Source: a virus. From it: 64,000 nt of DNA. Under the pieces are notes generated by a model. That model was given only the letters and a program-made list of their open reading frames with translations. It was not told where the DNA came from and did no database searches. The translations under genes and the position numbers were made by a program. The stretch's first letter is position 1. The number at the start of each line of letters is the position of its first letter. This document shows, piece after piece, positions 1 through 64,000 of this stretch. The DNA lies in the IMG/VR virus record IMGVR_UViG_3300023174_000056, positions 104,145 through 168,144 of that record; one strand, 5' to 3'.

Positions 1-2557
1 CAATTCTAACAACAGCAGAGTTTAATTTTTCTGATATTGTCTCTTCACTTCCTATAGGTCTTGTTTCTTTGGCGGCTTTTTTGCCAGCATTGTCAGGTAA
101 AACGGCAGTTGCGCCATTTAATATAGTTCTTGCGCCAATTTTCATAGAAAAATTAATATCTATTTTACGTCCTGTTTGTTTTGAAGTTAAGCGAATTTTA
201 TATTTTTTATCCCATACTGTTGGACCAACACCAAAAGAAGGATTAATTGGAGCAGTTGATGGATCTTCTACTTTGTTTAGTAGAGTTTGAGTATATGATG
301 GCGTTAGATATAGGTATTTTTTAAGACTTTTGCTTCCAACTACACCAGCATCATCTTTGAATTCATGTACAGATATTATTGGATAATAAACACCGCTATT
401 ATAGACTATTTCAATTTTGTACACAACAGTTGGGTTTGATTTTAAATTATTTTCGCCAACTTGTCTAAAAATATAATAATATTTTTTATTGTATTCTAAA
501 GTATCAATAAATGATTCTGCTTGGATTGTTGTATATAATTGATTTTTAAAATCTTCGTATTTATATGGTTCTTTATCTATTCTAAATATTTCATACACTG
601 ATGGCGTTTTATTATAAATTGTAGGATCTGTATTTTGCATACCTGCTAAATCGCCATTATAATCTATGGAATTCTTAAAGCCAAATTCAATACGTCCGTC
701 TGGGAACCTTAGAGAATTAGCTTCTACAAATCGAATTGTGTCTCCATCGCTATCTAATAATGGTACAAAATAATCTTTATAAAAATCAATCGTAGGTTGG
801 AAATTAAATTTAATTTTATTTTTTAAGTCTTTATATGGGATTGGAGTTACAATTGGGGAAGTCGGAGGTCTTACTGGCTCCGGTACAAAAGAGTTCATTA
901 CAAGATCATCTTCTCCAAGTACTGGTATTTCAAAGACGTAAAGTAATTGTTTTGTAGTGACTTCTAAAATTGTTGGTTGTATTGCAGCAGCTTTTATGCC
1001 TAAATTAGTATCTTGTGTTTGTTTTGCCGTTGATGGTACTAATCTAGATAATTTATTTAAGCCAACTTGCTCTAAAGTTTTTAAAGTTTCTAAAGAAGAA
1101 GGACTAGTATTTTGCTGTATTACCGTAAATTGTGAAGTTGTTTGTAATTGATTATTAGATTGAATAACTATTTGTGGAGGATTAATTGTATCTTGCAAAG
1201 TAGCTTGATTATTTTTTTGTTTTTTACCTTTGTTATCGATAGAGCCTAGGGAATACTTATACTGATTTCCTATTGCTAAAACATAATAATATGTGTTATA
1301 CTGGTACTCCTCAGCGTCAATTATTTGCGTGTCAATAAATTTTAGTAAATCCTCTTTTGTATTTTCAAAATAGTATGTTTGTACTACTCCAACTCCTTTT
1401 TTTTCTTTCTCTATTTTTATACCTACAACTTCCGTATAGCAATCTTTACCGGACAATATTTCATACCAATTTCTAGTATTTTTAGAAGTAATAAAAGTAG
1501 ATTTACCTAATAATATTCTTGATAGCAAGTTAGATAAAAAAACATTATCTCCAGTTGCTGGTAGCGAATCGTTTGTCTTATTTCCTATATAAAATGCATT
1601 TGAATTTTGGCTAAAATCAAAATATCTATTATTATTTATATCTGCGCTATTTTTTAATATGTTTTCAAGCCATTCTGTGTAATCAAAGTATTTTATGCTA
1701 TTATTTGTTGTTAATGACGCAACGATATCTACAGACCCAGTAGCACTTTCTACATCAAAATAAGGATGAATGTATCTTTTTAATTTATTAAACGGTAAAG
1801 CAGGAGACGAATCAGAACTACCAATTTCAACCATCTTAGATAAGAAATTTAATCCATAATAAGTTTCATCAATTGCGCTAATAAAATCACCAGATGCATA
1901 TTTATAAAAATCTACAGATGTATAATTTGGAAATAACTCTGCTGTAACTTCGCTATATGGAACATCTTTTGGATTAAAAGCAATTGTTTTTAATTTATCT
2001 TTATATTTTTTATCAAAAACATCTTTCCATTTTTCAAATGTTTTAACATAATTGCTATAAAACGTATTAATGGTTTTTTTATCAAACAAAAAATCATCAA
2101 TTTGATAGCCATTTGTAACGATATTTTCAATATCAGGGTTGTCTCTAATGTCTTTAGAAATAAGCAGATAATAGTTTAATAAATTTAATTCATCATTATA
2201 GTCTTTAGCTAATTTATTATATTCACTATTATAAAAATTAATTTTGTTAGTTATTTCTAATTTTGATGCTGGACCTACATTTGAGAATGTGCTCAACTCT
2301 TTATTTTTAATAACAAACGGAGATGATATTTCAAAAATAAAATCTTTGTATGTCTTGGTTAAATCAATATCTTGAATCAAGCTAGCATCTGGAACAAGCA
2401 AATAATACTTGCCGTCTTTATCTTTGGAAAATTTTTTTACATTCGATGAATCAATTGAAATACTGTTATTACCCTGAACCCATTCATTCTTGTATAATTT
2501 TCTAATTTGATCTTCATCTGTAAAAAAATAAAAATTTGAATCACCGACTTTTTTCAT
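1..2557 (-). CDS. Large virion/tail protein, N-terminal 852 residues (runs off window)
   Basis: An open frame starts at the ATG whose first base is 2557 (MKKVGDSNFYFFTDE) and stays open to base 1, so the C-terminus lies outside the window. No family was recognised. A Gln/Asn/Thr-rich linker lies near residues 450-520. Two stretches ending in patterns such as YYYIFRQVGENN (near residue 690) and YYYVLAIGNQ (near 420) look like edge strands of fibronectin-III-like domains; this is a weak inference. It is the last member seen of a run of very large genes behind the baseplate genes, so a role as a baseplate, tail or fibre component is likely. It sits 12 nt downstream of the 1129-aa gene, with AGAG upstream as a weak ribosome site. 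Confidence 0.8.
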   Translation of the reverse strand, partial: MKKVGDSNFYFFTDEDQIRKLYKNEWVQGNNSISIDSSNVKKFSKDKDGKYYLLVPDASLIQDIDLTKTYKDFIFEISSPFVIKNKELSTFSNVGPASKLEITNKINFYNSEYNKLAKDYNDELNLLNYYLLISKDIRDNPDIENIVTNGYQIDDFLFDKKTINTFYSNYVKTFEKWKDVFDKKYKDKLKTIAFNPKDVPYSEVTAELFPNYTSVDFYKYASGDFISAIDETYYGLNFLSKMVEIGSSDSSPALPFNKLKRYIHPYFDVESATGSVDIVASLTTNNSIKYFDYTEWLENILKNSADINNNRYFDFSQNSNAFYIGNKTNDSLPATGDNVFLSNLLSRILLGKSTFITSKNTRNWYEILSGKDCYTEVVGIKIEKEKKGVGVVQTYYFENTKEDLLKFIDTQIIDAEEYQYNTYYYVLAIGNQYKYSLGSIDNKGKKQKNNQATLQDTINPPQIVIQSNNQLQTTSQFTVIQQNTSPSSLETLKTLEQVGLNKLSRLVPSTAKQTQDTNLGIKAAAIQPTILEVTTKQLLYVFEIPVLGEDDLVMNSFVPEPVRPPTSPIVTPIPYKDLKNKIKFNFQPTIDFYKDYFVPLLDSDGDTIRFVEANSLRFPDGRIEFGFKNSIDYNGDLAGMQNTDPTIYNKTPSVYEIFRIDKEPYKYEDFKNQLYTTIQAESFIDTLEYNKKYYYIFRQVGENNLKSNPTVVYKIEIVYNSGVYYPIISVHEFKDDAGVVGSKSLKKYLYLTPSYTQTLLNKVEDPSTAPINPSFGVGPTVWDKKYKIRLTSKQTGRKIDINFSMKIGARTILNGATAVLPDNAGKKAAKETRPIGSEETISEKLNSAVVRI

Positions 2558-2569
2558 TTTATTTTCTCT

Positions 2570-5500
2570 TTATTGTGTTTTATAGCTTACTATTAATACA
2601 TTCTCGTTTTGTGTTCCTCTAAAACCTTTTACACCAACACGGTCTAAAACGCTTGGAACCTTATAAAATCTAGCGTCAGTGTATTGATCTGCTTGATCGC
2701 CTAATTCATATCTTATATCAATTTCTTCAAAAATTTTGTCTGGGTTCGTAAATATATCTGTCACTTCCCCATCAGATTCGGCTCTTATTGTTAACCAAGC
2801 ACCTGGTTCTAGTTTTCCTTTAGAATTTTTAAAATAATCAATTTTACTAAAATCCCCAACATTTGCCAATTGTGACTGTGGCATTGTTGGAACTAAATAT
2901 AGATAAACTAATGGATCGCCCTTTTTAAACTTAGTACCAAGGAATGGGGCTGTTATATTTCCGTCTTTTTCAAAAGTAAGATATATTGCATTTTCAAATT
3001 GTTGTTTAAGCAAACCAAGCATTGATGGAGTGTAACCAGACGAATCTTTTGTTTCGTCCGCAATTTGTCCGTACTCTGGGACGCCCGTGAAGCTTAAAAA
3101 GTTATTTAACTTTACATTCCTTGTTATAGCGGTATTGAGTACTGGTACAAGATATGGTTTTGAAGGCTCTACTGCATAAAATGTAATACTTGGCTTTTCT
3201 ACTATTGCCACAATATCAATTGGAGTAGTCTGGTCTACAACTGCACCCTTTGAATGTGAATAAATAAAATGCTGATTATGTACGGGCACATTACCATAAG
3301 TTGGCGAAGTCAAAAATGCCTTATCATTTACATATGGTCTAAGGAAGCATAGATAATTGCCGTTTTTTTCATCGTTTGAAAATCTCGTATATACAGGATC
3401 TTTTAATATATAAACGCCTTTATGTTTTTTAAAAGAAATTTTCTCAACTTCTCTAACAGTTTCGTACATTAATTTAAATTTGCTGGTTTTCCTTAGATTG
3501 ATAGTAGAAAATTCTGAATTTGCTGGTAAAAACAGCGGACTTTCACCAGAAGAAAAATTTTCTTGATTAGAATAATAGCTTAATTTTGCTTCAAAAATTG
3601 TCTTAACACTTTTATTTGTCTCATCCCCTATGGTAGTTGAATCGTTTAGAATTCCTGCTGTTAGCTTATAAAGCACACCAGAATCAATAAAATATAAAAG
3701 CTCTGATAAAATAGCTTCTGCTCTGTCTTCTCCATAAAGATTTTTTGTTTTTTCGTCAATAGCGTTTTGAATAAAAAATTCATCAAATAAGGTGCTTGTA
3801 GATATATCGTTAAGCTGTAAAATAGTTAAATCTGATGCTATTTTTTTAAGAGCAGCAACACCTTTTGTAGAAATAAGGTTCTCTTCTTTTAAGCTGTATA
3901 AATAAGCTTCAAATTCTTTTTTACCGTACAAGCTTAATAAGAAATCAACAGAAGCGTATGCAGAGTATTTAACTTCGTTTGACTGCTTAACGGCTTCTAA
4001 TTCGTTTATTTTTTGTAGATCAAGCTTATAAAGTTGTTTATTGAAATCTTTGTAAGTAATATATTTTAAAAATTGATTAAATTTTGTATTCTGTATCTCT
4101 GAATCGAGGACACTAGAAAGCCCGTAACTCTTACTTTGGTTTTTATTAAAAAAATCAAGTCCAAAGCAATTTGTAGTTGTGGCATCTGCGATAAAATTAT
4201 TGAAAACAACTTCTGTTTTAATTGTTTGTATGAAATTTGGTACAGAATTTAGAGATGGGCTAGAAGAATTATATGATGCTGGTAATTCTGATAAACCATT
4301 ATTTGGATTTATGCTTTTAGTGGATAAAATTTTATTTATATTTTCAAATAATTGTTCATAAAGTTTTAAAAATCCTTCTACACCTTCTGGATTACCTGTT
4401 TCTGGCTTTATTCCATAATAAATACTTGAGGCTAAACGTTCAATATGCTCTTGTAAATCTATTTTATCTTTTTTAATTTTATCAGTATCTAGAAAAATTA
4501 CATAAGTTCTTAAAAATCCAAGAATATTTTTAACTGCTTCTTCGCTAGAAAATATATCTTGCAAGCCACTAGAAAAACGGTTTTCCGAAGCTATGTAAAA
4601 GCCCTCTTTTAAGTTTGCTAGATTTGTTTCTTTAAAAATATATTCACTTGCAACATCAATATGTGGGTTTTCATCATATACATTTTCTGCTTGCAAATAA
4701 GGAATTGATGATATTTTTTGGTAAGCTTTTAAATAATTGTAACTTTTTAATAAGTAATCATTTATTTTTTGTAAAATAGCATATGCAGGATCTACTATTT
4801 CTATTGAAAATTTGTACTTATATCTACCATTTGTAATATTTTTGAATGTTGTATCCATTCCACTGAAAAATACAAGCTCGGGAGCATTATTTATAATGCT
4901 TGCGTGCAATTGATTATAATTTACTTCTTTTGCCGTAACTCCCTCTAAAATTACTTTTTCTTCATAATCGCCATATTTGTTTGGAACTTCATTTATTCTA
5001 GATAATTTTGCATTTAGGATAAAGCTAGAATTTGTTATGCTTGTATTATTAACAGTTGCTAGTTCGGCTAACTTACCAATTATTGAATTTTCTTTTAAAA
5101 ATCTTTTTATATCAAAAAAGAATCCAAATTTAACAACATTTGAAACTTCTTGGTCTGCAATTTCATAGTATTCTACTTCTTTGCTTTTCTTACGTCTCTT
5201 TAATAATAAATTTTCATTGTCGTATGCAGCAAAAAAATCAGAAAAATAATCTAAATTTGCTTTTTTTGTTTCTGATAAATTTGAATCATAAATATATTCT
5301 GGGATGTTTGTTAAAATTGTTGTATCGACTACGGTATTTGCAATGTCTCTTTCAATTTTTCTATTGTTTATAATTCTTTGTATTTCTGGGGTGCCTACAA
5401 AATACTCCTCTGTGCCCAAAGAATTATTTAGATCTAAACCGTATTCTTTACAAATTTCTAAAGAATCGTAATACGATAAAAATACTACAGACAAATGTAA

Positions 5501-5959
5501 AATATCTTCAATTTTTTCTTTGTAGATATTATTTTCAAATTCAATTACAAATTTAGTTAAGTTAGCCTTTTTATCTTCAATCACTTTTTTAAAGTTTTGA
5601 AAAGAAAACGTATGTGTTCTATAGTTTTCTAATGCCACTGCCGATAAAGGGTCTTCAGATAATCTTTTTGCCTCTTGTTCATCTAAACAAATAATTGTTT
5701 TAAATTTTAAAAATTTATTTAAAATTTCATTGTTGAACCATGTTCCGCTATTTTGTATTTTTTTATAATTGTCAAATAAGTGGAATTTGAATTTAAAATT
5801 TAATATGTTTTTGGGGTTTGATGAACCTTTTACTGGTTTTATTAAAGATTCAACCTCAAAAGAAACATCATTTACTTTTTTTGAAATAACACAGCTATCA
5901 TAAGTTAACTGTGGAACAGTAGCGGTTGATATTTCGTTTATTAAACTTGTCATTAACAA
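2570..5959 (-). CDS. Large structural protein, 1129 aa, unknown fold
   Basis: A continuous 1129-residue frame with no recognised enzyme motif, signal peptide or membrane segment. It is Lys/Asn/Ser-rich with alternating beta-type sequence, and its last 200 residues are richer in Gly/Pro/Asp. The start overlaps the end of the 284-aa gene by 7 nt, which suggests translational coupling. Its place between the 3696-aa giant and the truncated left-end gene in the late block argues for a virion (tail or baseplate-periphery) role. This is inferred from context only. Confidence 0.8.
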   Translation of the reverse strand: MLMTSLINEISTATVPQLTYDSCVISKKVNDVSFEVESLIKPVKGSSNPKNILNFKFKFHLFDNYKKIQNSGTWFNNEILNKFLKFKTIICLDEQEAKRLSEDPLSAVALENYRTHTFSFQNFKKVIEDKKANLTKFVIEFENNIYKEKIEDILHLSVVFLSYYDSLEICKEYGLDLNNSLGTEEYFVGTPEIQRIINNRKIERDIANTVVDTTILTNIPEYIYDSNLSETKKANLDYFSDFFAAYDNENLLLKRRKKSKEVEYYEIADQEVSNVVKFGFFFDIKRFLKENSIIGKLAELATVNNTSITNSSFILNAKLSRINEVPNKYGDYEEKVILEGVTAKEVNYNQLHASIINNAPELVFFSGMDTTFKNITNGRYKYKFSIEIVDPAYAILQKINDYLLKSYNYLKAYQKISSIPYLQAENVYDENPHIDVASEYIFKETNLANLKEGFYIASENRFSSGLQDIFSSEEAVKNILGFLRTYVIFLDTDKIKKDKIDLQEHIERLASSIYYGIKPETGNPEGVEGFLKLYEQLFENINKILSTKSINPNNGLSELPASYNSSSPSLNSVPNFIQTIKTEVVFNNFIADATTTNCFGLDFFNKNQSKSYGLSSVLDSEIQNTKFNQFLKYITYKDFNKQLYKLDLQKINELEAVKQSNEVKYSAYASVDFLLSLYGKKEFEAYLYSLKEENLISTKGVAALKKIASDLTILQLNDISTSTLFDEFFIQNAIDEKTKNLYGEDRAEAILSELLYFIDSGVLYKLTAGILNDSTTIGDETNKSVKTIFEAKLSYYSNQENFSSGESPLFLPANSEFSTINLRKTSKFKLMYETVREVEKISFKKHKGVYILKDPVYTRFSNDEKNGNYLCFLRPYVNDKAFLTSPTYGNVPVHNQHFIYSHSKGAVVDQTTPIDIVAIVEKPSITFYAVEPSKPYLVPVLNTAITRNVKLNNFLSFTGVPEYGQIADETKDSSGYTPSMLGLLKQQFENAIYLTFEKDGNITAPFLGTKFKKGDPLVYLYLVPTMPQSQLANVGDFSKIDYFKNSKGKLEPGAWLTIRAESDGEVTDIFTNPDKIFEEIDIRYELGDQADQYTDARFYKVPSVLDRVGVKGFRGTQNENVLIVSYKTQ

Positions 5960-6807
5960 TCCTCACCAAATGGTGGTTTAACTGTTTTTGTAGGTATAGA
6001 TGAAATTTCTTTTGATAACTCTTCAAGGCTTATTTCATCATCTACTAAAATGTTAAAATAATTATCAGCAAGTGTTAAATTTTCATCAATTCTTTCTTCC
6101 GGTACTTCACTTTCATCTAATAAGATATTATTAACAACATACTCTTTTGGTTTCCTGAACTTTATTTGTTCTAAAAATTCTTCATTATTCTGATCTTCTT
6201 TTACTTCATAAAGCTCCATATCAAATGATTCTTTTTCAAAATCAACATTAAGCTCGGAAATGTCTAGTAAAACATACGTATTTTCTATTCTCAAAGCAGA
6301 CTTATCATTAAAAAAGATGTCTGTACCCTTTTTTTCTTCTTCTGGTTTTATTGTTTTCACCTCATATTGAACTTTTTTTAAGTTAATTTGAGGAATATCT
6401 AAATCATTATTATTTTTAGTATATTTTTGCTCAAAACTCTCCGCTTCGCCACTTAAGATATTAATCTTCCACGCTGGTTTATAATCTTTATTCAGAGAAG
6501 AGTTACCCAATAAATTATTAATAAGACCACTATCCGATTTTTGGTCTAACGGAGAAATTTTTTTATTTGTATTATCTACAGAAGTAAATCTTGTTTGAGG
6601 TTTAACATATAAACTTTCTTCAAGAATTCTCAAAGAAGACGAAAGCTGTATCTCATCGTTAGACTCAGCGTATTTTATATCATAAATAATATCATCATCA
6701 TGAAAAGTATAATAAGCTGGCTTAAATTTGCCTTCTAGGAGAAGCTTTTTTCCATAAGGTGTTAATTCTATATTGATTACTTCTTCCTTGCTATCAAAAA
6801 AAGACAT
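5953..6807 (-). CDS. Phage structural/hypothetical protein, 284 aa
   Basis: This protein opens with ELTPYGKKLLLEGKFKPAYY followed by an acidic FHDDDIIYD segment. I recall similar N-termini only from uncharacterised large-phage proteins, so no function is given. The C-terminal half is very acidic (runs of E and D between residues 150 and 270). It lies 11 nt after the giant 3696-aa gene and overlaps the 1129-aa gene. A small accessory tail protein or chaperone for the neighbouring giants is possible but not shown. Confidence 0.75.
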   Translation of the reverse strand: MSFFDSKEEVINIELTPYGKKLLLEGKFKPAYYTFHDDDIIYDIKYAESNDEIQLSSSLRILEESLYVKPQTRFTSVDNTNKKISPLDQKSDSGLINNLLGNSSLNKDYKPAWKINILSGEAESFEQKYTKNNNDLDIPQINLKKVQYEVKTIKPEEEKKGTDIFFNDKSALRIENTYVLLDISELNVDFEKESFDMELYEVKEDQNNEEFLEQIKFRKPKEYVVNNILLDESEVPEERIDENLTLADNYFNILVDDEISLEELSKEISSIPTKTVKPPFGEDC

Positions 6808-6818
6808 ATTTTATCCTC

Positions 6819-9800
6819 TTATTTTTTTATTTTTCTTGAAAATGACGCTTTTATGTTTTTTACTGCTGCTTGAGCTGTTGATGAATTTATTGTTTTTAAT
6901 GCACTATTTTGTTGGTTTATTAATTGACTTGTAGTTGCGGTTACATTCAAATTAGTAGCATTTATATTTTGAATTTGCGCTTGTGCAACAGGGGTAAGCG
7001 AATTTACATTAATTGCTTGCAATGAAGAAGTCGGAGATCCGTTTAATGCTGACACCGTATTTATCTGTGGAACAAATTGAGTCTGAACAAGCGTTGGATT
7101 TGCTATCGTTGTCGTTAATTGCGTTGTTCCAATATTTGTATTATTTGTTTCTTGTGCATTTGTTACTACTGGTGTTGAAGTGTCTGCGTTGGAAGTTACT
7201 CTTCTTTGCGTTACAAATGTTTCTCCTGCCGTTTTTGATTTCAAATTAATATCTGTTTTACCATTTTTTAATTCTACTGTGGCATTAGCCATCTCAATAA
7301 CAGAACAAAAATCGTAAGGCCAGTTATAAGAATATTCTGGTACTGCTTCTGATGAGGTAAACTTAAACTTAAAACGCTTTAGCGCCGACTCTTTTGAGTC
7401 TTCGACTAATTCATAGTAATTTACATTTGCTTTTTGTTTAATTTTGAAAACTTTAAATTTAACATCTTTTGGCAATCTTTTACCGTGGAATAATTCATCC
7501 GAATTAAATGGATGTGAGATATTCTTGTTTTCTATATGTGATTCCATAGATTTTGATGGCATGACACCTTGCCAGATATCAGATAAATCTGTATAATTAC
7601 TGTCTTGCTGTAATTCTATATCAAATGGAATAACATACATTACGAAAGGATCAATATTTTTGTTTCTTAACCAATCTAGATGAGGTGGCAAAACGAATCT
7701 TGTCATTTGTCTAACGGTATCTACTATGCTTGTATTTTTTAAAGAACTATTATTGTCAATAATTGTTTTTATTTCTTCAAAAGATATTTTTGATTCCTTA
7801 CCAAAAGAAACCCCAAATGTTTCTTTTAGGATATCTCTATTGATCTTGAAATAATATGGTCCTCTTCCTCTTTGATTTGGTTTTAAAATATTGTTTTCAC
7901 CAAGAATCTCTGGTAATGTTTCTGCAAATTCTTGATTTATTTTTTTCTTTCCATCGACATGGTTTTTATTATATGTGTATGGAATCAAAACCAAAGCTTC
8001 GCTGACAGTTTTTTCGGATCCTAGAACACCTAAAGTTGGCTTAACGTCAGTTTTAAATCCACACATTTGAATTAAAGAACCAGTGTTAGGACCAGTTGGT
8101 GATTCTTGCAAATATAGTTTTATACCGCTGCCTTCTTGAACAGGGGAGCCATAAGTTGTCCAAATTCCTTTAAATAAGTTCTTATAAACGCCCTTAACAG
8201 TTCCTGGAATGCTTTTATCACCATCAATAAATTGTAGACCGATGTTATCTGTTAAATCTGCATCATTAAAATTAATGCTTGGTGTTTCAAATTTTGTTTG
8301 AATTACCCATTTAAATTTTGGAACAAAAGATTTAGTGCCTTTATCTGCTTTTGAAGTTGCAACATCCACAGATAAATCTAGGTCTTCTGACTTTAATGTC
8401 AAATTGATGCTTGATGACAAGTTCATCATTGACTTATATGCTGGAGAATTTTTATAATTATCCGCATACGAACTTGAAAAATCATTCAATAGGAAGTTTG
8501 ATCTTTGCTTGAATAATGCTTCGGCCTCTGAGTTTAGGAATTCAATATTAATAGAATCTTGAATTTCCTGTAGGCTGTAGGCTCTTGTTTTTGTATCGCT
8601 AGCTAAGAATGAAATTCTTGCAATTGCTTTTCCATAATAATATGGAGGTACATAAGGAGCATACGAAGGAGTATCTAGTAATTTAGAGTACAAATTATAT
8701 GGGCCTTTTTGGTATAATAGGCTAGCAGAACCGGCGCTATCCCAGTATCTAACTGGAGGTCCGTATAATGAATCGGGTGAAGGAATCATAAATGTTCCTT
8801 CGCTATGCTTCGCTGGGTCGCTCTTTAGATTCTCGTAGTATGGATCTGTTATAAATTCTTTGTAAGCTCCGTCTTTCTCAAGAACAACGTCCATGTAATA
8901 ACGTGTGCCAGGAATTGCAGCAGCAAACTCGTTTTCTGGCTTGGAAGTTATTGATGTTAATTTACCTTTAAGGAAGAAATTAGGAATTTCTGCCAAGAAG
9001 TTATGCATAGCTAATTTATAGTTTGCATCCAAGAATGTAAATGACTTCAAAGAGCCAGTACCCATATTGTATGAAGGGTATGCAATATTATTAAAATCAG
9101 AACCTGTAATTGTATCTGTTGTATAATGTGTTGGGTTTAAGTAGTACAGATTATTTGCAGATACTTTTAAGTCATCTGGTATCTTTGTATCAAAATCAAT
9201 TAAAGCTTCAAATGGTAATCTATAGTTTGGATTTAAATCAATGTAATTTGAAGCAGTGTAGTTTCTTTGAATATTATTAATGTAATCAAATAGATAATTT
9301 GTTGTTAGAGAACTTCCTGTGTTACCGTAAAATACGGGTGGCGTTCTTGAATCATAGCTAACACTTGATGTAATAAATACAGGGAAATCCACAGCAACTG
9401 ATGATTTAATAGTATTTAAAAGAATACCTGGCGCAAATAGTGGCTGTAATAAAGCCAAAACTTGTTGATTTAGTGGCGTTCCATTTGAAAGTGCTGAGTA
9501 ATATACCTCTTTTGGATTTTTACTTGAAACAAGAGTTCTTTTTAAAGGTAAAAATGAATTTATGAAATAGCTGCTTAATTGTTCTATTCTTTCACTTGGA
9601 TAAAATCCTTTATATGGTAACAATTTTTTAATAGCAGAAATATTAATTGTTAATTTAAAATCATTATCTATGGGTAGACTTTCATCATACAAGAATGTTG
9701 TATCAAAGTTTTGCGAAATATTTGTAGAGCTGCTAAGATTATTAAATGAAGATTCCTGTAAAGCGCCTTGTAGGGTTAAATAATCGCTTGTTAAAATTGA

Positions 9801-12800
9801 ATTAAAATTACCATTAACTTTTTTAACATAACTTTCCACAAAATTGCTAATTTTATACTCTGGTACTATAGAATACTTTTGAGAGTGTGGTTTAATGTCT
9901 TCTATAAATTTTGTATAAGAATCATAAAATGCGCCACGGCCTGCCTTTTGGTCTGTTTCATAAACATATCCTTGGTTTAAAACAAAGATTGAATTATTGC
10001 TAGAAGAATAAACCGTTGTGGTCAAATCTGTATTTGTTGCGTATGTGTTCTCGGCAATTTTTAAATTTGAATTTGCATTTGGTGGTATAAAGTTATTAAA
10101 AATTAATTGAGGTTTTGGCATAACAATATCTACTGAAGCCGAATATGCTTCAAATTGATATTTAAAATCTTTTGTTTTAATAGTTGGACCCGATCTTGTG
10201 CCAGCAAAACGTCCACCAATAAAAATTTTATTTCCATCAGATACCAAGCTATAAATTTCATCATCAGTTGTAAGATTAAAACCATTTCTAATACCGTTCG
10301 TACCAACTTGATTCCAATTTGTACCATCCCAGCAAGCTATATTATTTAAAATTGTGCCATCTGATGCAGAAGTGAAATTTCCAGCGGCATAAATTTTATT
10401 GTTTAAAGCTGTGAAAGACCAAATAAGCCCATTTAAAGTTTTAGAAATATCACTCCAACTTGTTCCATTCCATTTTTTAATAAATGGAGAAGTTACAGCA
10501 TTACCAGCGTTACCAATAGTGTAGCCATCAGCACCATATACGTATAAACCATCAGATGCGGACGCCATAGTAATTACTGTATTGTTTGGCCTTGATGGCG
10601 AAGACCCTCCGACTGAGTTCCACTTTACTCCATCCCACCTTGCAATGTTTGCAGTGTCGCTAATTCCCGTATCGGTAAATCCACCTCCGACATAAATGCC
10701 TTCGGAAGATGAAAGCATACAAAATACGCCACTTCCTAAACCGAACGATCCTGTTCCGAGAGAATTCCAACTTGTCCCATCCCATCTTGCAATACCATCA
10801 GCAGCTGCGATTCCCGCAGCATTAGTGAATTTGCCACCGACATAGATTCCTTCAGACGCCGAAATTATAGATGAAATTTGATTATTGAAAGAATTCGTAG
10901 GTCCAACAATCTGGAAGGAACCACTACTTTTACATAAAACTAAGTTTTTGGCACCAGAGACACCGCCCCCATTAGTAAATTTACCACCAACATAAACACC
11001 AGCGGAGCTAGAGCATAAAGCAAATACAGAATCTCCAAACGTTGATGGAGTAATATTTCCTATTGTAACCCAATCATTTTCTTTAGTCCATTTTTTTAGA
11101 AAACCTGTTAGGTTACCTATGCTGTTATAATCATTAACAGCCCTTAAACCTGCATATACACCGTCAGAGCCGCTTACTAAGCATAAAATATCTCTATCTA
11201 AATTGTTTGTATAATCCTGGGTTGTTCCGTATAGAGAATATATATTTCCATTACCATATTGGTTTGTATCTAGAATTGCTACATTTTTTATTGGATAGTA
11301 AATTTGTTCTAGATCAAAATATTTTTCTAGCAGTATGTCTTTGTTTGAAAGATAGCCAGAAGTATTTTTTTCATAAAAGATTTTCTGTAATTTATCTGGT
11401 ACGAATTGTGTAACACTTCCACCAAAAATTATCCCAGACGAACCAGATGTAATTGTATTTATTACAGAATAAGAATTTAATGGTAAATATATACTGCCAC
11501 CAATCGTTCCCCAGCTTGCTCCATCCCATTTTGCTAATCCAATATTTTTATAAGAAGTATTACCAAAATTTCCAACTTTAGAAAATAACCCACCAATATA
11601 TACACCATCGGAAGAAGAAAACAGAGAATTTATTCCAGAATTTACAAATGTTGCAGATTTGTCTAGAGCATTGTAGGTAACTGTTGATAAAACAGAACCA
11701 AAACCTTTCCATTTTGATAAAATAGTATCCCATTTAGCAACGTTAGATACGCTATCGCTACCAGTTAAAGGAGAAGCTATAGAAAAACTACCGCCGACAT
11801 AAATACCGTCAGAGCCGGATGAGATTGAAGCAACACGGTCATAATAAGAATTGCCTCCAACTCCATCACCAATAGTATTTCCAAACGCCGTCCAATTAGT
11901 GCCATTCCACACTGCTATATTTTTTGCATTTAGGTTGTTTGAAGCTGCAATAGCAAAAGCCCCTCCAACATAAAGACCATATGAAGAACTAGCCAAAGAA
12001 AATACTGTCGCAGAACTATACAATGAAGACCAGTCAGGGTCTGCGAGTGGTGGCGAGCCAGGAGAACCAGTGCCAACATTAGTCCAAGTTGAGCCATTCC
12101 ATAGTGCTATTGTATCGGCATTAGAGACACCGCCAGCGTCTGTAAATACTCCTCCAACATAAAGACCTTGAGAAGAGCTGACCATAGAATAAACAATAGT
12201 TTTAGAACCATTTGGAGAAAGTGGGGCGCTCCCAGCTGAAGACCCTGTTCCTAAACTAACCCAATCTGTTCCATCCCATTTTATAATTGCATTTTTTGAT
12301 GTAGTAGAATCCAAATTACTAAACTTGCCACCAACGTATAAACCGTCAGCGCCAGACACTATTGAATAAACTACGGCATCAGTGACGTTTATTCCATTTT
12401 TGAATGTAGTAACTCTTTGTCCATCCCATTTAAGAATACAATTTGCTTTAGAATTACCGCCAGCATTTGTAAAATCGCCGCCTATATAAATACCATCAGA
12501 AGTAGACAAAGAAGTATTTATATTACTTGCGAATATACCAGTATAAGCTCCAAAGTTTGTAACAATATTTGTATCCTTATTAAAAGAAAAAATATTATTT
12601 ACTGGTAACTTAATATTATCAATATTATTTTGTAAAGAATAAGATTCACTATACTGCAAGTCTTGAGCAAAAATAGAATTTTTTAGTTTATTATTAGGAT
12701 CAAAAATAAAATTATCGTAAGACCCATAGGAAGAAAATAATTTTGAGCCAATAGTATTATATGAACTTGTAGCAAATCCAAACATATCAACAGTCGATGA

Positions 12801-15800
12801 AGGTCTTTCACGGTCTACGGCAGAATCCCTCCAGAATGTTTTTGTTTTTACTATGCTGTCTGTACTACCATTATCTTCATAATTTGGCTTTGTTCTAATG
12901 TCGCCTAAACCAATTTTATCTTTTCTTGGGAAAACAAGCTCAGAATAAGCAATACCAGCCGCCACAGGTTCGTCTATATCTTGTACTTTTGAGGTCAATA
13001 GATTATAAATCTTCTTATAGGAAGTTTTATTTCTATCTGGCTGCACTGGTGCAATTTCATTTTTTAATAATTGATTGGCAATTGTGTCTAAAACGTTTGA
13101 ATATTCTGTTCTTAAAATTGTGTATACATCATTAATTTTTGTTAATTCTGTATTTAATGTTACTCCAAATGTAATTGGTAAATTCCACTCTACAGGTGGT
13201 TCAATATAAGGCTTTGTTATGGATTTTACTTCTAATTTTGAAGGCTTTGTTAAGGGAGGAGACACAGAATCTGCGGCATAGGTTCTTGTTTCCGTTACAA
13301 AGTTTGAAGTATTTTTTTGAATAATAAACTTATTATTTTTAAATAATAAATTGGCAAGTTTATTATTATCTTTTTGTCTTATTTGCTTCCAAGAAGTATA
13401 TCCAAAAGGTCCATCTTTTTTTAATAAATATTTATGTAAACTTCCGTTCTCATTAAAAGAAATAGTTGAAGTATCTTGGTTGACAGATGTTGTAATATTT
13501 GAATTATTTAAACCAACAAAGTCAATAACTTCGCCAGATTCTGTAGATGCAGATAAAACAGCAAGTGTACCAATATCAGTATTTGGATATATCGATGAGT
13601 AGGGACCACTTGAAGTTATTAAGTTTGTAGCAGACGCTGATATCCAAGCATAACCATAATCACTTCTTGGAATTTGATGCGATACGAAGCCGTTATCATA
13701 CTCATTGCTATTTGCTGTTTTTAAATGATTTTTATTAATCTTATGAAACGATGGGTTGTTTGAATCTATTGAAGCCGTTTCTCTCATCCAATCGTTTAAA
13801 GCTTTTCTTACTAATGGATTTCTATAATTAACTGTATTGTAAACCGAAAATGTTTCTGACTCTCTATCTAAAGCACCTCTTGATAGCGACTCAGGACCAC
13901 CTGGGGCTGAGAACCGATTGACCATTATTCCTTCGTATTTCTTACGGGTTGGTAATGGATAATCATAAGCGCCACTAATAAATGCGCTTGCAGTAGCAGA
14001 AGATAGAACACCTTCTACATCGACTAAATGTTTGTTATTGATTTCTCTACCAGCTGCTTGAACTATATTATATTGTTTAGAATAGTTTGCTCTTGGTTGG
14101 TTAAATAGGGAAGTTCTAGCAGATCCAGAGTCTGCAAACAAAGGTCTTAGTTCTACTGAATTTGTTAAACTATTAAGCACATTTACAACTGCAAATGTTT
14201 CGATGCCATCAACCAAAGAGTAAGGCTTATCAGCTGCTAAATCATATAATCTTGCCAAGCGTCTATCATAATATGCAGTTTTTTCATAAACTGTGCTTGT
14301 GGCAGCATTATAAGATTTGTATTTTTTCTTATTTGTTTCATTTACAATCGAATCTAATAATTTTTGCTTATCAGCATCTGCATCGCCTGATGAAACTATT
14401 ACTGGCGAGTTAATTCGTTCGGCTCTTTCTTTCAGCCATAACGCACTATCTTCCTGCGAGAAGCTTGTTAAATCTTCTGGTGCATGGCCTTTCTTCCAAT
14501 TATATTTTAACTCTTTAATGCCTTTTGCTTGTGCATAATCTACCGTAGTCTTTTTTACTTGTGGAAGCTTATAATCGTATTTTGGTCTTTCCAATACGTG
14601 GCTTTCAATCATATTTCTAATATTTTGTGAAAATTCAGAACCAGCTGGTGCTAATTGATATAACATTTCTCCAATAGCTGAATCTATCCATTTATAGAAT
14701 TCAATATATTTCTCTACAGATGGTTCATTTTCTACTTTTTCAAAAAACTTTCTTCTTAGGGCGTTTAAGTCTCTATACTCTTGGCGATATTTATTTATTG
14801 GATCGCCAATAAGATTATTAAAATCAACAATACCAGCAAACATATTTAACATTTCTTCTGATATTGTTTGGTACATACTTTTTTCAAAAGCCCAAAACAA
14901 ACTAACTGGTTTAGTATCTTTTGTAAAAGCGTAGTCCGAATCGCCATAGATATTAATTGTGTCTGATGTGTACAGATTCTCTGGGACTGTTTGCTTTGAG
15001 GCCAAAGTATAGTGTTTTTTAACTATATCTTTTGAATTTGCCAGAGTTTCTGATGCTTTGGCTGCATAAGTTTTTTCTACGTTGTAAGAAAATAAGCTGT
15101 CAAGACCACTTACAGCCCCTTTGGTATCCTTGACTAAAACTTCACCATTGCTATCGCTTGATGTTACTTCATCAAAATCCCAGTTAAAAGCTAAAAGATT
15201 TATTCTTTCGATCTTTTCATCTAAATTTTCATATGGTTTTGCAATAGGATTTTTTACACCAAAATTAGCAGAATCTTTCGCATGTTCTTGAATTTCTTCG
15301 TTAGATAGATAATCATACCAGAATCTGGCGTTTGACACTAAGATATCTGTATAATTCAACACAGAGCCAGTAAAATTGTTTTTTCTAGCGCCTACATAAA
15401 ATTTCTTAAAATCACCATGAATGTTTTGAACCTGCTCAAGAGTCAATGCAGAGCTTGTTACTGTGAATTCATTTTTTATATTACCTTCTACTGTGTTTAC
15501 GCCATAAAATTCTAGATAATAATCTTTCCCAACGGGTAGGGTATTAAAAGCATTAATATCATAATTTAACTTGTCTAAGTTATCATATGGAGTTTTTAGT
15601 CTAACCGCAAAATTCCATTTTTCTCCCTCGTAAATATCAGAAAAATATTGGCTTCTTAGATTATTATCAGCGGTAGCAATACAATTAAATTTAAAATATC
15701 CGCCCCTATCGTCCTTTTTATTTTTAACTAAAAATGTTTCAAAGTTATAGTGCGAAGTGACGATATTAGCTTCATCGGTTAAGTTATTTATAGAATAACC

Positions 15801-17909
15801 ACCAAACAAAGATATATTTGTTTCTTCTGGCACTGAGTAATTTACGTCTGACGTTTCTAGTTTTTTTGGAAAGAAAATTTCTGTTTCAAACGTTAATGGG
15901 ATTAAATAATAAGGTACTTTTGCAGTGTCTAAATTTATTGTAGGTAATAGAGACGAATAAGAAGTTGTTGAATCGGAGGTTTCATTTGTGTTAAAAATAT
16001 TTGTTCCGTAGCTATCTGGGGTTGAGAAGTTAAGAACTTTCTTTTTTTCTACGATACTCTTCTTGTTGTTTTCAATAGTAAATTCTGTATTATTTGCATA
16101 GATATTTAATTTAATCAACTCATCATCTATACCAAATGATCTTATAAGATTTCTAAAGGATTTTTCTGTACCTTTTGTTTTATAAATATATGTTAAGTTA
16201 TTTAAGATATTTTTATAAATTAAATTCTTTAAATCTGTTAATTTTTCTTCAAATAGTCTTTGTTCATCTCTAGATTTTAGATCTTCTATAATTTTAGAAT
16301 CAACAAAAATATCAGGAGCTAGAAACCCGTTAGATTCTAGAATTGAATTAATAAATGGAGCTGGCTTTCTATCTTGCTCGTAATATTCTCCAAAACCAAA
16401 TGTAGGTAATTCTTTTATTTGAAGATAAATTTTATCAAAATAACTTGCAATTATTTGAGTAACTTTTTTTAGTTCTTCTGTCGCTACTTCTTCGTCTTCT
16501 GTGGTTATCCATTCTGGGAGGCTTCGGTAAATTGAATTACCATTCCGCAAATCCCATTCTTGCCCTTTTTCTTTTAATTCTGAACTTTTATTTATAACCA
16601 AATAATGGTCTGGGTATAAGATTGGGTCTTTGACTTCTTGGCTTTCAAATAGACCGCTATCATCAATTGCTGACGATGTTGAGCGGACGCCAGCCGTATA
16701 ATTTACGATAGTTCCGTTAGAAACACGCCCAGAATAATCTAATATTATAGAATCTCTCTGGTCTATAGACTCTTCGTTTAAAACGCCTTCATTAAATCTA
16801 TAGTAAACTCCAAGATCTGTATTTGATAAATCTGTATTTGAACCACCATAAACTCTATCGAATAAATAACGTTTTATATCTTTTTGAGTTTTTTCTGTTT
16901 TCCAAAATCTAAATTCATCAAAACTTCCAGGTGCTGCACCTAAATTATAATTGCCTGCGCTATAGAATCTATAAGATCCTAAGTTTGCTAAGAGATTTTT
17001 ATTATCAAATGATAATGCAGATGCGTACTCGCCGTCTGATTTCCAAACTAATTCGCCGTCAATATATAATTTTGCAATTAATGTTCCATCATTTTCTTCT
17101 CTATTAACAAATGAGAATGCGTAATGATGCCAAGAGTTTAAATCAGTTAAATTATAATCTATAGAGACATTTTGTAGAGCGCCATACCCTGAGAGAGGGT
17201 CTGTATTACCTTTATAAGTTATAGTAAACTTTTTTTGCGATGCTAAAAGACCTATTGACAATCTAGCATAATTTGAAGAATTGGTGTCCTCGATGCCGTT
17301 CCATAAATCAAATAAACCAAAAGAAGAAGAAAGGACATTTTGTGAAAGCCCTTCTTCCAACTTAAACCAAAATTCTACAGTATTTCCTTTTTGTGAACTT
17401 AAACCAAAATTGGCTTCTTGATTATTATTTACGTTATAGATGTTTCCATCTTTATACAAATTTCCTTTTGCATTTGGGCCACTGTATGCCTTAACATATT
17501 GTGCGTTATTGCTTACTAAAACTTTAGTATCACCACTTCCTACTGAAGTGTATGCGGAATCATACGTATCAGAATTTAAAGTAATAAAGCCGGTTGTTTT
17601 TGGATATTCACTATCAAAAACATACTTTTCCAAGTAAGTTAATTTATTTCGCCAGTCAGTTATTTCTGACTCGGAACCATCATATGGATAAGAGCTATAG
17701 ATATGTTGAATCGCTGAAGAATAATATTCATCAGCTAAACCAAATCTTGCAAAAGATTTTGGATCAGAAAAATCTAAATTTGGTATAAATTCTTGGTTCT
17801 CTTCATTCTTTTTTTGAATGAAAGTTCTAGATTCTACTTCATTGTAAATTTCTTCTGGTTTTTCATTTGCTACTTGCTTGGTATCTTTAAATAAGTCTTT
17901 TATGGACAT
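6819..17909 (-). CDS. Giant 3696-aa virion protein with two LamG-like domains and two predicted 7-bladed propellers
   Basis: One uninterrupted frame of 3696 codons. Near residues 175-350 there is a LamG/concanavalin-type sandwich (VEFWFKLEEG, WHHYAFSFVN, FDEFRFWKTEKT), and a second similar one lies near 675-875. Between about 1790 and 2575 a repeat of roughly 55 residues recurs, with cores like GLYVGGKF and IAKWDGTSW. I count seven units, a spacer of about 70 residues, then seven more, which fits two seven-bladed beta-propellers. The last 100 residues are Asn/Gln/Thr/Ala-rich and end in a basic tail. LamG and propeller modules commonly bind glycans or proteins, so a receptor-binding or fibre-anchoring role is the best inference. 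It lies 2 nt after the 475-aa gene in the baseplate block. Confidence 0.88.
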   Translation of the reverse strand: MSIKDLFKDTKQVANEKPEEIYNEVESRTFIQKKNEENQEFIPNLDFSDPKSFARFGLADEYYSSAIQHIYSSYPYDGSESEITDWRNKLTYLEKYVFDSEYPKTTGFITLNSDTYDSAYTSVGSGDTKVLVSNNAQYVKAYSGPNAKGNLYKDGNIYNVNNNQEANFGLSSQKGNTVEFWFKLEEGLSQNVLSSSFGLFDLWNGIEDTNSSNYARLSIGLLASQKKFTITYKGNTDPLSGYGALQNVSIDYNLTDLNSWHHYAFSFVNREENDGTLIAKLYIDGELVWKSDGEYASALSFDNKNLLANLGSYRFYSAGNYNLGAAPGSFDEFRFWKTEKTQKDIKRYLFDRVYGGSNTDLSNTDLGVYYRFNEGVLNEESIDQRDSIILDYSGRVSNGTIVNYTAGVRSTSSAIDDSGLFESQEVKDPILYPDHYLVINKSSELKEKGQEWDLRNGNSIYRSLPEWITTEDEEVATEELKKVTQIIASYFDKIYLQIKELPTFGFGEYYEQDRKPAPFINSILESNGFLAPDIFVDSKIIEDLKSRDEQRLFEEKLTDLKNLIYKNILNNLTYIYKTKGTEKSFRNLIRSFGIDDELIKLNIYANNTEFTIENNKKSIVEKKKVLNFSTPDSYGTNIFNTNETSDSTTSYSSLLPTINLDTAKVPYYLIPLTFETEIFFPKKLETSDVNYSVPEETNISLFGGYSINNLTDEANIVTSHYNFETFLVKNKKDDRGGYFKFNCIATADNNLRSQYFSDIYEGEKWNFAVRLKTPYDNLDKLNYDINAFNTLPVGKDYYLEFYGVNTVEGNIKNEFTVTSSALTLEQVQNIHGDFKKFYVGARKNNFTGSVLNYTDILVSNARFWYDYLSNEEIQEHAKDSANFGVKNPIAKPYENLDEKIERINLLAFNWDFDEVTSSDSNGEVLVKDTKGAVSGLDSLFSYNVEKTYAAKASETLANSKDIVKKHYTLASKQTVPENLYTSDTINIYGDSDYAFTKDTKPVSLFWAFEKSMYQTISEEMLNMFAGIVDFNNLIGDPINKYRQEYRDLNALRRKFFEKVENEPSVEKYIEFYKWIDSAIGEMLYQLAPAGSEFSQNIRNMIESHVLERPKYDYKLPQVKKTTVDYAQAKGIKELKYNWKKGHAPEDLTSFSQEDSALWLKERAERINSPVIVSSGDADADKQKLLDSIVNETNKKKYKSYNAATSTVYEKTAYYDRRLARLYDLAADKPYSLVDGIETFAVVNVLNSLTNSVELRPLFADSGSARTSLFNQPRANYSKQYNIVQAAGREINNKHLVDVEGVLSSATASAFISGAYDYPLPTRKKYEGIMVNRFSAPGGPESLSRGALDRESETFSVYNTVNYRNPLVRKALNDWMRETASIDSNNPSFHKINKNHLKTANSNEYDNGFVSHQIPRSDYGYAWISASATNLITSSGPYSSIYPNTDIGTLAVLSASTESGEVIDFVGLNNSNITTSVNQDTSTISFNENGSLHKYLLKKDGPFGYTSWKQIRQKDNNKLANLLFKNNKFIIQKNTSNFVTETRTYAADSVSPPLTKPSKLEVKSITKPYIEPPVEWNLPITFGVTLNTELTKINDVYTILRTEYSNVLDTIANQLLKNEIAPVQPDRNKTSYKKIYNLLTSKVQDIDEPVAAGIAYSELVFPRKDKIGLGDIRTKPNYEDNGSTDSIVKTKTFWRDSAVDRERPSSTVDMFGFATSSYNTIGSKLFSSYGSYDNFIFDPNNKLKNSIFAQDLQYSESYSLQNNIDNIKLPVNNIFSFNKDTNIVTNFGAYTGIFASNINTSLSTSDGIYIGGDFTNAGGNSKANCILKWDGQRVTTFKNGINVTDAVVYSIVSGADGLYVGGKFSNLDSTTSKNAIIKWDGTDWVSLGTGSSAGSAPLSPNGSKTIVYSMVSSSQGLYVGGVFTDAGGVSNADTIALWNGSTWTNVGTGSPGSPPLADPDWSSLYSSATVFSLASSSYGLYVGGAFAIAASNNLNAKNIAVWNGTNWTAFGNTIGDGVGGNSYYDRVASISSGSDGIYVGGSFSIASPLTGSDSVSNVAKWDTILSKWKGFGSVLSTVTYNALDKSATFVNSGINSLFSSSDGVYIGGLFSKVGNFGNTSYKNIGLAKWDGASWGTIGGSIYLPLNSYSVINTITSGSSGIIFGGSVTQFVPDKLQKIFYEKNTSGYLSNKDILLEKYFDLEQIYYPIKNVAILDTNQYGNGNIYSLYGTTQDYTNNLDRDILCLVSGSDGVYAGLRAVNDYNSIGNLTGFLKKWTKENDWVTIGNITPSTFGDSVFALCSSSAGVYVGGKFTNGGGVSGAKNLVLCKSSGSFQIVGPTNSFNNQISSIISASEGIYVGGKFTNAAGIAAADGIARWDGTSWNSLGTGSFGLGSGVFCMLSSSEGIYVGGGFTDTGISDTANIARWDGVKWNSVGGSSPSRPNNTVITMASASDGLYVYGADGYTIGNAGNAVTSPFIKKWNGTSWSDISKTLNGLIWSFTALNNKIYAAGNFTSASDGTILNNIACWDGTNWNQVGTNGIRNGFNLTTDDEIYSLVSDGNKIFIGGRFAGTRSGPTIKTKDFKYQFEAYSASVDIVMPKPQLIFNNFIPPNANSNLKIAENTYATNTDLTTTVYSSSNNSIFVLNQGYVYETDQKAGRGAFYDSYTKFIEDIKPHSQKYSIVPEYKISNFVESYVKKVNGNFNSILTSDYLTLQGALQESSFNNLSSSTNISQNFDTTFLYDESLPIDNDFKLTINISAIKKLLPYKGFYPSERIEQLSSYFINSFLPLKRTLVSSKNPKEVYYSALSNGTPLNQQVLALLQPLFAPGILLNTIKSSVAVDFPVFITSSVSYDSRTPPVFYGNTGSSLTTNYLFDYINNIQRNYTASNYIDLNPNYRLPFEALIDFDTKIPDDLKVSANNLYYLNPTHYTTDTITGSDFNNIAYPSYNMGTGSLKSFTFLDANYKLAMHNFLAEIPNFFLKGKLTSITSKPENEFAAAIPGTRYYMDVVLEKDGAYKEFITDPYYENLKSDPAKHSEGTFMIPSPDSLYGPPVRYWDSAGSASLLYQKGPYNLYSKLLDTPSYAPYVPPYYYGKAIARISFLASDTKTRAYSLQEIQDSINIEFLNSEAEALFKQRSNFLLNDFSSSYADNYKNSPAYKSMMNLSSSINLTLKSEDLDLSVDVATSKADKGTKSFVPKFKWVIQTKFETPSINFNDADLTDNIGLQFIDGDKSIPGTVKGVYKNLFKGIWTTYGSPVQEGSGIKLYLQESPTGPNTGSLIQMCGFKTDVKPTLGVLGSEKTVSEALVLIPYTYNKNHVDGKKKINQEFAETLPEILGENNILKPNQRGRGPYYFKINRDILKETFGVSFGKESKISFEEIKTIIDNNSSLKNTSIVDTVRQMTRFVLPPHLDWLRNKNIDPFVMYVIPFDIELQQDSNYTDLSDIWQGVMPSKSMESHIENKNISHPFNSDELFHGKRLPKDVKFKVFKIKQKANVNYYELVEDSKESALKRFKFKFTSSEAVPEYSYNWPYDFCSVIEMANATVELKNGKTDINLKSKTAGETFVTQRRVTSNADTSTPVVTNAQETNNTNIGTTQLTTTIANPTLVQTQFVPQINTVSALNGSPTSSLQAINVNSLTPVAQAQIQNINATNLNVTATTSQLINQQNSALKTINSSTAQAAVKNIKASFSRKIKK

Positions 17910-17911
17910 TT

Positions 17912-19339
17912 TTACTGGACCTTAAATTTAAAAGTATTTTTTATTTCATTCAATTGCGACCCATCGTAAGTTGCAAGTCGTATACCATATGTATAGCCAG
18001 GTTCTAAAAACGTTAAATCTAAATCAAAATAATTTCCGTTGGAATCATAAGATGTTTTAGAGAAAGCGATAGAACCAGTTGAATAATCTATTATAGTATA
18101 ATTATCGCTTAATCTTAAAATTTTATAGTATAAATTATTTGAAATTGTGTTTTCTACAAGATTTGTAGCATTTGTATAAATTGTTGGTTTCCAATCACGA
18201 TCTCTTATAAAAATTTTAAATCTTGCGTTTTCAGATCCAGTGTAATTTACTTTTAAATTTACTATATTTACAACATACTCTGGCGTGCTATCATAATCAT
18301 AACCATTTGGTTGATTAATATCAAAAGCGCTTGAAAAATATCTTCCAAGAGATGAGCTATTAATCCATACGTCGTATCCAACGCTCGCTGTTGTGTCCAA
18401 TGAAACCCTAGCTTTATAAATACCTTCGCTTGGGTTAGAAATCGACAAATAAGAAGGAGCAATTTCGTTCAACAGAGTTGAATCGCTGTAAAATTTAACA
18501 TTTAGCTGCGGATCTCCAGCGATGTTTTTTAAGACTCCTCTTGGTTTATTAAAATAATATAAGTTCATTATATTATCTTCTGTATCGAAAGCACTGCTAG
18601 AAGCAAAGAAATTAGTCCTATCATCAGTTACAACTGCTGCCCATCGTGCTTCAATGGATGGTCTTTTATAGAAAAACTCACTACCTCTAGCAGAGAATTT
18701 TTTTGTATAAAAGCTTCTACCCTCTGTGCCGTCTTCAAAAGAACCAGAAAGTTTTACTAAAACACCATTATTTGGAATTGTTGAAGTTATCCAATCTTCT
18801 ACTAAATTTGTTATATCTAAATCAATATCTTCTAAACCGCTTGAGAATGTTTGAGTAAAATCATAGCCAGAGCCAGTAATATATGAAGATCCTGTGCCGC
18901 TCCAGACCGTTCCACTTTGTGCGTATTCCCAAGTACAGCCAGAACCTTTTAATACAGGGTGCCAACCAATATCGGAATATGTCTCCATGTCTAAGCCATA
19001 GCCTTCATCCCAAGACTGGCTAACAGGATTGATAGAAACACTAAAATCTCTTGGTACGCTAAACGGATGTTCAACGTTATATAATTTCAAAAAAAATTTA
19101 ACGCTCCCAGAGGCCGGAATTTTTGAAGATGTTCTATCTTCTATAATTTGCTCTATTGGAAATTGAACTAAAATTCTGCTTTTTTCAACTGAATTATCCG
19201 TCGCCTGAGCAAATATAGAAAATATCTCTAACGAGTCGGAAGCTCCCATATTTGCATTTACGGCCCTAGTAATTAGATCTGGCTTGAATGCGTCCGTAAT
19301 TGTTGTATCTTTGCTCGCTACATATTTTTTTATTGGCAT
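17912..19339 (-). CDS. Baseplate/tail-associated protein, DNRLRE-like N-terminal domain, 475 aa
   Basis: The N-terminal part (MPIKKYVASKDTTITDAF, ANMGASDSLEIF, then SRILVQFPIEQI) follows the pattern of the DNRLRE beta-sandwich family: a 'KDTTI' strand, an N-G-S turn and an 'RILVQF' strand. The remainder, from about residue 230, is Ig- or FN3-like beta sequence. Its start codon overlaps the stop of the gp6-like wedge gene by one base. A likely role is connecting the baseplate wedge with the giant neighbour, inferred from order. The DNRLRE assignment is by eye and moderate. Confidence 0.8.
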   Translation of the reverse strand: MPIKKYVASKDTTITDAFKPDLITRAVNANMGASDSLEIFSIFAQATDNSVEKSRILVQFPIEQIIEDRTSSKIPASGSVKFFLKLYNVEHPFSVPRDFSVSINPVSQSWDEGYGLDMETYSDIGWHPVLKGSGCTWEYAQSGTVWSGTGSSYITGSGYDFTQTFSSGLEDIDLDITNLVEDWITSTIPNNGVLVKLSGSFEDGTEGRSFYTKKFSARGSEFFYKRPSIEARWAAVVTDDRTNFFASSSAFDTEDNIMNLYYFNKPRGVLKNIAGDPQLNVKFYSDSTLLNEIAPSYLSISNPSEGIYKARVSLDTTASVGYDVWINSSSLGRYFSSAFDINQPNGYDYDSTPEYVVNIVNLKVNYTGSENARFKIFIRDRDWKPTIYTNATNLVENTISNNLYYKILRLSDNYTIIDYSTGSIAFSKTSYDSNGNYFDLDLTFLEPGYTYGIRLATYDGSQLNEIKNTFKFKVQ

Positions 19340-21141
19340 TATACTATTGTTCCATGAATGTCAACATCTGGATATTTTACTTCCCAGATAACGTTTGAAG
19401 GCATATTTATAATATTATCGTACAATGAGCTATTTGTGCTACTGTTTATATTTAAATTGGTTCTAGCATAGTTTGAGCCATTTTTTGTCTTTATTGTAAC
19501 TTCTCTTACGTCTAGAACGCTATCTACCCTTTTTAAAACAGCTAAAACGTCATTTATCATAAATGGTTCACCAATTTCTGGTATTCTAGAGAAATACTTT
19601 TTTAAGGCTGTTAGAGCATCGTCTAGAACATCAGATTTTTGTTTTCCTGAAACTCCAATTGCAGTAAAATCTATTGATAAATTAACTATTTTTGCATCAA
19701 TCATATCGATTGTATCTGATAAAACTCTATTTTTATCTATCCAAGTTTTTAAATTTTTCTTAATATTAACTGAAGACTTTATTAAATGTCCCTCATTGTC
19801 CTCAGATATTATATAAAGATTTAAGTTTCTTTTAAAAGAGTCTTGATCTTTTATTAATCTGACTCTTTTAACTGATCCAAATTTTCCTGGCATTGAATAT
19901 GCTAATGCTTCGTAATCTTTTTCAGTTACTGCTCTGTTTTGAGCCGCAAAATTATCGCCTATTCTTATTTTTAATTCATTTGAGTCTGGGATTTTAATAT
20001 ATCCAACAACTGGGTCTTCATTTTCTACTACAAAGCTGCTTCTTACATCATCAACGTCAAGTGCATTTAATGTTTGCTCATCTGTAAATTCAACAACTAA
20101 TCTTGTTATAGAATTTATAGCTCCAACGGCGGCATTCACGTTTTCCGTAGTATTGACTCTATATGTTATTGTAATATCGGTGTTTGAAGGAGCTATTCCA
20201 AATTTATCGCTATTTATCAATTTTTTTGGATCAAAGGAAGTGTCAGTAACGTATCTTTTTCCATACATCTTCATTACAAATTTGTTTGGATCTTCTAACA
20301 TATTATCATTTTCTACATCAATTAAATTAGCAGCGCCAAAAGTAAGATAAGTGGACTCATTATCTTTTTGGACAACATATCTTCTTGGAATAGCAAATGG
20401 AACTAAAATATTTGGCGCAGAAGCCGCATCTTCTGAATTATTTGGTATTTCTCTATAGCTGATATTTTGGGATAAAAAGTCAGCTTCGTAATATTCATTT
20501 CCTTCTGCATCTACGACAGAAACAATATCTGTCACATTTGGTTCATTAATCTGTACTTTTAGAAATCTTTTAAAAGAACCTATTGTGCTTACTTGATTTT
20601 TGTATATACCAGAAACTACCGTTCCAAATCCTTTTATAGCATAATACGTAGGAGAACCTGTATCTGGATCTGTTTTTGCAACTCTTACTGTAAAGTTTGA
20701 ATTTGACATGTTCACATTTTCAATTAATGAAAATGTGTTAGGTCCAGCTGCAAATGTAGTACCTTTTTTTATAATAGGCGCATAAGAAAGATTTGGCCCC
20801 AAACCATCAACTTTAGCAGGCACTAAACAATAAATTGAAACAGTGCCGTAAGAAGAAGGAAATGGATCATATCTATAGCCTAATTTATAGCCATGTTTTA
20901 ATACGTTGTTAAACTCTATAGATGTCTTTAAATGGCTTTCATTAGCGCTGTAATCCACATAAAAAGACAAAACATCGCCAACATACGCAACAGTATCAAG
21001 CATTAAAGCGCCAAAGCTTGCCTCATTAAAGTCTTTAAAAGTATCAGGATAATACTTTTTTGCATATTCGACCAACTCAGTTTTTATTGAATTAAAGTCT
21101 CTGGCTGTATATTTTATTGGTACTAATTTTTTACTATTCAT
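19339..21141 (-). CDS. Baseplate wedge protein, gp6 / Baseplate_J family
   Basis: The protein has 600 residues when begun at the ATG at 21141 (MNSKKLVPIKYTARDF); an in-frame TTG 18 nt upstream is less likely, since AGAG lies just before the ATG. The N-terminal region YTARDFNSIKTEL followed by FNEASFGALMLDTVAYVGD and LSFYVDYSANES is the hallmark of the T4 gp6 / phage P2 J-like baseplate wedge family. The C-terminal part (VTEKDYEALAYSMPGKFG) matches the same family. It forms the iris-like ring around the hub of contractile tails. It lies directly after the gp25 homologue, the usual order in myoviruses. Confidence 0.9.
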   Translation of the reverse strand: MNSKKLVPIKYTARDFNSIKTELVEYAKKYYPDTFKDFNEASFGALMLDTVAYVGDVLSFYVDYSANESHLKTSIEFNNVLKHGYKLGYRYDPFPSSYGTVSIYCLVPAKVDGLGPNLSYAPIIKKGTTFAAGPNTFSLIENVNMSNSNFTVRVAKTDPDTGSPTYYAIKGFGTVVSGIYKNQVSTIGSFKRFLKVQINEPNVTDIVSVVDAEGNEYYEADFLSQNISYREIPNNSEDAASAPNILVPFAIPRRYVVQKDNESTYLTFGAANLIDVENDNMLEDPNKFVMKMYGKRYVTDTSFDPKKLINSDKFGIAPSNTDITITYRVNTTENVNAAVGAINSITRLVVEFTDEQTLNALDVDDVRSSFVVENEDPVVGYIKIPDSNELKIRIGDNFAAQNRAVTEKDYEALAYSMPGKFGSVKRVRLIKDQDSFKRNLNLYIISEDNEGHLIKSSVNIKKNLKTWIDKNRVLSDTIDMIDAKIVNLSIDFTAIGVSGKQKSDVLDDALTALKKYFSRIPEIGEPFMINDVLAVLKRVDSVLDVREVTIKTKNGSNYARTNLNINSSTNSSLYDNIINMPSNVIWEVKYPDVDIHGTIV

Positions 21142-21168
21142 GGTTTTGTTCTCTAACAAATAAGTAGT

Positions 21169-21546
21169 CTATCTAGTAAGATTTTCAAGCGATAAATAAT
21201 CCGTAACAGAAAGAGAAGGAACAGAATAAGAAATTGTTATACTAATACTATTATAATCATCTTTTCTTAATATTTTTATAGAGTTAACGCTTAAAAACGA
21301 CATATATTTTGATATTTGGTTTCCAATTCTGGAAATAATGTCGGCGTCTACTGCCTCTGACATATTCTCAAATAGAAATCTTTTAATACCTACGCCAAAA
21401 TTTGCGTCATAAACTCTTTCACCTGGGTTTGTCAAAACTAAATTTTTTAAATTTTGTTTTATCGTATCTTTAATGTTTTTGTTTAATGTATGACCTATAT
21501 CATTTCTATCTAATGATAACGGTAGTCTTGGTGAAATACCTGCCAT
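21169..21546 (-). CDS. Baseplate wedge protein, gp25 (GPW_gp25) family
   Basis: A 125-aa protein of the usual family length (about 130). It carries the family core LTNPGERVYDANFGVGIKRF, LFENMSE and a beta C-terminus ISITISYSVPS. Members such as T4 gp25 and type VI secretion TssE connect the sheath baseplate to the wedge. It lies between the 1878-aa gene and the gp6-like gene, a strong positional match for a contractile-tail baseplate operon. Confidence 0.93.
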   Translation of the reverse strand: MAGISPRLPLSLDRNDIGHTLNKNIKDTIKQNLKNLVLTNPGERVYDANFGVGIKRFLFENMSEAVDADIISRIGNQISKYMSFLSVNSIKILRKDDYNSISITISYSVPSLSVTDYLSLENLTR

Positions 21547-21555
21547 TTTTATCTC

Positions 21556-24500
21556 CTAACAAACATCATCATCGTTTGTTGTACTATCAGTTTCCATACC
21601 AAAATCATCTTCTGCCAATGAAATTGCAAAAGCCGCTTGTCCTTGTGGTGTGATAGGAGGAAGTAGAGCTGCTGACAATCCTAAACTTGGTATATACATA
21701 GGAAGGTTTTTAACGGAGATTTGTACTCCAGCAGCTTCTGCTTGCGCTACTCCAAGGCCGTAAGCCGTTGATACGGCAGAAGCAATAGAGATGTTTGGAT
21801 CAGTTATTTGAGCAAAACTCCTAACAATTGTTTTTGGTAATGCAGCAAGCACTTTTAATTTAGATATACTTGCCGTAACTCCATTATCTTCTATTTTTTT
21901 CGTATAATCACTGGCTAGATCTATAATATCTATTATAGACTTAATTTCTTGTTTAGAAGCATCAAAAGAGGAATTTAAAACGTCAAGGCTGTTTAATGAC
22001 AATAGCATTGTTGAACAATATCCAGAAAACATTTCGTCAAATGGATAATATAATTTAAAGTAGGTATAGAATAAATCTTTAAATGTAAGATCTTTTTTAT
22101 AAGACTCATTAGATGTTATAGCGAATGTATATAAACTTTCAATATCGCTAGTAAAAAAGTCTGTATATTTTTTGGTTTCTTTTGCAACCATTGAAAAATA
22201 TGAACGTCCATTGTTAGTAATAATGCAAAATGGAGGGTTTGTTGCAGCCAGTTTATCTAAATCTACATCTACTTTTTCTATTAATTGCTGTTTTTCTTTA
22301 ATACGATCAGAAAAAGTTTTTATCTGAGTAACGACTTCTAACCCTTCTTTAGTTACAAGTGATAAATTGTCGTCATTATCACTCTCAATTAAAAGATCAT
22401 TTATCCTATCGTAGCTGGGCTTTAACGAGTACTCATTATTTTCATAAAATTTATCAACATTAGAAAAATAATTACTATTACTATCTCCATATTCTTTCAA
22501 TAAATTAATAATATAATTTAAGATGTTTTTTAGGTCTTCTTCGGTCATGCTATCGGAGGAGACAAGAGCCGCTAAAAATATTCTTACTTGATCTAGCGAC
22601 CATCCCGGTGGCTTTATTTTATTATCATACTCTTTTAATAAAATTTCTAATGACGGTTTTGATATCAAGAAATCAAATATATTTTTTATTCTAGCCATAA
22701 TGTCATTATTAGTTATTAAAGAAATTTCTTTATTTAAAGAATTTTTTACGTTTGAAATGCTTGCTGGATCTGGTATTAATGTGATATTATCATATGCATA
22801 ATCTACAAATGATTTATAATTCTTCTCTTGTATTATTTCTTCCGATTTAGTTATTTTTACTATATTTTTATTTTTTTCATTTTTATAAATTTCGTGAATT
22901 TGAGTGCTGACCGACGAGAAATCTTTCTTAAAATGCATTTTAAACGCATTTAAAATATCTGCTTTTGAATTTAATAAGTCTTCTATTTTTATATCTTTTA
23001 GATTTTGTTCTCTCTTATACTTCTCCATCATTATTTTATTAATTTTAGATGCATAAGAGGAGCCAAAAAGTCTCTTTATGTCTTTCATTATAAAATCATA
23101 GCAAATCACATAAAAAACTTCTGAGTCTAGTAGCGATAAGTAATTGCCGAATGGTAGCAATTTTAAATTAAAATCAATAGAATAAATTCTAAAAAATAAT
23201 GCCAATCCTGCTTCATAATTTGCTGTATCCGCAGCAGATGGAACCTTCTTTTTACCATCTAGTGACATTATAGGAGGTAAACAAGCTGATTTAGCAGCGG
23301 CCTTTTGAACACTATTTTTTATTTCATCTAGATTAATCAGTCTTTTATCTTTAACACCACACTTTTTTTCTTTTTTAGTTAGCAGCGGATTGAGATCTAG
23401 TGATAAAGCTTTTTGTATATTTGGTGTTTGTAAATTTCCATTTTTATCTGTTTTATATTCAAAAAGAAAATTATTAAAAAATTGCTTTTGAAATAAGTAA
23501 TTTACAATCTTTTTGTCGTAAGCATCCTGCTTTGACTGGATTTCTGTATTTATGCCGCCAATTAAAGAAAGTAAATTTTGATTAGCTTGTACCGAATAAG
23601 AACTAGTAGAAAAATTATAATTATTTGAAAGACTTTTATTTAAGTTTATTATTCTATTTTCCTGATCGGATATTGTGCTAATTCTTGTTGCATTTAAGCT
23701 GTTATACGAAAGATCAAGACCAGTACCGCTTATTGAAGAAGTTGAAGCATTTATGCGTATTTTTGTATTTATATTAATATTGTTAGTTTCAACCAATAAT
23801 TTTGAAAATTGGCTATCTGGGTCTTCGTTAATTAATTTTGCATTTTCTTCTGTTGCAAATAAGTATTCAGGTATTTTAAAGTTAAGATCGATAACATCAG
23901 GAAATGGAGAGCTAACTATTCCTCTGAAACTGCTGGTTCTTTTCACAGTTGTTGGGTACACTACTGAAGCGTAAAATGTGTTTGCGCTTCCAGAGGTTAG
24001 GAAGAGTTTTTTAATAACATTCCCGCTTTTATCTTGTATTGTAATAGATGAATTTCTAAACCAATTTTTAATATCTTGGTTATAGGACTCATCAAACTTA
24101 GAATATAATTTATCTAAAATATCCTCATTTGAGATTTTGAAAGCTTCAGGAATTCCAATTTTATCAGAAATTCCAGGTGTTATTGTTCCGTCTTCATTTT
24201 GAACACAATTGATTGGCTTTAATTCAATTGATGTCTTATTTAACATATTTAAAGCTAAAGACAATTTTGAAATAGTATTTTTTAAATTCTGGTCTTTTCT
24301 CTCAACTTCAACCTGTGCCTGTTCTTCAGTTAAGCCTTTTTCTTTTAAGGCTTTTTTTAAATTTTCATTAAAAGTATTGTTATCTATGCACAATATATCT
24401 GGATCATTTGATAATATTTGCTCTGTGAGAAAATTTAATTTTTCTTGATTCATTAATGGCGCAAATCTTGCAAAAAATTCCTTAACTTTATTATCGGCTA

Positions 24501-27192
24501 GGATCGTCACATCGTAATTGTTAAATTTTTTGGTTGAGCTGCCTAATTTTTTAGGAATATATTTGATACCCTGTGGGGTGCCTTGTTTTGATTCAAGTAA
24601 ATTAATTTCATTTTTTACTATTCTAATAATTTCGTTATCAGCGGTTCCTAAAAATAACTTAATAAGTTCTGATTTCGTCAAAGATTTTGATACAGAATCT
24701 AAAATTTTCTTAACTTCGTCTTTTGATTCTTCCTTATTTTCTTCGTCGTTTCTAACAATCCCGGCGTTTTCCAACGCATCGCCAGTTTGTCCAAGAGCCT
24801 GTCCAGAATTGCTGTAGTCGCCTAATAAATCTTCTGGCGAAGTATCCCCTACTGTATCTGGGTCTATGCTATCCTTACAGCTGCTAATAACATCGTTCAT
24901 CATTCTTAGGAGCGTTAGAATAGCATCTGTTCTCTCTTCTGCCAATGCTTCTCCAAAAGAGTTATAATAAACTGTCATCATCCCAGGTATATTTGGGAAT
25001 GTTGGTATTTTTATAACTGGAAAACTTGGAATTGGTAGTTGTGGTATCTGGCACGCAAGTGGGACATCGTTTACAAGGAAGTTTTTTATCGCATTCAACA
25101 AAAATCTTGTTGCATCTCTTAATTGTTGGTTTGCTATACACTTTGTAACTTCATCTATGATTAATTCCCATTGGATTGTTTTTGGATCTATAAATTCTTC
25201 CCAATTTTGTTTTGTAATTTCTCCAAGCTGTTTACCAAGTTCTTCCCATTCTTTTTCACTAAAAGTTTGTTGAAAATTTTTTATACTTTCGCCAGATACA
25301 ATATTATTTATAAATTCATTTGTGCTTTGCTTTAGTTGATCTTTTGTATTGTCAACGTAAGTTCGTAAACACTCTAGCTCTCTTTGTTCAAAACGATCAG
25401 CAGTACCTGGTGCGTATTTTATTTGCGCCAATTCGCCTGGAATTACGTAATCAGATAGAAATGATGTTATTGATTTTTTACCGTCTTCTTTTGCTAGTGC
25501 ATTTGTATTTGCTAGTAAAAATGCAAAAGTAGAATCTGTTATTGGTTCATTTATTAATAAACTGTTTACTCCATCTAATTCAATTATATTTTTTCCACCG
25601 TTATATGAAATATAAATTGCTTTTACGACCATTATGTCATTTATGGATATAAACTTAAAAGTTAATGCTGTATTTAATGTAAGACCATTTTCGTCATATA
25701 ATCCAAGAAGTTTCCCAGCGTTTTGATTTAAAAGACCAATAATTGTATTTGTAAAATTGTTATATGAATCTTCATATAAAGAAAGATCTATAAAAACCTC
25801 TGGGGGTGGGTCTTTTTCTAATTCTCCTCTTAATTTTGATGCGTAGTCTTTAAGAGTCTTATAGACGTTATCAAAAGTTTTTAATAAAACTAAATCACCA
25901 TTTGGCTGGGCTGAGTAGGGTATGAAAACAAAACGGTTTACTTGATTAGGATTTTCTTTTGTTGGATCATTTTCGTCTAAAGAAGGCAGTTCTTTAAAAG
26001 TAGGTATATCTGATGGTGATATGTAATCACGTAATGATGGCTCACCATTAATAGCAGAATCCAATCCATCAGAAATCGCTGCTGAATAATCATAATTTGC
26101 AGCATTTGATGATCCCGCAGATAAAACAGAAGAAAGATTTGGTGCTAATTTATTAAAATTAAAAATTTCAGTATTTGAAATTGTTTCCGATGCTCTATTA
26201 ACAAGGTCTGGGAGATCTAAAAGTGACTGACCAGCCGCCTGAAGATAGTTGTCGGTCTTACAAACGGCTTCTACATTTCTATATGGCAATACTACAAGTA
26301 TCGCTGGCGGTTGGTTTCTTCTTGGATTTATAACATAACTTTCTATTTTTGCAAAACAATAATATTGTTCTTCAAAATTTCTTCCATCTTTTGTTTGTAA
26401 TTTATTTACATCTTTTAAAATAGCTTTTATTGCGCTTGAAAAAGCACTTTTAAATGAATCAGTAATTATTTCTTCAGTTAGATTATTAAAATCTACTATA
26501 TTAAGTTGCGTTATGACATAGTATGATGCAATTTCATCGCTATAATTAACTTTATCAAAATCATCCGATGGGAACACAGTAAAATTAACGCTTTTTGCAT
26601 ATAATTTGGGATTTATCGTTGGAGATTTTGCCACATCAGAATAATCTATCAATCTTCTACTATCTGGGTAGGTTCCTTCTGCTATATCGCTTTTTAAGCA
26701 AAAACCAGTTTGTTCTTTAATGCCGGAATCGGTAAGAACTTGGAATAAAACTTTACACCAAAGAAGGTCTTTTCCTATACCAGTTTCAATAACTCTAATT
26801 TTTAGTGCAGTTCTAAAGCTTACAACATTAAAAAAAGAATTTTGTGTTTTTACAATAGAAATACTGCTAACATTTTCTTTTGAATTTTTTACATAATCAT
26901 AAATAAAAGTTGGCGATGAAAAATCTCTTAATGCATTAATATATTCGCCAATTTGAGCGTCAGTTGCATTTAATGCTACAGAGAAGCGATCAACAAGATT
27001 AAAAAAGTCTCCGTCGCCTCTGGTATCAAATCCCTTATAAGAAGAAATATGCTGAATTATCGTTACTTCATCAGATCCCTCTGTTACTATCAGATACTTT
27101 TCTGGCGTTAACGCAAAAACTGGTGCTAACTGATAATTTTCTTGTCCATAAGAAATATCTTCTATAAGTTTTTGAAAGTCGATGTCTGCCAT
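21556..27192 (-). CDS. Large baseplate/tail-region protein, 1878 aa
   Basis: A single frame of 1878 residues, predominantly alpha-helical and charged (Lys/Glu/Asn-rich segments around 900-1500), with short Pro-rich patches near residue 720 and an Ala/Pro-rich region shortly before an acidic C-terminus that ends DDDVC. No lysozyme, peptidase or fibre motif was seen. It lies between the hub-like proteins (313 aa and 419 aa) and gp25. Its size and place suggest a baseplate scaffold, hub or wedge component particular to this phage group. Function not assigned. Confidence 0.8.
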   Translation of the reverse strand: MADIDFQKLIEDISYGQENYQLAPVFALTPEKYLIVTEGSDEVTIIQHISSYKGFDTRGDGDFFNLVDRFSVALNATDAQIGEYINALRDFSSPTFIYDYVKNSKENVSSISIVKTQNSFFNVVSFRTALKIRVIETGIGKDLLWCKVLFQVLTDSGIKEQTGFCLKSDIAEGTYPDSRRLIDYSDVAKSPTINPKLYAKSVNFTVFPSDDFDKVNYSDEIASYYVITQLNIVDFNNLTEEIITDSFKSAFSSAIKAILKDVNKLQTKDGRNFEEQYYCFAKIESYVINPRRNQPPAILVVLPYRNVEAVCKTDNYLQAAGQSLLDLPDLVNRASETISNTEIFNFNKLAPNLSSVLSAGSSNAANYDYSAAISDGLDSAINGEPSLRDYISPSDIPTFKELPSLDENDPTKENPNQVNRFVFIPYSAQPNGDLVLLKTFDNVYKTLKDYASKLRGELEKDPPPEVFIDLSLYEDSYNNFTNTIIGLLNQNAGKLLGLYDENGLTLNTALTFKFISINDIMVVKAIYISYNGGKNIIELDGVNSLLINEPITDSTFAFLLANTNALAKEDGKKSITSFLSDYVIPGELAQIKYAPGTADRFEQRELECLRTYVDNTKDQLKQSTNEFINNIVSGESIKNFQQTFSEKEWEELGKQLGEITKQNWEEFIDPKTIQWELIIDEVTKCIANQQLRDATRFLLNAIKNFLVNDVPLACQIPQLPIPSFPVIKIPTFPNIPGMMTVYYNSFGEALAEERTDAILTLLRMMNDVISSCKDSIDPDTVGDTSPEDLLGDYSNSGQALGQTGDALENAGIVRNDEENKEESKDEVKKILDSVSKSLTKSELIKLFLGTADNEIIRIVKNEINLLESKQGTPQGIKYIPKKLGSSTKKFNNYDVTILADNKVKEFFARFAPLMNQEKLNFLTEQILSNDPDILCIDNNTFNENLKKALKEKGLTEEQAQVEVERKDQNLKNTISKLSLALNMLNKTSIELKPINCVQNEDGTITPGISDKIGIPEAFKISNEDILDKLYSKFDESYNQDIKNWFRNSSITIQDKSGNVIKKLFLTSGSANTFYASVVYPTTVKRTSSFRGIVSSPFPDVIDLNFKIPEYLFATEENAKLINEDPDSQFSKLLVETNNININTKIRINASTSSISGTGLDLSYNSLNATRISTISDQENRIINLNKSLSNNYNFSTSSYSVQANQNLLSLIGGINTEIQSKQDAYDKKIVNYLFQKQFFNNFLFEYKTDKNGNLQTPNIQKALSLDLNPLLTKKEKKCGVKDKRLINLDEIKNSVQKAAAKSACLPPIMSLDGKKKVPSAADTANYEAGLALFFRIYSIDFNLKLLPFGNYLSLLDSEVFYVICYDFIMKDIKRLFGSSYASKINKIMMEKYKREQNLKDIKIEDLLNSKADILNAFKMHFKKDFSSVSTQIHEIYKNEKNKNIVKITKSEEIIQEKNYKSFVDYAYDNITLIPDPASISNVKNSLNKEISLITNNDIMARIKNIFDFLISKPSLEILLKEYDNKIKPPGWSLDQVRIFLAALVSSDSMTEEDLKNILNYIINLLKEYGDSNSNYFSNVDKFYENNEYSLKPSYDRINDLLIESDNDDNLSLVTKEGLEVVTQIKTFSDRIKEKQQLIEKVDVDLDKLAATNPPFCIITNNGRSYFSMVAKETKKYTDFFTSDIESLYTFAITSNESYKKDLTFKDLFYTYFKLYYPFDEMFSGYCSTMLLSLNSLDVLNSSFDASKQEIKSIIDIIDLASDYTKKIEDNGVTASISKLKVLAALPKTIVRSFAQITDPNISIASAVSTAYGLGVAQAEAAGVQISVKNLPMYIPSLGLSAALLPPITPQGQAAFAISLAEDDFGMETDSTTNDDDVC

Positions 27193-27194
27193 GA

Positions 27195-28136
27195 TTAATT
27201 TGTGTTGTTAAATCTACTAGCTATATATAGCTCGCCAGTTTTTTCTAAATATGTTTTTTTAAACACGCCAAGAGATTTTCTAATTTGATCTAATTTTATA
27301 TTTGAAACTTGACTAAAAATATAACTAGCTGTTAGTGATTTAGTTGGTAAATCTGTGTCTAATGGTAATGTAGGACTGCCAGGGACTCCTGTTGCGTGTT
27401 GATGGGTTGCAAGTGATGAATCAACTTTTTCTTGATAATGAATTATTTCTAGAATTGAATCAACTGTTAATTCCATTAAATTTATCATTTCTGCAAAAGC
27501 TTTATTAGTATTTATTCCTTTTAACATAGGTTGCAAATCGCTATCATCATTACCAGCAATAAGATCAATACCTTTAATTTTAATAATTTTTTGTCTTTTG
27601 GAATCTTCAGAGTATCTTCGTGTTACAAGCTTTATGCCTCTTTCGCCAACAATTCTAACTGCATCTGCTTTAATACCAATTGCACTTTGTTTAATAGATT
27701 TACCGATTGTTCCATCTTTTAAATTTAAATAATCATCTATATCTGCGGTCTGCGATAAGTAAATATATGAAGAATCTAACATAAAATCTGGATTTGACAC
27801 GGAGGGATTTTTAGCATCTTCTTTATATAATCCGATTCCAGCCCCAAAATGTCCAGCTACAATATGAACCATCCCAGATTTTGGATGTCCTTTGCCTCCA
27901 TACCCAGAAGTTATTTTATCTTTTCTATCTTTACCCAAAATTATATGAGAGTTATTATAGCCACTATAAATTTTTTCAGCTACAGAATTAATTCTTTTTG
28001 GGAACGCCTCTCTTTTTACGCTGTCACCAACGCCATTTTGAGATAATTTTGTGCCTTCAGAAGAGTTTTCTTGCGCTATCTTATTTTCTTTTGAAAGCCC
28101 TTCACTATTTAAATAATTTCCTGCTGCCATTTTCAT
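27195..28136 (-). CDS. Putative baseplate hub/puncturing-type protein, 313 aa
   Basis: This protein holds repeated short beta segments (IKGIDLIAGND, IKADAVRIVGERGIKLVTRR) and, near residue 245, THQHATGVPGSPT. A His-x-His stretch followed by PG.PT is frequent in phage spike and hub proteins, where such histidines can bind a metal. Two Met codons lie at the start (28136 and 28130). The gene abuts the M15-peptidase gene upstream and the 1878-aa gene downstream by 1-2 nt. A hub or spike role is likely but not proven. Confidence 0.75.
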   Translation of the reverse strand: MKMAAGNYLNSEGLSKENKIAQENSSEGTKLSQNGVGDSVKREAFPKRINSVAEKIYSGYNNSHIILGKDRKDKITSGYGGKGHPKSGMVHIVAGHFGAGIGLYKEDAKNPSVSNPDFMLDSSYIYLSQTADIDDYLNLKDGTIGKSIKQSAIGIKADAVRIVGERGIKLVTRRYSEDSKRQKIIKIKGIDLIAGNDDSDLQPMLKGINTNKAFAEMINLMELTVDSILEIIHYQEKVDSSLATHQHATGVPGSPTLPLDTDLPTKSLTASYIFSQVSNIKLDQIRKSLGVFKKTYLEKTGELYIASRFNNTN

Positions 28137-28137
28137 T

Positions 28138-29397
28138 TTATGCTAACCTTGTAAATTGTACACCACTTAACTGTCTGTATAGCTCTATCCCATTTCTATT
28201 ATAGGAAGCATAGGTTTTTTTACCAGAAGAATCGGAATTCCAATGTCCGTAGCTTAGAACTTCTAAGCGGTTTCTTGTGAAATTTGGTGTTTTTGGATGT
28301 GCTATAGAAATATGAAACCAAAAACTTCCAGGACCAGAGCTTTCAAAAATTAATTGATCGTATTGATTTATTACTTTTTTTGATTTTATTTCATCAAAAA
28401 TGTCTAATAATCTCGTATCATTAACGTTTACAAAGCTTAGGTCTGCCGCTGTTCCAAGTCTGTGCTGACTATTTGGCGCACCGCCTACTGCATTATTTAA
28501 TTCTTGCCCTCTAAAAACACTATTTATAACAAAAGAACCGACGCCATAATAATCTACTAATTTATCTAAAACAGTTCTAGCTAAAAAGGCCAATCTTTCA
28601 ATTTCGTCTGGGCTTGGCTGATTGCTTATTCCTCTTTGTTTTGCTGTTTCAGAATATGTTAGCTGCGATAAGGTAAAATATTTTGAGATTAATTCATCGC
28701 TGCTTGGTGGGTTATATAGGCTTAATCTTTCTTCTGGGGCGGTGCATACACTTGTTGAAAAATTAGGTACTGGTGCTTCGTCTTGGTTTATAGATTCTTG
28801 CGACGAATTTATTGAATCAGAATTAGGCTTGATATTAGAATTATCAGAGCATGGAGGCTCCGTAAAAGTGTCTTTCGCTGTTTTCTTTTCTTTAGAATTA
28901 TCTTCGATAATTATAGGAGGATAATCATCGTATTTTGCAGAAATACTTGCTTCTTCTTTTGTACTATTTGCATATTCAAATTCAACAATTGTGCCAGTTG
29001 GTAGTTTATCTTTTATTTTAGAACTACACCTGACCATCGTAGTGCTTTTTAAAATATCAGATTTTGTTTGAAACTTTGTAGCTATTGAAGCGTGCGCCAA
29101 ATCAATCGGTAAAACAAGGTACTCTATAAAAATATTGTTTGTCGCTGATGTGGTTGACGCAAGCAATTTGTTGATATTTGTTCTTGGAGACGTTGTTTCT
29201 ATGACATCCATGATGACGCCATAGTTTCTATAATTTTCAATCGTATTAAGCTGTTGCATAAGTTGCGACAGCATTTTTCTAGAAACAACTTGAGGATTTG
29301 TTGACATTTCCTCAATTGTTGGAGTATATTTAAATTTTGGACCTTGTTCGGTTGTTGTCTGGATACGGCCAGAGCCATAAAGAGCCAAATTAGGCAT
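28138..29397 (-). CDS. Tail hub protein with C-terminal M15-type D-Ala peptidase domain
   Basis: A 419-aa protein. Residues 1-150 look like a beta-rich hub or OB-type domain. A Ser/Pro/Glu-rich linker lies around 165-235. The C-terminal part holds the zinc peptidase signature of the M15 family: HRLGTAAD near residue 312 (HxxGxAxD) and WFHIS near 360. Such enzymes cleave peptidoglycan cross-links. In a baseplate cluster this is most simply a virion-associated enzyme that opens the cell wall during infection, the counterpart of the lysozyme domain in T4 gp5. The gene ends 1 nt from the next one. Confidence 0.87.
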   Translation of the reverse strand: MPNLALYGSGRIQTTTEQGPKFKYTPTIEEMSTNPQVVSRKMLSQLMQQLNTIENYRNYGVIMDVIETTSPRTNINKLLASTTSATNNIFIEYLVLPIDLAHASIATKFQTKSDILKSTTMVRCSSKIKDKLPTGTIVEFEYANSTKEEASISAKYDDYPPIIIEDNSKEKKTAKDTFTEPPCSDNSNIKPNSDSINSSQESINQDEAPVPNFSTSVCTAPEERLSLYNPPSSDELISKYFTLSQLTYSETAKQRGISNQPSPDEIERLAFLARTVLDKLVDYYGVGSFVINSVFRGQELNNAVGGAPNSQHRLGTAADLSFVNVNDTRLLDIFDEIKSKKVINQYDQLIFESSGPGSFWFHISIAHPKTPNFTRNRLEVLSYGHWNSDSSGKKTYASYNRNGIELYRQLSGVQFTRLA

Positions 29398-29697
29398 TTA
29401 TTTTTTTTCCTTGATCAAGTCAAAAATTTCATCTTTCTCCTTAGATGATAAAGAGTCTTGGACGCCCTCCTTTCTTTGAAGGATTGCGGCGATCTTAACA
29501 AGTTGTTCATTACTTCTTTGCAGAGTCTCTAAATATTTACTTGCCACTTCTCCGAAGTCTTTATGCTTATACTTATCAGTTGTTTGAGACATTTCATTGA
29601 CTAAATCCAATAAAAGCTTATTAGCAATAGCTCTATCATTTAAAATATTTTGTGTTGCGTCCTCTATATAATCATTTAGAGCTTTTTGCTTGGACAT
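29398..29697 (-). CDS. Small helical protein next to late sigma factor, 99 aa
   Basis: Begun at the ATG at 29697 (MSKQKALNDYIEDATQ), immediately after the stop of the sigma-factor gene; the frame is open 39 nt further upstream but without a ribosome site. The protein is almost all alpha-helix, probably a coiled coil, with a Lys/Glu-rich end. In T4-like phages a small co-activator (gp33) works with gp55, but I see no sequence resemblance, so that role is only a positional guess. Confidence 0.78.
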   Translation of the reverse strand: MSKQKALNDYIEDATQNILNDRAIANKLLLDLVNEMSQTTDKYKHKDFGEVASKYLETLQRSNEQLVKIAAILQRKEGVQDSLSSKEKDEIFDLIKEKK

Positions 29698-29698
29698 A

Positions 29699-30379
29699 TT
29701 ATAAGTTTCCGTTTTCCCATTCTTTCTTAAAAGCAACGTATCTTACTTTAAATTTCTTTAAGTTGCTTACGACTTGTTTAGTGTTTAAACCAGTCATTTC
29801 TCTAATATATAAATAAATAGCTTTTTTATTAAAAATTTCTATATTATCACTTTCTTTAAATAATATCTGGATAGCTTTGTAAACTTTTTCTTCATTGGAT
29901 TTCATTTTTTTATTATTCCAACTACCCATCTCTTTTTCAAAAAAAGCCCAAAATTCTTGTTGTTGCCTGTCTATTTCGTAGCTATGCTCATAGATAAGTT
30001 GCTCTTCATCTTTTGTATTAACAATATCCTCTAAATAAACTTCTTTTTTGTTGTTGTTTTTCTTTACTTTATAAATAAACCAGTTTTTGGTTATCACTGA
30101 AAAATAAGAAAATGCTTTACTGCCTTTTGAAACATCGAACTTATCTAAAATTGTTGTTAACCAAATTTTACATTCGTCTTTTAGATCTTCAATATTTGGC
30201 AAATTATTGAATTTATAGGTAAAAACTATCTTATCAACCATTTCATCAAAGGCTGGTTGGATCCACAATTTATATAATTCATTTTTTCTTTTATGATCAA
30301 TAATTGAAGCATACTCTAAAATTGCTTCTTCATGATCTTTTGTAAAATACTGATTGCTAGGTTTACTGTTGTTGGTCAA
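29699..30379 (-). CDS. Late-transcription sigma factor, T4 gp55-like
   Basis: About 226 aa. Residues in LKDECKIWLTTILDKFDVSK, KAFSYFSVITKNWFI and the basic YKVKKNNNKK segment match the conserved region 2 pattern of gp55-type phage sigma factors (FDP.KS..AF.YF...). Such factors bind host RNA polymerase core and recognise late promoters. The TTG at 30379 has AGAGG eight bases ahead and is preferred over TTG/GTG at 30403/30400, which lack a site. The start overlaps the end of the 100-aa membrane gene by 17 nt. It probably switches on the virion genes that follow. Confidence 0.8.
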   Translation of the reverse strand: MTNNSKPSNQYFTKDHEEAILEYASIIDHKRKNELYKLWIQPAFDEMVDKIVFTYKFNNLPNIEDLKDECKIWLTTILDKFDVSKGSKAFSYFSVITKNWFIYKVKKNNNKKEVYLEDIVNTKDEEQLIYEHSYEIDRQQQEFWAFFEKEMGSWNNKKMKSNEEKVYKAIQILFKESDNIEIFNKKAIYLYIREMTGLNTKQVVSNLKKFKVRYVAFKKEWENGNL

Positions 30380-30665
30380 TGCTAGTTTCCTCTTCTTCAC
30401 CAATAATTGATTTTTTATAAAATTTACTAGCTTCTATAACCATTTTTGTATTTTTTATAGCGGCAGCAACGGTTTCATCACCATAATATTGCTCTAATTC
30501 AAACATGCTTGTCAAATTTTCTGCATACTGCTCTAAAAGTTCTTGGAATTGAGTTACGCCATCAATTCCAACATTCAAATTTTTTATTAATTTTCTAGTA
30601 TACCAAATAAAAATACCATTTACGGTTAATGATAAAATTAAAAATAATATTAAAGCTACAATCAT
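30363..30665 (-). CDS. Small protein with one N-terminal membrane segment, 100 aa
   Basis: Residues 3-23 (VALILFLILSLTVNGIFIWY) form one clear membrane helix followed by a positively charged R-K-L-I-K, so the bulk probably faces the cytoplasm. The rest is helical and acidic at the end (EEEETSIDQQQ). No family recognised. It overlaps the zinc-ribbon gene by 4 nt and the sigma gene downstream. A holin-like role cannot be excluded but nothing specific supports it. Confidence 0.75.
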   Translation of the reverse strand: MIVALILFLILSLTVNGIFIWYTRKLIKNLNVGIDGVTQFQELLEQYAENLTSMFELEQYYGDETVAAAIKNTKMVIEASKFYKKSIIGEEEETSIDQQQ

Positions 30666-30922
30666 GGTTTGTACTCTCGTTTTCTTAGTTCAGTTTGATG
30701 ATCTAGCAATAATTTTCTATTATCCTCGATAGCTCTTTCGACTCTTTCTCCAGCCAAATCTCGTTCCGTTTTTTGTTTTGAATAAGAAGTTAAAAGTGAA
30801 GGAATTTTTTCTAAAGTGTCTTTTCCGCTACAATATTCACAATCATGTAGCTGTTCAGTGATACTATGCATAGTCTTAAACTGTTTTTCGCAAAACTTGC
30901 ATTTGTATTCATACATTGGCAT
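30662..30922 (-). CDS. FmdB-type zinc-ribbon protein, 86 aa
   Basis: Starts MPMYEYKCKFCEKQFK and carries CKFC...CEYC, the two-knuckle zinc ribbon typical of the FmdB/CxxC_CxxC_SSSS family (P.YEY.C..C...FE). The C-terminal half is charged and helical. Bacterial and phage members are regarded as regulatory or structural, with unknown targets. Overlaps its neighbour by ATGA-type spacing. Confidence 0.82.
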   Translation of the reverse strand: MPMYEYKCKFCEKQFKTMHSITEQLHDCEYCSGKDTLEKIPSLLTSYSKQKTERDLAGERVERAIEDNRKLLLDHQTELRKREYKP

Positions 30923-30924
30923 TT

Positions 30925-31107
30925 TTATTCACCCGCTGGTTCATCACTAAATAAAATTTGAGTTGGGGGATTCATAACAACCAACTCTTCATTTGGGTCA
31001 GTTTCAAAATCAAATCCTTTTAACACTGGTACGATGTCGGTTTGTTCCATGAGTGATTTTTGTAGTGCAACCATTACGCATGATAATGCTTGATCTGATA
31101 GTTTCAT
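30925..31107 (-). CDS. Conserved small phage protein, 60 aa
   Basis: A 60-residue protein beginning MKLSDQALSCVMVALQKSLM, with an amphipathic helix first and an acidic, Pro-containing second half. I recall similar short proteins (KLS..AL..VM.ALQ) in T4-type phages without known function. The stop lies 2 nt from the zinc-ribbon gene, and the start overlaps the cytidylyltransferase stop by 4 nt. Confidence 0.75.
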   Translation of the reverse strand: MKLSDQALSCVMVALQKSLMEQTDIVPVLKGFDFETDPNEELVVMNPPTQILFSDEPAGE

Positions 31108-31517
31108 TTGTTTTCTCCGTTTAGCGATTGTGCTATTAATTGTTTATATTTTGTAGTAGACCAGCCATGTGCCCGATCTACATATACAACTTCATTGCTA
31201 TATTCTTGCCCTGTTGCATACCTGTCTTTGTAATCATCTCCAAGTATCCTAACATGATATTGATTACTTTTTAAAATATTAACTAAATCTTTTTCTGTCG
31301 TATATTTTATAATTTCATCAATAAATTTTATTGAATTTAGTATTTCTTTTCTTTCTTCCCATAATAAAACTGGTTTAATTTTATTAGAACGTTCTATGGT
31401 CGGGTCTGTTTGTAAAGCTACTACAAGGTAGTCGCAATGCTCCTTGGCTTTACGGAACATATACACATAACCGGGATGTATTACATCAAAAGATCCAGCT
31501 ATAATTCCTAATTTCAT
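31104..31517 (-). CDS. Cytidylyltransferase-like nucleotidyltransferase, 137 aa
   Basis: A full-length HIGH-type nucleotidyltransferase of the glycerol-3-phosphate / RfaE-type size class. Motif 1 is GSFDVIHPGY (residues 7-16), where the usual second His of HxGH is Tyr. Motif 2 near the end is STTKYK, matching the (I)STTKI nucleotide-binding loop. It would join CTP or another NTP to a sugar phosphate or polyol phosphate. It is the last gene of the sugar block and overlaps the glycosyltransferase upstream by 4 nt. The His-to-Tyr change may alter or lower activity. Confidence 0.8.
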   Translation of the reverse strand: MKLGIIAGSFDVIHPGYVYMFRKAKEHCDYLVVALQTDPTIERSNKIKPVLLWEERKEILNSIKFIDEIIKYTTEKDLVNILKSNQYHVRILGDDYKDRYATGQEYSNEVVYVDRAHGWSTTKYKQLIAQSLNGENK

Positions 31518-32227
31518 TTTAATATAGAAGCCTCATCAAACTTTCTGACTGTTATTAAGGGAATGTGCATAATTTTTAAATTTTCTCTTGCACAAAAGTC
31601 TGTTACTCTTTCCCACATGTCAGCATCAGAAGGATAAATCCTTTTTTGGTCATTTATGTTTCTATATCTTAAATTTATTTTTTCAAGATTCCAAGAAACA
31701 GAAGCATGGACAATATTACCACATCTAGGTAACAAATTATTATACATCAATGGAACATTATTTTCTAGTGGTAGGATTGTATTTAAATAATATGATTTAG
31801 TATATAAAAAACAGCTATCAGGGAAACTTTTGTAGGAGTCTGCTAAAACTTGTAAATGATTCGGCAACCATTCATCATCATCGTCTATGCATGAATAAAA
31901 TTTAATATTTTCGCTATACATCATATCCATAGATGTATTTGAAGCAAAAACTCCTCCACAACTCCAGAGTTTTGTGCCTGACAATTTTAAAATATCTCTT
32001 TCGTGCCCAAACCGTAAATTTATTGAAGTAATTTTTTCTTTATCAACTAAATTACAAATCCTATTAAACTCTTCATGATTAGTATAGCCATCTCCAACTA
32101 AAAATATTTTCCAATTTTTATAAGTTTGAGATTTTATAGAATTAATACATCTTTCTATTTTTTCATATGTACTACCATCTTTTCTAAAGTAAGTTGCAAG
32201 TTTTATACCAAAAAATATATCAGACAT
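31514..32227 (-). CDS. Family-2 type glycosyltransferase, 237 aa
   Basis: GT-A fold signs: an N-terminal nucleotide-binding stretch (FGIKLATYFR... INSIKSQTYKNWKIFLVGDG) and a metal-binding acidic run SCIDDDDEWLP near residue 117. It is shorter than many GT2 enzymes and has no membrane segment, so it would act in the cytoplasm. It sits among nucleotide-sugar genes that could provide its donor. Acceptor unknown. Confidence 0.82.
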   Translation of the reverse strand: MSDIFFGIKLATYFRKDGSTYEKIERCINSIKSQTYKNWKIFLVGDGYTNHEEFNRICNLVDKEKITSINLRFGHERDILKLSGTKLWSCGGVFASNTSMDMMYSENIKFYSCIDDDDEWLPNHLQVLADSYKSFPDSCFLYTKSYYLNTILPLENNVPLMYNNLLPRCGNIVHASVSWNLEKINLRYRNINDQKRIYPSDADMWERVTDFCARENLKIMHIPLITVRKFDEASILK

Positions 32228-32809
32228 TTATTTAATCGCCTCTAATATTAAATCGCAAATTTGTTCTCTTGTTTCTAAATTTTTTAATTCTTCAAATTCG
32301 CTAATATTTTTATCTTTGAATGATATCACTTTAAAGCCTATATCTTTTAGTTTTTTTGTTATATCTTCTTTTGAATAGATAAATTTATGTCCGTCATTAG
32401 TGCTTGTTATATTGCTTAGGAACTTAATACTCTGTGATGTGCTGCTTTCGCCAAAGAAAGCAAAATTTAAGAACTGATCTTTTGATTTAAATCTTGAGAG
32501 ATAAAGATGATTGTTCTTTTTTACATCCCAATTGTAATAAGTATTTAGAATTTCATCAAGATATGGCATTGAAATTCTTAAAACACCCCCAACGCATAAT
32601 TTATCGTAAAGATGTTTTAATAGATTAAAGCCGTCTACTTCGTCTAGATGCTCAAAAAAATGTTCAGAGAAAAAGAAAGATATAGAGTTATTTTCAAATG
32701 GCAGTGGCTTTCTTAAATCATGTTTGAAAATACCGGGAGAATCAATGTCATCAATATTTATCCAGCCTTGATATATGTTTTTGCCACATCCTAAGTTTAT
32801 CTTTAACAT
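32228..32809 (-). CDS. SAM-dependent methyltransferase, 193 aa
   Basis: The N-terminus KINLGCGKNIYQGWINID is the SAM-binding motif I of Methyltransf_11-like enzymes (LGCG). FFFSEHFFEHLD near residue 48 is the conserved 'hvlEHl' segment, and GGVLRISMPYLDE follows. Enzymes of this type in sugar clusters often methylate a sugar hydroxyl. Abuts both neighbours without space (stop and start 1 nt apart). Confidence 0.83.
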   Translation of the reverse strand: MLKINLGCGKNIYQGWINIDDIDSPGIFKHDLRKPLPFENNSISFFFSEHFFEHLDEVDGFNLLKHLYDKLCVGGVLRISMPYLDEILNTYYNWDVKKNNHLYLSRFKSKDQFLNFAFFGESSTSQSIKFLSNITSTNDGHKFIYSKEDITKKLKDIGFKVISFKDKNISEFEELKNLETREQICDLILEAIK

Positions 32810-33421
32810 TTATTTTTTCCTTACTGCTGGACTCCCGACGTATAAACCGCTTTCTATAATATTTTTCGTTATAACGGAATTAGCGCCAATTACGCTCTTT
32901 GCGGATACTCTAATTTTTGGTATGGTAAGTGATGATGTACCAAAGAATACTTCTTCTTCAAGGATAGTGTGTCCAGAGAGAGACACGTTGGGGGATAAAA
33001 CTACTCCGTCTTCTAGAACTGAATCGTGACCAATTGTGCAGCTTATGTTTACTACACATAACTTTCCAACTTTAATATCACAAGTTAAAATACTTTTAGG
33101 GCAAATAATAGATCCACGATCTATGTTTACTGTTTCACCAACATAAGAATCTACAATCAATGGATCGGCTAGGATTAGCCCTTTTTCAGACAACGTATTT
33201 AAAAATTTTTTATTAACGCTAGGGTTTCCCGTACCGGCTATATAACTTTGCTGCCTATAGCCAGGGATATCATCTAGTTTATTATAAACTGGTAAAGAAC
33301 GTAAAGTGTTGGTTTGAGAAAACTCATCAAAAAAACCCACTACTTTAATATTAGAATACTTGTGATATTCATATATCTCTCTAGCAAAATCACCAGCACC
33401 CATTATAACTGTGCCGATCAT
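32810..33421 (-). CDS. NeuD/PglD-family sugar O/N-acetyltransferase, 203 aa
   Basis: The N-terminal GAGDFAREIYEYHKY is the Rossmann-like start typical of the NeuD/PglD family. From about residue 85 the sequence turns into left-handed beta-helix hexapeptide repeats (V-x-x-x-x-I pattern: IDRGSIICPKSILTCDIKVG), ending with SVIGANSVITKN. PglD enzymes acetylate the 4-amino group of UDP-sugars; paired with the aminotransferase directly upstream, the likely product is an N-acylated amino-deoxysugar nucleotide. Overlaps the aminotransferase by 4 nt. Confidence 0.87.
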   Translation of the reverse strand: MIGTVIMGAGDFAREIYEYHKYSNIKVVGFFDEFSQTNTLRSLPVYNKLDDIPGYRQQSYIAGTGNPSVNKKFLNTLSEKGLILADPLIVDSYVGETVNIDRGSIICPKSILTCDIKVGKLCVVNISCTIGHDSVLEDGVVLSPNVSLSGHTILEEEVFFGTSSLTIPKIRVSAKSVIGANSVITKNIIESGLYVGSPAVRKK

Positions 33422-34461
33422 TTAGATCCTCCAGCGGCTATCTTAACGCTTGCTTGCAGAACATCTATTTCATATTCTGAAAGCTCGGCATGTAATGGTA
33501 GATTTATTATATGCTCGTATAATTTAAGAGAATTGGGATCTTCTTTTAGAGGATAATAGTATTTATTTGCCTCTATGCCAAGATCTCTAAATGATAGATG
33601 AGAAACTGGTTTATTAAATAATATTGGTAAATTACCGTAGACAACTGATTCACTATAGTTAAATATCTTTAAGTTCTCTTGCTTCTCAATAAATTTGAGA
33701 AAACTATCCTGTATCTTAATATGATTAGCTATATCGTATGATTCAATATGTTGTAATATAAAGGCCGCTGAAACGTCCGACATTTTAAAATTTGAGCTAA
33801 ATTTATTATATCTTCGTTTTACTTCAGTTGGGTTAAAACCAAAGCATAGAATATTATTGATCTCATCGTAATACTTTGAATCAATTACAATAAACCCACC
33901 CTCACCAAAACCTAAATATTTTGTATGGTGCAAAGAGCCAAATGCAGCATCTCCGAAGGCACAAATATTTTTTCCATTTATAGTAGTTAGCGGGGAAGAT
34001 GCGTTATCAAATATTAGTATTTTATTTTCATCTTTGCATCTTTTAACCCACTCCATAAAGTTATTTGGATATGTACCAAATAAATTAGTTATTATAAAAC
34101 CATCGTACTTGCTCAAGTTTTCATCTGTAAGCGGCATAGAATATGTTTCATCTATGTCAAGAATATCTGATTCAAAATTGCCAACTACGGAAGATGGAAA
34201 GGTAAACGATGGCGTAACCCACTTAAGCTCCTTCTTGCTAATTTTGTTATAAAATAGCATAAGTGCATGTAGAGCCAAAGTTCCATTCCCAACGCAAATT
34301 ACTCTCTTATCAGAATCTAAATTAAATAACTTTTCTAATTTCTTTTCTAATAAAAATTTACAAGGACCACGATTAGTCATTTGATTAGAAGAAATACTTT
34401 GGTTTAGTAGATCTTCAACTTTTTTAAAGTTTACTTTCTTTTGCTGAACGAATTTTATCAT
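33418..34461 (-). CDS. DegT/DnrJ/EryC1/StrS-family sugar aminotransferase, 347 aa
   Basis: A PLP-dependent aminotransferase of the nucleotide-sugar class. HHTKYLGFGEGGF near residue 182 contains the PLP-binding Lys, NASSP near 155 follows the cofactor Asp (IFDNASSP), and the N-terminal GNGTLALHAL is the family helix binding the cofactor phosphate. It would put an amino group on a 4-keto (or 3-keto) 6-deoxysugar such as the RmlB product. Length is a little under the usual 370. It is coupled to the acetyltransferase gene. Confidence 0.88.
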   Translation of the reverse strand: MIKFVQQKKVNFKKVEDLLNQSISSNQMTNRGPCKFLLEKKLEKLFNLDSDKRVICVGNGTLALHALMLFYNKISKKELKWVTPSFTFPSSVVGNFESDILDIDETYSMPLTDENLSKYDGFIITNLFGTYPNNFMEWVKRCKDENKILIFDNASSPLTTINGKNICAFGDAAFGSLHHTKYLGFGEGGFIVIDSKYYDEINNILCFGFNPTEVKRRYNKFSSNFKMSDVSAAFILQHIESYDIANHIKIQDSFLKFIEKQENLKIFNYSESVVYGNLPILFNKPVSHLSFRDLGIEANKYYYPLKEDPNSLKLYEHIINLPLHAELSEYEIDVLQASVKIAAGGSK

Positions 34462-34473
34462 AATAATTTCCTG

Positions 34474-35154
34474 CTAATTTAAACTAGTATCTTTCGGAGT
34501 AGGAAAATTTATATCACTTCTACTAATTCCTTGAACTTCTGGTCTTCTATCTTTTGCTATTTCAAACAAAGTTCTACGGCTGCCAACACAATGTACAATA
34601 CCAATTTTATCAGATAAGGCCGCTTCTAATACTTTAGGAGCTATAATATCGACATAATCTTTTGAAGACCACTGATCAATAAAAGCTTTTTCATAAGGGA
34701 AAGTATGACCAAAAAAAGAAGTTCTAATAATTAAAGCATTATTATACATCCTTGCCGCTAGTTCGGCTGCACCTTTACTCTTGGCATAATTTGTTATTGG
34801 ATTTATAGGATCAGCTATAGAATAGCTACCTTTTTCACCATCAAAAACATGATCTGTTGATATATGTACTAATTTTATATTTTGTTCTTCACAGCAAGCA
34901 ACAATATTGCATGTCCCAATTATATTTACATTTATAGCAGGAATTGCATTTCCTTCAGTTTTTTTTACATCAGTGATGGCCGCAGAGTGAATTACTAAAT
35001 CTGGTTTATGAGATCTAAAATACTCTCTCAAACAAACAAAATCTACTATATCTAATTGTTTTGAATTTGGAGATAAAATTTCGTGTTTATCATTTATTAG
35101 TCTGATTAGCTCTTTACCTAAAGTGCCACCACCGCCAGTAATTAAAATTTTCAT
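34474..35154 (-). CDS. RmlD-like NAD(P)-dependent sugar-nucleotide reductase, 226 aa
   Basis: Starts KILITGGGGTLGKELI (Rossmann GxxGxxG). Has VNIIGTCNIV, HISTDHVFDG and NYAKSKGAAE (YxxxK), the order seen in dTDP-4-dehydrorhamnose reductases. At 226 residues it is shorter than the usual 280-300, lacking much of the C-terminal substrate domain, so substrate use may differ. It fits as the final reductase after the RmlB/RmlC homologues a few genes upstream. Confidence 0.82.
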   Translation of the reverse strand: MKILITGGGGTLGKELIRLINDKHEILSPNSKQLDIVDFVCLREYFRSHKPDLVIHSAAITDVKKTEGNAIPAINVNIIGTCNIVACCEEQNIKLVHISTDHVFDGEKGSYSIADPINPITNYAKSKGAAELAARMYNNALIIRTSFFGHTFPYEKAFIDQWSSKDYVDIIAPKVLEAALSDKIGIVHCVGSRRTLFEIAKDRRPEVQGISRSDINFPTPKDTSLN

Positions 35155-35156
35155 AT

Positions 35157-35816
35157 TTATTCTAACCTTGAGTAATAACTTCCTACTTCAAATTTCATAC
35201 CTGTATTTATTGATGAATAAGAATTTGGCTTAAATTGTTCTTCTGGGATTACTCTAAAATCTATCGATACTCTTGTTTTATCAGTTTCATTCATCTTATT
35301 GCCGTGCTTGAGTAGACCTCCTCTAAAAACTAATACTTGTCCATATTTAAGATTAACCGGCTTATAATCACCTAAGTTAGGTACACTCTCGACCCAAATA
35401 GTTGATGTTTCTTCTGCGTCTGTAAACGGAACCAAAAAATTAATTTCTTCTAAAGGGTGGTTGTAGTCGCTATCTTTATGAAACTCTCCAACACCAACGT
35501 TATTAGGCATATGTACTCTAAATGTTGGTTTTGTTTGATTAACAACCTTTGACTCTAAAACATCAGTACAAAATTCTTTAATAAAGCTTTCATATACTTC
35601 TTTAAACCCGCAATTATTGTAGTTTTCATAAAAAGCTTTATGAAACGCTGTACTTTGATCTTTATTTCTTTCTAATAAATAATAGTCAAATTTTTTATGT
35701 AAATTTTCTAAATCATCATCATTCAAACTTTTACAAATTGTTTTTCTAAAATCGTATTTTGATGTATCGTAAGAAAATACATTAACTAATTTTAAATTTT
35801 TGTAACCCTTGAGCAT
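35157..35816 (-). CDS. Fe(II)/2-oxoglutarate-type oxygenase (StrG/phytanoyl-like), 219 aa
   Basis: A cupin-type core: FRVHMPNNVGVGEFHKDSD near residue 112 gives His-x-Asp, GGLLKHGN near 170 gives the distal His, and TRVSIDFR gives the Arg that would hold 2-oxoglutarate. This arrangement is known from phytanoyl-CoA dioxygenase-like proteins and from StrG-type proteins of aminosugar clusters. A hydroxylation or oxidation of a sugar or nucleotide sugar is the best inference. Its start overlaps the end of the RmlB-like gene by 35 nt. Confidence 0.72.
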   Translation of the reverse strand: MLKGYKNLKLVNVFSYDTSKYDFRKTICKSLNDDDLENLHKKFDYYLLERNKDQSTAFHKAFYENYNNCGFKEVYESFIKEFCTDVLESKVVNQTKPTFRVHMPNNVGVGEFHKDSDYNHPLEEINFLVPFTDAEETSTIWVESVPNLGDYKPVNLKYGQVLVFRGGLLKHGNKMNETDKTRVSIDFRVIPEEQFKPNSYSSINTGMKFEVGSYYSRLE

Positions 35817-36681
35817 ATTTTGGACTCCATCCAGTTATAGATTTTATTTTTTCGCTAGAAACTGCATATCTTATGTCCTGCCCCCAGCGATTCTCAACAA
35901 ATTTTATGCCATCTTCATTTTTATTATACCAAGATAAAATTTCTTTTGCTACGTTTAAATTGGTTAAATAATTTTCTGCTGCGACGTTAAATATGTCATT
36001 TTTAATACCTTTTTCTATTAAAAGGATTAAAGCTTCAACGTTATCTTTAACGTAAGTCCAGTCTCTTACGTAGCTTCCATCACCATGTATCGGTATTTGT
36101 TTATTTTCTTTTATACATTGTATACATTTTGGAATTAATTTTTCTTCAAACTGTCTCTCACCGTAGTTATTGCTGCTTCTTGTAATTAAATAATCAATAC
36201 CGTAAGTTCTATGGTATGAGAGAACTAGCATTTCCGCCGCTGCCTTTGTTGCAGAGTATGGATTACTTGGTTTTAATTTATCTTCCTCTGTGAATTTACC
36301 ATTATTTCTGTCGCCATAAACTTCGTCTGTACTTATATGAAAAAACAATGGCCGATCATAGGATGGTTTTCCTCTAATCAGCTCCAGAAGGTTATGAACT
36401 CCCAAAATATTACTTTTTACAAACACATCGGAACTTTTTATTGAATTATCGACATGGCTCTCAGCTGCAAAATTTACAATCACATCACACGAAGGAAGAT
36501 GATCAATTTCACTTATATCGGCTTTAATAAATGTGTAATTTTTATCATTATCCCAAGGTAAGCTTTTGCTTGAAGCGTAAGTTAGTTTATCTATGTCAAT
36601 AATAGACCAACCTTTTTTAAGAGTTTCCTCAACAAAATGACTGCCTATAAAACCTCTACCACCAGTAACTAAAATTTTCAT
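35782..36681 (-). CDS. rmlB: dTDP-glucose 4,6-dehydratase-like protein (RmlB family), 299 aa
   Basis: Has GGRGFIGSHFVEE (NAD binding), the catalytic STDEVYGD near residue 120 (Thr-Asp-Glu of RmlB), PYSATKAAAEML (YxxxK) and RSSNNYGERQFEEKLIP, all diagnostic for dTDP-glucose 4,6-dehydratase. It converts an NDP-hexose to the 4-keto-6-deoxy form, the branch point for rhamnose and amino-deoxysugars. No RmlA (glucose-1-phosphate thymidylyltransferase) is present in the window, so host dTDP-glucose is probably used. The C-terminus is shorter than E. coli RmlB. Confidence 0.9.
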   Translation of the reverse strand: MKILVTGGRGFIGSHFVEETLKKGWSIIDIDKLTYASSKSLPWDNDKNYTFIKADISEIDHLPSCDVIVNFAAESHVDNSIKSSDVFVKSNILGVHNLLELIRGKPSYDRPLFFHISTDEVYGDRNNGKFTEEDKLKPSNPYSATKAAAEMLVLSYHRTYGIDYLITRSSNNYGERQFEEKLIPKCIQCIKENKQIPIHGDGSYVRDWTYVKDNVEALILLIEKGIKNDIFNVAAENYLTNLNVAKEILSWYNKNEDGIKFVENRWGQDIRYAVSSEKIKSITGWSPKYAQGLQKFKIS

Positions 36682-36690
36682 TTTTTCACC

Positions 36691-37221
36691 TTAAAATTTT
36701 GTATCTAAACAATATTGATCAAAAGATTTTGAATTTCTATCTTTATCCGACAAAATTGCAGATAGTATATCAATCTTCCAATCAATGTTTAAATATTTAT
36801 CAAGAGGATTAATGCCGGATTCCCCATCTTTATTATATTTGCAAGAGCATTTATACTGAACATGCGCAGTATCCGTTAAAGCTACAAATCCATGAGCAAA
36901 CCCTGCTGGCACAAACAACTGGTTGCATTCCTCAGAATCGAGTTCATAGGAATATGCTTGACCAAATTTTTTAGAATTTCTTCTTATGTCTACAACTACA
37001 TCTAAAATTTTTCCATAAGAAACTCTTACTAATTTTGCCATTGGCTCATCCCATTGGTAATGAAGCCCACGTATTACATTTTTATGCGATATTGAATGAT
37101 TATCTTGAACAAAATCAACATCTATATTATATTCTTTTTTCAAAAATTCTTTTTTGTAGCTTTCATAAAAAACGCCACGGTCGTCAGAAAATTTTTTAAT
37201 CTTTATTAGTATCGGTTCCAT
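36691..37221 (-). CDS. rmlC: dTDP-4-dehydrorhamnose 3,5-epimerase-like protein (RmlC family), 176 aa
   Basis: A cupin epimerase: DRGVFYESYKKEF (the FxExxxxxF start), QDNHSISHKNVIRGLHYQ with the catalytic His, LDVVVDIRRNSKKFG, and FVPAGFAHGF. These match RmlC over the family length of about 180. It acts on the RmlB product to give the L-configured sugar on the way to L-rhamnose. Placed directly before the RmlB homologue in transcription order. Confidence 0.9.
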   Translation of the reverse strand: MEPILIKIKKFSDDRGVFYESYKKEFLKKEYNIDVDFVQDNHSISHKNVIRGLHYQWDEPMAKLVRVSYGKILDVVVDIRRNSKKFGQAYSYELDSEECNQLFVPAGFAHGFVALTDTAHVQYKCSCKYNKDGESGINPLDKYLNIDWKIDILSAILSDKDRNSKSFDQYCLDTKF

Positions 37222-37224
37222 AAT

Positions 37225-38259
37225 TTATCCAAATTTTTGTATATATTTTGTATAATTTACATAATTCCAAATCTTAGCAAAAAGAATATGGTCAGACCTA
37301 AATTGATTATCAATTTTATTTTCATTTGTTGAAACTGACTCATCGTGGTACAGATAGCAATCTTTGCCAAAATAAAACACTTTTTTGTCTTGCGATACAG
37401 CCATTAAACAAATATCAACATCTTGAAATATCTTTGACATGCTTGGATTTAGACCGCCGCAATCTATAAACCATTTTAAATTTATAATCTGAAAGGCACC
37501 AGTAACAAATTGCTCTAATTTATCAGAAGATACTAAATAATAGTCTTTTTCTTTAAACCTACAAAAATGATTTGGAAAATAGCTTTTTAATTGAGGATTA
37601 AAAGTAAAAACAGAGCCTCCAAATTGGATCGTACCTCTATAAGAGTCTTTTTTACCTGGAAAGGCGGACATAATATTCTCCGACACATCTTTATTATTCC
37701 AAGAAAACGTGGGATATAAAAGCTTTGTACCAGATATTGTAGAGTCATTTTCCTTATGAAGTTTTAGCAGTTTTGGAACCATATGCTCGTCTGGAACCCA
37801 CAAATCGCTATTCCATAAAATTATTTCTTCAACCCCTGCATCATAAGCGATCTTAGCCGCTATGTTGTTTATGGAAGAAAAGTTAAAACTTCTTTCATAA
37901 TCAATTCTTAAATAATTTACTGGGAAACCACTACAGATTTTTTTAATATCATTCGTAGATCTATCATCTACTATTATAAAATCAATATAATCAAATACCT
38001 TAAAATTTAAAAGATTATTAAGAGTAAATAATAAAAGTTCTGTATTATCTTTAATGGGTAAAATACCTACTGGTTTCCCAGTAGTAAATTTTATTTTCTC
38101 TTCGTATCTACATTTATATTCTATTTTTTTAATATCAAAAATAGAATTATCTAATGCAAAATTTTTTGATATAACTTCGTCTTGAATAAAAGAAAAATTT
38201 GTCTTTTCTTTTATTGTTTGATCAAATAAAGAACATTTATAATATGATTGTTGTCTCAT
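37225..38259 (-). CDS. Glycosyltransferase family 2-like protein, 344 aa
   Basis: GT-A signs: VGILPIKDNTELLLFTLNNL, IIVDDRST (DD) near residue 98, LWNSDLWVP in place of the DxD, and DVDICLMA late in the chain, as in large GT2/GT27-like galactosyltransferases. No membrane segment. The first residues (MRQQSYYKCSLF) are read from within the end of the upstream GT4 gene, a 23-nt overlap. Confidence 0.8.
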   Translation of the reverse strand: MRQQSYYKCSLFDQTIKEKTNFSFIQDEVISKNFALDNSIFDIKKIEYKCRYEEKIKFTTGKPVGILPIKDNTELLLFTLNNLLNFKVFDYIDFIIVDDRSTNDIKKICSGFPVNYLRIDYERSFNFSSINNIAAKIAYDAGVEEIILWNSDLWVPDEHMVPKLLKLHKENDSTISGTKLLYPTFSWNNKDVSENIMSAFPGKKDSYRGTIQFGGSVFTFNPQLKSYFPNHFCRFKEKDYYLVSSDKLEQFVTGAFQIINLKWFIDCGGLNPSMSKIFQDVDICLMAVSQDKKVFYFGKDCYLYHDESVSTNENKIDNQFRSDHILFAKIWNYVNYTKYIQKFG

Positions 38260-39448
38260 CTTTAACTTCCAATGTATTTATAAATTTAGCATACATGTTC
38301 TCTTCTGTAAACTCTTGACGAATCCATTTACTTAATTTCTTTGCCCAACTCTTAAAACGTGGATAATCTTTGTATACTTCTCTCATCTTATTTTTTAAAG
38401 AAGAGTGTGTTGGATATGCCCAGCTTGTTCCTGCCTCAAGAACACCCTGCCAAGTATGTTCTTGAGCAATAGGTTTTAATTCATAATCAACTTTGGCAAA
38501 CATCTTTTTTTCATCGCCATTTTCGTCTTTCATGACCAGAAAGTCTAAATGTCCACTCCAATCTGTTGCAATCACTGGGAGTTCATTATAGCTTGCTTCA
38601 AATAATGGGAACCCAAAACCCTCTCCGTGAGTAGAAGAAACAATTGCTTTAATTTTTGGGTGCTTATAAAGCGAATTAATTTCTTGTTCGCTCATGTGAC
38701 CATGCAATAAATAAACAGAACATTTAGTGTTATCATCTTTTGCAATAAGATGCTTTAATCTTTCCTCTGTAAACTCCTTGTCAAGTAATGAATCATTGGA
38801 CGTGTTAATTTTTAACACTAATCCGACCTCTTCATTTTTAAATTCTTCCATGAAAGCTTTAACTGCTTGTTCTAAATTTTTTCTTGGACCCCATTGACAG
38901 ACTGCCAAAAAATTAAAATCATGTTTTAAACTAAGCGGTACATCAGTTGTTTCATAAGAGCGTACTGGAAAGTGACAAACATCTACTGGTCTTGCAACTT
39001 TATATGAATTTCCATTACCATCCGAGAATACGGAATTTAAAAAACCAGATTTTGCATGTTCGCTAATTACAATAATTTTATCCATTTGTTGCGATGGTTG
39101 AAACCATGCTGGTGAAATTAAGTTTGTTTCAATTCCTGCTGTGTAGCCAATATTATAAGCAGCAATTTTTTTCCATTCATTTGGAATTGTTACTTGAATT
39201 GAAATATCAAAATTTGGTTGATTTTTTGTCTGTTGAAGATATAGTTGTGTTTTTACTGCTAAAGTATCGATATTTTTCTTTTCTTCATTTACTTCAAACA
39301 AATTTCCAGTATTCCCCCAGCTCGAAGGTAATAGATAAATGTCGAATAAATCTTGTTTTTGCAAAAGCGCTCGTAAAGCAAAACGAGCCATTTCGCCATA
39401 TCCACTTCGACTTAAAATTGGACCACTAATAACGATTTTCTTTTTCAT
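38237..39448 (-). CDS. Glycosyltransferase group 1 (GT4, GT-B fold), 403 aa
   Basis: The C-terminal half holds the GT4 signature EGFGFPLFEASYNELPVIAT near residue 275 (the EX7E motif) and the donor-binding AVCQWGPRKNLEQAVKAF. The N-terminus SGPILSRSGYGEMARFALRAL is the typical acceptor-domain start. A cytoplasmic retaining glycosyltransferase; donor unknown but probably one of the sugars made by this block. Separated by 1 nt from the second GT4 gene. Confidence 0.87.
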   Translation of the reverse strand: MKKKIVISGPILSRSGYGEMARFALRALLQKQDLFDIYLLPSSWGNTGNLFEVNEEKKNIDTLAVKTQLYLQQTKNQPNFDISIQVTIPNEWKKIAAYNIGYTAGIETNLISPAWFQPSQQMDKIIVISEHAKSGFLNSVFSDGNGNSYKVARPVDVCHFPVRSYETTDVPLSLKHDFNFLAVCQWGPRKNLEQAVKAFMEEFKNEEVGLVLKINTSNDSLLDKEFTEERLKHLIAKDDNTKCSVYLLHGHMSEQEINSLYKHPKIKAIVSSTHGEGFGFPLFEASYNELPVIATDWSGHLDFLVMKDENGDEKKMFAKVDYELKPIAQEHTWQGVLEAGTSWAYPTHSSLKNKMREVYKDYPRFKSWAKKLSKWIRQEFTEENMYAKFINTLEVKDETTIIL

Positions 39449-39449
39449 C

Positions 39450-40694
39450 TTATATTTCCTTTAATGACCATGATTGGTAATTTTTACGTGTTTCCCAAGA
39501 ACCATTTTTTTCATGAACTTCTTTTAGGATTCTATCCCAGCTCTTTCCATATTGTTCAAAATTAAAATTCTTTTGAACATGCTCAACGGCTTTTTTACCA
39601 ATAGTCTTTCTTTCTTCTCTGGTCATGTTGTGAATCTTTACCATAGCTTCTACAACATCGTCGCCAGATACACGATCCTCATAAATATATGGAACATCCT
39701 GTGAACCGATTACTGCTTTTGAAGCCGGGTCGATCACTACTCCAAAATGGGTTCCATCTTCACCAATTGCTTGATCTTGCATACCACCAGTTTTATTTAC
39801 AATAACTGGGGTTCCACAGGACAATGATTCCAGAACAGAAAGACCAAATCCTTCGGCATCAGATAAATTGATAGTGCAGTCAGCTGCGTTATAAAATTGC
39901 GCCATGACAGTTGGAGGCACTTTGCCATTTGAAATAGCAAAATTCTCTCTAGTCAATCCACACTCTCTTGCAATCACTTCTAGATCTTGTCCGTGCGGAT
40001 CTTTTGGATCAGTGTGCATCATTAAAAATGCTTTGTCGTGTCCAACACGGTCTAGAAATTGTTTATACCACCAAATAACTGAACCGCTCATCTTGCGGCG
40101 GGCGTTTCGATTTGTCCAGAAGAAAAAAGTTCTATCTTTTTGAACAAAATTGGCATAATCTTTTTCTGGTAGTTGCTTAAACCATTCTGGGTTTACTGCG
40201 TGTGGTAAATACTCTTCATCTACTTCTGGCGCTACTGTTTTAACGATGTCGCTAGTTAACTTACTAATCGTAACAATTTTATCATTTGATACATAAAACT
40301 TCTTATTAAATTTTGGATATGGATAGTTATCCCAAACATGGTAATACACCATCGGTACATTTGGTCTAATTTCTTGAGCAAAGCTCCATAACCAAACCCA
40401 AAAACGTGGATCTGTCATAAACCAAAGAATATCTGGTTTGAAGTCTCTCAGATACGCTCTAATTTGATCTTGATTACCATAGCCATCAACAGGTATAATG
40501 ATTAGATCGTCTCCCCATTCTTGGGTTTTGACTGGTCTATAATCTTGGTGTTTAATTGCTCCACCTAAACACAAAAACTGATAATCTCCAGTTTTTAATA
40601 AACTTTCAATCATATATTTAGTTTGAGTTCCAACACCGCTTGGACTAAACGGATGGTCGCTCAAAACAAGAACTTTTAATTTTTTATCTGACAT
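39450..40694 (-). CDS. Glycosyltransferase group 1 (GT4, GT-B fold), 414 aa
   Basis: The N-terminus VLSDHPFSPSGVGTQTKYM and the C-terminal SDAEGFGLSVLESLSCGTPV (EX7E) identify a GT4 enzyme. FFFWTNRNARRKMSG takes the place of the usual donor-loop GR..xxKG. It is similar in plan to the next gene but clearly different in sequence, so the two probably add different residues. Overlaps the GMD gene by 11 nt. Confidence 0.87.
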   Translation of the reverse strand: MSDKKLKVLVLSDHPFSPSGVGTQTKYMIESLLKTGDYQFLCLGGAIKHQDYRPVKTQEWGDDLIIIPVDGYGNQDQIRAYLRDFKPDILWFMTDPRFWVWLWSFAQEIRPNVPMVYYHVWDNYPYPKFNKKFYVSNDKIVTISKLTSDIVKTVAPEVDEEYLPHAVNPEWFKQLPEKDYANFVQKDRTFFFWTNRNARRKMSGSVIWWYKQFLDRVGHDKAFLMMHTDPKDPHGQDLEVIARECGLTRENFAISNGKVPPTVMAQFYNAADCTINLSDAEGFGLSVLESLSCGTPVIVNKTGGMQDQAIGEDGTHFGVVIDPASKAVIGSQDVPYIYEDRVSGDDVVEAMVKIHNMTREERKTIGKKAVEHVQKNFNFEQYGKSWDRILKEVHEKNGSWETRKNYQSWSLKEI

Positions 40695-41664
40695 TTTGTT
40701 TTTCCTTTTCTAAATCAGAATTATACATAATTTTTGCTAATTCTTTCAGATCAATTTTTGGACTCCATCCAAGTACATTTTTAGCCTTTTCAGCATTTGC
40801 TTGTAATAAGGGTACTTCGCTTGGACGCTTAAAACTATCGTCTATGATTACGTAATCCATTATATTATAACCAGCAATTTCAGAAACGCAAGTTATAAAA
40901 TCACTAATTGTGTAAGTTTGACCTGTTCCAATAACATAATCATCTGGTGTATGGTGTTGCATCATCATCCACATAACTTCAACATACTCTTTTGCATAGC
41001 CCCAATCACGTTTTGCATCTAAGTTTCCTAGACGCAGCTCTTTTTGAAGGCCCAATCTAATTCTTGCAGCGGCTTTAGTGATTTTTCTTGTGACAAACTG
41101 CTCTCCACGACGTTCACTTTCATGATTAAAAAGTATTCCAGAACAAGTAAAAAGACCATAAGCTTTACGGTAGTTAACAACAAGATTATGTGCTGCAACT
41201 TTGGCGCAAGCATATGGAGAAACTGGCGAAAATATTGTTTGTTCGTTCTGTGGAGCGCTTTTATTATCTCCAAACATTTCAGATGTTGAAGCTTGATAAA
41301 ATTTAGTTTCTGGATTTACTACTCTTATGGCTTCAAGACAATTAAGAACACCCGTTGCATTAATTTGAAAAGTACTTTCTGGACTTGTGAACGAAGCACC
41401 GACATGAGACTGTGCTGCTAAATTATAGAATTCGTCTGGTTTGTGATTTTTTACTGTTCTCCAGATCGATGAGGAATCAGTTAAATCACCATTTTCTAAA
41501 ATTAAATTTTTATTTTCTAGCAAATGTTGTATATTGTGAAATTTTTTATCTTCAAGAGATATTCTTCTAGTAAGTCCAACTACTTTATAATCTTTTTTTA
41601 AGAGATGCTCGGCTAAAAAACTTCCATCTTGTCCAGTAATACCAGTTATTACAGCGGTTTTCAT
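40684..41664 (-). CDS. gmd: GDP-mannose 4,6-dehydratase
   Basis: Clear GMD family protein: ITGITGQDGSFLAEHLL at the N-terminus, YNLAAQSHVGASF, STSEMFGD (catalytic Ser/Thr-Glu), PYACAKVAAHN (YxxxK), LFNHESERRGEQFVTRKIT, and GNLDAKRDWGYAKEYVE. It converts GDP-mannose to GDP-4-keto-6-deoxymannose, the precursor of fucose, D-rhamnose, colitose or perosamine. At 326 aa it is slightly short. No GDP-fucose synthase was seen, though the RmlD-like reductase or the aminotransferase could take the product. First large gene of the sugar block. Confidence 0.93.
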   Translation of the reverse strand: MKTAVITGITGQDGSFLAEHLLKKDYKVVGLTRRISLEDKKFHNIQHLLENKNLILENGDLTDSSSIWRTVKNHKPDEFYNLAAQSHVGASFTSPESTFQINATGVLNCLEAIRVVNPETKFYQASTSEMFGDNKSAPQNEQTIFSPVSPYACAKVAAHNLVVNYRKAYGLFTCSGILFNHESERRGEQFVTRKITKAAARIRLGLQKELRLGNLDAKRDWGYAKEYVEVMWMMMQHHTPDDYVIGTGQTYTISDFITCVSEIAGYNIMDYVIIDDSFKRPSEVPLLQANAEKAKNVLGWSPKIDLKELAKIMYNSDLEKEKQNVR

Positions 41665-41819
41665 TCAGTCTCCCTAGAACTTATGAATACTTTTTTCATA
41701 AAGTATTTTTGACTTAGATAATTTATCAAATCATTAATTTGATTTTCACAAGAAATGATCTCAAGATGAAGGTCACAGTCCTTATCATCCAGAATTATTG
41801 ATACTATTCGTTTTTTCAT
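41661..41819 (-). CDS. Small protein between nuclease and GMD genes, 52 aa
   Basis: A short frame reading MKKRIVSIILDDKDCDLHLE to SSRETE, linked on both sides by ATGA overlaps: its ATG overlaps the nuclease stop and its TGA overlaps the GMD start. That double coupling, plus beta-alpha-beta-like sequence, supports a real gene. No family recognised. Confidence 0.7.
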   Translation of the reverse strand: MKKRIVSIILDDKDCDLHLEIISCENQINDLINYLSQKYFMKKVFISSRETE

Positions 41820-42589
41820 GGGCAATGCTCTGTTTTCTTAAATTCACAATAAGTGCAGCTCATGCGATTTTTTGGAAAGTTCTTTTTTTCAATATTATAA
41901 ATTGCCTTTTTTAATAAGTTAAATGCATTTTGTGTTTTTCTTGGACCACTTGTTACACGAAAAATTTCAACATGATCTTTTTTTGCTGTTCTTTTCAATA
42001 GAGCAAAATAAGTTTCAATGTTTTTTGGATCAATCCCGTGTTTTTGTGAATAAAAATGCTTATAAAATGTTAACTGATAAGTTACCATTGGATCACTTTT
42101 TTTCTTTTGATCCCATCCCCAAGCACAGCTTTTCCAGTCGATGATATGTATCATACCGTCTTCTGTTTGAATAATTAAATCGATGAAGCCTTTAAAAGAA
42201 GTTTGGCATTCCGGAATTTCTCTAATCGTTTCATAGATATCTTCTTCGGCGGCAAGAACTTTAAAAGTTCCAAATTGTTTTTGTAAGGCTGGTACAATTT
42301 TAGGTGCAAGCATCTCTCCTTGCAAGTACATTTCAGAAATTAATTTTTCATCAACTTTAGAATTATTCTCTCTAAGCAGCTTTACTTCGCTATCAAATTT
42401 ATTTCTAAACGCTTCTACTTCATTTATGCTTGTGTCTTGAACTTTTAACTCAGCAGCTTCGTGAAGTGCAGTACCAAATGAAGTATATTCAGTGGAATTA
42501 AATTGCTTAATTCTATCTTCATAGGATAGTTTATACTTAAATGGACACTCTTGAAATGTTTTTAACGCAGAAAAAGAAATATGTGACAT
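41816..42589 (-). CDS. PD-(D/E)XK nuclease, Cas4/RecB-like, 257 aa
   Basis: The N-terminus SFSALKTFQECPFKYKLSYE is the PDDEXK_1/RecB-Cas4 start with a Cys at about residue 15; GTALHEAAE supplies the His, and MIHIIDWKSCAW gives the D-x-K catalytic core near residue 145. The C-terminus CTYCEFKKTEHCP has the three further Cys that complete a 4Fe-4S cluster in Cas4/AddB-type nucleases. Likely single-strand exonuclease work in phage recombination or host DNA breakdown. It has its own strong promoter about 20 nt upstream and a GAGGG ribosome site. Confidence 0.87.
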   Translation of the reverse strand: MSHISFSALKTFQECPFKYKLSYEDRIKQFNSTEYTSFGTALHEAAELKVQDTSINEVEAFRNKFDSEVKLLRENNSKVDEKLISEMYLQGEMLAPKIVPALQKQFGTFKVLAAEEDIYETIREIPECQTSFKGFIDLIIQTEDGMIHIIDWKSCAWGWDQKKKSDPMVTYQLTFYKHFYSQKHGIDPKNIETYFALLKRTAKKDHVEIFRVTSGPRKTQNAFNLLKKAIYNIEKKNFPKNRMSCTYCEFKKTEHCP

Positions 42590-42609
42590 AATTTTACCCT
42601 CTACAGAAG

Positions 42610-42638
42610 ATTATAAGGGAAAATTATTTGCTTGTCAA
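42610..42638 (-). promoter_or_regulatory. Consensus sigma70 promoter for the Cas4-like nuclease/sugar block
   Basis: On the minus strand: TTGACA (42638-42633), a 17-nt spacer, TATAAT (42615-42610). Both hexamers are perfect. The expected start near 42603 gives a leader of about 13 nt containing GAGGG before the ATG at 42589. It lies across the 3' end of the metallopeptidase gene. Confidence 0.88.
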
Positions 42639-43304
42639 GAGAAGAATTTTTTTATATAATTTTGGCGATATTTTCTCAAGATACTGTGAGTCTTTTAAGA
42701 AGTAGTGTTCAAAGCCATTAGCAAAATATTCTCTTAAAGACGTAGCGCCATAAGGTGAAATAAATATACCAACACAAAGTTGATTTAATAAATCATATCC
42801 AACGTCTTGGTATAAAAACTTGTCAAACTCAGGGCTAAACTCTTGTCTTAAAAATATCGCTGTATCTTTGATCGATACATTGTTTGTTTTTAACACTTCT
42901 CTTAGTTTTTTTCTTTTACTTATGAACTCTACTGCGACTGTATCATCGCCATAAATAAAATCTCCATAAGTTAATTCGACAGAATGTGCTAATTCATGTA
43001 TTATTGAAGCAAAAAGTTCTTCTTCGCTTTCAATGCGGTTTGTTATATAAATCGCTCCACGAAAATAAACTGATTCGACTTCTCGCACCTTTAACTCTGG
43101 AAATTCTCCAACATAAATCCAATCTAATTCTTTAAACAAACGCCTTGGAATTGTTTTTTCAATTCTTTTTTTAACATTATCTATATTTATCGCTTCTGGT
43201 AATTTGTCCTGCACAAGCAACAAAGTATTACCATGTATGAAATACTCTTTTTTAAGTTCTTTAGATTTTTTATGTGATTTAATCACTGTGCTTATGTCTG
43301 CCAT
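42624..43304 (-). CDS. Zinc metallopeptidase, ATLF-like (HELAH), 226 aa
   Basis: SIIHELAHSVE near residue 103 is a zinc HExxH motif, and REYFANGFEHYF near residue 195 supplies the downstream Glu helix, the arrangement of anthrax-lethal-factor-like (ATLF / Pro-Pro endopeptidase) gluzincins. No signal peptide is seen, so it should act inside the cell. Targets could be host or phage proteins. The promoter of the next gene lies inside its 3' end. Confidence 0.77.
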   Translation of the reverse strand: MADISTVIKSHKKSKELKKEYFIHGNTLLLVQDKLPEAINIDNVKKRIEKTIPRRLFKELDWIYVGEFPELKVREVESVYFRGAIYITNRIESEEELFASIIHELAHSVELTYGDFIYGDDTVAVEFISKRKKLREVLKTNNVSIKDTAIFLRQEFSPEFDKFLYQDVGYDLLNQLCVGIFISPYGATSLREYFANGFEHYFLKDSQYLEKISPKLYKKILLLTSK

Positions 43305-43307
43305 TTT

Positions 43308-44618
43308 TTATAATACTTGTGCTGCCAAAGTTGCAACTGCTGAACGCTCGCCCTTTTGCAAGGAAATATGACCAGCTAATTCAAATGGTTTAAACTTTTC
43401 TACTGCGTAAGTTAGGCCGTTGTTTGTTGCGTCTAGAAATGCACTATCAATTTGTTCAATATCGCCAGTCAATACAATTTTTGTGTCTTCACCGACTCTT
43501 GTAATTATAGTTTTTAACTCATGCATGGTTAAATTTTGCGCTTCGTCTATGATTATAAATGCTTTTGAGATTGAACGTCCACGGATAAATGTAAGAGCCT
43601 CAATTTCAATTGTGCCTTGCTCTTGTAGCATCTTCATATGCTCTTTATCATCACCCATTAAAAATTCTAGATTGTCTTGGATTGGAGCAATCCAAGGCAT
43701 CATTTTTTCTTCTAGAGTGCCAGGAAGAAAACCAATATCTCTACCCATCGGTTGGACTGGGCGGCTTACGATTAGTTTCTTATAGGTGCCGTCGTCAAGA
43801 ATTTGCTTCAGACCAGCCGCCAATGCAATGAGAGTTTTCCCACATCCAGCCTTGCCAACTAGTGAAACGATCTTAACATCTTGATCCATAAGCAAATCTA
43901 GAGCAAATTGCTGTTCTTTATTTTTGGCTCTTACGTCCCAAATGCCTTCTTTATAATCACGAACTTTTGATAATGGATGATTATAGTTCTTAAACTTAGC
44001 AAGTGCAGTCTTTTTTTCATTTGCATTTGAAACAAGCATTACATACTGATTTGGAAATAATTTAATGTCCTTTTCTTCAAGAAACATTTTTTCTCCACCA
44101 TAAAAACGATCTATCATCGCATCATCAACTAAATGATGGATAAAACCAGTATAAACTTCTTCTGCTTTTTCAACAATTTGGTTGGTTGTATAGTCTTCCG
44201 CTTTGATACCAAGAGCATCCGCCTTGACACGAACATTAATATCTTGTGATACAAGAATTACTGTATCTTGAAGATTATTAGAAGCACAATTTAATACAGT
44301 AGCAAGGATTTGATTATCTGGGTCTTCCATGCTCATATCTGCTGGTAGCATGGCATTACCATAACCACGAACAGTCAACACTCCCTTGCGGCCACCAAGT
44401 TTTGCACCTTCGACCAAGGAACCCTTTTCTCTTAGTTTATCTAGTTCACGGATAACTTGTCGAGCGTTCGCTCCTACTCCGTCTTGACGTTTTTTATGCT
44501 TATCAATCTCCTCTAAGACTTTTAGAGGAATCACAAGATCGTTTGCTTTAAAAGCATAAAGTGCGTTAAAATCGCTAAGTAGAACATTTGTATCTAGAAC
44601 ATAGATTTTTTTTGACAT
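43308..44618 (-). CDS. PIN-PhoH fusion ATPase (YlaK/PhoH2-like), 436 aa
   Basis: Residues 1-135 form a PIN nuclease domain (YVLDTNVLLSDFNAL, then ILATVLN and VSQDINVRVKAD). The C-terminal part is a PhoH ATPase: GKAGCGKTLIALAAG (Walker A near 257), VSRPVQPMGRDIGFLPG and FIIIDEAQNL (Walker B). Such proteins are RNA helicase/ribonucleases of bacterial PhoH2 type, common in large phages. Its start overlaps the purB stop by one base. RNA turnover is the likely role. Confidence 0.9.
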   Translation of the reverse strand: MSKKIYVLDTNVLLSDFNALYAFKANDLVIPLKVLEEIDKHKKRQDGVGANARQVIRELDKLREKGSLVEGAKLGGRKGVLTVRGYGNAMLPADMSMEDPDNQILATVLNCASNNLQDTVILVSQDINVRVKADALGIKAEDYTTNQIVEKAEEVYTGFIHHLVDDAMIDRFYGGEKMFLEEKDIKLFPNQYVMLVSNANEKKTALAKFKNYNHPLSKVRDYKEGIWDVRAKNKEQQFALDLLMDQDVKIVSLVGKAGCGKTLIALAAGLKQILDDGTYKKLIVSRPVQPMGRDIGFLPGTLEEKMMPWIAPIQDNLEFLMGDDKEHMKMLQEQGTIEIEALTFIRGRSISKAFIIIDEAQNLTMHELKTIITRVGEDTKIVLTGDIEQIDSAFLDATNNGLTYAVEKFKPFELAGHISLQKGERSAVATLAAQVL

Positions 44619-45898
44619 TAAGTTGTGTCCCCAATATGATTTACGTAATCATATACTGTAATAGATTTTAACTTATTTTTTAATTCTTGTGAAACATTTA
44701 AGTCATCTATTTTTAGCCCTTGCCGTTCCATGCCCTTAATTAGTTCGTAGCCATCTTTAATATTTTCTTTCTTTAAGAGAATTTGATAAGCTTCAGCTAG
44801 AAGCCCCGTGTTGGAAAGATCCCTATCAACTGCCGTCTGGTTAATGGAAAGCGTTTCTAGACCCGCTAGCGTCGATTTATAGGCCACTACTGAATGTCCC
44901 AGAGCGACACCAATGTTACGCATTACTGTTGAGTCTGTAAGGTCACGTTGCATTCTTGAAATTTGTAACTTATCTGACATAAAAGACAGCAAACAGTTTG
45001 CCAATTCAAGATTGCCTTCTGCATTCTCAAAATGAATTGGATTCACTTTTTGAGGCATTGTAGAAGAACCAACTTCATCAGCAGTTACAGTTTGTTTGAA
45101 ATAACCATAAGAATTATACATCCAGATATCACGGCAAAGATCAATTAAAATGTTATTGATCATGCGAATACGATCAAAATATTCGCTGATACATTTGTTA
45201 TTTGCAACTTGTGTTGTGTATGATTCTGGGTCTATATCGTATTTACGAAGAAACAGATCGGCAAAATTTAGCCAATCATGGTCTGGATAAGCAATATAGT
45301 GTGCTGAGAGATTACCTACTGCTCCACCGAACTTAGCCTCAAACGGATGATCCTTTGTTTCCGACCAGACTTCTTGTAAGCGAGACATATAGACATACAT
45401 CTCTTTATCAAAGAGAGTTGGAACTGCAAGTTGTCCATGTGTTCTAGCGGGGAACACACAAGCATTTTTCTCTGCAAATGTGACAATAGAATTAATTAAA
45501 TCAGTCATATAGTACGACATTTCGCTTTGATTAAAGCGATCAAGCATCGTACTGGTTGCAAGACTGTTAATGTCTTGGCTGGTCAAGCCAAAATGAATCA
45601 TGTGATCGTGTGGGATATTAAAATGTTTGAATCTTTCACGAAGATAATATTCAATCGCTTTAATATCGTGACGAGTTTTTTCTTCAATAACTTTAATATG
45701 TACTGGTTGGATATCATCCCAAATATGTGTGATCCAAAAACGGTCTGTGTCGTTTAGCGGTAGCTTTAATTCTTCACAAAGAGCAACAAAATAATCAAGT
45801 TCAATACGTGCTTTTAATTTAAGCATCGCATCTTCGCTAAAGTAATCATTCAGTTCACGAACTTTTTGGAAGTACCGATCATCAAGCGGAGATAACAT
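44618..45898 (-). CDS. purB: Adenylosuccinate lyase
   Basis: Full-length PurB-type fumarase/aspartase superfamily protein (426 aa). It begins LSPLDDRYFQKVRELNDYFS, has GLTSQDINSLATS near residue 105 and the superfamily signature GSSTMPQKVNPIHFENAEG near residue 281. It removes fumarate from adenylosuccinate and SAICAR in purine synthesis. As a phage-borne metabolic gene it would raise the ATP/dATP supply, which suits an AT-rich genome. Alternatively it could finish a 2-aminoadenine pathway if a PurZ exists outside this window. Confidence 0.93.
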   Translation of the reverse strand: MLSPLDDRYFQKVRELNDYFSEDAMLKLKARIELDYFVALCEELKLPLNDTDRFWITHIWDDIQPVHIKVIEEKTRHDIKAIEYYLRERFKHFNIPHDHMIHFGLTSQDINSLATSTMLDRFNQSEMSYYMTDLINSIVTFAEKNACVFPARTHGQLAVPTLFDKEMYVYMSRLQEVWSETKDHPFEAKFGGAVGNLSAHYIAYPDHDWLNFADLFLRKYDIDPESYTTQVANNKCISEYFDRIRMINNILIDLCRDIWMYNSYGYFKQTVTADEVGSSTMPQKVNPIHFENAEGNLELANCLLSFMSDKLQISRMQRDLTDSTVMRNIGVALGHSVVAYKSTLAGLETLSINQTAVDRDLSNTGLLAEAYQILLKKENIKDGYELIKGMERQGLKIDDLNVSQELKNKLKSITVYDYVNHIGDTT

Positions 45899-46065
45899 TA
45901 TTCACCCCAATATTCTTCTTGCATATCAGTTCCAACTTCGCTCCAATGCATATACATTTCAAACCACTCTGGAAATGATTTTGTTTCTACTCCAAGATTT
46001 TTCATGTTTTGTATAAACGTTGGGAGTGATGTTTTAATTTGTTCTTCAAATTCTTTAAGCGTCAT
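45898..46065 (-). CDS. Small acidic/aromatic protein, 55 aa
   Basis: A short frame MTLKEFEEQIKTSLPTFIQN ending EEYWGE, too short for usual ORF cut-offs. Its stop shares bases with the purB start and its ATG lies 4 nt after the HNH stop, so it fills the gap exactly. Trp/Met/Glu-rich second half. No family recognised. Confidence 0.7.
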   Translation of the reverse strand: MTLKEFEEQIKTSLPTFIQNMKNLGVETKSFPEWFEMYMHWSEVGTDMQEEYWGE

Positions 46066-46069
46066 TTAT

Positions 46070-46762
46070 TTACTCATTTTCTTTATAAAATCTATTTTTA
46101 GATAGGTTTTCTTCTGCTAACAACGGTTGAAGATTTTTATAGTTAAAGCATTCTAGCCTTTGCTCTTTAATAGTCATATCAAATAAGCAACAAGGTTTTA
46201 TATGGTCTACATGCCATTTAGTACCATAGTTATCCCAAGACATATCAGAAGAAAATTTAGATTCTAAATATTTTTTTAGTTCTTCAATAGAACAACCAAT
46301 AAGTTCTTGAAAGTTTTCTTTTTTGTTTCCATTCTTTAAAGCGTGCCAAATTCTACTTCTTAAGTTTTGTTGCAGCCGAAGATTTATATTATTTTTCTTT
46401 TTATTAATAAGCTTTTGATTAATACGTTTTTTATTGGCTTGATAATATTTTTTCTTAGACTCTTTTAATTTTTCTTTATTTTCTTCTCTATATTTGCGAG
46501 AGCGTTCTTTTTCTTTAGATAAAAATTTTTCATCTTCTTTTCTTCTTTGTTTTCTCTCAGAAGAAATTTTATCTTTATTTTTAAGATATCTTTCTTTATT
46601 AGATTTATTATATTTTTGTTTATTTAAAGAATAATTTTTATTATCAGATTTTTTTTTACAATCTTTGCAATATGAAGACAGACCATCAGAAGTATTTTTA
46701 TTTTTATGAAAATTTTCTATAGACTTCTCAGTTAAACAGTGACCACATTTTTTTTGTTCCAT
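46070..46762 (-). CDS. HNH endonuclease with N-terminal zinc finger, 230 aa
   Basis: The N-terminus CGHCLTEKSIENFHKN... YCKDCKKK is a Cys4 zinc knuckle. A long Lys/Asn/Arg-rich helix (residues 45-130) follows. The C-terminus has WHVDHIKPCCLFD, ECFNYKNLQPLLAEENLSK, the HNH active site (H-D-H-I ... N ... N) seen in phage free-standing homing nucleases. Inserted between trmH-like and small genes; likely a selfish element. Confidence 0.87.
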   Translation of the reverse strand: MEQKKCGHCLTEKSIENFHKNKNTSDGLSSYCKDCKKKSDNKNYSLNKQKYNKSNKERYLKNKDKISSERKQRRKEDEKFLSKEKERSRKYREENKEKLKESKKKYYQANKKRINQKLINKKKNNINLRLQQNLRSRIWHALKNGNKKENFQELIGCSIEELKKYLESKFSSDMSWDNYGTKWHVDHIKPCCLFDMTIKEQRLECFNYKNLQPLLAEENLSKNRFYKENE

Positions 46763-46794
46763 AATAATATATAGTCTATTCCGAAAAAATGTTC

Positions 46795-47349
46795 CTAAAA
46801 ATTTAAATTATTATTGGTATATTTAGTGACAAAATCGTTCATTATAATGCTACCAGCAACGGCAGCATTTAAAGAGCGTACAGAGCCATACTGCTGAATA
46901 AACACAAATCTATCACAAATTTCTATCGCTTCTTGTGTAAGTCCGACGCCTTCTTCGCCAAGAAGAAAAAGGACAGGCTTAGTATATTCAATCCTATCCA
47001 AACGGATAGCACCAGCAATAGTATTTTCAACACCAACAATTTCGTATTTTTCCTTCAACTCTAAAAGTTGTTCGTGTTTTTTTAGATGTATTACATCCGT
47101 ATAATGGTGTGTGCCAACTGTGCCTCTACGGTCATAGTGTTTATTGCCAATGTAATAAACTTCTTTCGCATTAAAACCATTTGCTGATCTTATCACAGAT
47201 GATAAATTAAAATCACCAAGAAGATTCTCCATCGCAACTGCGTAAGGAAAGGCTTTAGACTGGAGATCTTTTTTAATTAATTCTGTTGTCCACTTAGTCA
47301 AACGATCATACTTGTACTTGTCTGAAATGTTACGGTTGTCTGTGTCCAT
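46795..47349 (-). CDS. SpoU/TrmH-family RNA 2'-O-methyltransferase, 184 aa
   Basis: Three SpoU motifs are present: NLSSVIRSANGF (motif 1 near residue 50), LFLLGEEGVGLT (motif 2 near 131) and VRSLNAAVAGSIIM (motif 3 near 160), making the trefoil-knotted SAM site. It methylates a ribose in tRNA or rRNA. The family contains TrmH, TrmL, RlmB and the thiostrepton-resistance enzyme TsnR acting on A1067 of 23S rRNA. The gene has its own promoter with the predicted +1 on the A of the ATG. The substrate cannot be told from the sequence. Confidence 0.87.
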   Translation of the reverse strand: MDTDNRNISDKYKYDRLTKWTTELIKKDLQSKAFPYAVAMENLLGDFNLSSVIRSANGFNAKEVYYIGNKHYDRRGTVGTHHYTDVIHLKKHEQLLELKEKYEIVGVENTIAGAIRLDRIEYTKPVLFLLGEEGVGLTQEAIEICDRFVFIQQYGSVRSLNAAVAGSIIMNDFVTKYTNNNLNF

Positions 47350-47355
47350 GCACCT

Positions 47356-47384
47356 ACTATATCATCACAAATATCTGGTGTCAA
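47356..47384 (-). promoter_or_regulatory. sigma70 promoter giving a predicted leaderless trmH-like mRNA
   Basis: Minus strand TTGACA (47384-47379), 17-nt spacer, TATAGT (47361-47356). The A of the methyltransferase ATG is 7 nt past the -10 box, so transcription should begin at or next to the start codon. Confidence 0.82.
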
Positions 47385-47628
47385 CAGAGCCTTGCGGGCC
47401 TTCTTCAAAAAAAGGTTTCAAACAATTAAATAATTCTTCTTTAGACGAATCTCCAACGCATAACCAGCCAGCAGCAAACGTCTCTGAATACAATTCCCAC
47501 AGTTCAGCACATTGTTCTGCCGTGGCATAAAATCCTCTATCAAATAGGGCGTCTTGAATTTTGCTTATATCACTTTTAAATTGTAAATGAAAATTTTCTT
47601 TTTTAACTTTAATTGTCCTCAGTGCCAT
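47365..47628 (-). CDS. Hypothetical protein, 87 aa
   Basis: Begun at the ATG at 47628 (MALRTIKVKKENFHLQFKSD), with AGGA about 12 nt ahead. An ATG at 47640 and a TTG at 47649 are in frame and cannot be excluded. It contains a GFYATAEQCAELWELYSETF helix and a C-terminal Gly/Pro-rich end. No family recognised. Overlaps the upstream 86-aa gene by 20 nt, and the trmH promoter lies inside its 3' end. Confidence 0.75.
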   Translation of the reverse strand: MALRTIKVKKENFHLQFKSDISKIQDALFDRGFYATAEQCAELWELYSETFAAGWLCVGDSSKEELFNCLKPFFEEGPQGSVDTRYL

Positions 47629-47869
47629 GAGCTTTTTCATTCCTTTCAATTTGAGCTTTGTAAAATTTTATAGAAGATTCAATTGCTTCGTTCATAAATT
47701 TATTAAATCTTTTTTGCGACCAACGCTTTAAATTATGATAGTCTTTAAAGCCTTGTTTAAATTCATCATCAGCTTCAAAAACTATTTGAGCGGACCCGTC
47801 TGGGTTATCAATTATTTCTTTTACTTTTAGTAATCCTCCAAATAATTTAGTTTGGTTTGCTGTTTCCAT
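47609..47869 (-). CDS. Hypothetical protein, 86 aa
   Basis: A small acidic-then-basic protein (METANQTKLFGGLLKVKEII ... NLKRWSQKRFNKFMNEAIES). The second half is an amphipathic, Lys/Arg/aromatic-rich helix. No family recognised. Overlaps the zinc-ribbon gene upstream by 23 nt. Confidence 0.75.
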   Translation of the reverse strand: METANQTKLFGGLLKVKEIIDNPDGSAQIVFEADDEFKQGFKDYHNLKRWSQKRFNKFMNEAIESSIKFYKAQIERNEKAHGTEDN

Positions 47870-48032
47870 TTTTTACAACTTTTCCTATTATTTCTATCAA
47901 TACTTCACCAATTTTATTAGCTGCTTCAATATCTTCAGCGGACCAATCACACTCATTACATAAGAAAAAAGCTTCGTCTACAATTTTTCTTTCGTAGACG
48001 AAGCCTTGTTTTTGGCAGCTTTCACATTTCAT
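47847..48032 (-). CDS. Zinc-ribbon protein, 61 aa
   Basis: CESCQKQGF near the N-terminus and CNECDWSAED further on form a four-Cys zinc ribbon, followed by one amphipathic helix. Such mini-proteins are frequent among early phage genes. First gene after the tRNA-Ala. Confidence 0.75.
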   Translation of the reverse strand: MKCESCQKQGFVYERKIVDEAFFLCNECDWSAEDIEAANKIGEVLIEIIGKVVKNGNSKPN

Positions 48033-48099
48033 TTTGCTACCTATTTTGTTGGTGGAGAATACTTTATTTGGTGCGAATCAAGTAGTCTACACTATTTAG

Positions 48100-48177
48100 T
48101 GGTGGAGCTTCAGGGTACCGCCCCCTGCTGGTTCCTGCTTGCAAAGCAGGCGATCACACTATGCAATCCCAAGCCCC
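48100..48177 (-). tRNA. tRNA-Ala (anticodon UGC) with atypical D and T loops
   Basis: 5' GGGGCTT pairs with 3' AAGCTCC, including the G3-U70 pair that marks alanine tRNAs; discriminator A and CCA are encoded. The anticodon arm CCTGC-TTTGCAA-GCAGG is perfect (UGC). The T-stem CAGGG/CCCTG is sound but its loop reads GGCGGTA, not TTCGAAT, and the D loop (TGCATAGTGTG) has no GG pair. The usual elbow contacts cannot form, so this may be a specialised or decaying tRNA-like RNA. 78 nt. Confidence 0.75.
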
Positions 48178-48191
48178 ACTAAGGAGTATAT

Positions 48192-48746
48192 ATGAAAACT
48201 ATAACACAACCATGCCAGAATTGTAAAGAACTTTTTGAAGCACAATTGCGTGAAGTAAATAGAGGCAATGCAAAATATTGTTCAAAAAAATGTAGTGCCG
48301 AAGGTGTAAAAAATAAACTTTTAGAACGAAACGCAAAAATAAATATTCCAAATACAGAATGTTCTTACTGCAAAAAAATATTTTATAAAAATAATTCTCA
48401 AAAGCAAAATTCTAAAAAAAACTTAAATTTTTGTTGTAGGGAGCACAAAGATCTTGCACAAAGAATAGAATTTGGTTTAAAAGATTTACAGCCATTACAT
48501 TATGGATCTGGCGATTCGCATTACAGAGAGATCGCATTCCGTAGCAAAGAACGTAAATGTGAACGTTGTGAATACAATAAACACCCAGAAGTCCTAGAAG
48601 TTCATCATAAAGACAGAAATAGAGAAAATAATACTATTGAAAATTTATTAGTTCTTTGTCCAACTTGCCACATGGAAGAACATTTTTTAAATAAAGATGG
48701 TAAGTGGAAAACAAAAACGGCAACCCCCGAAGAGATTACCGTCTAA
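48192..48746 (+). CDS. HNH homing endonuclease between two tRNA genes, 184 aa
   Basis: One of only two plus-strand genes. AAGGAG lies eight bases before the ATG. The N-terminus has two Cys-type zinc fingers (CQNCKELF ... YCSKKC, CSYCKKIF ... FCCREH). The C-terminal CERCEYNKHPEVLEVHHKDR, NNTIENLLVLCPTCH is a full HNH active site with structural zinc Cys. The stop lies 4 nt from the 3' CCA of tRNA-Gly and the start 15 nt from the 5' end of tRNA-Ala: a typical selfish insertion at a tRNA array. Confidence 0.9.
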   Translation: MKTITQPCQNCKELFEAQLREVNRGNAKYCSKKCSAEGVKNKLLERNAKINIPNTECSYCKKIFYKNNSQKQNSKKNLNFCCREHKDLAQRIEFGLKDLQPLHYGSGDSHYREIAFRSKERKCERCEYNKHPEVLEVHHKDRNRENNTIENLLVLCPTCHMEEHFLNKDGKWKTKTATPEEITV

Positions 48747-48749
48747 GTT

Positions 48750-48823
48750 TGGAGCAGCTAGTCGGATTCGAACCGACGAAACGAACTTGGAAGGATCGTG
48801 TGTTACCACTACACCATAGCTGC
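48750..48823 (-). tRNA. tRNA-Gly (anticodon UCC)
   Basis: Acceptor GCAGCTA/TAGCTGC, D arm GTGT-AGTGGTA-ACAC, anticodon loop CTTCCAA giving UCC, T arm GTCGG-TTCGAAT-CCGAC, discriminator U and encoded CCA. It reads GGA codons, which are favoured in AT-rich genomes. One mismatch lies in the anticodon stem. 74 nt. Confidence 0.93.
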
Positions 48824-48833
48824 AATAAATAGG

Positions 48834-48866
48834 TTGTTTTTAACGAGAACAACCAAAAACTCTTTT
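48834..48866 (-). terminator. Weak hairpin between lipoprotein gene and tRNA-Gly
   Basis: On the minus strand GGTTGTT and AACAACC form a 7-bp stem with a 9-nt loop just after the lipoprotein stop codon, followed by TATTTATT. It may end the upstream mRNA or separate it from the tRNA. Confidence 0.45.
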
Positions 48867-48870
48867 TATT

Positions 48871-49065
48871 TTATTTTACTGGTGAAACTGTTGGTGCTGG
48901 TGTTACCGATTGTAGTACAGCTCCTGCGTCTACAGTTTCTGTGGTTGTAGTAGTTTGTGTCACTGCATCAGTAATTTGAGGATTTACTGGTGTAGGAACC
49001 GCTTCTACTTTTTTACCACAAGCTGTGGTAGTAATTAGGGCTACGACTGCAAATAGTACCTTCAT
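48871..49065 (-). CDS. Small predicted lipoprotein, 64 aa
   Basis: MKVLFAVVALITTTACGKKVE has a Lys, a hydrophobic core and a Cys at 16, as in a lipoprotein signal; the -3 position is Thr rather than Leu, so the lipobox is imperfect. The mature part is a Thr/Pro/Val-rich flexible chain. A phage lipoprotein may sit in the envelope for superinfection exclusion or as a spanin-like part; neither is shown. Lies 9 nt after the ClpP-like gene. Confidence 0.72.
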   Translation of the reverse strand: MKVLFAVVALITTTACGKKVEAVPTPVNPQITDAVTQTTTTTETVDAGAVLQSVTPAPTVSPVK

Positions 49066-49074
49066 TTTATTCTC

Positions 49075-49686
49075 CTATTCAATAATTTTGTCTACAAGAC
49101 CATACTTGAGACAAGTTTTAGCATCAAAATATATATCACGTTTCAAGATATCTTTTAAGGTGTTTTTTGGAATTTTTGTATATTGACCATAAATTTCATA
49201 AATTTTATCCATAAAAACATTGCAATTTTGCATATCATCTTTCATGTCTTCAAATTTACCCCACATACCACCTGATAATTGGTGAATTAGCATAAAAGAA
49301 TTTTTTGTGATACTTCTCTTTGGAGCCACAACACTTATAATAGTTCCAGCGCTGGCAGCACTGCCTTCAACGATAGAATGCACTGGGGCGTTGCTATTAC
49401 GAATTACATCAACAGCAGCAAAACAATCAAGTAGAGAACCGCCTGGACTATTGATGTAAAGTTTAATGTCTGGCGGTGTGGGCCATTCAAAATGATTTTG
49501 AACAAAAATCAATTCTTTGCTTACACTACGCAATTGTTTATTAAGGTTTAAAATTGATTTCTTAGTAACAGAAGAGTAAAAATAGATTGAATTATCTACT
49601 GTTTCAATTTCATTTAAATCTTCATCATCTTCGTCTGCGGACGGTTTTGTGGCTAAATAAAAAGCATTTTTTGGTAATTTAGTCAT
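49075..49686 (-). CDS. ClpP-like serine peptidase, 203 aa
   Basis: ClpP fold with all catalytic residues: INSPGGSLLDCFAAVD, GSAASAGT (Ser near residue 110), FMLIHQLSGGMWG (His near 135) and LKYGLVDKI (Asp near 199). The N-terminal 40 residues, rich in Asp/Glu (ADEDDEDLNEIE), replace the usual propeptide. Possible roles are a ClpXP-type chamber with host ClpX or ClpA, or prohead maturation; head genes are not in view here, but a tmRNA gene is less than 1 kb away. It has its own promoter. Confidence 0.87.
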   Translation of the reverse strand: MTKLPKNAFYLATKPSADEDDEDLNEIETVDNSIYFYSSVTKKSILNLNKQLRSVSKELIFVQNHFEWPTPPDIKLYINSPGGSLLDCFAAVDVIRNSNAPVHSIVEGSAASAGTIISVVAPKRSITKNSFMLIHQLSGGMWGKFEDMKDDMQNCNVFMDKIYEIYGQYTKIPKNTLKDILKRDIYFDAKTCLKYGLVDKIIE

Positions 49687-49700
49687 GGCAAGGCTCCAAT

Positions 49701-49967
49701 CTATGCCTTCATCTTACCCTTCTTATTTTTGCTTGTCAAGAGCTTTTCTTCAATTTCCTCAAGAGCAGCTTTTAATGATGGATCTACACGGCTTTTTACA
49801 ACATACTGTTGACCACCTACACCTGATCGCTTAATTTTAACTTGATAAGTACCAGTCTTGTCTTGCGCTTTTACAGACTTCCGAAACGTATCCGCTTCTT
49901 CAAACGAAGCAAAATAACGTTCATTTTTCCAAGGCTCACCTTGAACTTGCTTTGTTGTCTCTTCCAT
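49701..49967 (-). CDS. Conserved-looking small protein, 88 aa
   Basis: Begun at the second ATG (49967, MEETTKQVQGEPWKNERYFA), which has AAGGAGG at proper distance; the first ATG at 49988 would place that ribosome site inside the gene. The central ERYFASFEEADTFRKSVK and GTYQVKIKRSG... QQYVVKSR look like a small alpha/beta domain, and the end is Lys-rich. It is not SmpB by sequence. Expressed from its own promoter between the ncRNA and clpP-like genes. Confidence 0.78.
   Translation of the reverse strand: MEETTKQVQGEPWKNERYFASFEEADTFRKSVKAQDKTGTYQVKIKRSGVGGQQYVVKSRVDPSLKAALEEIEEKLLTSKNKKGKMKA
49711..49739 (-). promoter_or_regulatory. sigma70 promoter for the ClpP-like gene
   Basis: Minus strand TTGACA (49739-49734), 17-nt spacer, TAAGAT (49716-49711). 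Leader of about 18 nt carrying TTGGAG before the ATG at 49686. It lies within the 3' end of the 88-aa gene. Confidence 0.78.
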
Positions 49968-50007
49968 TTTCCTACCCTCCTTCGTCATTCCAGACGGCTA
50001 TAAGAAC

Positions 50008-50036
50008 ACTCTATCAGACCTAAAATTTCTTGTAAA
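50008..50036 (-). promoter_or_regulatory. sigma70-like promoter for the 88-aa gene
   Basis: Minus strand TTTACA (50036-50031), 17-nt spacer, TAGAGT (50013-50008). It begins inside the T-rich tail of the ncRNA terminator, so termination and re-initiation are packed together. Confidence 0.68.
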
Positions 50037-50042
50037 GAACAA

Positions 50043-50060
50043 AATAACAGGCGTGTTATT
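50043..50060 (-). terminator. Hairpin terminator of the GAC-like RNA
   Basis: AATAACA-CGCC-TGTTATT on the minus strand gives a 7-bp stem followed by TTGTTCTTT. AT-rich and modest in strength, but placed correctly at the end of the RNA. Confidence 0.6.
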
Positions 50061-50306
50061 ACACTAAAGCGGAATCTCATTGCATCGCAGAATTCACCTT
50101 TTTATCGGTTACTCCACGTCTTCTGGATCTCCACGCCGATACGTTTCTCCTATTCCCTAACCACCCCGACCTATGATAGATTGCGCCTTACCTAATACGA
50201 GGATCTTATGGAGATCGCTCAAATATTACACTTAGTTATTTAAGGGTTTCGTATAATATTATTCGGGCTTTTAGCATAGACGCCTTTTCACAAGATTTCT
50301 ATCTGC

Positions 50307-50364
50307 ACTAGTGGATTTTGCCGCACTCTTTAAAAGATGGCTACCTTTAAGCCAACTTCCCGAT
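50307..50364 (-). other. GTPase-associated-centre-like domain (helices 42-44 pattern)
   Basis: The runs GUUGGCUUA, GUAGCCAUC and UUUAAAGAGUGCG correspond in order and spacing to 23S rRNA. Outer helix pairs A-U, U-G, G-U and G-C are kept, as is the G-A closing mismatch; one C-A mismatch is seen. The hairpin that in rRNA holds A1095 reads GCGGCAAAAUCC and is not conserved. Confidence 0.72.
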
Positions 50365-50383
50365 TATTTTGTTCGTAGATACA

Positions 50384-50426
50384 AGTATGCCACAGAGACT
50401 CGGTGTTGTCAAGTCTTCTGTGGCAT
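50384..50426 (-). promoter_or_regulatory. Promoter embedded in an inverted repeat (GAC-like RNA promoter)
   Basis: Minus strand TTGACA (50412-50407), 17-nt spacer, CATACT (50389-50384) with an upstream TG. A 9-bp inverted repeat ATGCCACAG / CTGTGGCAT (50387-50395 and 50418-50426) surrounds the -35 box, and its right arm meets the -10 box. Inside, AGACT/AGTCT extends the hairpin. It begins 5 nt after the tmRNA CCA end. Confidence 0.78.
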
Positions 50427-50431
50427 TTAGT

Positions 50432-50721
50432 TGGTGGAGGATTTGGGTATCGAACCCAAGTCTTACAGTCTTTTGTACAAAGTCATTCACAGGATTAGTA
50501 GAGTCGTCTACACGTATTACATTTTATTACAGTCTATTACAATTTGCAACTTTCTGTTTCTAGGCAGTTGCCGCCCAAGAATTACGCTGCTAGAGCGTAG
50601 GATTCAAACTCAACGTCTTCGTTGGCTTTTATTGTTTTGTAACATTTATTAGAGTCTGTTGTGTTACGCAGACTTCCCGCACTTTATATTTCTCTACCGT
50701 AATCGAATCCAGTTATCCCCC
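50432..50721 (-). ncRNA. ssrA: tmRNA (ssrA), tag ANEDVEFESYALAA
   Basis: A complete one-piece tmRNA of 290 nt. 5' GGGGGAT pairs with 3' ATCCTCC (with the G3-U pair for alanyl-tRNA synthetase), followed by A and encoded CCA. The 5' part has the hallmark CTGGATTCGA. The T arm is TTGGG-TTCGATA-CCCAA, and TTACGGT pairs with ACTGTAA as the long P2 helix. A hairpin or pseudoknot (AGTCTG/CAGACT) precedes the tag frame, which starts at GCC (50626) and ends TAA (50582). The tag ends in YALAA like bacterial ssrA tags. Shorter than the 363 nt of E. coli. It rescues stalled ribosomes and marks products for ClpXP-type proteases. Confidence 0.95.
50582..50626 (-). other. Tag-peptide reading frame inside the tmRNA
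   Basis: Fourteen codons plus TAA: ANEDVEFESYALAA. A resume GCC (Ala) codon follows an A-rich stretch (AACAATAAAA), as in known tmRNAs. The last residues ALAA are the standard ClpX/ClpA degradation signal; the acidic middle (EDVEFE) is longer than in E. coli. Confidence 0.95.
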
Positions 50722-50738
50722 TTAGAAGCCTAAATAAA

Positions 50739-50780
50739 AAGATACCACAGGTGCAAGCTCTTGTCAAGACACCTGTGGTA
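50739..50780 (-). promoter_or_regulatory. Promoter/terminator composite upstream of tmRNA
   Basis: Minus strand TTGACA (50767-50762), 17-nt spacer, TATCTT (50744-50739). An 11-bp perfect inverted repeat TACCACAGGTG / CACCTGTGGTA (50743-50753, 50770-50780) encloses the -35 box, and its arm abuts the -10. Read as RNA from the endolysin gene, the same hairpin is followed by ATCTTTTTATTT, a Rho-independent terminator. It thus ends one transcript and starts the tmRNA. Confidence 0.83.
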
Positions 50781-50803
50781 AATTTTAGGAGGATTAAAGC
50801 TTT

Positions 50804-51382
50804 TTAAACGTTTCCTTCTAAAATCTTAAGTGCTTTTTCTGAATAAGCTACACGTTGATCGTGATGTAGTTTTCCAGTTCCATTAACTCTTAATGTAATT
50901 GTATCTAGATCCCATTTATCAGCAGCTTCATCTAATTTACGATCTTTGAAGTATTGGCAAGCAATCTTGACTGAAACTTCTGGAGTGCAAGCTAATTCTG
51001 GTTTGTTGGCTAAATCTAAGCCCAGCTTCTTGCCGTATAGCTCATAGTTAGCACGTCCAGTTAACTGGAGAACGCCACGACCAATAAACTTAGGACCGTC
51101 ACCAGCTTGGGTGTTACCTAAATTTTTACGACCTTCGTAAAGCGTTCCTGTCGGTTCAGCAGCGTCTTTTGGGTCTTTCTTGTTGTATTTAGATGGTAGT
51201 TCTTTATCGTAGCGCAATTCGCCACTTTCAACACCAATTTGTCCTAATAGTGCTGCAATACGTTTTGGAGTATTGAATCCCATTTCTTCACAGGCTTTTC
51301 CAAAAATTGGACCATAGGCTTTGATCTTGTCTGCTGGTGCTTTTGGAAAAATTGCTTTTAGTTTTTCTTCAGTTAATATCAT
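50804..51382 (-). CDS. Endolysin, glycoside hydrolase family 19 type, 192 aa
   Basis: Lysozyme-like GH19 domain over the whole length: IAALLGQIGVESGELRY with the catalytic Glu, GDGPKFIGRGVLQLTGRANY near residue 107, and the closing VNGTGKLHHDQRVAY. GH19 phage enzymes cleave peptidoglycan glycan strands at lysis. No signal peptide, so a holin or host route is required; none is recognised next to it. Followed by the promoter/terminator hairpin. Confidence 0.9.
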   Translation of the reverse strand: MILTEEKLKAIFPKAPADKIKAYGPIFGKACEEMGFNTPKRIAALLGQIGVESGELRYDKELPSKYNKKDPKDAAEPTGTLYEGRKNLGNTQAGDGPKFIGRGVLQLTGRANYELYGKKLGLDLANKPELACTPEVSVKIACQYFKDRKLDEAADKWDLDTITLRVNGTGKLHHDQRVAYSEKALKILEGNV

Positions 51383-51722
51383 CTCCCTTCTCCTTATAGT
51401 AGGTTAAAATGTCGAGCTTATTTAAATAGTTTTTAAATTGTTTTCCGTTCATTCCTAAAATACGCATAGCACCTTTTTTTGTTCCAGCAATACCCAATGC
51501 AGCTTTAAACATGGCATCACGAACAAATTTTGGAGTTGATTTCCAGATAGGGAGTCCAAGAACAGCTATTGGATTTTTATGCAATGCTAATTCTAATTTT
51601 AAAGCAATCATTTCTTCCATAGTTAAATTAGATAGCAATGTCTCAAAATACTCGTTACTCTTCTTTTTCTCTCTTAGAATTTTTATCATTGAGTAACGAT
51701 TTACTATTAATTTCTTGGTCAT
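51369..51722 (-). CDS. Small helical protein with Fis-like HTH, 117 aa
   Basis: The C-terminal TKKGAMRILGMNGKQFKNYL resembles the Fis-type helix-turn-helix (xxKAAxxLGIxxxTLxxxL). AGGA lies 7 nt before the ATG at 51722. The frame overlaps the preceding gene by 68 nt and the endolysin by 14 nt, so the start, although well supported, is unusual. A DNA-binding regulatory role is possible. Confidence 0.68.
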   Translation of the reverse strand: MTKKLIVNRYSMIKILREKKKSNEYFETLLSNLTMEEMIALKLELALHKNPIAVLGLPIWKSTPKFVRDAMFKAALGIAGTKKGAMRILGMNGKQFKNYLNKLDILTYYKEKGDDIN

Positions 51723-51984
51723 TATGTAATCCTAATAAAGCATACCCAGCAATATCACGCCAAGGGCTTTCTCCAAAAGCATCTTTTTTATTTGCTATAC
51801 GGAATAATTTATCTATTACTCTAATAATAGCAAGAGCGTCCGTATACTGTTCTGGTTTAATACCATTAGGGTATAGGACGCTCAAAATTTTATGGCATTC
51901 AGCAAATGAACTACCATAGGCTGAATTTTTTTCATCTACCAAACTTCCAACTGACAAACCTAAATTTTTATATGTGTTTTCCAT
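51655..51984 (-). CDS. MazG/DUF1599-like helical protein, 109 aa
   Basis: LVDEKNSAYGSSFAECHKIL, IRVIDKLFRIANKKDAFGESPW and RDIAGYALLGL follow the pattern of the DUF1599 'nucleotide modification associated domain 1' and related MazG-type helical proteins (K-N-x-x-Y-G-x-S ... R-x-x-D-K-x-x-R ... D-x-x-G-Y-A). These occur with nucleotide turnover in phages. The ATG at 51984 is 8 nt from a TATAGT box; an upstream ATG at 52005 lacks a ribosome site. Confidence 0.72.
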   Translation of the reverse strand: MENTYKNLGLSVGSLVDEKNSAYGSSFAECHKILSVLYPNGIKPEQYTDALAIIRVIDKLFRIANKKDAFGESPWRDIAGYALLGLHNDQEINSKSLLNDKNSKREKEE

Positions 51985-51991
51985 AAAAAAA

Positions 51992-51997
51992 ACTATA
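51992..51997 (-). promoter_or_regulatory. Extended -10 promoter giving a predicted leaderless mRNA
   Basis: Minus strand TGATATAGT: extended -10 (TGn then TATAGT) 8 nt before the ATG at 51984. The -35 region (TTTAAT at 17-nt spacing) is weak. Same arrangement as at the trmH-like gene. Confidence 0.5.
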
Positions 51998-52015
51998 TCA
52001 TACAAAAATTATCTA

Positions 52016-52237
52016 TTAAACAGTTTTCTTTTTCTTGGTAGTTTTAATTTGCTCAACAGCTGGGGCTTCCTGTATGGCTTCTACTTCTTGTTCTACTACA
52101 ACAGGCTCTACAGCTTTTTCTACAACTTCTTCTACTTTTGTTTCTTGTACAGAAGACATTTCTTCTGGTTTTACAAGTTCTGCTTTTTTTAAGACAGACT
52201 CTATCTTCATTAATTTGTATCTTTTATGTGCGTTCAT
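52016..52237 (-). CDS. Low-complexity Val/Glu-rich protein, 73 aa
   Basis: MNAHKRYKLMKIESVLKKAE, then a Glu/Val/Pro repeat-like middle (VEEVVEKAVEPVVVEQEVE), then a Lys-rich end TTKKKKTV. AAGGA precedes the ATG. The composition suggests a disordered linker or scaffold-like chain. No family recognised. Confidence 0.7.
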   Translation of the reverse strand: MNAHKRYKLMKIESVLKKAELVKPEEMSSVQETKVEEVVEKAVEPVVVEQEVEAIQEAPAVEQIKTTKKKKTV

Positions 52238-52248
52238 GGTTTTTTCCT

Positions 52249-53091
52249 TTATACCGGCTCCTCTTCTGGGGTTTCTGGTGCTTGACCAGCGCCTGTTAGT
52301 TCAGATTCTTTTCTGCTTTTCTCTTCTTCATATTCTGGGGTTGTTGGTTCTGGAACTGAAGTCTGCAACTCGTCTTCGAATTTATCAAAATATAATTTTA
52401 AATTTGTAATTAAATATTTATAAAATAAATCACGATCAGTCTCGTTAGCTAAAATTGAGTAAGCTTCACGGATTTGTTTTTCAACACGCTTAAAAGATTG
52501 TAGAGCTATATTTCTGCCAGTTTCATCTTCACCCTCAATACTAACAAAGGCGTCTTCTGGGGCTGCTTCTTTTGGTTTTTCTTGATCTTTTTCCTTCTTA
52601 TCAGATTTTAGAGGTATAAAGGATGGATCTGCTTCTGGCGAATTTGGATCCTTGATGTCAATCTTAACTTTTTCTTCTAGATCTGAATCTTCAGAAACAT
52701 TTTTTTGTGACCCAGCTGCTGGATCGCCTTTTGTTGTTTCTGGGTTTCCAACTGTTCCACCAGCCTTAAACATTACTGATACTGGCACTAGAAGGTTCTG
52801 CACGCTTTTAATAATATGTGCTCTAAACGATTTACGTTGTTCAATATCGGTTCCAAGTTTTTTATAGAAAGACTTAAGAATTGGAACAATTGTTTCAAGA
52901 AGATCTGCTAAAACGTTAATACCAGTTGATTCGTGTGTAACAATATCTTCTGCTTCACGAAGAATTTTACGAATATTTTTTCTAAGTCTATATTCATTAA
53001 TTCTTTCTTGAATTAAATTTGTTTTTTGTGTTTTTTTAATATCTCTAAGAGTTGCTTGAATATATTCTCTTAATAGTTTTAATTCACTCAT
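52249..53091 (-). CDS. Hypothetical helical protein, 280 aa
   Basis: The N-terminal 110 residues are basic and helical (LREYIQATLRDIKKTQKTNL, LRKNIRKILREAED). A Pro/Glu/Lys/Asp-rich linker (residues 120-180) follows, then another helical segment, and the C-terminus is Pro/Glu-rich (TPEEEPV). No enzyme motif is visible. Sits 3 nt from the 1067-aa gene, so joint expression is likely. Confidence 0.75.
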   Translation of the reverse strand: MSELKLLREYIQATLRDIKKTQKTNLIQERINEYRLRKNIRKILREAEDIVTHESTGINVLADLLETIVPILKSFYKKLGTDIEQRKSFRAHIIKSVQNLLVPVSVMFKAGGTVGNPETTKGDPAAGSQKNVSEDSDLEEKVKIDIKDPNSPEADPSFIPLKSDKKEKDQEKPKEAAPEDAFVSIEGEDETGRNIALQSFKRVEKQIREAYSILANETDRDLFYKYLITNLKLYFDKFEDELQTSVPEPTTPEYEEEKSRKESELTGAGQAPETPEEEPV

Positions 53092-53094
53092 TTA

Positions 53095-56000
53095 TTATGT
53101 TTCCTCTTCTGTTTCGTGCGATTTAAAAGTACGCATTCCACCAGCAACATCACCAGAACCCATCGCTGACATTTCTTTTAATTTTTTAAAATAACGAACT
53201 TGGGTTTCTTCAGATTGCTGTTTTTTATTAAATCTAAAATATCCGATTTTATTTCCAGTCTTTTTTGAAATTAAACGATACTTGCTTTCGTTAACTAATG
53301 AAAGAATTATTTCTTGTAACTCGCCTGGCATTCTTTCTTTCATAATATTATATACTATTTCATATTGTTTTTTAGCAGAAGAAGAAATTTTTGCTGGTGA
53401 GATTTCTTTAAGCCATTGTTCAAATGTAACATTTGGATCTTTAATCATAGCTCTAGATTTTTTACCACTAAATATTCTTGGAGTCTCTATAAATTCAAGA
53501 TTTATTTGACCAGTTTTTTTATCTAAATCAAGTGGAAGAAAATCGTGATCTGTCATAAATTTTTCTATATTAAATCTTTTAACAATATCTTGATAGCCAG
53601 CAATTCTGTCGTCTCCAGCTAACCATCCAACTATTATAAATTTTTTCTTTGAACAAATATCTATAACGCTAAAAGCATTTAATGGATTTTGTTCTACAAT
53701 TTCAATTTGTGGATCAGAGCCATAAAGAGAATTTATAAGGTTTAATTGTTCTTTTTCATTTAAAGGATTTTCAGCTAAATCTTTACTTGATTTTCCGCCC
53801 TTAACTACCATAATAACAATTTTTTCTGCCTTTAAGGTTGATAATTTCTTTTTACCCAATTGAATCATTGCATCATGGCCTTTGTGCCAAGGCTGGGCTC
53901 TGCCATTCCAAACAATAACTCTTGTACCTTTAGTTGTATCCATTTCTTTTTTCTCTGGCTCTTGAGATGTATTCAATAATGGCTCTAATTTAGCGCCATA
54001 ATATTTCTGCAATACCAATAAATACTTTTTATCGTTTGAAGATCTTGAAGTACCTATTATTTCGTAGTCATTCAACAAAATAGTTAAATTATTAACATAA
54101 TCAATAGATTTTCGTTCTGAATCTCTATCTAAAATACTTTTTTTAGATTTAATAGATTTTGTTATACTTTTAACTTCTTCTCTTGCTTTACCTATAGCGA
54201 TATTAAGATTTTTTTCTAAATTATTTAAAGCTTGTTCATAATTTGGGACAAGAGATGCAACGGCTTGCTGTAGGGTCGCATTATTTTGCTTAATACTGTT
54301 TTCAAGAGTTGTTAATATATTTTTATCTGTTGTACTTGGTAAAGATAAAATAACTTTTTTTACAGAAGTTAAAAATTCATCTTTTACATTTTCAGAATTT
54401 TTTCTATCTTCCCAAACCACTTTAGCATTTTCAGCAAATTTTTGTGAAGTTCCTTTTACTTCAAACACTTCACCATCTTTAGCTTTTATTCTTAAAACAA
54501 CTCCCTCTACGTTTGAATCTTTATCACCAAGCTTAGAAGAAACAGCATCTGCATATTTATTTAATATATTCTGTAGTTTTGTTCGTACAGAATTCATTTT
54601 TTCTATTAATTTATCTTTTTCAGAATTTTGTTTTCTACTTTTTAATATATTAATAGCTTCTTCAAATTTTTCTGGTTTTAAATATTCAGCCAAATCTCCT
54701 AGTTCAAATGGTATAACTCCTGGAAGTCTCATGTCGTCGTCATTTGAATAAATTTTCCATTCCTGCTCAAAACCAGAAGAAAGCTTTTTAAAATTAGATA
54801 TTATTTCAGAGCTAACGGCTGGTTCTGGCCTTACCCAATCATTTTTTTCTTCGCTCCACTTTGAGCATTTAAAAATAACTGACCCTCCAAATTTTCCAAA
54901 CTTGTCTTTTTTGTATCTTGTAGAAGCAAATACAACATCTCCAGATTTGCTTCCTTGATGCGTAAATACTGGAAACATTTCTGAATCAAATCTTACTGGT
55001 CCATACGTTTTATAAATTTGTTGGAGGGCTGATTGAAATTTTTTATTATCATGCAAATAAGTAAAAGAGTCGATTGATTCTTTTCTAAAACCAAAAACTT
55101 GTTGTGCATTATCAGCAGTAACTTCTCCGCTGTAGTTTGATTCCATAAAAAACTTTCCATCTTTATTGATGCCAAAATGAATAAATGAGGCATCCATTTT
55201 TTCAACCATATCAACCGATGGATCGCTCAACAAATCAATTTTAAAACTTTCTTTTTTTGTATTTCCAGTTTCTTCTCTTAATTTTTTTAATAAAGTTAAA
55301 AATTCAACTGGGCTAAATTCATTTTTTCCACTAAAACGGCCAATAGACTCTCTGCCTTCGTTAAGCATGGATTCTTTAAATAATTCTTGATATTCGCCTG
55401 ATTGTAACATCTCTAGTTGTTCTGGGGTTAGTGTTTCTTTTACTTTTTTAATAATGTCTTCTCTATATTTTGCATACTTGTTATTGTAATATTTATTATT
55501 AAGAAAAGCATCCATAACTTTTTCAAAAGAGTTTACTTTTTCCCAAGTATAACCTGGGCCAAATAACCAAGCAGCCATCTCATCTTGATTTTCTAAGAAA
55601 TGTTCTCTTTTTACGGATATTTTTTTAGGATTTTTTTGTCTTTTGTTTAATGGATCTGGGTTTGCAATTCTTGTTACAACTTTCTCGACACCAGATTTAA
55701 AATTTAAAACATATTTATGCTCTTCAAATTCACCTTGTGGAAATTCTTCAGTAGCTATAGGTTTTGTATTTTTTCTATCAACTGTTGAAATAATTGAACC
55801 GAGAAGAACATTTCTAAAAGCCGCCTTAAAATTACTACCTTCTGGTTTTCCAGAAAGTACATCTTTCATCCAATTTTGTGAACCAACGAAAAAATCAACT
55901 TGAGCTACGCCAATAGTATTTGCAATTGGCTTTCCATCTTTATACATTGGTTGTTTTTTACCTTTTGCATCAACCAATTCAAAAGGTACATGGAACTCGT

Positions 56001-56298
56001 TTAATCCAGGTTGAAATTTTGCACCGGGAATTTGAGATACTTTTTCTTTAATAGCATTCCAAAATTCATCAGAATAAAATGGCTTTGGAAGATTCCATTT
56101 ATTTGCTAAATCTTCTACAGAAATACTTAAATCAATATCATTAGATATTTGTGCGGAAATATTTCCGACAGGTTTATAGGCAACATCCTCAAGACCTATT
56201 TTTTTCATACCATTTTCTATGGTTGAAACAACAAATTCTTTAGGGATCTGTGATGAATCTTTTCCTAAAGCTTTGCCGCCTTCTAATAGTAATGACAT
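53095..56298 (-). CDS. Two-enzyme protein: N-terminal NTase fold and C-terminal cytidylyltransferase, 1067 aa
   Basis: Residues about 30-170 carry a polymerase-beta-type nucleotidyltransferase pattern: NISAQISNDIDLSI (D-x-D) and later VAQVDFFVG (third Asp). The C-terminal part from about residue 790 is a HIGH-type cytidylyltransferase: VIVWNGRAQPWHKGHDAMI (HxGH), LAGDDRIAGYQDI, and IFSGKKSRAMI for the nucleotide loop. The 400-odd residues between are mixed, with DASFIHFGINKDGKFFMESN and long coiled-coil helices. Some T4-like phages have similar fused enzymes, role unclear; nucleotide, NAD or RNA-end metabolism is possible. Confidence 0.8.
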   Translation of the reverse strand: MSLLLEGGKALGKDSSQIPKEFVVSTIENGMKKIGLEDVAYKPVGNISAQISNDIDLSISVEDLANKWNLPKPFYSDEFWNAIKEKVSQIPGAKFQPGLNEFHVPFELVDAKGKKQPMYKDGKPIANTIGVAQVDFFVGSQNWMKDVLSGKPEGSNFKAAFRNVLLGSIISTVDRKNTKPIATEEFPQGEFEEHKYVLNFKSGVEKVVTRIANPDPLNKRQKNPKKISVKREHFLENQDEMAAWLFGPGYTWEKVNSFEKVMDAFLNNKYYNNKYAKYREDIIKKVKETLTPEQLEMLQSGEYQELFKESMLNEGRESIGRFSGKNEFSPVEFLTLLKKLREETGNTKKESFKIDLLSDPSVDMVEKMDASFIHFGINKDGKFFMESNYSGEVTADNAQQVFGFRKESIDSFTYLHDNKKFQSALQQIYKTYGPVRFDSEMFPVFTHQGSKSGDVVFASTRYKKDKFGKFGGSVIFKCSKWSEEKNDWVRPEPAVSSEIISNFKKLSSGFEQEWKIYSNDDDMRLPGVIPFELGDLAEYLKPEKFEEAINILKSRKQNSEKDKLIEKMNSVRTKLQNILNKYADAVSSKLGDKDSNVEGVVLRIKAKDGEVFEVKGTSQKFAENAKVVWEDRKNSENVKDEFLTSVKKVILSLPSTTDKNILTTLENSIKQNNATLQQAVASLVPNYEQALNNLEKNLNIAIGKAREEVKSITKSIKSKKSILDRDSERKSIDYVNNLTILLNDYEIIGTSRSSNDKKYLLVLQKYYGAKLEPLLNTSQEPEKKEMDTTKGTRVIVWNGRAQPWHKGHDAMIQLGKKKLSTLKAEKIVIMVVKGGKSSKDLAENPLNEKEQLNLINSLYGSDPQIEIVEQNPLNAFSVIDICSKKKFIIVGWLAGDDRIAGYQDIVKRFNIEKFMTDHDFLPLDLDKKTGQINLEFIETPRIFSGKKSRAMIKDPNVTFEQWLKEISPAKISSSAKKQYEIVYNIMKERMPGELQEIILSLVNESKYRLISKKTGNKIGYFRFNKKQQSEETQVRYFKKLKEMSAMGSGDVAGGMRTFKSHETEEET

Positions 56299-56301
56299 AT
56301 T

Positions 56302-56445
56302 TTATCCCTTTTTCTCTGTATATGGTTGAGCTATTCTTAAAGAAGAAACACCAGGAACTGATAAAATAAGTGGTATATATGGACCAGATTTATCATGCTG
56401 GGCGTTTGATGAACTTATGGCTGTAATAGTAAAGTCTCTGCTCAT
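56302..56445 (-). CDS. Small protein, 47 aa
   Basis: Short frame MSRDFTITAISSSNAQHDKS ending YTEKKG, lying exactly between two larger genes with 3-5 nt spacing. Ser/Pro-rich beta-type sequence. No strong ribosome site and no family, so moderate confidence. Confidence 0.6.
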   Translation of the reverse strand: MSRDFTITAISSSNAQHDKSGPYIPLILSVPGVSSLRIAQPYTEKKG

Positions 56446-56450
56446 TTTAG

Positions 56451-57470
56451 TTATTTAATGAATTTTTTCATCAATTCTTGAAAAATAATTTCTTCGTGAT
56501 TATTAAATCTTTCTTTAAATAATCTTTCTTTTTGTTGGAATAGTTCTGGGTATGGCATTGATTTTGATTCATTTTTTGATTCTTTGCAAGCGTGTTGCTT
56601 TCCTTCTTCATACATAGAACCACATGCTTCACATTTCATTTTTTTAACCTCTTCTAGGGCTTCAATATATTCTGCACCATCACCAAAATTAGCAGATCCT
56701 TCTTTTTTTGGTTGTTTTTTTAATTTATTCATAATATCTTTTTGCTTTTCCAATTCTTTTTTATTTCCAGTGTTTTTTGAAATAGCAATTTTTTTAGCTG
56801 TTACTGCAAAATCTCCACCTGTAACCTTAGAGCCATCACCTGCTGGATCTGGTTTCTCCTCAGTCATTTTTTTACCTTTTCCATGAGCAACTTTTCCTTT
56901 TTCAATATTAGCTTTGATAGCATGTGCCGTAGCAGTTGCTTCTTTTTTGCTTTTTCCTGGATAGGTTTTCTCAACGCTCTTTTTTATATGGGACAAAGTT
57001 TGCTTTTGCTTTTTTGTAGCCTCATTAATTTTTTCACTCATAATGTTCCCCTCTCTTTCCATTTTTTTCATATCGCACCAGTCTCTAAATATCATATTAC
57101 CACGTTCAAAGGCTTCTCTCTCCATTTCTCTAAGTCCTTCATCGTGAGAAGCATAAGCTGGATCTGTTGCAGTTTTACTAAGATCTACGCTTTTATCTGA
57201 TCCTCTGCATTTTTGTTCATGGTGTATCAATTCATGAGCAAACGATCTTAAAATATCTTTTGCGTGTCGATTTGTTGTAAATAATACTATCTTTTCCTCT
57301 TCTGGGTCGTAATATCCAGTTTTACCGAACATATCTTCTGCATTAGTTTTATCTGCTCTTAAAGATAATTTTGGCGTGCGGTCTAAATTTAATTTGCTTA
57401 AAGCATAATTATAAAATTCTTTTATGAATTTTTTAAGATCATCGTGACTAATATTTTCTAGTATTAACAT
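56451..57470 (-). CDS. Zinc metallopeptidase-like protein (HELIHHEQ) with zinc-finger C-terminus, 339 aa
   Basis: LRSFAHELIHHEQKCRG near residue 81 is an HExxH zinc site with a second His/Glu close by, as in small SprT/gluzincin-like phage peptidases. The middle (residues 140-260) is Lys/Gly-rich and contains a helical segment SHIKKSVEKTYPGKSKKEAT seen in several phage proteins. The end has CEACGSMYEEGKQHAC, a probable zinc finger. The ATG follows a terminator hairpin by under 20 nt. Confidence 0.75.
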   Translation of the reverse strand: MLILENISHDDLKKFIKEFYNYALSKLNLDRTPKLSLRADKTNAEDMFGKTGYYDPEEEKIVLFTTNRHAKDILRSFAHELIHHEQKCRGSDKSVDLSKTATDPAYASHDEGLREMEREAFERGNMIFRDWCDMKKMEREGNIMSEKINEATKKQKQTLSHIKKSVEKTYPGKSKKEATATAHAIKANIEKGKVAHGKGKKMTEEKPDPAGDGSKVTGGDFAVTAKKIAISKNTGNKKELEKQKDIMNKLKKQPKKEGSANFGDGAEYIEALEEVKKMKCEACGSMYEEGKQHACKESKNESKSMPYPELFQQKERLFKERFNNHEEIIFQELMKKFIK

Positions 57471-57479
57471 GTTATATAA

Positions 57480-57512
57480 TAAAAAACTACCTATGTCTAT
57501 GACATAAGTAGT
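57480..57512 (-). terminator. Rho-independent terminator after the 47-aa gene
   Basis: On the minus strand a 12-bp stem with one mismatch (ACTACTTATGTC / GACATAGGTAGT, loop ATA) followed by TTTTTT. It ends the operon of the small genes upstream of the metallopeptidase. Confidence 0.82.
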
Positions 57513-57536
57513 TCTTAGAACAATTAAATGTATTAA

Positions 57537-57680
57537 TTAGTAAATATCTATAATAACTACGCCTTCTTCTTTTTTAGTTTCCTGTTCTTTCTTTTTTAGA
57601 TACTGCTCATATTCATAGGAATAATCCGGTAGCTCTAGTTGAATTTGAACAGGCTGTTCTTGAGGTTTATATTTTTTCAT
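57537..57680 (-). CDS. Small Glu/Lys/Gln-rich protein, 47 aa
   Basis: MKKYKPQEQPVQIQLELPDY to VVIIDIY. A perfect AGGAGGT lies 8 nt before the ATG at 57680, and a terminator follows the stop, so it is very likely translated despite its size. Coiled-coil-like middle (YEYEQYLKKKEQETKKEE). Family unknown. Confidence 0.82.
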   Translation of the reverse strand: MKKYKPQEQPVQIQLELPDYSYEYEQYLKKKEQETKKEEGVVIIDIY

Positions 57681-57713
57681 GTAAAATACCTCCTATATTA
57701 TCTAGTAAGTATT

Positions 57714-57941
57714 TTATGAAATAGAAGAGACAACAGTTAAAAAATTTTCTTGAGTGAACTCAGTATACATATCCCCACCATTAAATGGAATATCTGGGTG
57801 AGGAAGATACCTGACCTTAAAGTATTTTATTGTTTGCCTTGAATCTATAATGATATATTGAGTATCGCCGTTATCTAACAATACTCCATAACGCTCAATT
57901 TCATCAGTAAAATTATTTTTTACCATATCTCCAATTTTCAT
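57714..57941 (-). CDS. Hypothetical protein, 75 aa
   Basis: Begins MKIGDMVKNNFTDEIERYGV; a small beta-barrel-like pattern (GVLLDNGDTQYIIIDSRQTI), reminiscent of SH3-type proteins in phages. No further assignment. Overlaps the preceding gene by 4 nt. Confidence 0.75.
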   Translation of the reverse strand: MKIGDMVKNNFTDEIERYGVLLDNGDTQYIIIDSRQTIKYFKVRYLPHPDIPFNGGDMYTEFTQENFLTVVSSIS

Positions 57942-58126
57942 GCTTGACCTACAACTTTCTTATAAGTTCTTTGATCAATGTAAGATATAAATTCTAAATA
58001 GTATTCTGGTGTTTCAACCATAAGCTGACTTAAAAATTGGGCTTTACCAGTTTGCGAAAGATCTTTAAAGGCTCTCAAAAGAATTCTTGCCGCAATTTTA
58101 TTTATTTCTTGTGATGTATGGGTCAT
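57938..58126 (-). CDS. Hypothetical helical protein, 62 aa
   Basis: MTHTSQEINKIAARILLRAF followed by helical sequence with TGKAQFLSQLMVE. Its 5' end overlaps the exonuclease gene by 29 nt. Family unknown. Confidence 0.7.
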   Translation of the reverse strand: MTHTSQEINKIAARILLRAFKDLSQTGKAQFLSQLMVETPEYYLEFISYIDQRTYKKVVGQA

Positions 58127-58694
58127 AAGAATTCACAAAAGTAAACGCTGGTACGTCTTCTATTTTTTTAGAAAGAATATCCCATACAGCTAAAGTTCTT
58201 TTACAATCAACAAGAGCGGTGTGAGCCTTACCTTCAACTTTAATATTAAAGTGAGCGCACATTTTATCCATAGATGTACTTTTTAAAGAACCTTCATTCA
58301 ATAATTGAGTTGCCATCCATTTTGTATCCATATATGGAGGAAATTTAGGAGGATCTTCGTTCCAGTTTGCAAAAGATTGTTTAATAAATTTCAAATCAAA
58401 AATAAGATTTTGTCCTAGCATAATATCACAATTTTCAATTTTTTCTTTTATAAGTTTAAAATGTTTATTAATTGGTTTTGTATTTTTCCATTTAATTTGG
58501 GTAAAACCATTTATAGCTAAAGCCACCTCTTCTGCTGTTTCTAGATGAAGAGGTTTTATATTTATTTCTGTTTCATCTAAAACTTTGTATGACTGGTTCA
58601 CAGACATTTCAATAAGCAAAAATCCAATTTGAATTATTTCGTGGCGGGTTATATCTAGCCCAGTTGTTTCAGTATCGAGTACTAATATTTTCAT
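58098..58694 (-). CDS. DEDDh 3'-5' exonuclease (DnaQ-like), 198 aa
   Basis: ILVLDTETTGLDITRHEIIQ (Exo I, D-x-E), LGQNLIFDLKFI (Exo II Asp near residue 100) and GKAHTALVDCKRTLAVW (Exo III, His...Asp) identify a DnaQ-type proofreading or RNase T-like exonuclease. As a stand-alone protein it may proofread or recycle DNA or RNA. Stops within the next gene's start. Confidence 0.9.
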   Translation of the reverse strand: MKILVLDTETTGLDITRHEIIQIGFLLIEMSVNQSYKVLDETEINIKPLHLETAEEVALAINGFTQIKWKNTKPINKHFKLIKEKIENCDIMLGQNLIFDLKFIKQSFANWNEDPPKFPPYMDTKWMATQLLNEGSLKSTSMDKMCAHFNIKVEGKAHTALVDCKRTLAVWDILSKKIEDVPAFTFVNSYDPYITRNK

Positions 58695-58701
58695 ATAATT
58701 G

Positions 58702-59220
58702 TTACCTATTTAACCAAAATTTCCAAGTTGGATGTAAATAATTTTCATTATAAAATCCAACAATTTCATTCACAAAAGGAAGAGAAGGTGGTTTTTTTGG
58801 CTGTTTTTTTAATTTTATATTACAATCTTTAAGTAGTTTCTCACCCTTCTTTTGGTTGCAATCATAACAAGAAACAACTACATTTTCCCAAGAAGTTTTA
58901 CCACCAGCAGCTTTGGGATGAACATGATCAATAGTAAAAGTATTAATATTTACATGTTTATTGCAATACTGGCACATCCCCTCATCACGTAACCAAATAT
59001 TTCTACGAGAAAAACGTACTGAATTAACACGCTTCATCTTGCCAGACTTCATAACAATAACTGAAGGAATCTTCATAGAAAAATTTATAGAACGAATTTC
59101 TTCGTCATATTCTTCAAGTGTTGTAACTTTATCTAGAAAAACTAGCGCAACTGCTTTTTTCCAAGAAATAGTACCAATTGGTTCATAATTTGGTGAAAGT
59201 GCAAGTACCCTCATGTTCAT
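58702..59220 (-). CDS. HNH endonuclease family protein, 172 aa
   Basis: The N-terminus MRVLALSPNYEPIGTISWKK and RNIWLRDEGMCQYCNK, FTIDHVHPKAAGGKTSWENV, VVSCYDCNQKKG match the widespread single-domain HNH family with a Cys4 zinc site (CxxC ... CxxC) and H-D-H active site. An ATG two codons downstream is possible. These proteins may be homing-type or packaging-associated nucleases. Has a promoter-like site upstream. Confidence 0.85.
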   Translation of the reverse strand: MNMRVLALSPNYEPIGTISWKKAVALVFLDKVTTLEEYDEEIRSINFSMKIPSVIVMKSGKMKRVNSVRFSRRNIWLRDEGMCQYCNKHVNINTFTIDHVHPKAAGGKTSWENVVVSCYDCNQKKGEKLLKDCNIKLKKQPKKPPSLPFVNEIVGFYNENYLHPTWKFWLNR

Positions 59221-59235
59221 CCCTCTCTAGCTTCT

Positions 59236-59264
59236 AAGCTAACCTATATTTATTCTAGTGTCAA
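59236..59264 (-). promoter_or_regulatory. sigma70-like promoter for the HNH gene
   Basis: Minus strand TTGACA (59264-59259), 17-nt spacer, TAGCTT (59241-59236). The -35 box includes the TGA stop of the upstream zinc-ribbon gene. The -10 is weak. Confidence 0.6.
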
Positions 59265-59482
59265 GCGCCAAGTTCTGGTAGAAAATCTTTATTAACGTGC
59301 TGACATTTTAAGCAAGCGAATGTCTGAACTGGTGCATTAATTTCTTGACCGATTGGCGAGACTAGTGCTGAAATATGTTTAATAATTACTGCTGGAATAA
59401 ATACATTACACTCACACTTTTCACATTTTAAATCTTTTGCATTAGCTAGATCTTGTGGTCTTAAACGTGGTCCATTTTCCAT
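59261..59482 (-). CDS. Zinc-ribbon protein, 73 aa
   Basis: CEKCECNVFIPAVI and FACLKCQHVN give two Cys-x-x-Cys knuckles around a hydrophobic beta strand, typical of small phage zinc ribbons. Begins MENGPRLRPQDLANAKDLKC. Function unknown. Confidence 0.82.
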   Translation of the reverse strand: MENGPRLRPQDLANAKDLKCEKCECNVFIPAVIIKHISALVSPIGQEINAPVQTFACLKCQHVNKDFLPELGA

Positions 59483-59492
59483 TTTTGTTCTC

Positions 59493-59928
59493 CTATTTGA
59501 TACTCATCAGTATCATACCACCAAATACTAAAAACAAACCTAACAGGCGGTGTATTGCTAGGTCTTCACCTATCCAAAATATAACTGTGCAGTACCAAGC
59601 TGCATGAAAGAAAAAAGTTTGAAACACAGAAGTATATGTTAAAGAAAATATATTCTGCTTTGTAATATACATATATACTGTAGCACTTATAAAGCTAAAA
59701 ATATATCCCGTCCATAAAGGACTTATGCCATCACGAATCCATTTTGAATTATGTGCAGCAAGAATTCCGTTAATTACTAATAGTGTAGCAACACTAAAGA
59801 TCTTGAAATTATTGTTCAAAAAAGTACTCCATTCTTTAGTGGGGCATAAAACTAACACGTTCAGAACACTTAACAACAAAAAAACCAAACCCTAAGATAA
59901 GAACTGCAAACCAACCTGCTACCTTCAT
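59493..59928 (-). CDS. Multi-spanning membrane protein with an apparent frameshift, about 144 aa
   Basis: Four or more hydrophobic helices (VFLLLSVLNVLVLC, IFSVATLLVINGILA, LWTGYIFSFISATVYMYI, LLGLFLVFGGMILM). The body lies in a frame that only opens with TTG at 59888. The promoter, an AGAGG site and an ATG at 59928 (MKVAGWFAVLILGFGFF) are in the frame one base off; the two frames meet at a run of seven T. With one T fewer, a single 144-aa protein results. Either a sequencing or homopolymer error, a phase-variable tract, or programmed slippage. Function unknown; resembles small EamA/DMT-type transporters weakly. Confidence 0.72.
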
Positions 59929-59944
59929 CCTGACCTCTACAGAC

Positions 59945-59973
59945 ACTATAGCACAGAAGGCACGACCTGTCAA
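59945..59973 (-). promoter_or_regulatory. sigma70 promoter for the membrane-protein gene
   Basis: Minus strand TTGACA (59973-59968), 17-nt spacer, TATAGT (59950-59945). Gives a leader of about 10 nt with AGAGG before the ATG at 59928, the main reason for preferring that start. Confidence 0.83.
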
Positions 59974-60054
59974 AATTTTTTATTTTTGACTAGATATTTA
60001 ACTGGCTTAACAAGTTATATGGGCTGGGTTACATTGAAGAAGGAGACAAGAACC

Positions 60055-60675
60055 ATGAAGTATACATTATTTATAATGTTATTGTTAACTGCAAAACTAA
60101 CAAATGCAGAAGTTAAATTAGGCTGGGAAGACAAGAACCCAAAAAATATCGAGTGGACAAAAATTACAATGGCTGCTGTGGATAGACACTTCCAAAATTT
60201 GGACGCAGCTCTGGATGCAGAATTATTCTGCCCAGAATATACTTTTTTAGATGTTCCAACAAAAAAACATTTTTGGGGAGAATTTATTTCTGCTATGGCT
60301 TTTTTTGAAAGTGGATGGAGTTCTGTTTCGCAACTAACAGAAGTTACTCTTGGAAATGACTCGGTTACAGGAAAAACCGTAACGTCAGAAGGCTTATTAC
60401 AATTAAGCTATGGTGATATTAAATGGGCTAAATGGTGCCGATTTGATTGGGAAAAAGATCAAGAAAATAATCCCCTTATAACATCAATCTTAAACCCCAA
60501 AAATAATTTAGAATGTGGGATTGGAATTCTTGCCAATCAAATACGCAAGCAACACAAGATAGTGTTAGAGAAAAAAGCCTATTGGTCGATTTTAAAAATA
60601 AATCATAAGTTTCAGCGCATCGATAAAATGCGTGATATGATTGTTGGTAGAATTCCAACTTGCATCAAAGGATAA
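60055..60675 (+). CDS. Secreted SLT-type lytic transglycosylase, 206 aa
   Basis: Begun at the ATG at 60055 with AAGGAG ahead; the frame opens further upstream without a site. MKYTLFIMLLLTAKLTNAEV is a typical signal peptide cut after TNA. The mature part has FISAMAFFESGW (catalytic Glu), SEGLLQLSYGD and NNLECGIGILANQI, the order of SLT (GH23) transglycosylases. It would cut peptidoglycan in the periplasm. It is on the strand opposite to nearly all other genes, so it may have its own timing and origin. Confidence 0.82.
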   Translation: MKYTLFIMLLLTAKLTNAEVKLGWEDKNPKNIEWTKITMAAVDRHFQNLDAALDAELFCPEYTFLDVPTKKHFWGEFISAMAFFESGWSSVSQLTEVTLGNDSVTGKTVTSEGLLQLSYGDIKWAKWCRFDWEKDQENNPLITSILNPKNNLECGIGILANQIRKQHKIVLEKKAYWSILKINHKFQRIDKMRDMIVGRIPTCIKG

Positions 60676-60677
60676 AA

Positions 60678-60696
60678 TGTCGGGCGAAGCCCGACA
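60678..60696. terminator. Bidirectional hairpin terminator between convergent genes
   Basis: TGTCGGGC-GAA-GCCCGACA, an 8-bp GC-rich stem, lies between the stops of the transglycosylase (+) and the SGNH hydrolase (-). On the minus strand it is followed by TTTTATCC; on the plus strand by a second AAGGTA/TACCTT hairpin ending in TTTT. Confidence 0.8.
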
Positions 60697-60726
60697 AGGT
60701 ATAATTTACCTTTTATAGTTGCAAAT

Positions 60727-61131
60727 TTATTTGATTGCAGCACCAAGCGCACGATAGCCGTTGTATGTTGGGTGAACACGATCAGGCGAAAGTTGTTTTA
60801 ATTCAATTACGTTGTCCCCGTACTCATAAGCAACTTCCCAAATTAAGTCTTGAACCCAAGGTTTAATTGCGGGCAAAACCCAGATAACATTTTTTCCATA
60901 GCCAATCTGTCCACGAATTTCGTAAAGAGCATCCGCAACTTCTTCAAAGTGTCGATAAAGATCATTGCTACCAAGAGAAATAAAAACAGTGTCGGCAACA
61001 TAATCAACACTCTTCAACCATTTTTTGGACCAACCAATAGTTGAAATACCAACTTGGGTATAGGATCGGCAATCTTTACGAACTTGTGAAGTTCCATATG
61101 CAATTGAATCACCAATTATAAGACAACTCAT
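60727..61131 (-). CDS. SGNH/GDSL-type hydrolase, 134 aa
   Basis: CLIIGDSIAYGTSQ (block I, GDS), ISLGSNDLYRHFE (block III, GxND) and SPDRVHPTYNGYRALG (block V, D-x-x-H) are the SGNH esterase signature. It is short (134 aa), a minimal core, and has no signal peptide. Possible deacetylase or esterase on sugar or wall substrates. Block II Gly is less clear. Confidence 0.85.
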   Translation of the reverse strand: MSCLIIGDSIAYGTSQVRKDCRSYTQVGISTIGWSKKWLKSVDYVADTVFISLGSNDLYRHFEEVADALYEIRGQIGYGKNVIWVLPAIKPWVQDLIWEVAYEYGDNVIELKQLSPDRVHPTYNGYRALGAAIK

Positions 61132-61332
61132 TCATCCCTCCTTGGGGTCTTTGACCCACCCAGACTTTACATCAAAGTAGCCAGCGATGCAAGCACAAGT
61201 TATTGAGCAAAATGTTTTGCCCACAAAATCATCTGGTACTTCTATCATTCTGTGTGGTCGCTTAATATCTTGATATTCGTGATGAATACGTCTTTGATCA
61301 CAACTTGGATTACCGCATGGTATCTTTTTCAT
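61132..61332 (-). CDS. Zinc-knuckle protein, 66 aa
   Basis: CGNPSCDQRRIHHEY and GKTFCSITCACIAGYF supply two Cys pairs for zinc. Begins MKKIPCGNPSC. Probable nucleic-acid or protein binding small protein of early phage operons. Stop abuts the SGNH gene. Confidence 0.75.
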   Translation of the reverse strand: MKKIPCGNPSCDQRRIHHEYQDIKRPHRMIEVPDDFVGKTFCSITCACIAGYFDVKSGWVKDPKEG

Positions 61333-61540
61333 TTGCTTTCCTCATGCATTCTTCGGAACAATATTGTTCCATTTCGCCGCACATAATAAAAGTATCGGGT
61401 ATGACTTGCGAACAGATATGTGATACTTGTAGTGGAGTGAACGGCGCATAAATACCAAGCGGGCTTACGCTATCAAAAGCGCCACAATTACAAGCCGACC
61501 AATCTTGATGCCAAAGGCATTCCTTTTTATGTTCGCTCAT
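61310..61540 (-). CDS. Cys-rich zinc-binding protein, 76 aa
   Basis: CLWHQDWSACNCGAF at the N-terminus and MEQYCSEECMRKANE near the C-terminus give several Cys pairs; the latter resembles MYM-type knuckles. Overlaps both neighbours (14 and 23 nt). Confidence 0.75.
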   Translation of the reverse strand: MSEHKKECLWHQDWSACNCGAFDSVSPLGIYAPFTPLQVSHICSQVIPDTFIMCGEMEQYCSEECMRKANEKDTMR

Positions 61541-61805
61541 ACTTTACTACCTTTTCCAGCATGGCGATCATCGCTTGGGCTTCGTCTTTACGAACAATAA
61601 AAGAGTCATAGCAGCAATCTTTATTGTCCCTATTAAAAAGATATTTGTATGCCGCTTTTAATCTACTCCAAAAACTCTTGTAGTTATTTATACGGAACTC
61701 AAAATTGAGATCGCCGTATTCCCTATCGTATGTAAAACGAACAGCATGATGGGCGTCGGAGCAATCACAATTAAACCATTTTGTTTCAAATAAATGATCA
61801 CTCAT
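61527..61805 (-). CDS. Conserved-looking phage protein, 92 aa
   Basis: Begun at MSDHLFETKWFNCDCSDAHH (61805); an open extension of 17 codons upstream lies within the neighbour and is not needed. FNCDCSDAHHAVRF followed by beta strands and FWSRLKAAYKYLF is a pattern I recall from short proteins of many phages, with no known role. Overlaps the preceding gene by 8 nt. Confidence 0.77.
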   Translation of the reverse strand: MSDHLFETKWFNCDCSDAHHAVRFTYDREYGDLNFEFRINNYKSFWSRLKAAYKYLFNRDNKDCCYDSFIVRKDEAQAMIAMLEKVVKYERT

Positions 61806-61968
61806 TTTGTGCCACCCATTCCTTTGCCGCTTCTTCCGTATCAAATAGCATTTCAAATTCTATATCAATATCGTGGGTCACAACCCATTTACCAGTTGGT
61901 TCCCAACAAGATAAGCAACGGCAACCTTTTTCTAACTCGTAATGTGGTTCTATTTGGTATTTAGACAT
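61798..61968 (-). CDS. Small protein, 56 aa
   Basis: MSKYQIEPHYELEKGCRCLS then CWEPTGKWVV to KEWVAQNE. The Cys-x-Cys-x-x-x-Cys cluster may bind metal; the C-terminus has an amphipathic helix. Joined to neighbours by short overlaps (8 nt and 19 nt), which supports it as a real gene. Confidence 0.72.
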   Translation of the reverse strand: MSKYQIEPHYELEKGCRCLSCWEPTGKWVVTHDIDIEFEMLFDTEEAAKEWVAQNE

Positions 61969-62285
61969 TTTAATTCTCTAATACGGAGTAAAAGTGCTTC
62001 TCTTTTCAGAGATGTCCATCCATATGCTTTAGCATACGGTTCTTCTTCTATGCCCCATATTTCATTTAAATATTTTTCGTGCTGAACAAATAAATTTTCT
62101 ACTTCTATAAGCAATTCTCGTAATTGCTGTTTTTCTTTATTAGCGTCAGCAAGCATCTTATTTAAGACATCAAATTGATTTAGGATGCCCGCTCTACCAA
62201 GAAACGAATCTAAATCTTCTGGATTATCGTATCCAGTTGCTCGCTTCCAAAGCGATATTTCTTTTTCTAATTCTTCATTTGTCAT
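61950..62285 (-). CDS. Coiled-coil protein, 111 aa
   Basis: MTNEELEKEISLWKRATGYD, then a heptad-like helix (FDVLNKMLADANKEKQQLRELLIEVE) and a Leu/Arg-rich end. Overlaps by 4 nt with the preceding gene. No family recognised. Confidence 0.75.
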   Translation of the reverse strand: MTNEELEKEISLWKRATGYDNPEDLDSFLGRAGILNQFDVLNKMLADANKEKQQLRELLIEVENLFVQHEKYLNEIWGIEEEPYAKAYGWTSLKREALLLRIRELKCLNTK

Positions 62286-62503
62286 CGTAATTCCTCTAAC
62301 ATTTTATCAATTTCATCACACACTTCTTCTTGTTCCCATTTTGCTTTTAGTGATTGTGGCTCATTTCCTATTTGGGAACGAGCCTTAACCAGCAACCTTC
62401 TTAAATGGAAGATTAGTTGGTCTTTTTCTTCTTGTTGCCTTTTATGTTCTAGTAATGCTTTTTCACCAATTGATTGGTCATCATGCCATTGACTATTGCT
62501 CAT
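62282..62503 (-). CDS. Helical protein, 73 aa
   Basis: MSNSQWHDDQSIGEKALLEH followed by a charged coiled-coil segment and an acidic end. Linked by 4-nt overlaps to both neighbours in the same small-gene operon. Function unknown. Confidence 0.72.
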   Translation of the reverse strand: MSNSQWHDDQSIGEKALLEHKRQQEEKDQLIFHLRRLLVKARSQIGNEPQSLKAKWEQEEVCDEIDKMLEELR

Positions 62504-62724
62504 TTTATCTCCCTGTATTCTTTTCTCATATCACAAACGCATTTATTTTCTTTGATAGAATACCCAAAAGTATCGTTAGGATAGCATTTTTGTTTACACA
62601 AATCAAGAGGTTGAATGTCCGAAACCTGAACCAAAAGATAAATAACACCAGCAATACAAGCCGCTGGAATAAATACAGCAAACAGAATAAAAAGTTCTGG
62701 TCTGTTTCTAATAACTTCTTTCAT
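62500..62724 (-). CDS. Membrane protein with Cys-rich tail, 74 aa
   Basis: One strong membrane segment at residues 11-31 (LFILFAVFIPAACIAGVIYL), then a periplasmic or cytoplasmic tail with four Cys (CKQKCYPND ... CVC). Could be an inner-membrane effector such as a superinfection or lysis regulator; no family was recognised. Confidence 0.75.
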   Translation of the reverse strand: MKEVIRNRPELFILFAVFIPAACIAGVIYLLVQVSDIQPLDLCKQKCYPNDTFGYSIKENKCVCDMRKEYREIK

Positions 62725-62732
62725 CCCATCCT

Positions 62733-62996
62733 CTATTCATGTGCCTTGCAGCACGCACTTTCGCTACCATCATGGCAATCATACCACGACGCTTCCCAAG
62801 AAGCAAGCGCATCCCGTAGCCTGTTATTATCCGCTAGTAGCGCTTCTACCCGCTTCAACGCACCTGTTAGGTTTAGGTGAAGTTTATCATGTGGATCAAG
62901 TATCTTTCGTAGTTCGGCGGCAACATCGGCATTACCTTCTGCTCGCCCCCTATTGTATTCTTCGGTGTCTGTTGAAATATATGTGTAGGTACTCAT
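62733..62996 (-). CDS. Hypothetical protein, 87 aa
   Basis: MSTYTYISTDTEEYNRGRAE, a helical mid part (LKRVEALLADNNRLRDALAS) and a His/Cys-containing end (CHDGSESACCKAHE). ATGA overlap with the 57-aa gene upstream. Family unknown. Confidence 0.75.
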   Translation of the reverse strand: MSTYTYISTDTEEYNRGRAEGNADVAAELRKILDPHDKLHLNLTGALKRVEALLADNNRLRDALASWEASWYDCHDGSESACCKAHE

Positions 62997-63166
62997 CGCA
63001 TCCTCTTTAAAATTTCCTCACGAAGTCTTTGTACCACGTTACGGTTATCATACTCGTTGTTATAACCAGACTCACGGATAAGCTCGTCTACTAGCTGTTC
63101 ATTTTGCTTTGATTTCTTATTGTGTTCCTCTTTTAATTTTACCATATTGACACATTTATCGCACAT
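62993..63166 (-). CDS. Small charged protein, 57 aa
   Basis: MCDKCVNMVKLKEEHNKKSK to EEILKRMR; N-terminal CxxC and otherwise a charged helix. Its TGA overlaps the next ATG (ATGA), and its ATG overlaps the upstream TGA (TGATG), strong operon-type signs for a gene this short. Confidence 0.75.
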   Translation of the reverse strand: MCDKCVNMVKLKEEHNKKSKQNEQLVDELIRESGYNNEYDNRNVVQRLREEILKRMR

Positions 63167-63420
63167 CACAATACCTCAAAATCTTCTTCTTTAATGTTAG
63201 TTGTAAACACGCCACGATCATCCATTAGGACAGCATTATCGCCAAATTCGGGGTTGTTGCTAATCCAACCCATAAAAAGATAGCGCTGTCTATTAACTAT
63301 TTTATCGCTCCACATACCTCCACGGGTACACCTGATCCAAGTGTACGGTTGGAATGTGCGAACTTCGGGCTTCTCTACTGCTGCTTCAACAACTTTTTGT
63401 AGTTTAGATTTACGGGGCAT
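63166..63420 (-). CDS. Hypothetical protein, 84 aa
   Basis: Begun at MPRKSKLQKVVEAAVEKPEV (63420), 11 nt inside the preceding gene's end; an open extension of 43 codons lies entirely over that gene and is unlikely. PYTWIRCTRGGMWSDKIV and beta strands suggest a small SH3-like domain. Confidence 0.75.
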   Translation of the reverse strand: MPRKSKLQKVVEAAVEKPEVRTFQPYTWIRCTRGGMWSDKIVNRQRYLFMGWISNNPEFGDNAVLMDDRGVFTTNIKEEDFEVL

Positions 63421-63646
63421 CGGTGTACTCTGGAATTTGTAGGGCATTGATATTATCCGCCAACTCTGATCGGGAAACCATTGGAATACAAGCAACCAAC
63501 ATTGGACGACAAGCCGCTGACGCCGCTTTACGCATCGCTTCCGCTCCACGCCTAAATGCCGCTCTTTCGTATTCTTTACGGAGAGCGATCATTTCGTTGG
63601 TCATAATATTTACTTCATTTTGTGAATATTCTTTTTCGTCAGTCAT
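63410..63646 (-). CDS. Hypothetical protein, 78 aa
   Basis: Begun at MTDEKEYSQNEVNIMTNEMI (63646) with AAGGAT ahead; the frame upstream covers the neighbour and has no site. Ala/Arg-rich helix (FRRGAEAMRKAASAAC). No family recognised. Confidence 0.75.
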   Translation of the reverse strand: MTDEKEYSQNEVNIMTNEMIALRKEYERAAFRRGAEAMRKAASAACRPMLVACIPMVSRSELADNINALQIPEYTDAP

Positions 63647-63647
63647 T

Positions 63648-63935
63648 TTATTTATCCTTCTGTAATATATCATACGCTGCGTGTTGTTCCCTTGTCCATT
63701 GTGCATAAGGAATACCGCCGCCATTACCAAAGAAGTGGCGTAGCAATTTACGTAGTTCTTTATTTTCTTTTAATAGTTCTTCACAGCGTACTTTCCAAGT
63801 TAGGCCTGGAAAGTGATGTTCGCCAAAATAAGCAAGTTTGCGAAGTTCTTTTACTTCACCAGCCAAACGCTCTTGTGACTCCATAAGCGCTTTATTTGTA
63901 GCGGTCAACCACTCAATCTTTTCGGCGTCAGTCAT
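63648..63935 (-). CDS. Coiled-coil protein, 95 aa
   Basis: Begun at the ATG at 63935 (MTDAEKIEWLTATNKALMES) with GGAGG 6 nt ahead rather than the TTG two codons upstream. Long Leu/Glu/Lys coiled coil, then a Gly-rich GNGGGIPYAQWTREQHAAYD. Overlaps the partial gene at the right edge by 8 nt. Confidence 0.77.
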   Translation of the reverse strand: MTDAEKIEWLTATNKALMESQERLAGEVKELRKLAYFGEHHFPGLTWKVRCEELLKENKELRKLLRHFFGNGGGIPYAQWTREQHAAYDILQKDK

Positions 63936-64000
63936 CCTCAACCTCCATGCCTAATACTACCATAGCCCTACGCTTGCCGTCAAGCCACTCTTTATCTATT
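63928..64000 (-). CDS. C-terminal end of a gene entering from the right edge
   Basis: A frame open to base 64000 ending IDKEWLDGKRRAMVVLGM-EVEDD and TGA at 63930-63928. The stop overlaps the next ATG in the manner of the other genes here, so a real partial gene is likely. Only 24 residues are visible; identity unknown. Confidence 0.65.
   Translation of the reverse strand, partial: IDKEWLDGKRRAMVVLGMEVEDD

Follow-up and report, generated by a model that had tools for sequence, protein, structure and literature searches.

The window analysed here, a stretch of 64,000 nucleotides, belongs to a 168-kb virus record that carries endolysin, PhoH-like and glycosyltransferase genes and also a tRNA-Gly. 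Downstream of a phage tmRNA gene, on the minus strand, lies an RNA of ~340 nt (about 338; 50374-50037) that imitates the GTPase-associated centre (GAC) of 23S rRNA. It is a free-standing phage RNA gene and one of a phage-associated family. The features of the locus are listed below, with base names following 23S rRNA.

50432-50721, minus strand: phage tmRNA gene, tag ANEDVEFESYALAA (ARAGORN; Rfam tmRNA, 73.9 bits)
50384-50412, minus strand: predicted sigma-70 promoter TTGACA-17-CATACT with extended -10 (TGG) (consensus scan, 10/12)
50037-50374, minus strand: complete GAC-mimic RNA, closing helix to closing helix (134-member family alignment; model R1)
50360-50374, minus strand: 5' strand of the closing helix at the position of 23S helix 42 (H42; G1055 = 50360), pairing at 14/15 positions with 50037-50051 (minimum-free-energy fold)
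50334-50358, minus strand: hairpin of helix 43 (H43; 23S 1057-1081), U1072 = 50343, A1067 = 50348 (Rfam LSU match)
50325-50333, minus strand: 23S 1082-1090 (UUAAAGAGU), including 1082:1086 and A1088, which contacts U1060 (1082:1086 covariation)
50069-50324, minus strand: 256-nt insert between 23S 1090 and 1091, closing stem GCGG (50324-50321)/CCGC (50072-50069) (stem paired in the family; no rRNA similarity)
50307-50324, minus strand: 3' end of a motif described earlier, now the start of the insert and not the homologue of 23S 1091-1108 (family alignment)
50065-50068, minus strand: linker UUUA, UUUG in most members (the two tabulated linker U positions are U in 133/134 members)
50053-50064, minus strand: end loop of helix 44 (H44), GUGUAAUAACAC (23S 1091-1102), U1092 = 50063, A1095 = 50060, A1099 = 50056 (triple U:(U-A))
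50037-50051, minus strand: 3' strand of the closing helix (C1104 = 50051), pairing with 50374-50360
49075-49686, minus strand: phage-encoded Clp-family serine protease (ClpP-like), downstream of the RNA
46795-47349, minus strand: SpoU-family RNA 2'-O-methyltransferase, closest to TrmH (tRNA Gm18)

The predicted promoter puts the transcript start near 50377, and the same promoter arrangement precedes the tmRNA gene (50767-50739). In both places, upstream of the tmRNA (50739-50767) and of the GAC-mimic RNA (50384-50412), the promoter is held within a hairpin CCACAG...CTGTGG on the minus strand; this cassette is perhaps terminator and promoter at once. Single-sequence folding, which is weak evidence, gave a thermodynamic fold of the whole RNA only weakly better than that of shuffled sequence (z -1.8). 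A search with the family model described below found a single copy of the RNA in this phage. The RNA does not qualify as a ribosomal-protein leader, as it does not precede a ribosomal protein gene; Pfam gave no match for the ORF that follows (49701-49988), and no uL11 RNA-binding domain is encoded in the phage record. A RelA/SpoT gene was likewise absent from the record.

The earlier note on this DNA had described 50364-50307 (-) as an ungapped, contiguous 58-nt likeness of E. coli 23S 1051-1108. Its count of 41/58 identities is exact; the second-best placement of the same 58-mer within the window yields 30/58, and the top value among other, sampled 23S 58-mers is 33/58. The alignment to large-subunit rRNA that it had called for (Rfam LSU_rRNA_bacteria, RF02541) gives a hit at 50370-50304(-) of 25.2 bits (E 7e-6), short of the gathering score of 50, and the compensated helix 43 pair it had noticed is indeed there, A1058-U1080 in the window RNA vs U-A in E. 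coli. The contiguity of the copy did not survive: 50364-50325 does correspond to 23S 1051-1090, but 50324-50307 is, by the family alignment, the start of a large insert that had been overlooked. The true counterpart of 23S 1091-1108 is 50064-50047 (-), 260 nt further downstream, so that the GAC fold is split by 256 nt of non-rRNA sequence. Against 23S 1091-1108 the insert start has 11/18 identities and the true piece 12/18, and the split alignment with 23S 1051-1108 as a whole reaches 42/58. Short matches had raised the suspicion that the 260 nt downstream continue the homology into 23S domain II (H44-H46); this was rejected, as inserts score no better than shuffled ones against the E. coli rrn operon, and as the true H44 piece stands at the 3' end of the RNA. 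That the surroundings are not rRNA is borne out, since the inserts score against rRNA no better than shuffled inserts.

Comparison of phage records gave matches in Aeromonas phage 4_4572, Pseudomonas phages Milchi, Astolliot, pf16 and UNO-G1W1, Acinetobacter ME3 and Vibrio 2.275, all intergenic, mostly unannotated and mostly amid tRNA genes. When aligned, they leave rRNA after 23S 1090, pass through a variable insert and resume with UUUGGCGUAAUAGCACAC, which corresponds to GCGUAAUAGCUCAC (23S 1091-1104); the second strand of the closing helix comes next. For an unbiased two-part test, viral contigs were scanned with the 18-nt 3' piece alone, which gave at least 120 stretches. Among the matches listed, 111 occurrences fell in new loci, and ~92 of them were preceded on the same strand by the H43 motif (a score of 23/32 or higher), whereas downstream and antisense controls (~222 stretches) had a maximum H43 score of 22, with one exception. 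The 19 listed occurrences without an upstream H43 are close to the number expected by chance when so large a collection is scanned with such a pattern (~14 by our own estimate). The same 18-nt pattern occurred in 84,980 bacterial and archaeal genomes in 43 stretches only, 17 with H43 upstream. In two isolates, Flintibacter muris and strain D16-76, copies of the RNA lie amid phage-like genes, e.g. DNA methylases. Near the RNA of D16-76 a large protein (L268 2070-3593 (+)) resembles a vWA/TROVE-type protein, and near that of F. muris a protein is polynucleotide kinase/phosphatase-like (L264 2522-4714 (+)).

A covariance model (R1), built from 19 short-insert members and without the window, finds the window RNA at 50255-50370(-) with 51.4 bits (E 3e-11) and its 3' half only weakly (50040-50159(-), 13.6 bits). 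Members from the cultured phages Milchi, Astolliot, pf16, UNO-G1W1, XacN1, GAP32, CBB, Kaldavass, BF, SNUABM_12 and XbC2 score 72-92 bits, and genuine 23S ~48-53 bits. A search of 80 genomes with R1 listed 43 matches, all of 71-72 nt, as expected of ordinary 23S without insert. Real bacterial 23S rRNA also occurs in or as 'phage' records (OR84xxxx/OR85xxxx, PQ800148, CAKLQF/CAKLQH and MZ092003, here L008), as contamination or, for MZ092003, as a host segment. The family comprises >130 distinct members, including cultured phages of Acinetobacter, Pseudomonas, Cronobacter, Pectobacterium, Serratia, Erwinia, Aeromonas, Vibrio and Xanthomonas. The jumbo phages GAP32, CBB, Kaldavass, BF, SNUABM_12 and XbC2 (L058-L063) share the intergenic site of the RNA; in published jumbo-phage genomes this site appears as conserved 'empty' DNA, a few hundred bases long.

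Ten related RNA loci also have a tmRNA gene, and 45% of members have a tRNA or tmRNA no more than 100 nt away from the RNA, vs 24% for random places in the same loci; for tRNA/tmRNA genes within 1 kb of the RNA, location on the same strand was 50/50. Except for HNH endonucleases, no protein families recur beside the family RNAs, and no ribosomal-protein genes recur among their neighbours. Rfam 15 holds no family for the GAC-mimic RNA, the window RNA matching LSU rRNA only and below threshold, and 14 related loci gave tRNA and tmRNA genes only at the curated score. A phage GAC-like RNA was not found in the literature either, although the search covered open-licence papers only and a subscription paper or preprint may have been missed. 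Within these limits, we know of no earlier description of a viral RNA reproducing the tertiary fold of a functional centre of the ribosome.

For a position-by-position comparison we used 134 non-redundant members, <75% identical at their ends, all of which have the closing helix, H43, the insert site, the UUU linker and the H44 loop in common. The H42 pairs from 1055:1104 to 1049:1110 are formed in 81-99% of the family vs 41-95% after shuffling, and in slid registers pairing falls to about 34-46%. The start of H42 at G1055-C1104 and the H43 stem pairs 1057-1059:1079-1081 and 1062-1064:1074-1076 are present in the window and paired in 81-100% of the 134 members, with compensatory changes; 1058:1080 is paired in 100% vs 45% shuffled, and A-U, G-C and U-A are all common there. 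The closing helix is regular, with 7-9 pairs and no conserved sequence, and the kinked, L10-binding part of H42 is absent. Standard pairs occupy 1082:1086 in 131/134 members (U-A 104, C-G 15, A-U 12), while U1060-A1088 and G1071:(G1091-C1100) each occur in 133/134. Pairs 1-3 of the insert stem are formed in 98, 96 and 93% of the family vs 55, 58 and 42% after shuffling. Over 23 pairs in the 19 short-insert members, 95.4% are formed vs 68.5% shuffled and 36-62% in slid registers, with 128 changes on both sides vs 42 shuffled. The earlier note would have given up its case if related phages had lost H42/H43 pairing; instead, pairing is kept through compensatory change. Its core claim, an undescribed RNA in a phage imitating the GAC, is thus supported by the LSU alignment, the homologous phage loci and covariation.

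Within the family, variation is least restricted at bases 1061 and 1067. At 1061 U, A, G and C all occur, with A in 26% of members; a U1061A variant has been used in GAC folding work (PMC10161774). At 1067, 71% of the 134 members have A, 33 (25%) G and 6 C or U, vs A in 66/67 GAC sequences sampled from bacterial genomes. A1095 is kept in 128/134 members (96%), and the window RNA has both A1067 and A1095.

In 23S rRNA, the 1092-1099 pair and base 1072 together make up a base triple, and GAC crystallography and covariation have established C:(C-G) and U:(U-A) as isosteric. In our search patterns some letters of H43 or of the 3' piece were constrained, but each of 1072, 1092 and 1099 could vary independently (C or U, A or G). 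Across the 134 members the triple reads C/C-G in 91, U/U-A in 40 (30%), U/U-G in 2 and C/U-A in 1, and the window has U/U-A. The RNAs of L060 and L207, 95% identical over their whole length, differ at all three triple bases as well as at both bases of 1082:1086 and of the H42 pair 1054:1105. Both triple states are present among class B inserts (8 and 7), so the switch happened more than once. Host 23S, where sampled, is almost all C:(C-G) and without insert, with C/C-G in 61/67 bacterial-genome GAC sequences; we believe that a few phage-type copies (loci among L285-L291) explain the exceptions, which were not checked one by one. The switching of the triple as a unit is the strongest evidence, albeit from sequence comparison, that the RNA forms the GAC fold. 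Since sampled host 23S is almost uniformly C/C-G and lacks the insert, this switching implies that selection maintains the three-dimensional GAC fold in the phage RNAs. The alignment shows that the RNA keeps the secondary structure of the 23S GAC and, for the tertiary fold, its covariation signature (H42 register, H43, 1060-1088, 1072:(1092-1099) and the 1095 loop). The U:(U-A) triple, rare in sampled 23S, also amounts to a natural experiment on rRNA tertiary structure.

These data bear on the simplest alternative, a functionless fragment captured from host 23S or plain rRNA contamination. The strong likeness of the 5' 40 nt to bacterial 23S could suggest such an origin, as could the true 23S contaminants in the phage collection (L008 and several short unannotated records). 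However, compensatory changes occur at nearly every helix and at the tertiary triple, the insert site and linker are shared by the family and absent from 23S, and synteny is conserved in GAP32, CBB, BF and XbC2. Covariation refutes this explanation, and we regard it as practically untenable.

A second feature of the family is the insert, which every member carries at the same site in H44 with a length of 32-365 nt. The inserts are diverse and belong to unrelated structural classes; one recurring type has GGCACCCCGKAAMYGGUAAGGCUGAA near its 3' end (23 members), another is marked by CAGGGGAAGGACAAG and GACCCUUAGAGCA (about 15 members), and consensus folding revealed local hairpins only. In Milchi (L003 3670-3975) and, at the same place, in Astolliot (L009), a second, diverged copy of the RNA with another insert class lies directly upstream in tandem, and this second copy again reads U1072, U1092 and A1099. 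One contig (L152) has two copies, at (-) 291-509 and 541-762 of its reverse strand. Such an arrangement could indicate that the GAC fold is a mere handle by which uL11, on or off the ribosome, tethers the RNA, while the variable insert works on a different target in each phage-host pair. The constant presence and single site of inserts so unlike in length and structure fit this idea, and so do the copies with different insert classes in Milchi and Astolliot and the pair in L152. On the other hand, no target has been identified for the inserts, which resemble rRNA no more than shuffled sequence does and, in the 14 loci checked, reach the gathering score of no Rfam family. Ribosomal uL11, moreover, already holds the rRNA GAC, so that tethering would need exchange or free uL11. 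We therefore consider the handle unlikely, without dismissing it.

The isolated 58-nt GAC folds with Mg2+ and is bound and stabilised by uL11 (PMC10161774). The elements required for this fold are conserved in the phage RNAs. We propose that the fold is kept for binding of host uL11 and that the RNA captures this protein, with the insert as a second domain; uL11 binding, expression and function are inferred without binding data, and we give the proposal an even chance of being correct. The GAC fold would be recognised by host uL11, the protein that recognises the same fold in rRNA, and RNA made during infection would take hold of uL11 molecules that are free, newly synthesised or in exchange. 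The insert might add bulk as a second domain or recruit another, host-specific partner. The outcome would be interference at the base of the ribosomal stalk, e.g. blunted RelA activation or altered factor traffic in phage translation. Relaxed relC ribosomes lack uL11, which makes the blunting of RelA a reasonable consequence.

The exposed 1067 and 1095 loops could alternatively serve as a decoy for translation factors, the tRNA elbow, RelA or thiopeptides. In the RelA complex A1067 stacks on the tRNA elbow, and it is the key thiostrepton determinant (PMC5829649). The retention of A1095 in nearly all members is compatible with a decoy. In addition, PMC5829649 refers to work on the binding of EF-G to oligonucleotides mimicking the GAC domain (Munishkin and Wool, 1997). 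Yet the contact base 1067 is freer than the fold, in contrast to its near invariance in bacterial GACs. Since 1067 is G in a quarter of the members, a thiopeptide sponge or A1067-dependent contacts fit less well, and since the L10-binding part of H42 is not kept, we do not favour a full mimic of the stalk. A decoy of this kind thus appears improbable, and the variation at 1067 together with the plain H42 leads us to prefer uL11 capture to a decoy for factors or antibiotics.

By analogy with phage tRNAs that counter tRNA-cutting defences, the RNA might instead be bait for a host defence or modification enzyme recognising the GAC, such as an rRNA-cutting toxin or a methyltransferase. Its frequent location within phage tRNA arrays would suit such a role, the variable insert and 1067 loop could mirror an arms race, and the window itself encodes a SpoU-family methyltransferase (46795-47349). 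This enzyme, however, is closest to TrmH, a tRNA enzyme, for which reason it was also rejected as a candidate A1067 methylase, and no such protein family recurs beside the RNA. No defence system with the GAC as its cutting site is known to us, and we hold the bait hypothesis to be very doubtful.

Among the proposed roles, uL11 capture fits best and is the most likely, although it is inferred and not demonstrated. A pure uL11 sponge would need no structured insert of 32-365 nt in every member, and capture may be only half of the function. Other points against the proposal are the lack of any recurring protein neighbour beyond HNH endonucleases, the lack of uL11 and RelA/SpoT genes in the phage record and the weak thermodynamic fold of the window RNA. 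The findings suggest that phages imitate part of the ribosome in order to capture the host translation machinery or manipulate it. Tentatively, and with slightly less than even confidence, we envisage widespread, undescribed trans-acting phage RNAs in which an extra-ribosomal uL11-binding centre would be the platform for exchangeable effector domains, reprogramming translation or the stringent response by RNA and not by protein. This would be a possible route for large phages with big tRNA arrays to act on host translation. The family is readily testable, the small GAC fold and uL11 having long served as classic systems in vitro.

Several known RNAs invite comparison. GOLLD and ROOL are structured RNAs of large size, frequently associated with phages and tRNA genes; neither had an Rfam match in the window or in 14 related loci, and to our knowledge no GAC occurs within them. 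The T4 stable RNAs C and D (species 1 and 2), whose role is unknown, resemble the present RNA in lying beside a phage tRNA cluster, but were rejected as relatives, as inspection revealed no H43 motif or H44 piece and R1 has no match at the T4 locus. Ribosomal-protein leaders (L1, L10, L20, S15) are extra-ribosomal RNAs that imitate an rRNA site and act as cis-regulators in bacterial mRNAs of the same protein. The phage RNA likewise imitates a protein site of rRNA outside the ribosome; unlike the leaders, it is a separate phage gene without an adjoining ribosomal protein gene, and the site imitated is that of uL11. The closest counterpart is the GAC of 23S rRNA itself (H42-H44, RF02541 positions ~1086-1152), with which the phage RNAs share the three-way junction, H43 with the 1067 loop, H44 with the 1095 loop, U1060-A1088, 1082:1086, the triple 1072:(1092-1099) and the G1055-C1104 register. 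In contrast to it, they stand alone, have a plain and variable H42, an insert of 32-365 nt at 1090/1091 and a UUU linker, carry the U:(U-A) triple in 30% and A or G at 1067, and pair U1090 with A1101, whereas most sampled 23S have U at 1101. With its non-contiguous H44 and its non-rRNA flanks, the window RNA is a mimic of the GAC and not 23S rRNA.

Follow-up and report, generated by a model that had tools for sequence, protein, structure and literature searches.

The analysis confirms the presence, in an uncultured myovirus, of a complete and structurally intact phage-encoded tmRNA with its own tag, the gene for which lies 746 bases upstream of a phage clpP gene. The stretch analysed, here called the window, makes up the final 64 kb of an IMG/VR record of 168,144 bases; as the record encodes a large terminase, a portal protein, a major head protein and a tail sheath, it is viral and not a fragment of host DNA. 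The phage tmRNA probably adds to or replaces host trans-translation during infection, acting with a ClpX-type unfoldase of the host and, perhaps, with a Clp protease that includes or is aided by the phage ClpP. As a tmRNA, the gene is an ordinary new member of a well-known kind, since phage tmRNAs are already known; what was not found described is the repeated order of tmRNA and clpP without SmpB or ClpX. A search of the open literature, exclusive of subscription papers and preprints, yielded no description of a phage tmRNA adjoining clpP, and the repeated pairing in uncultured phages appears to be undescribed so far.

The phage tmRNA gene

ARAGORN, run on the window, called a tmRNA gene with the tag ANEDVEFESYALAA (Table 1), and a cmscan search against all Rfam families returned a match to RF00023 with exactly the same coordinates (73.9 bits against a gathering score of 47, E = 7.5e-27), covering model positions 1-374 without truncation. 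The permuted tmRNA family scored 32.3 bits on this gene, below its gathering score, and the window tmRNA is therefore of the one-piece type. The original prediction, made from the letters alone, had claimed a complete phage tmRNA with its own tag sequence and had proposed an Infernal comparison with Rfam as a check; both calls agree with it. All of the parts it had listed were located, these being the acceptor stem GGGGGAU/AUCCUCC with G3-U, the encoded CCA, the GGAUUCGA D-like region, the T loop with the sequence UUCGAUA and a P2a helix of 7 bp. Two of its remarks were not sustained: the rarity of phage tmRNAs was overstated, as one published survey (PMC9004378) puts their frequency at 2.3% of phage genomes, and the long acidic middle of the tag, presented as a special trait, is unremarkable among related phage tags.

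Table 1. Positions in the window of the tmRNA gene and the features surrounding it
Feature	Position	Strand	Evidence
GH19-type endolysin, directly upstream of tmRNA	50804..51382	-	phrog_181, E 4.9e-49; PF00182
Promoter-like site of tmRNA: TTGACA (50767-50762), 17 nt, TATCTT (50744-50739), in 11-bp inverted repeat TACCACAGGTG/CACCTGTGGTA	50739..50780	-	consensus match only
One-piece tmRNA gene (ssrA), 290 nt, CCA encoded	50432..50721	-	ARAGORN; RF00023; pair counts across the five-tmRNA alignment
Tag frame, GCC resume codon to UAA, ANEDVEFESYALAA	50582..50626	-	ARAGORN; coding part 96-140 of gene
Second promoter-like site, between tmRNA and RNA candidate: TTGACA-17-CATACT in 10-bp inverted repeat	50384..50426	-	consensus match only
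Unclassified noncoding RNA candidate, about 348 nt, 12-bp closing stem, between tmRNA and small ORF	50029..50376	-	conserved in L010-L012
Small ORF between RNA candidate and clpP, 88 aa if begun at the likely ATG that follows AGGAGGG; frame open from 49988	49701..49967	-	conserved in relatives, tblastn to L010-L012
ClpP-family serine peptidase, 203 aa, triad S112-H135-D184	49075..49686	-	PF00574, E 5.4e-30; triad invariant in 40 relatives; model matches bacterial ClpP
tRNA-Gly(tcc) behind clpP	48750..48823	-	ARAGORN; RF00005, 65.2 bits

The acceptor stem formed 7/7 pairs, and its G3-U was kept in all five of the related tmRNAs aligned (that of the window and those of the phage loci L010, L011, L028 and L029). 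P2 (7 + 8 + 5 bp) and PK1 (6 + 6 bp) both carried compensatory changes; the remaining elements were a stop-codon hairpin of 6 bp, PK2 (4 + 6 bp) and a T-arm of 5 bp (5/5 pairs). In these elements, and in the full-length match, the LAA end of the tag and the CCA, the window tmRNA is the same as the bacterial one-piece tmRNA (RF00023). It differs from the latter in being shorter, in having a single weak hairpin beyond PK2 where longer tmRNAs have further pseudoknots, and in being encoded by a phage in which no SmpB was found.

Standard pairs made up 96.6% of the 323 pair cells in the five-tmRNA alignment, and two-sided changes were present in 21 of the 65 pairs, compensatory changes being distributed across P1, P2, PK1 and the T-arm. 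Shuffled alignments gave a mean of 7.2 two-sided changes, none of 500 shuffles reaching the 21 observed, and sliding the pairing partners gave 0-4. The base at position -4 of the resume codon was A in all five; the base at the same position in E. coli, A86, is needed for activity, which is abolished by mutation to a pyrimidine (PMC2481249). The window tmRNA shows no sign of decay and looks like an intact RNA under selection. The 22 tags located near related ClpPs all ended in LAA, which is what ClpX reads. In two phage tmRNAs (L056:7984-8320 and L072:5774-6108) VRLAA ends (ANNNNHFDSVRLAA) replaced YALAA or VALAA.

The adjoining clpP gene and recurrence of the gene order

Downstream of the tmRNA are, in order, a noncoding stretch, the small ORF, the ClpP-family peptidase gene and tRNA-Gly, and the phage synteny endolysin - tmRNA - small ORF - clpP is conserved. 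The small ORF had no PHROG or Pfam match. A PhoH gene lies in the same stretch, together with tRNAs and the endolysin, and nine tRNAs lie near one end of the record in addition to the tRNA-Gly within the window. No near match to the 19-kb stretch around the tmRNA was present among 50,697 phage records, in which matches to the tmRNA were found in Streptomyces phages only (77-79% over one third of the gene).

From its sequence, the phage ClpP is predicted to be catalytically intact; Ser112, His135 and Asp184 were unchanged across 40 divergent relatives, and the predicted model (pLDDT 83.9) matched the bacterial ClpP fold. Fold and Ser-His-Asp triad are common to the phage and bacterial proteins, but the phage ClpP scored far below the NCBIfam cut-off for the cellular ClpP equivalog (TIGR00493, 74.8 against 308.6 bits) and no partner unfoldase was found in the phage.

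A scan of viral sequences seeded with ClpP gave 80 loci, and a tmRNA was found nearby in 22 of these. It was upstream of clpP in all 22, on the same strand in 17 and on the other strand in five, at a spacing of 0.3-7.6 kb; the upstream and downstream sequence available at the 80 loci was nearly equal. A full tmRNA was present in 13 of the 19 records longer than 100 kb, compared with the 2.3% of phage genomes in the published survey (PMC9004378). In whole records the distances between tmRNA and clpP were mostly small, with two pairs lying as far as 71 and 167 kb apart when the record is read as linear; the associated Fisher P value of 4.7e-5 overstates the evidence, because these phages share gene order. 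When the presence of a nearby tmRNA was traced on the ClpP tree, 16 changes were needed, at least 10 of them forced by well-supported branches, some of the absences being unsure owing to contig ends. Across the tree, the tmRNA was gained or lost while its side of clpP stayed constant.

The reverse scan, seeded by a pattern of the tmRNA only, gave at least 53 loci with an ARAGORN tmRNA. Among the matches listed, ClpP was encoded in the available stretch at at least six loci, and in 6/6 of those listed the tmRNA lay upstream of clpP in the same orientation, at a distance of between 58 bases and 2.4 kb. Four of the six (L127, L157, L173 and L201) had permuted tmRNAs and came from another phage lineage. 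The ClpPs of these four were mutually related and ∼33% identical to the window ClpP, so that the independent tmRNA-clpP events number perhaps two or three rather than six. Near one of the four (L173), reading of the sequences also pointed to a GH19-like endolysin and a PhoH-like gene. A gapped tmRNA pattern, probably too strict, gave no match over the viral collection. Common descent accounts for part of the tmRNA-clpP pairing, the gene order of the clade being shared (portal to clpP 67-87 kb in 11 of 13 records).

Proposed role and alternative explanations

Proposals for the role of phage tmRNAs have been that they keep hijacked ribosomes running, and that they serve selective protein degradation. 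In the scheme favoured here, host alanyl-tRNA synthetase would charge the phage tmRNA via G3-U, and host SmpB and EF-Tu would bring it to ribosomes that have stalled on broken mRNAs. Such a ribosome would shift to the GCC resume codon, add (A)ANEDVEFESYALAA and then be freed, and the LAA end would direct the tagged product to an unfoldase of the ClpX type in the host. A likely destination would be a Clp protease containing, or supplemented by, the phage ClpP, because an intact ClpP adjoins the tmRNA and the order recurs across phages. Functional trans-translation by the phage tmRNA is very likely, with charging, rescue and tagging presumably proceeding via host factors, and a putative role in ribosome rescue after host mRNA decay and in the tagging of truncated proteins is reasonable. 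Whether the phage ClpP would be the partner of the tmRNA, or a neighbour through coincidence of location, is about evenly balanced.

No PF01668 (SmpB) match was found in the 168-kb record or in 19 large relatives, records which may be incomplete, and no self-contained trans-translation system, with SmpB encoded alongside tmRNA, was found in the records searched. No Clp-type AAA+ unfoldase was found in this record, and the one clear match among the 19 relatives was in a record without tmRNA. These data suggest that both SmpB and the unfoldase would have to come from the host. The recurring order of tmRNA and clpP without SmpB or ClpX provides a model that can be tested: the tag, and perhaps the peptidase, would be given by the phage, and SmpB and the unfoldase by the host.

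It is possible, but doubtful, that the two genes form a paired tag-and-protease module that recurs in large myophages. The tmRNA would mark stalled chains and the phage ClpP, working on host ClpX, would destroy them, so that host quality-control proteolysis is redirected; such a module would have been assembled more than once, with both one-piece and permuted tmRNAs. Counting against the main explanation are the 33 related ClpP loci without a tmRNA found nearby, the five tmRNAs on the opposite strand, the shared gene order, the loss of the tmRNA in L012 and the failure to find a phage unfoldase.

The most serious alternative, which we hold to be tentative, is that the tmRNA does nothing but free ribosomes stalled on mRNAs that nucleases, either of the phage or of host defence, have cleaved, with the tagged chains going to host proteases, and that clpP is a takeover gene with a separate task in an accessory-rich stretch (lysis genes, PhoH, tRNAs). 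The sharing of this stretch with tRNAs, the endolysin and PhoH is consistent with this, as is the frequent occurrence of clpP without tmRNA; in Kyanovirus BUCT-ZZ01, for example, PhoH lies near a ClpP relative and there is no tmRNA. The near-identical loci L011 and L012 differ in the presence of the tmRNA. L012 has no tmRNA between endolysin and clpP, yet clpP is kept and only CTCCACCA of the tmRNA 3' end is left (L012:9220-9240); the two loci are 96% identical from behind the tmRNA through clpP, and L012 represents a tmRNA loss caught by sequence. At L028 (8857-9460) an HNH endonuclease gene comes directly after the tmRNA, and beyond the HNH gene a tmRNA 3' end (ACTCCCCGCATCTCCACCA) is present a second time, as if the mobile gene had inserted at the end of the tmRNA and restored it. 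Together, the loss in L012 and the arrangement in L028 show that the phage can do without the tmRNA gene and that mobile elements target it.

Other phages with a complete tmRNA include the Streptomyces phage Karimac, the OM43 phage Melnitz and huge phages (Al-Shayeb et al. 2020). The Karimac tmRNA is surrounded by tRNAs, and no clpP is annotated within about 6 kb of it, which again fits a role in rescue only. That of Melnitz differs in being two-piece and under a glutamine riboswitch, and ClpP is absent from the text of the Melnitz paper. SmpB is reported in some of the huge phages, whereas none was found in the 20 records here. What argues against rescue as the sole function, and for a destination that includes the phage ClpP, is the fixed order, with the tmRNA upstream in 22/22 loci and, among the matches listed, in 6/6, across lineages and tmRNA types.

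The best PHROG and NCBIfam models for the phage ClpP were ClpP-related head maturation ones, and a head maturation protease unrelated to tagged proteins would explain this; we consider it unlikely. The score against the NCBIfam model NF045542 was 97.1 bits, short of its cut-off of 120. Head proteases usually adjoin the portal and major head protein genes, whereas in each of the 13 clade records tested 67-150 kb separated clpP from the portal gene, a distance which makes a role in head maturation improbable. Passive cargo, that is a tmRNA copy acquired at a host ssrA integration site, is very improbable and was already disfavoured by the covariation, for although integration at ssrA is common and prophages may contain fragments of it (PMC9004378), the gene here is complete and sits in conserved phage synteny, and its compensatory changes, seen between diverged phages, show that it has long been maintained.

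Promoter-like sites, a second RNA candidate and other genes

The promoter that had been named for the tmRNA, TTGACA-17-TATCTT at 50767-50739, proved to be a good match (10/12), as a match of sequence to consensus only. Transcription of the phage tmRNA is presumed. A second site of the same design was found in the window, both consisting of TTGACA and a 17-nt spacer within an inverted repeat of 10-11 bp with CCACAG/CTGTGG arms; one precedes the tmRNA and the other the noncoding RNA candidate. No further TTGACA-17-N6 site of this design was found elsewhere in the 168-kb record, and the two are possibly a shared operator.

The RNA candidate had no match near significance to any Rfam family, and no group I intron, RNase P RNA or 6S RNA was recognised in it by eye. 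Six two-sided pair changes were seen in the comparison across L010-L012, and the folding z-scores were modest (-1.9 and -2.2). Four copies are known (window, L010, L011 and L012), and a covariance model of the 3' core found only these four in 1.36 Mb; L029 was without the candidate. The copies of the window and L010 were 97.4% identical while the surrounding alignments were 73-81% identical, which suggests horizontal exchange or strong constraint. Two further candidates were rejected, a motif match in L026, which lay only within a protein gene, and the only match in a scan of genome contigs, from Neobacillus, which was a chance match inside a reading frame.

A GroEL-family chaperonin is encoded outside the window (record 27760-29340; L005:7760-9340) and was present in 9 of 15 records checked, chaperonin, ClpP and tmRNA thus being carried together by these phages. 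A SpoU-family RNA methylase (PF00588, E 1.8e-24) is encoded at window positions 46795-47349, a few kb from the tmRNA, and adds to the genes of this region that are related to RNA. Also outside the window, a protein of 1042 aa (record 88805-91933; L008:8805-11933) began with a match to an SbcD-like profile, the remainder matching an SbcC-like one, and is possibly a fused SbcD-SbcC nuclease. Two ORFs of great length, at window positions 6819-17909 (3696 aa) and 21556-27192 (1878 aa), possibly encode tail or fibre proteins.
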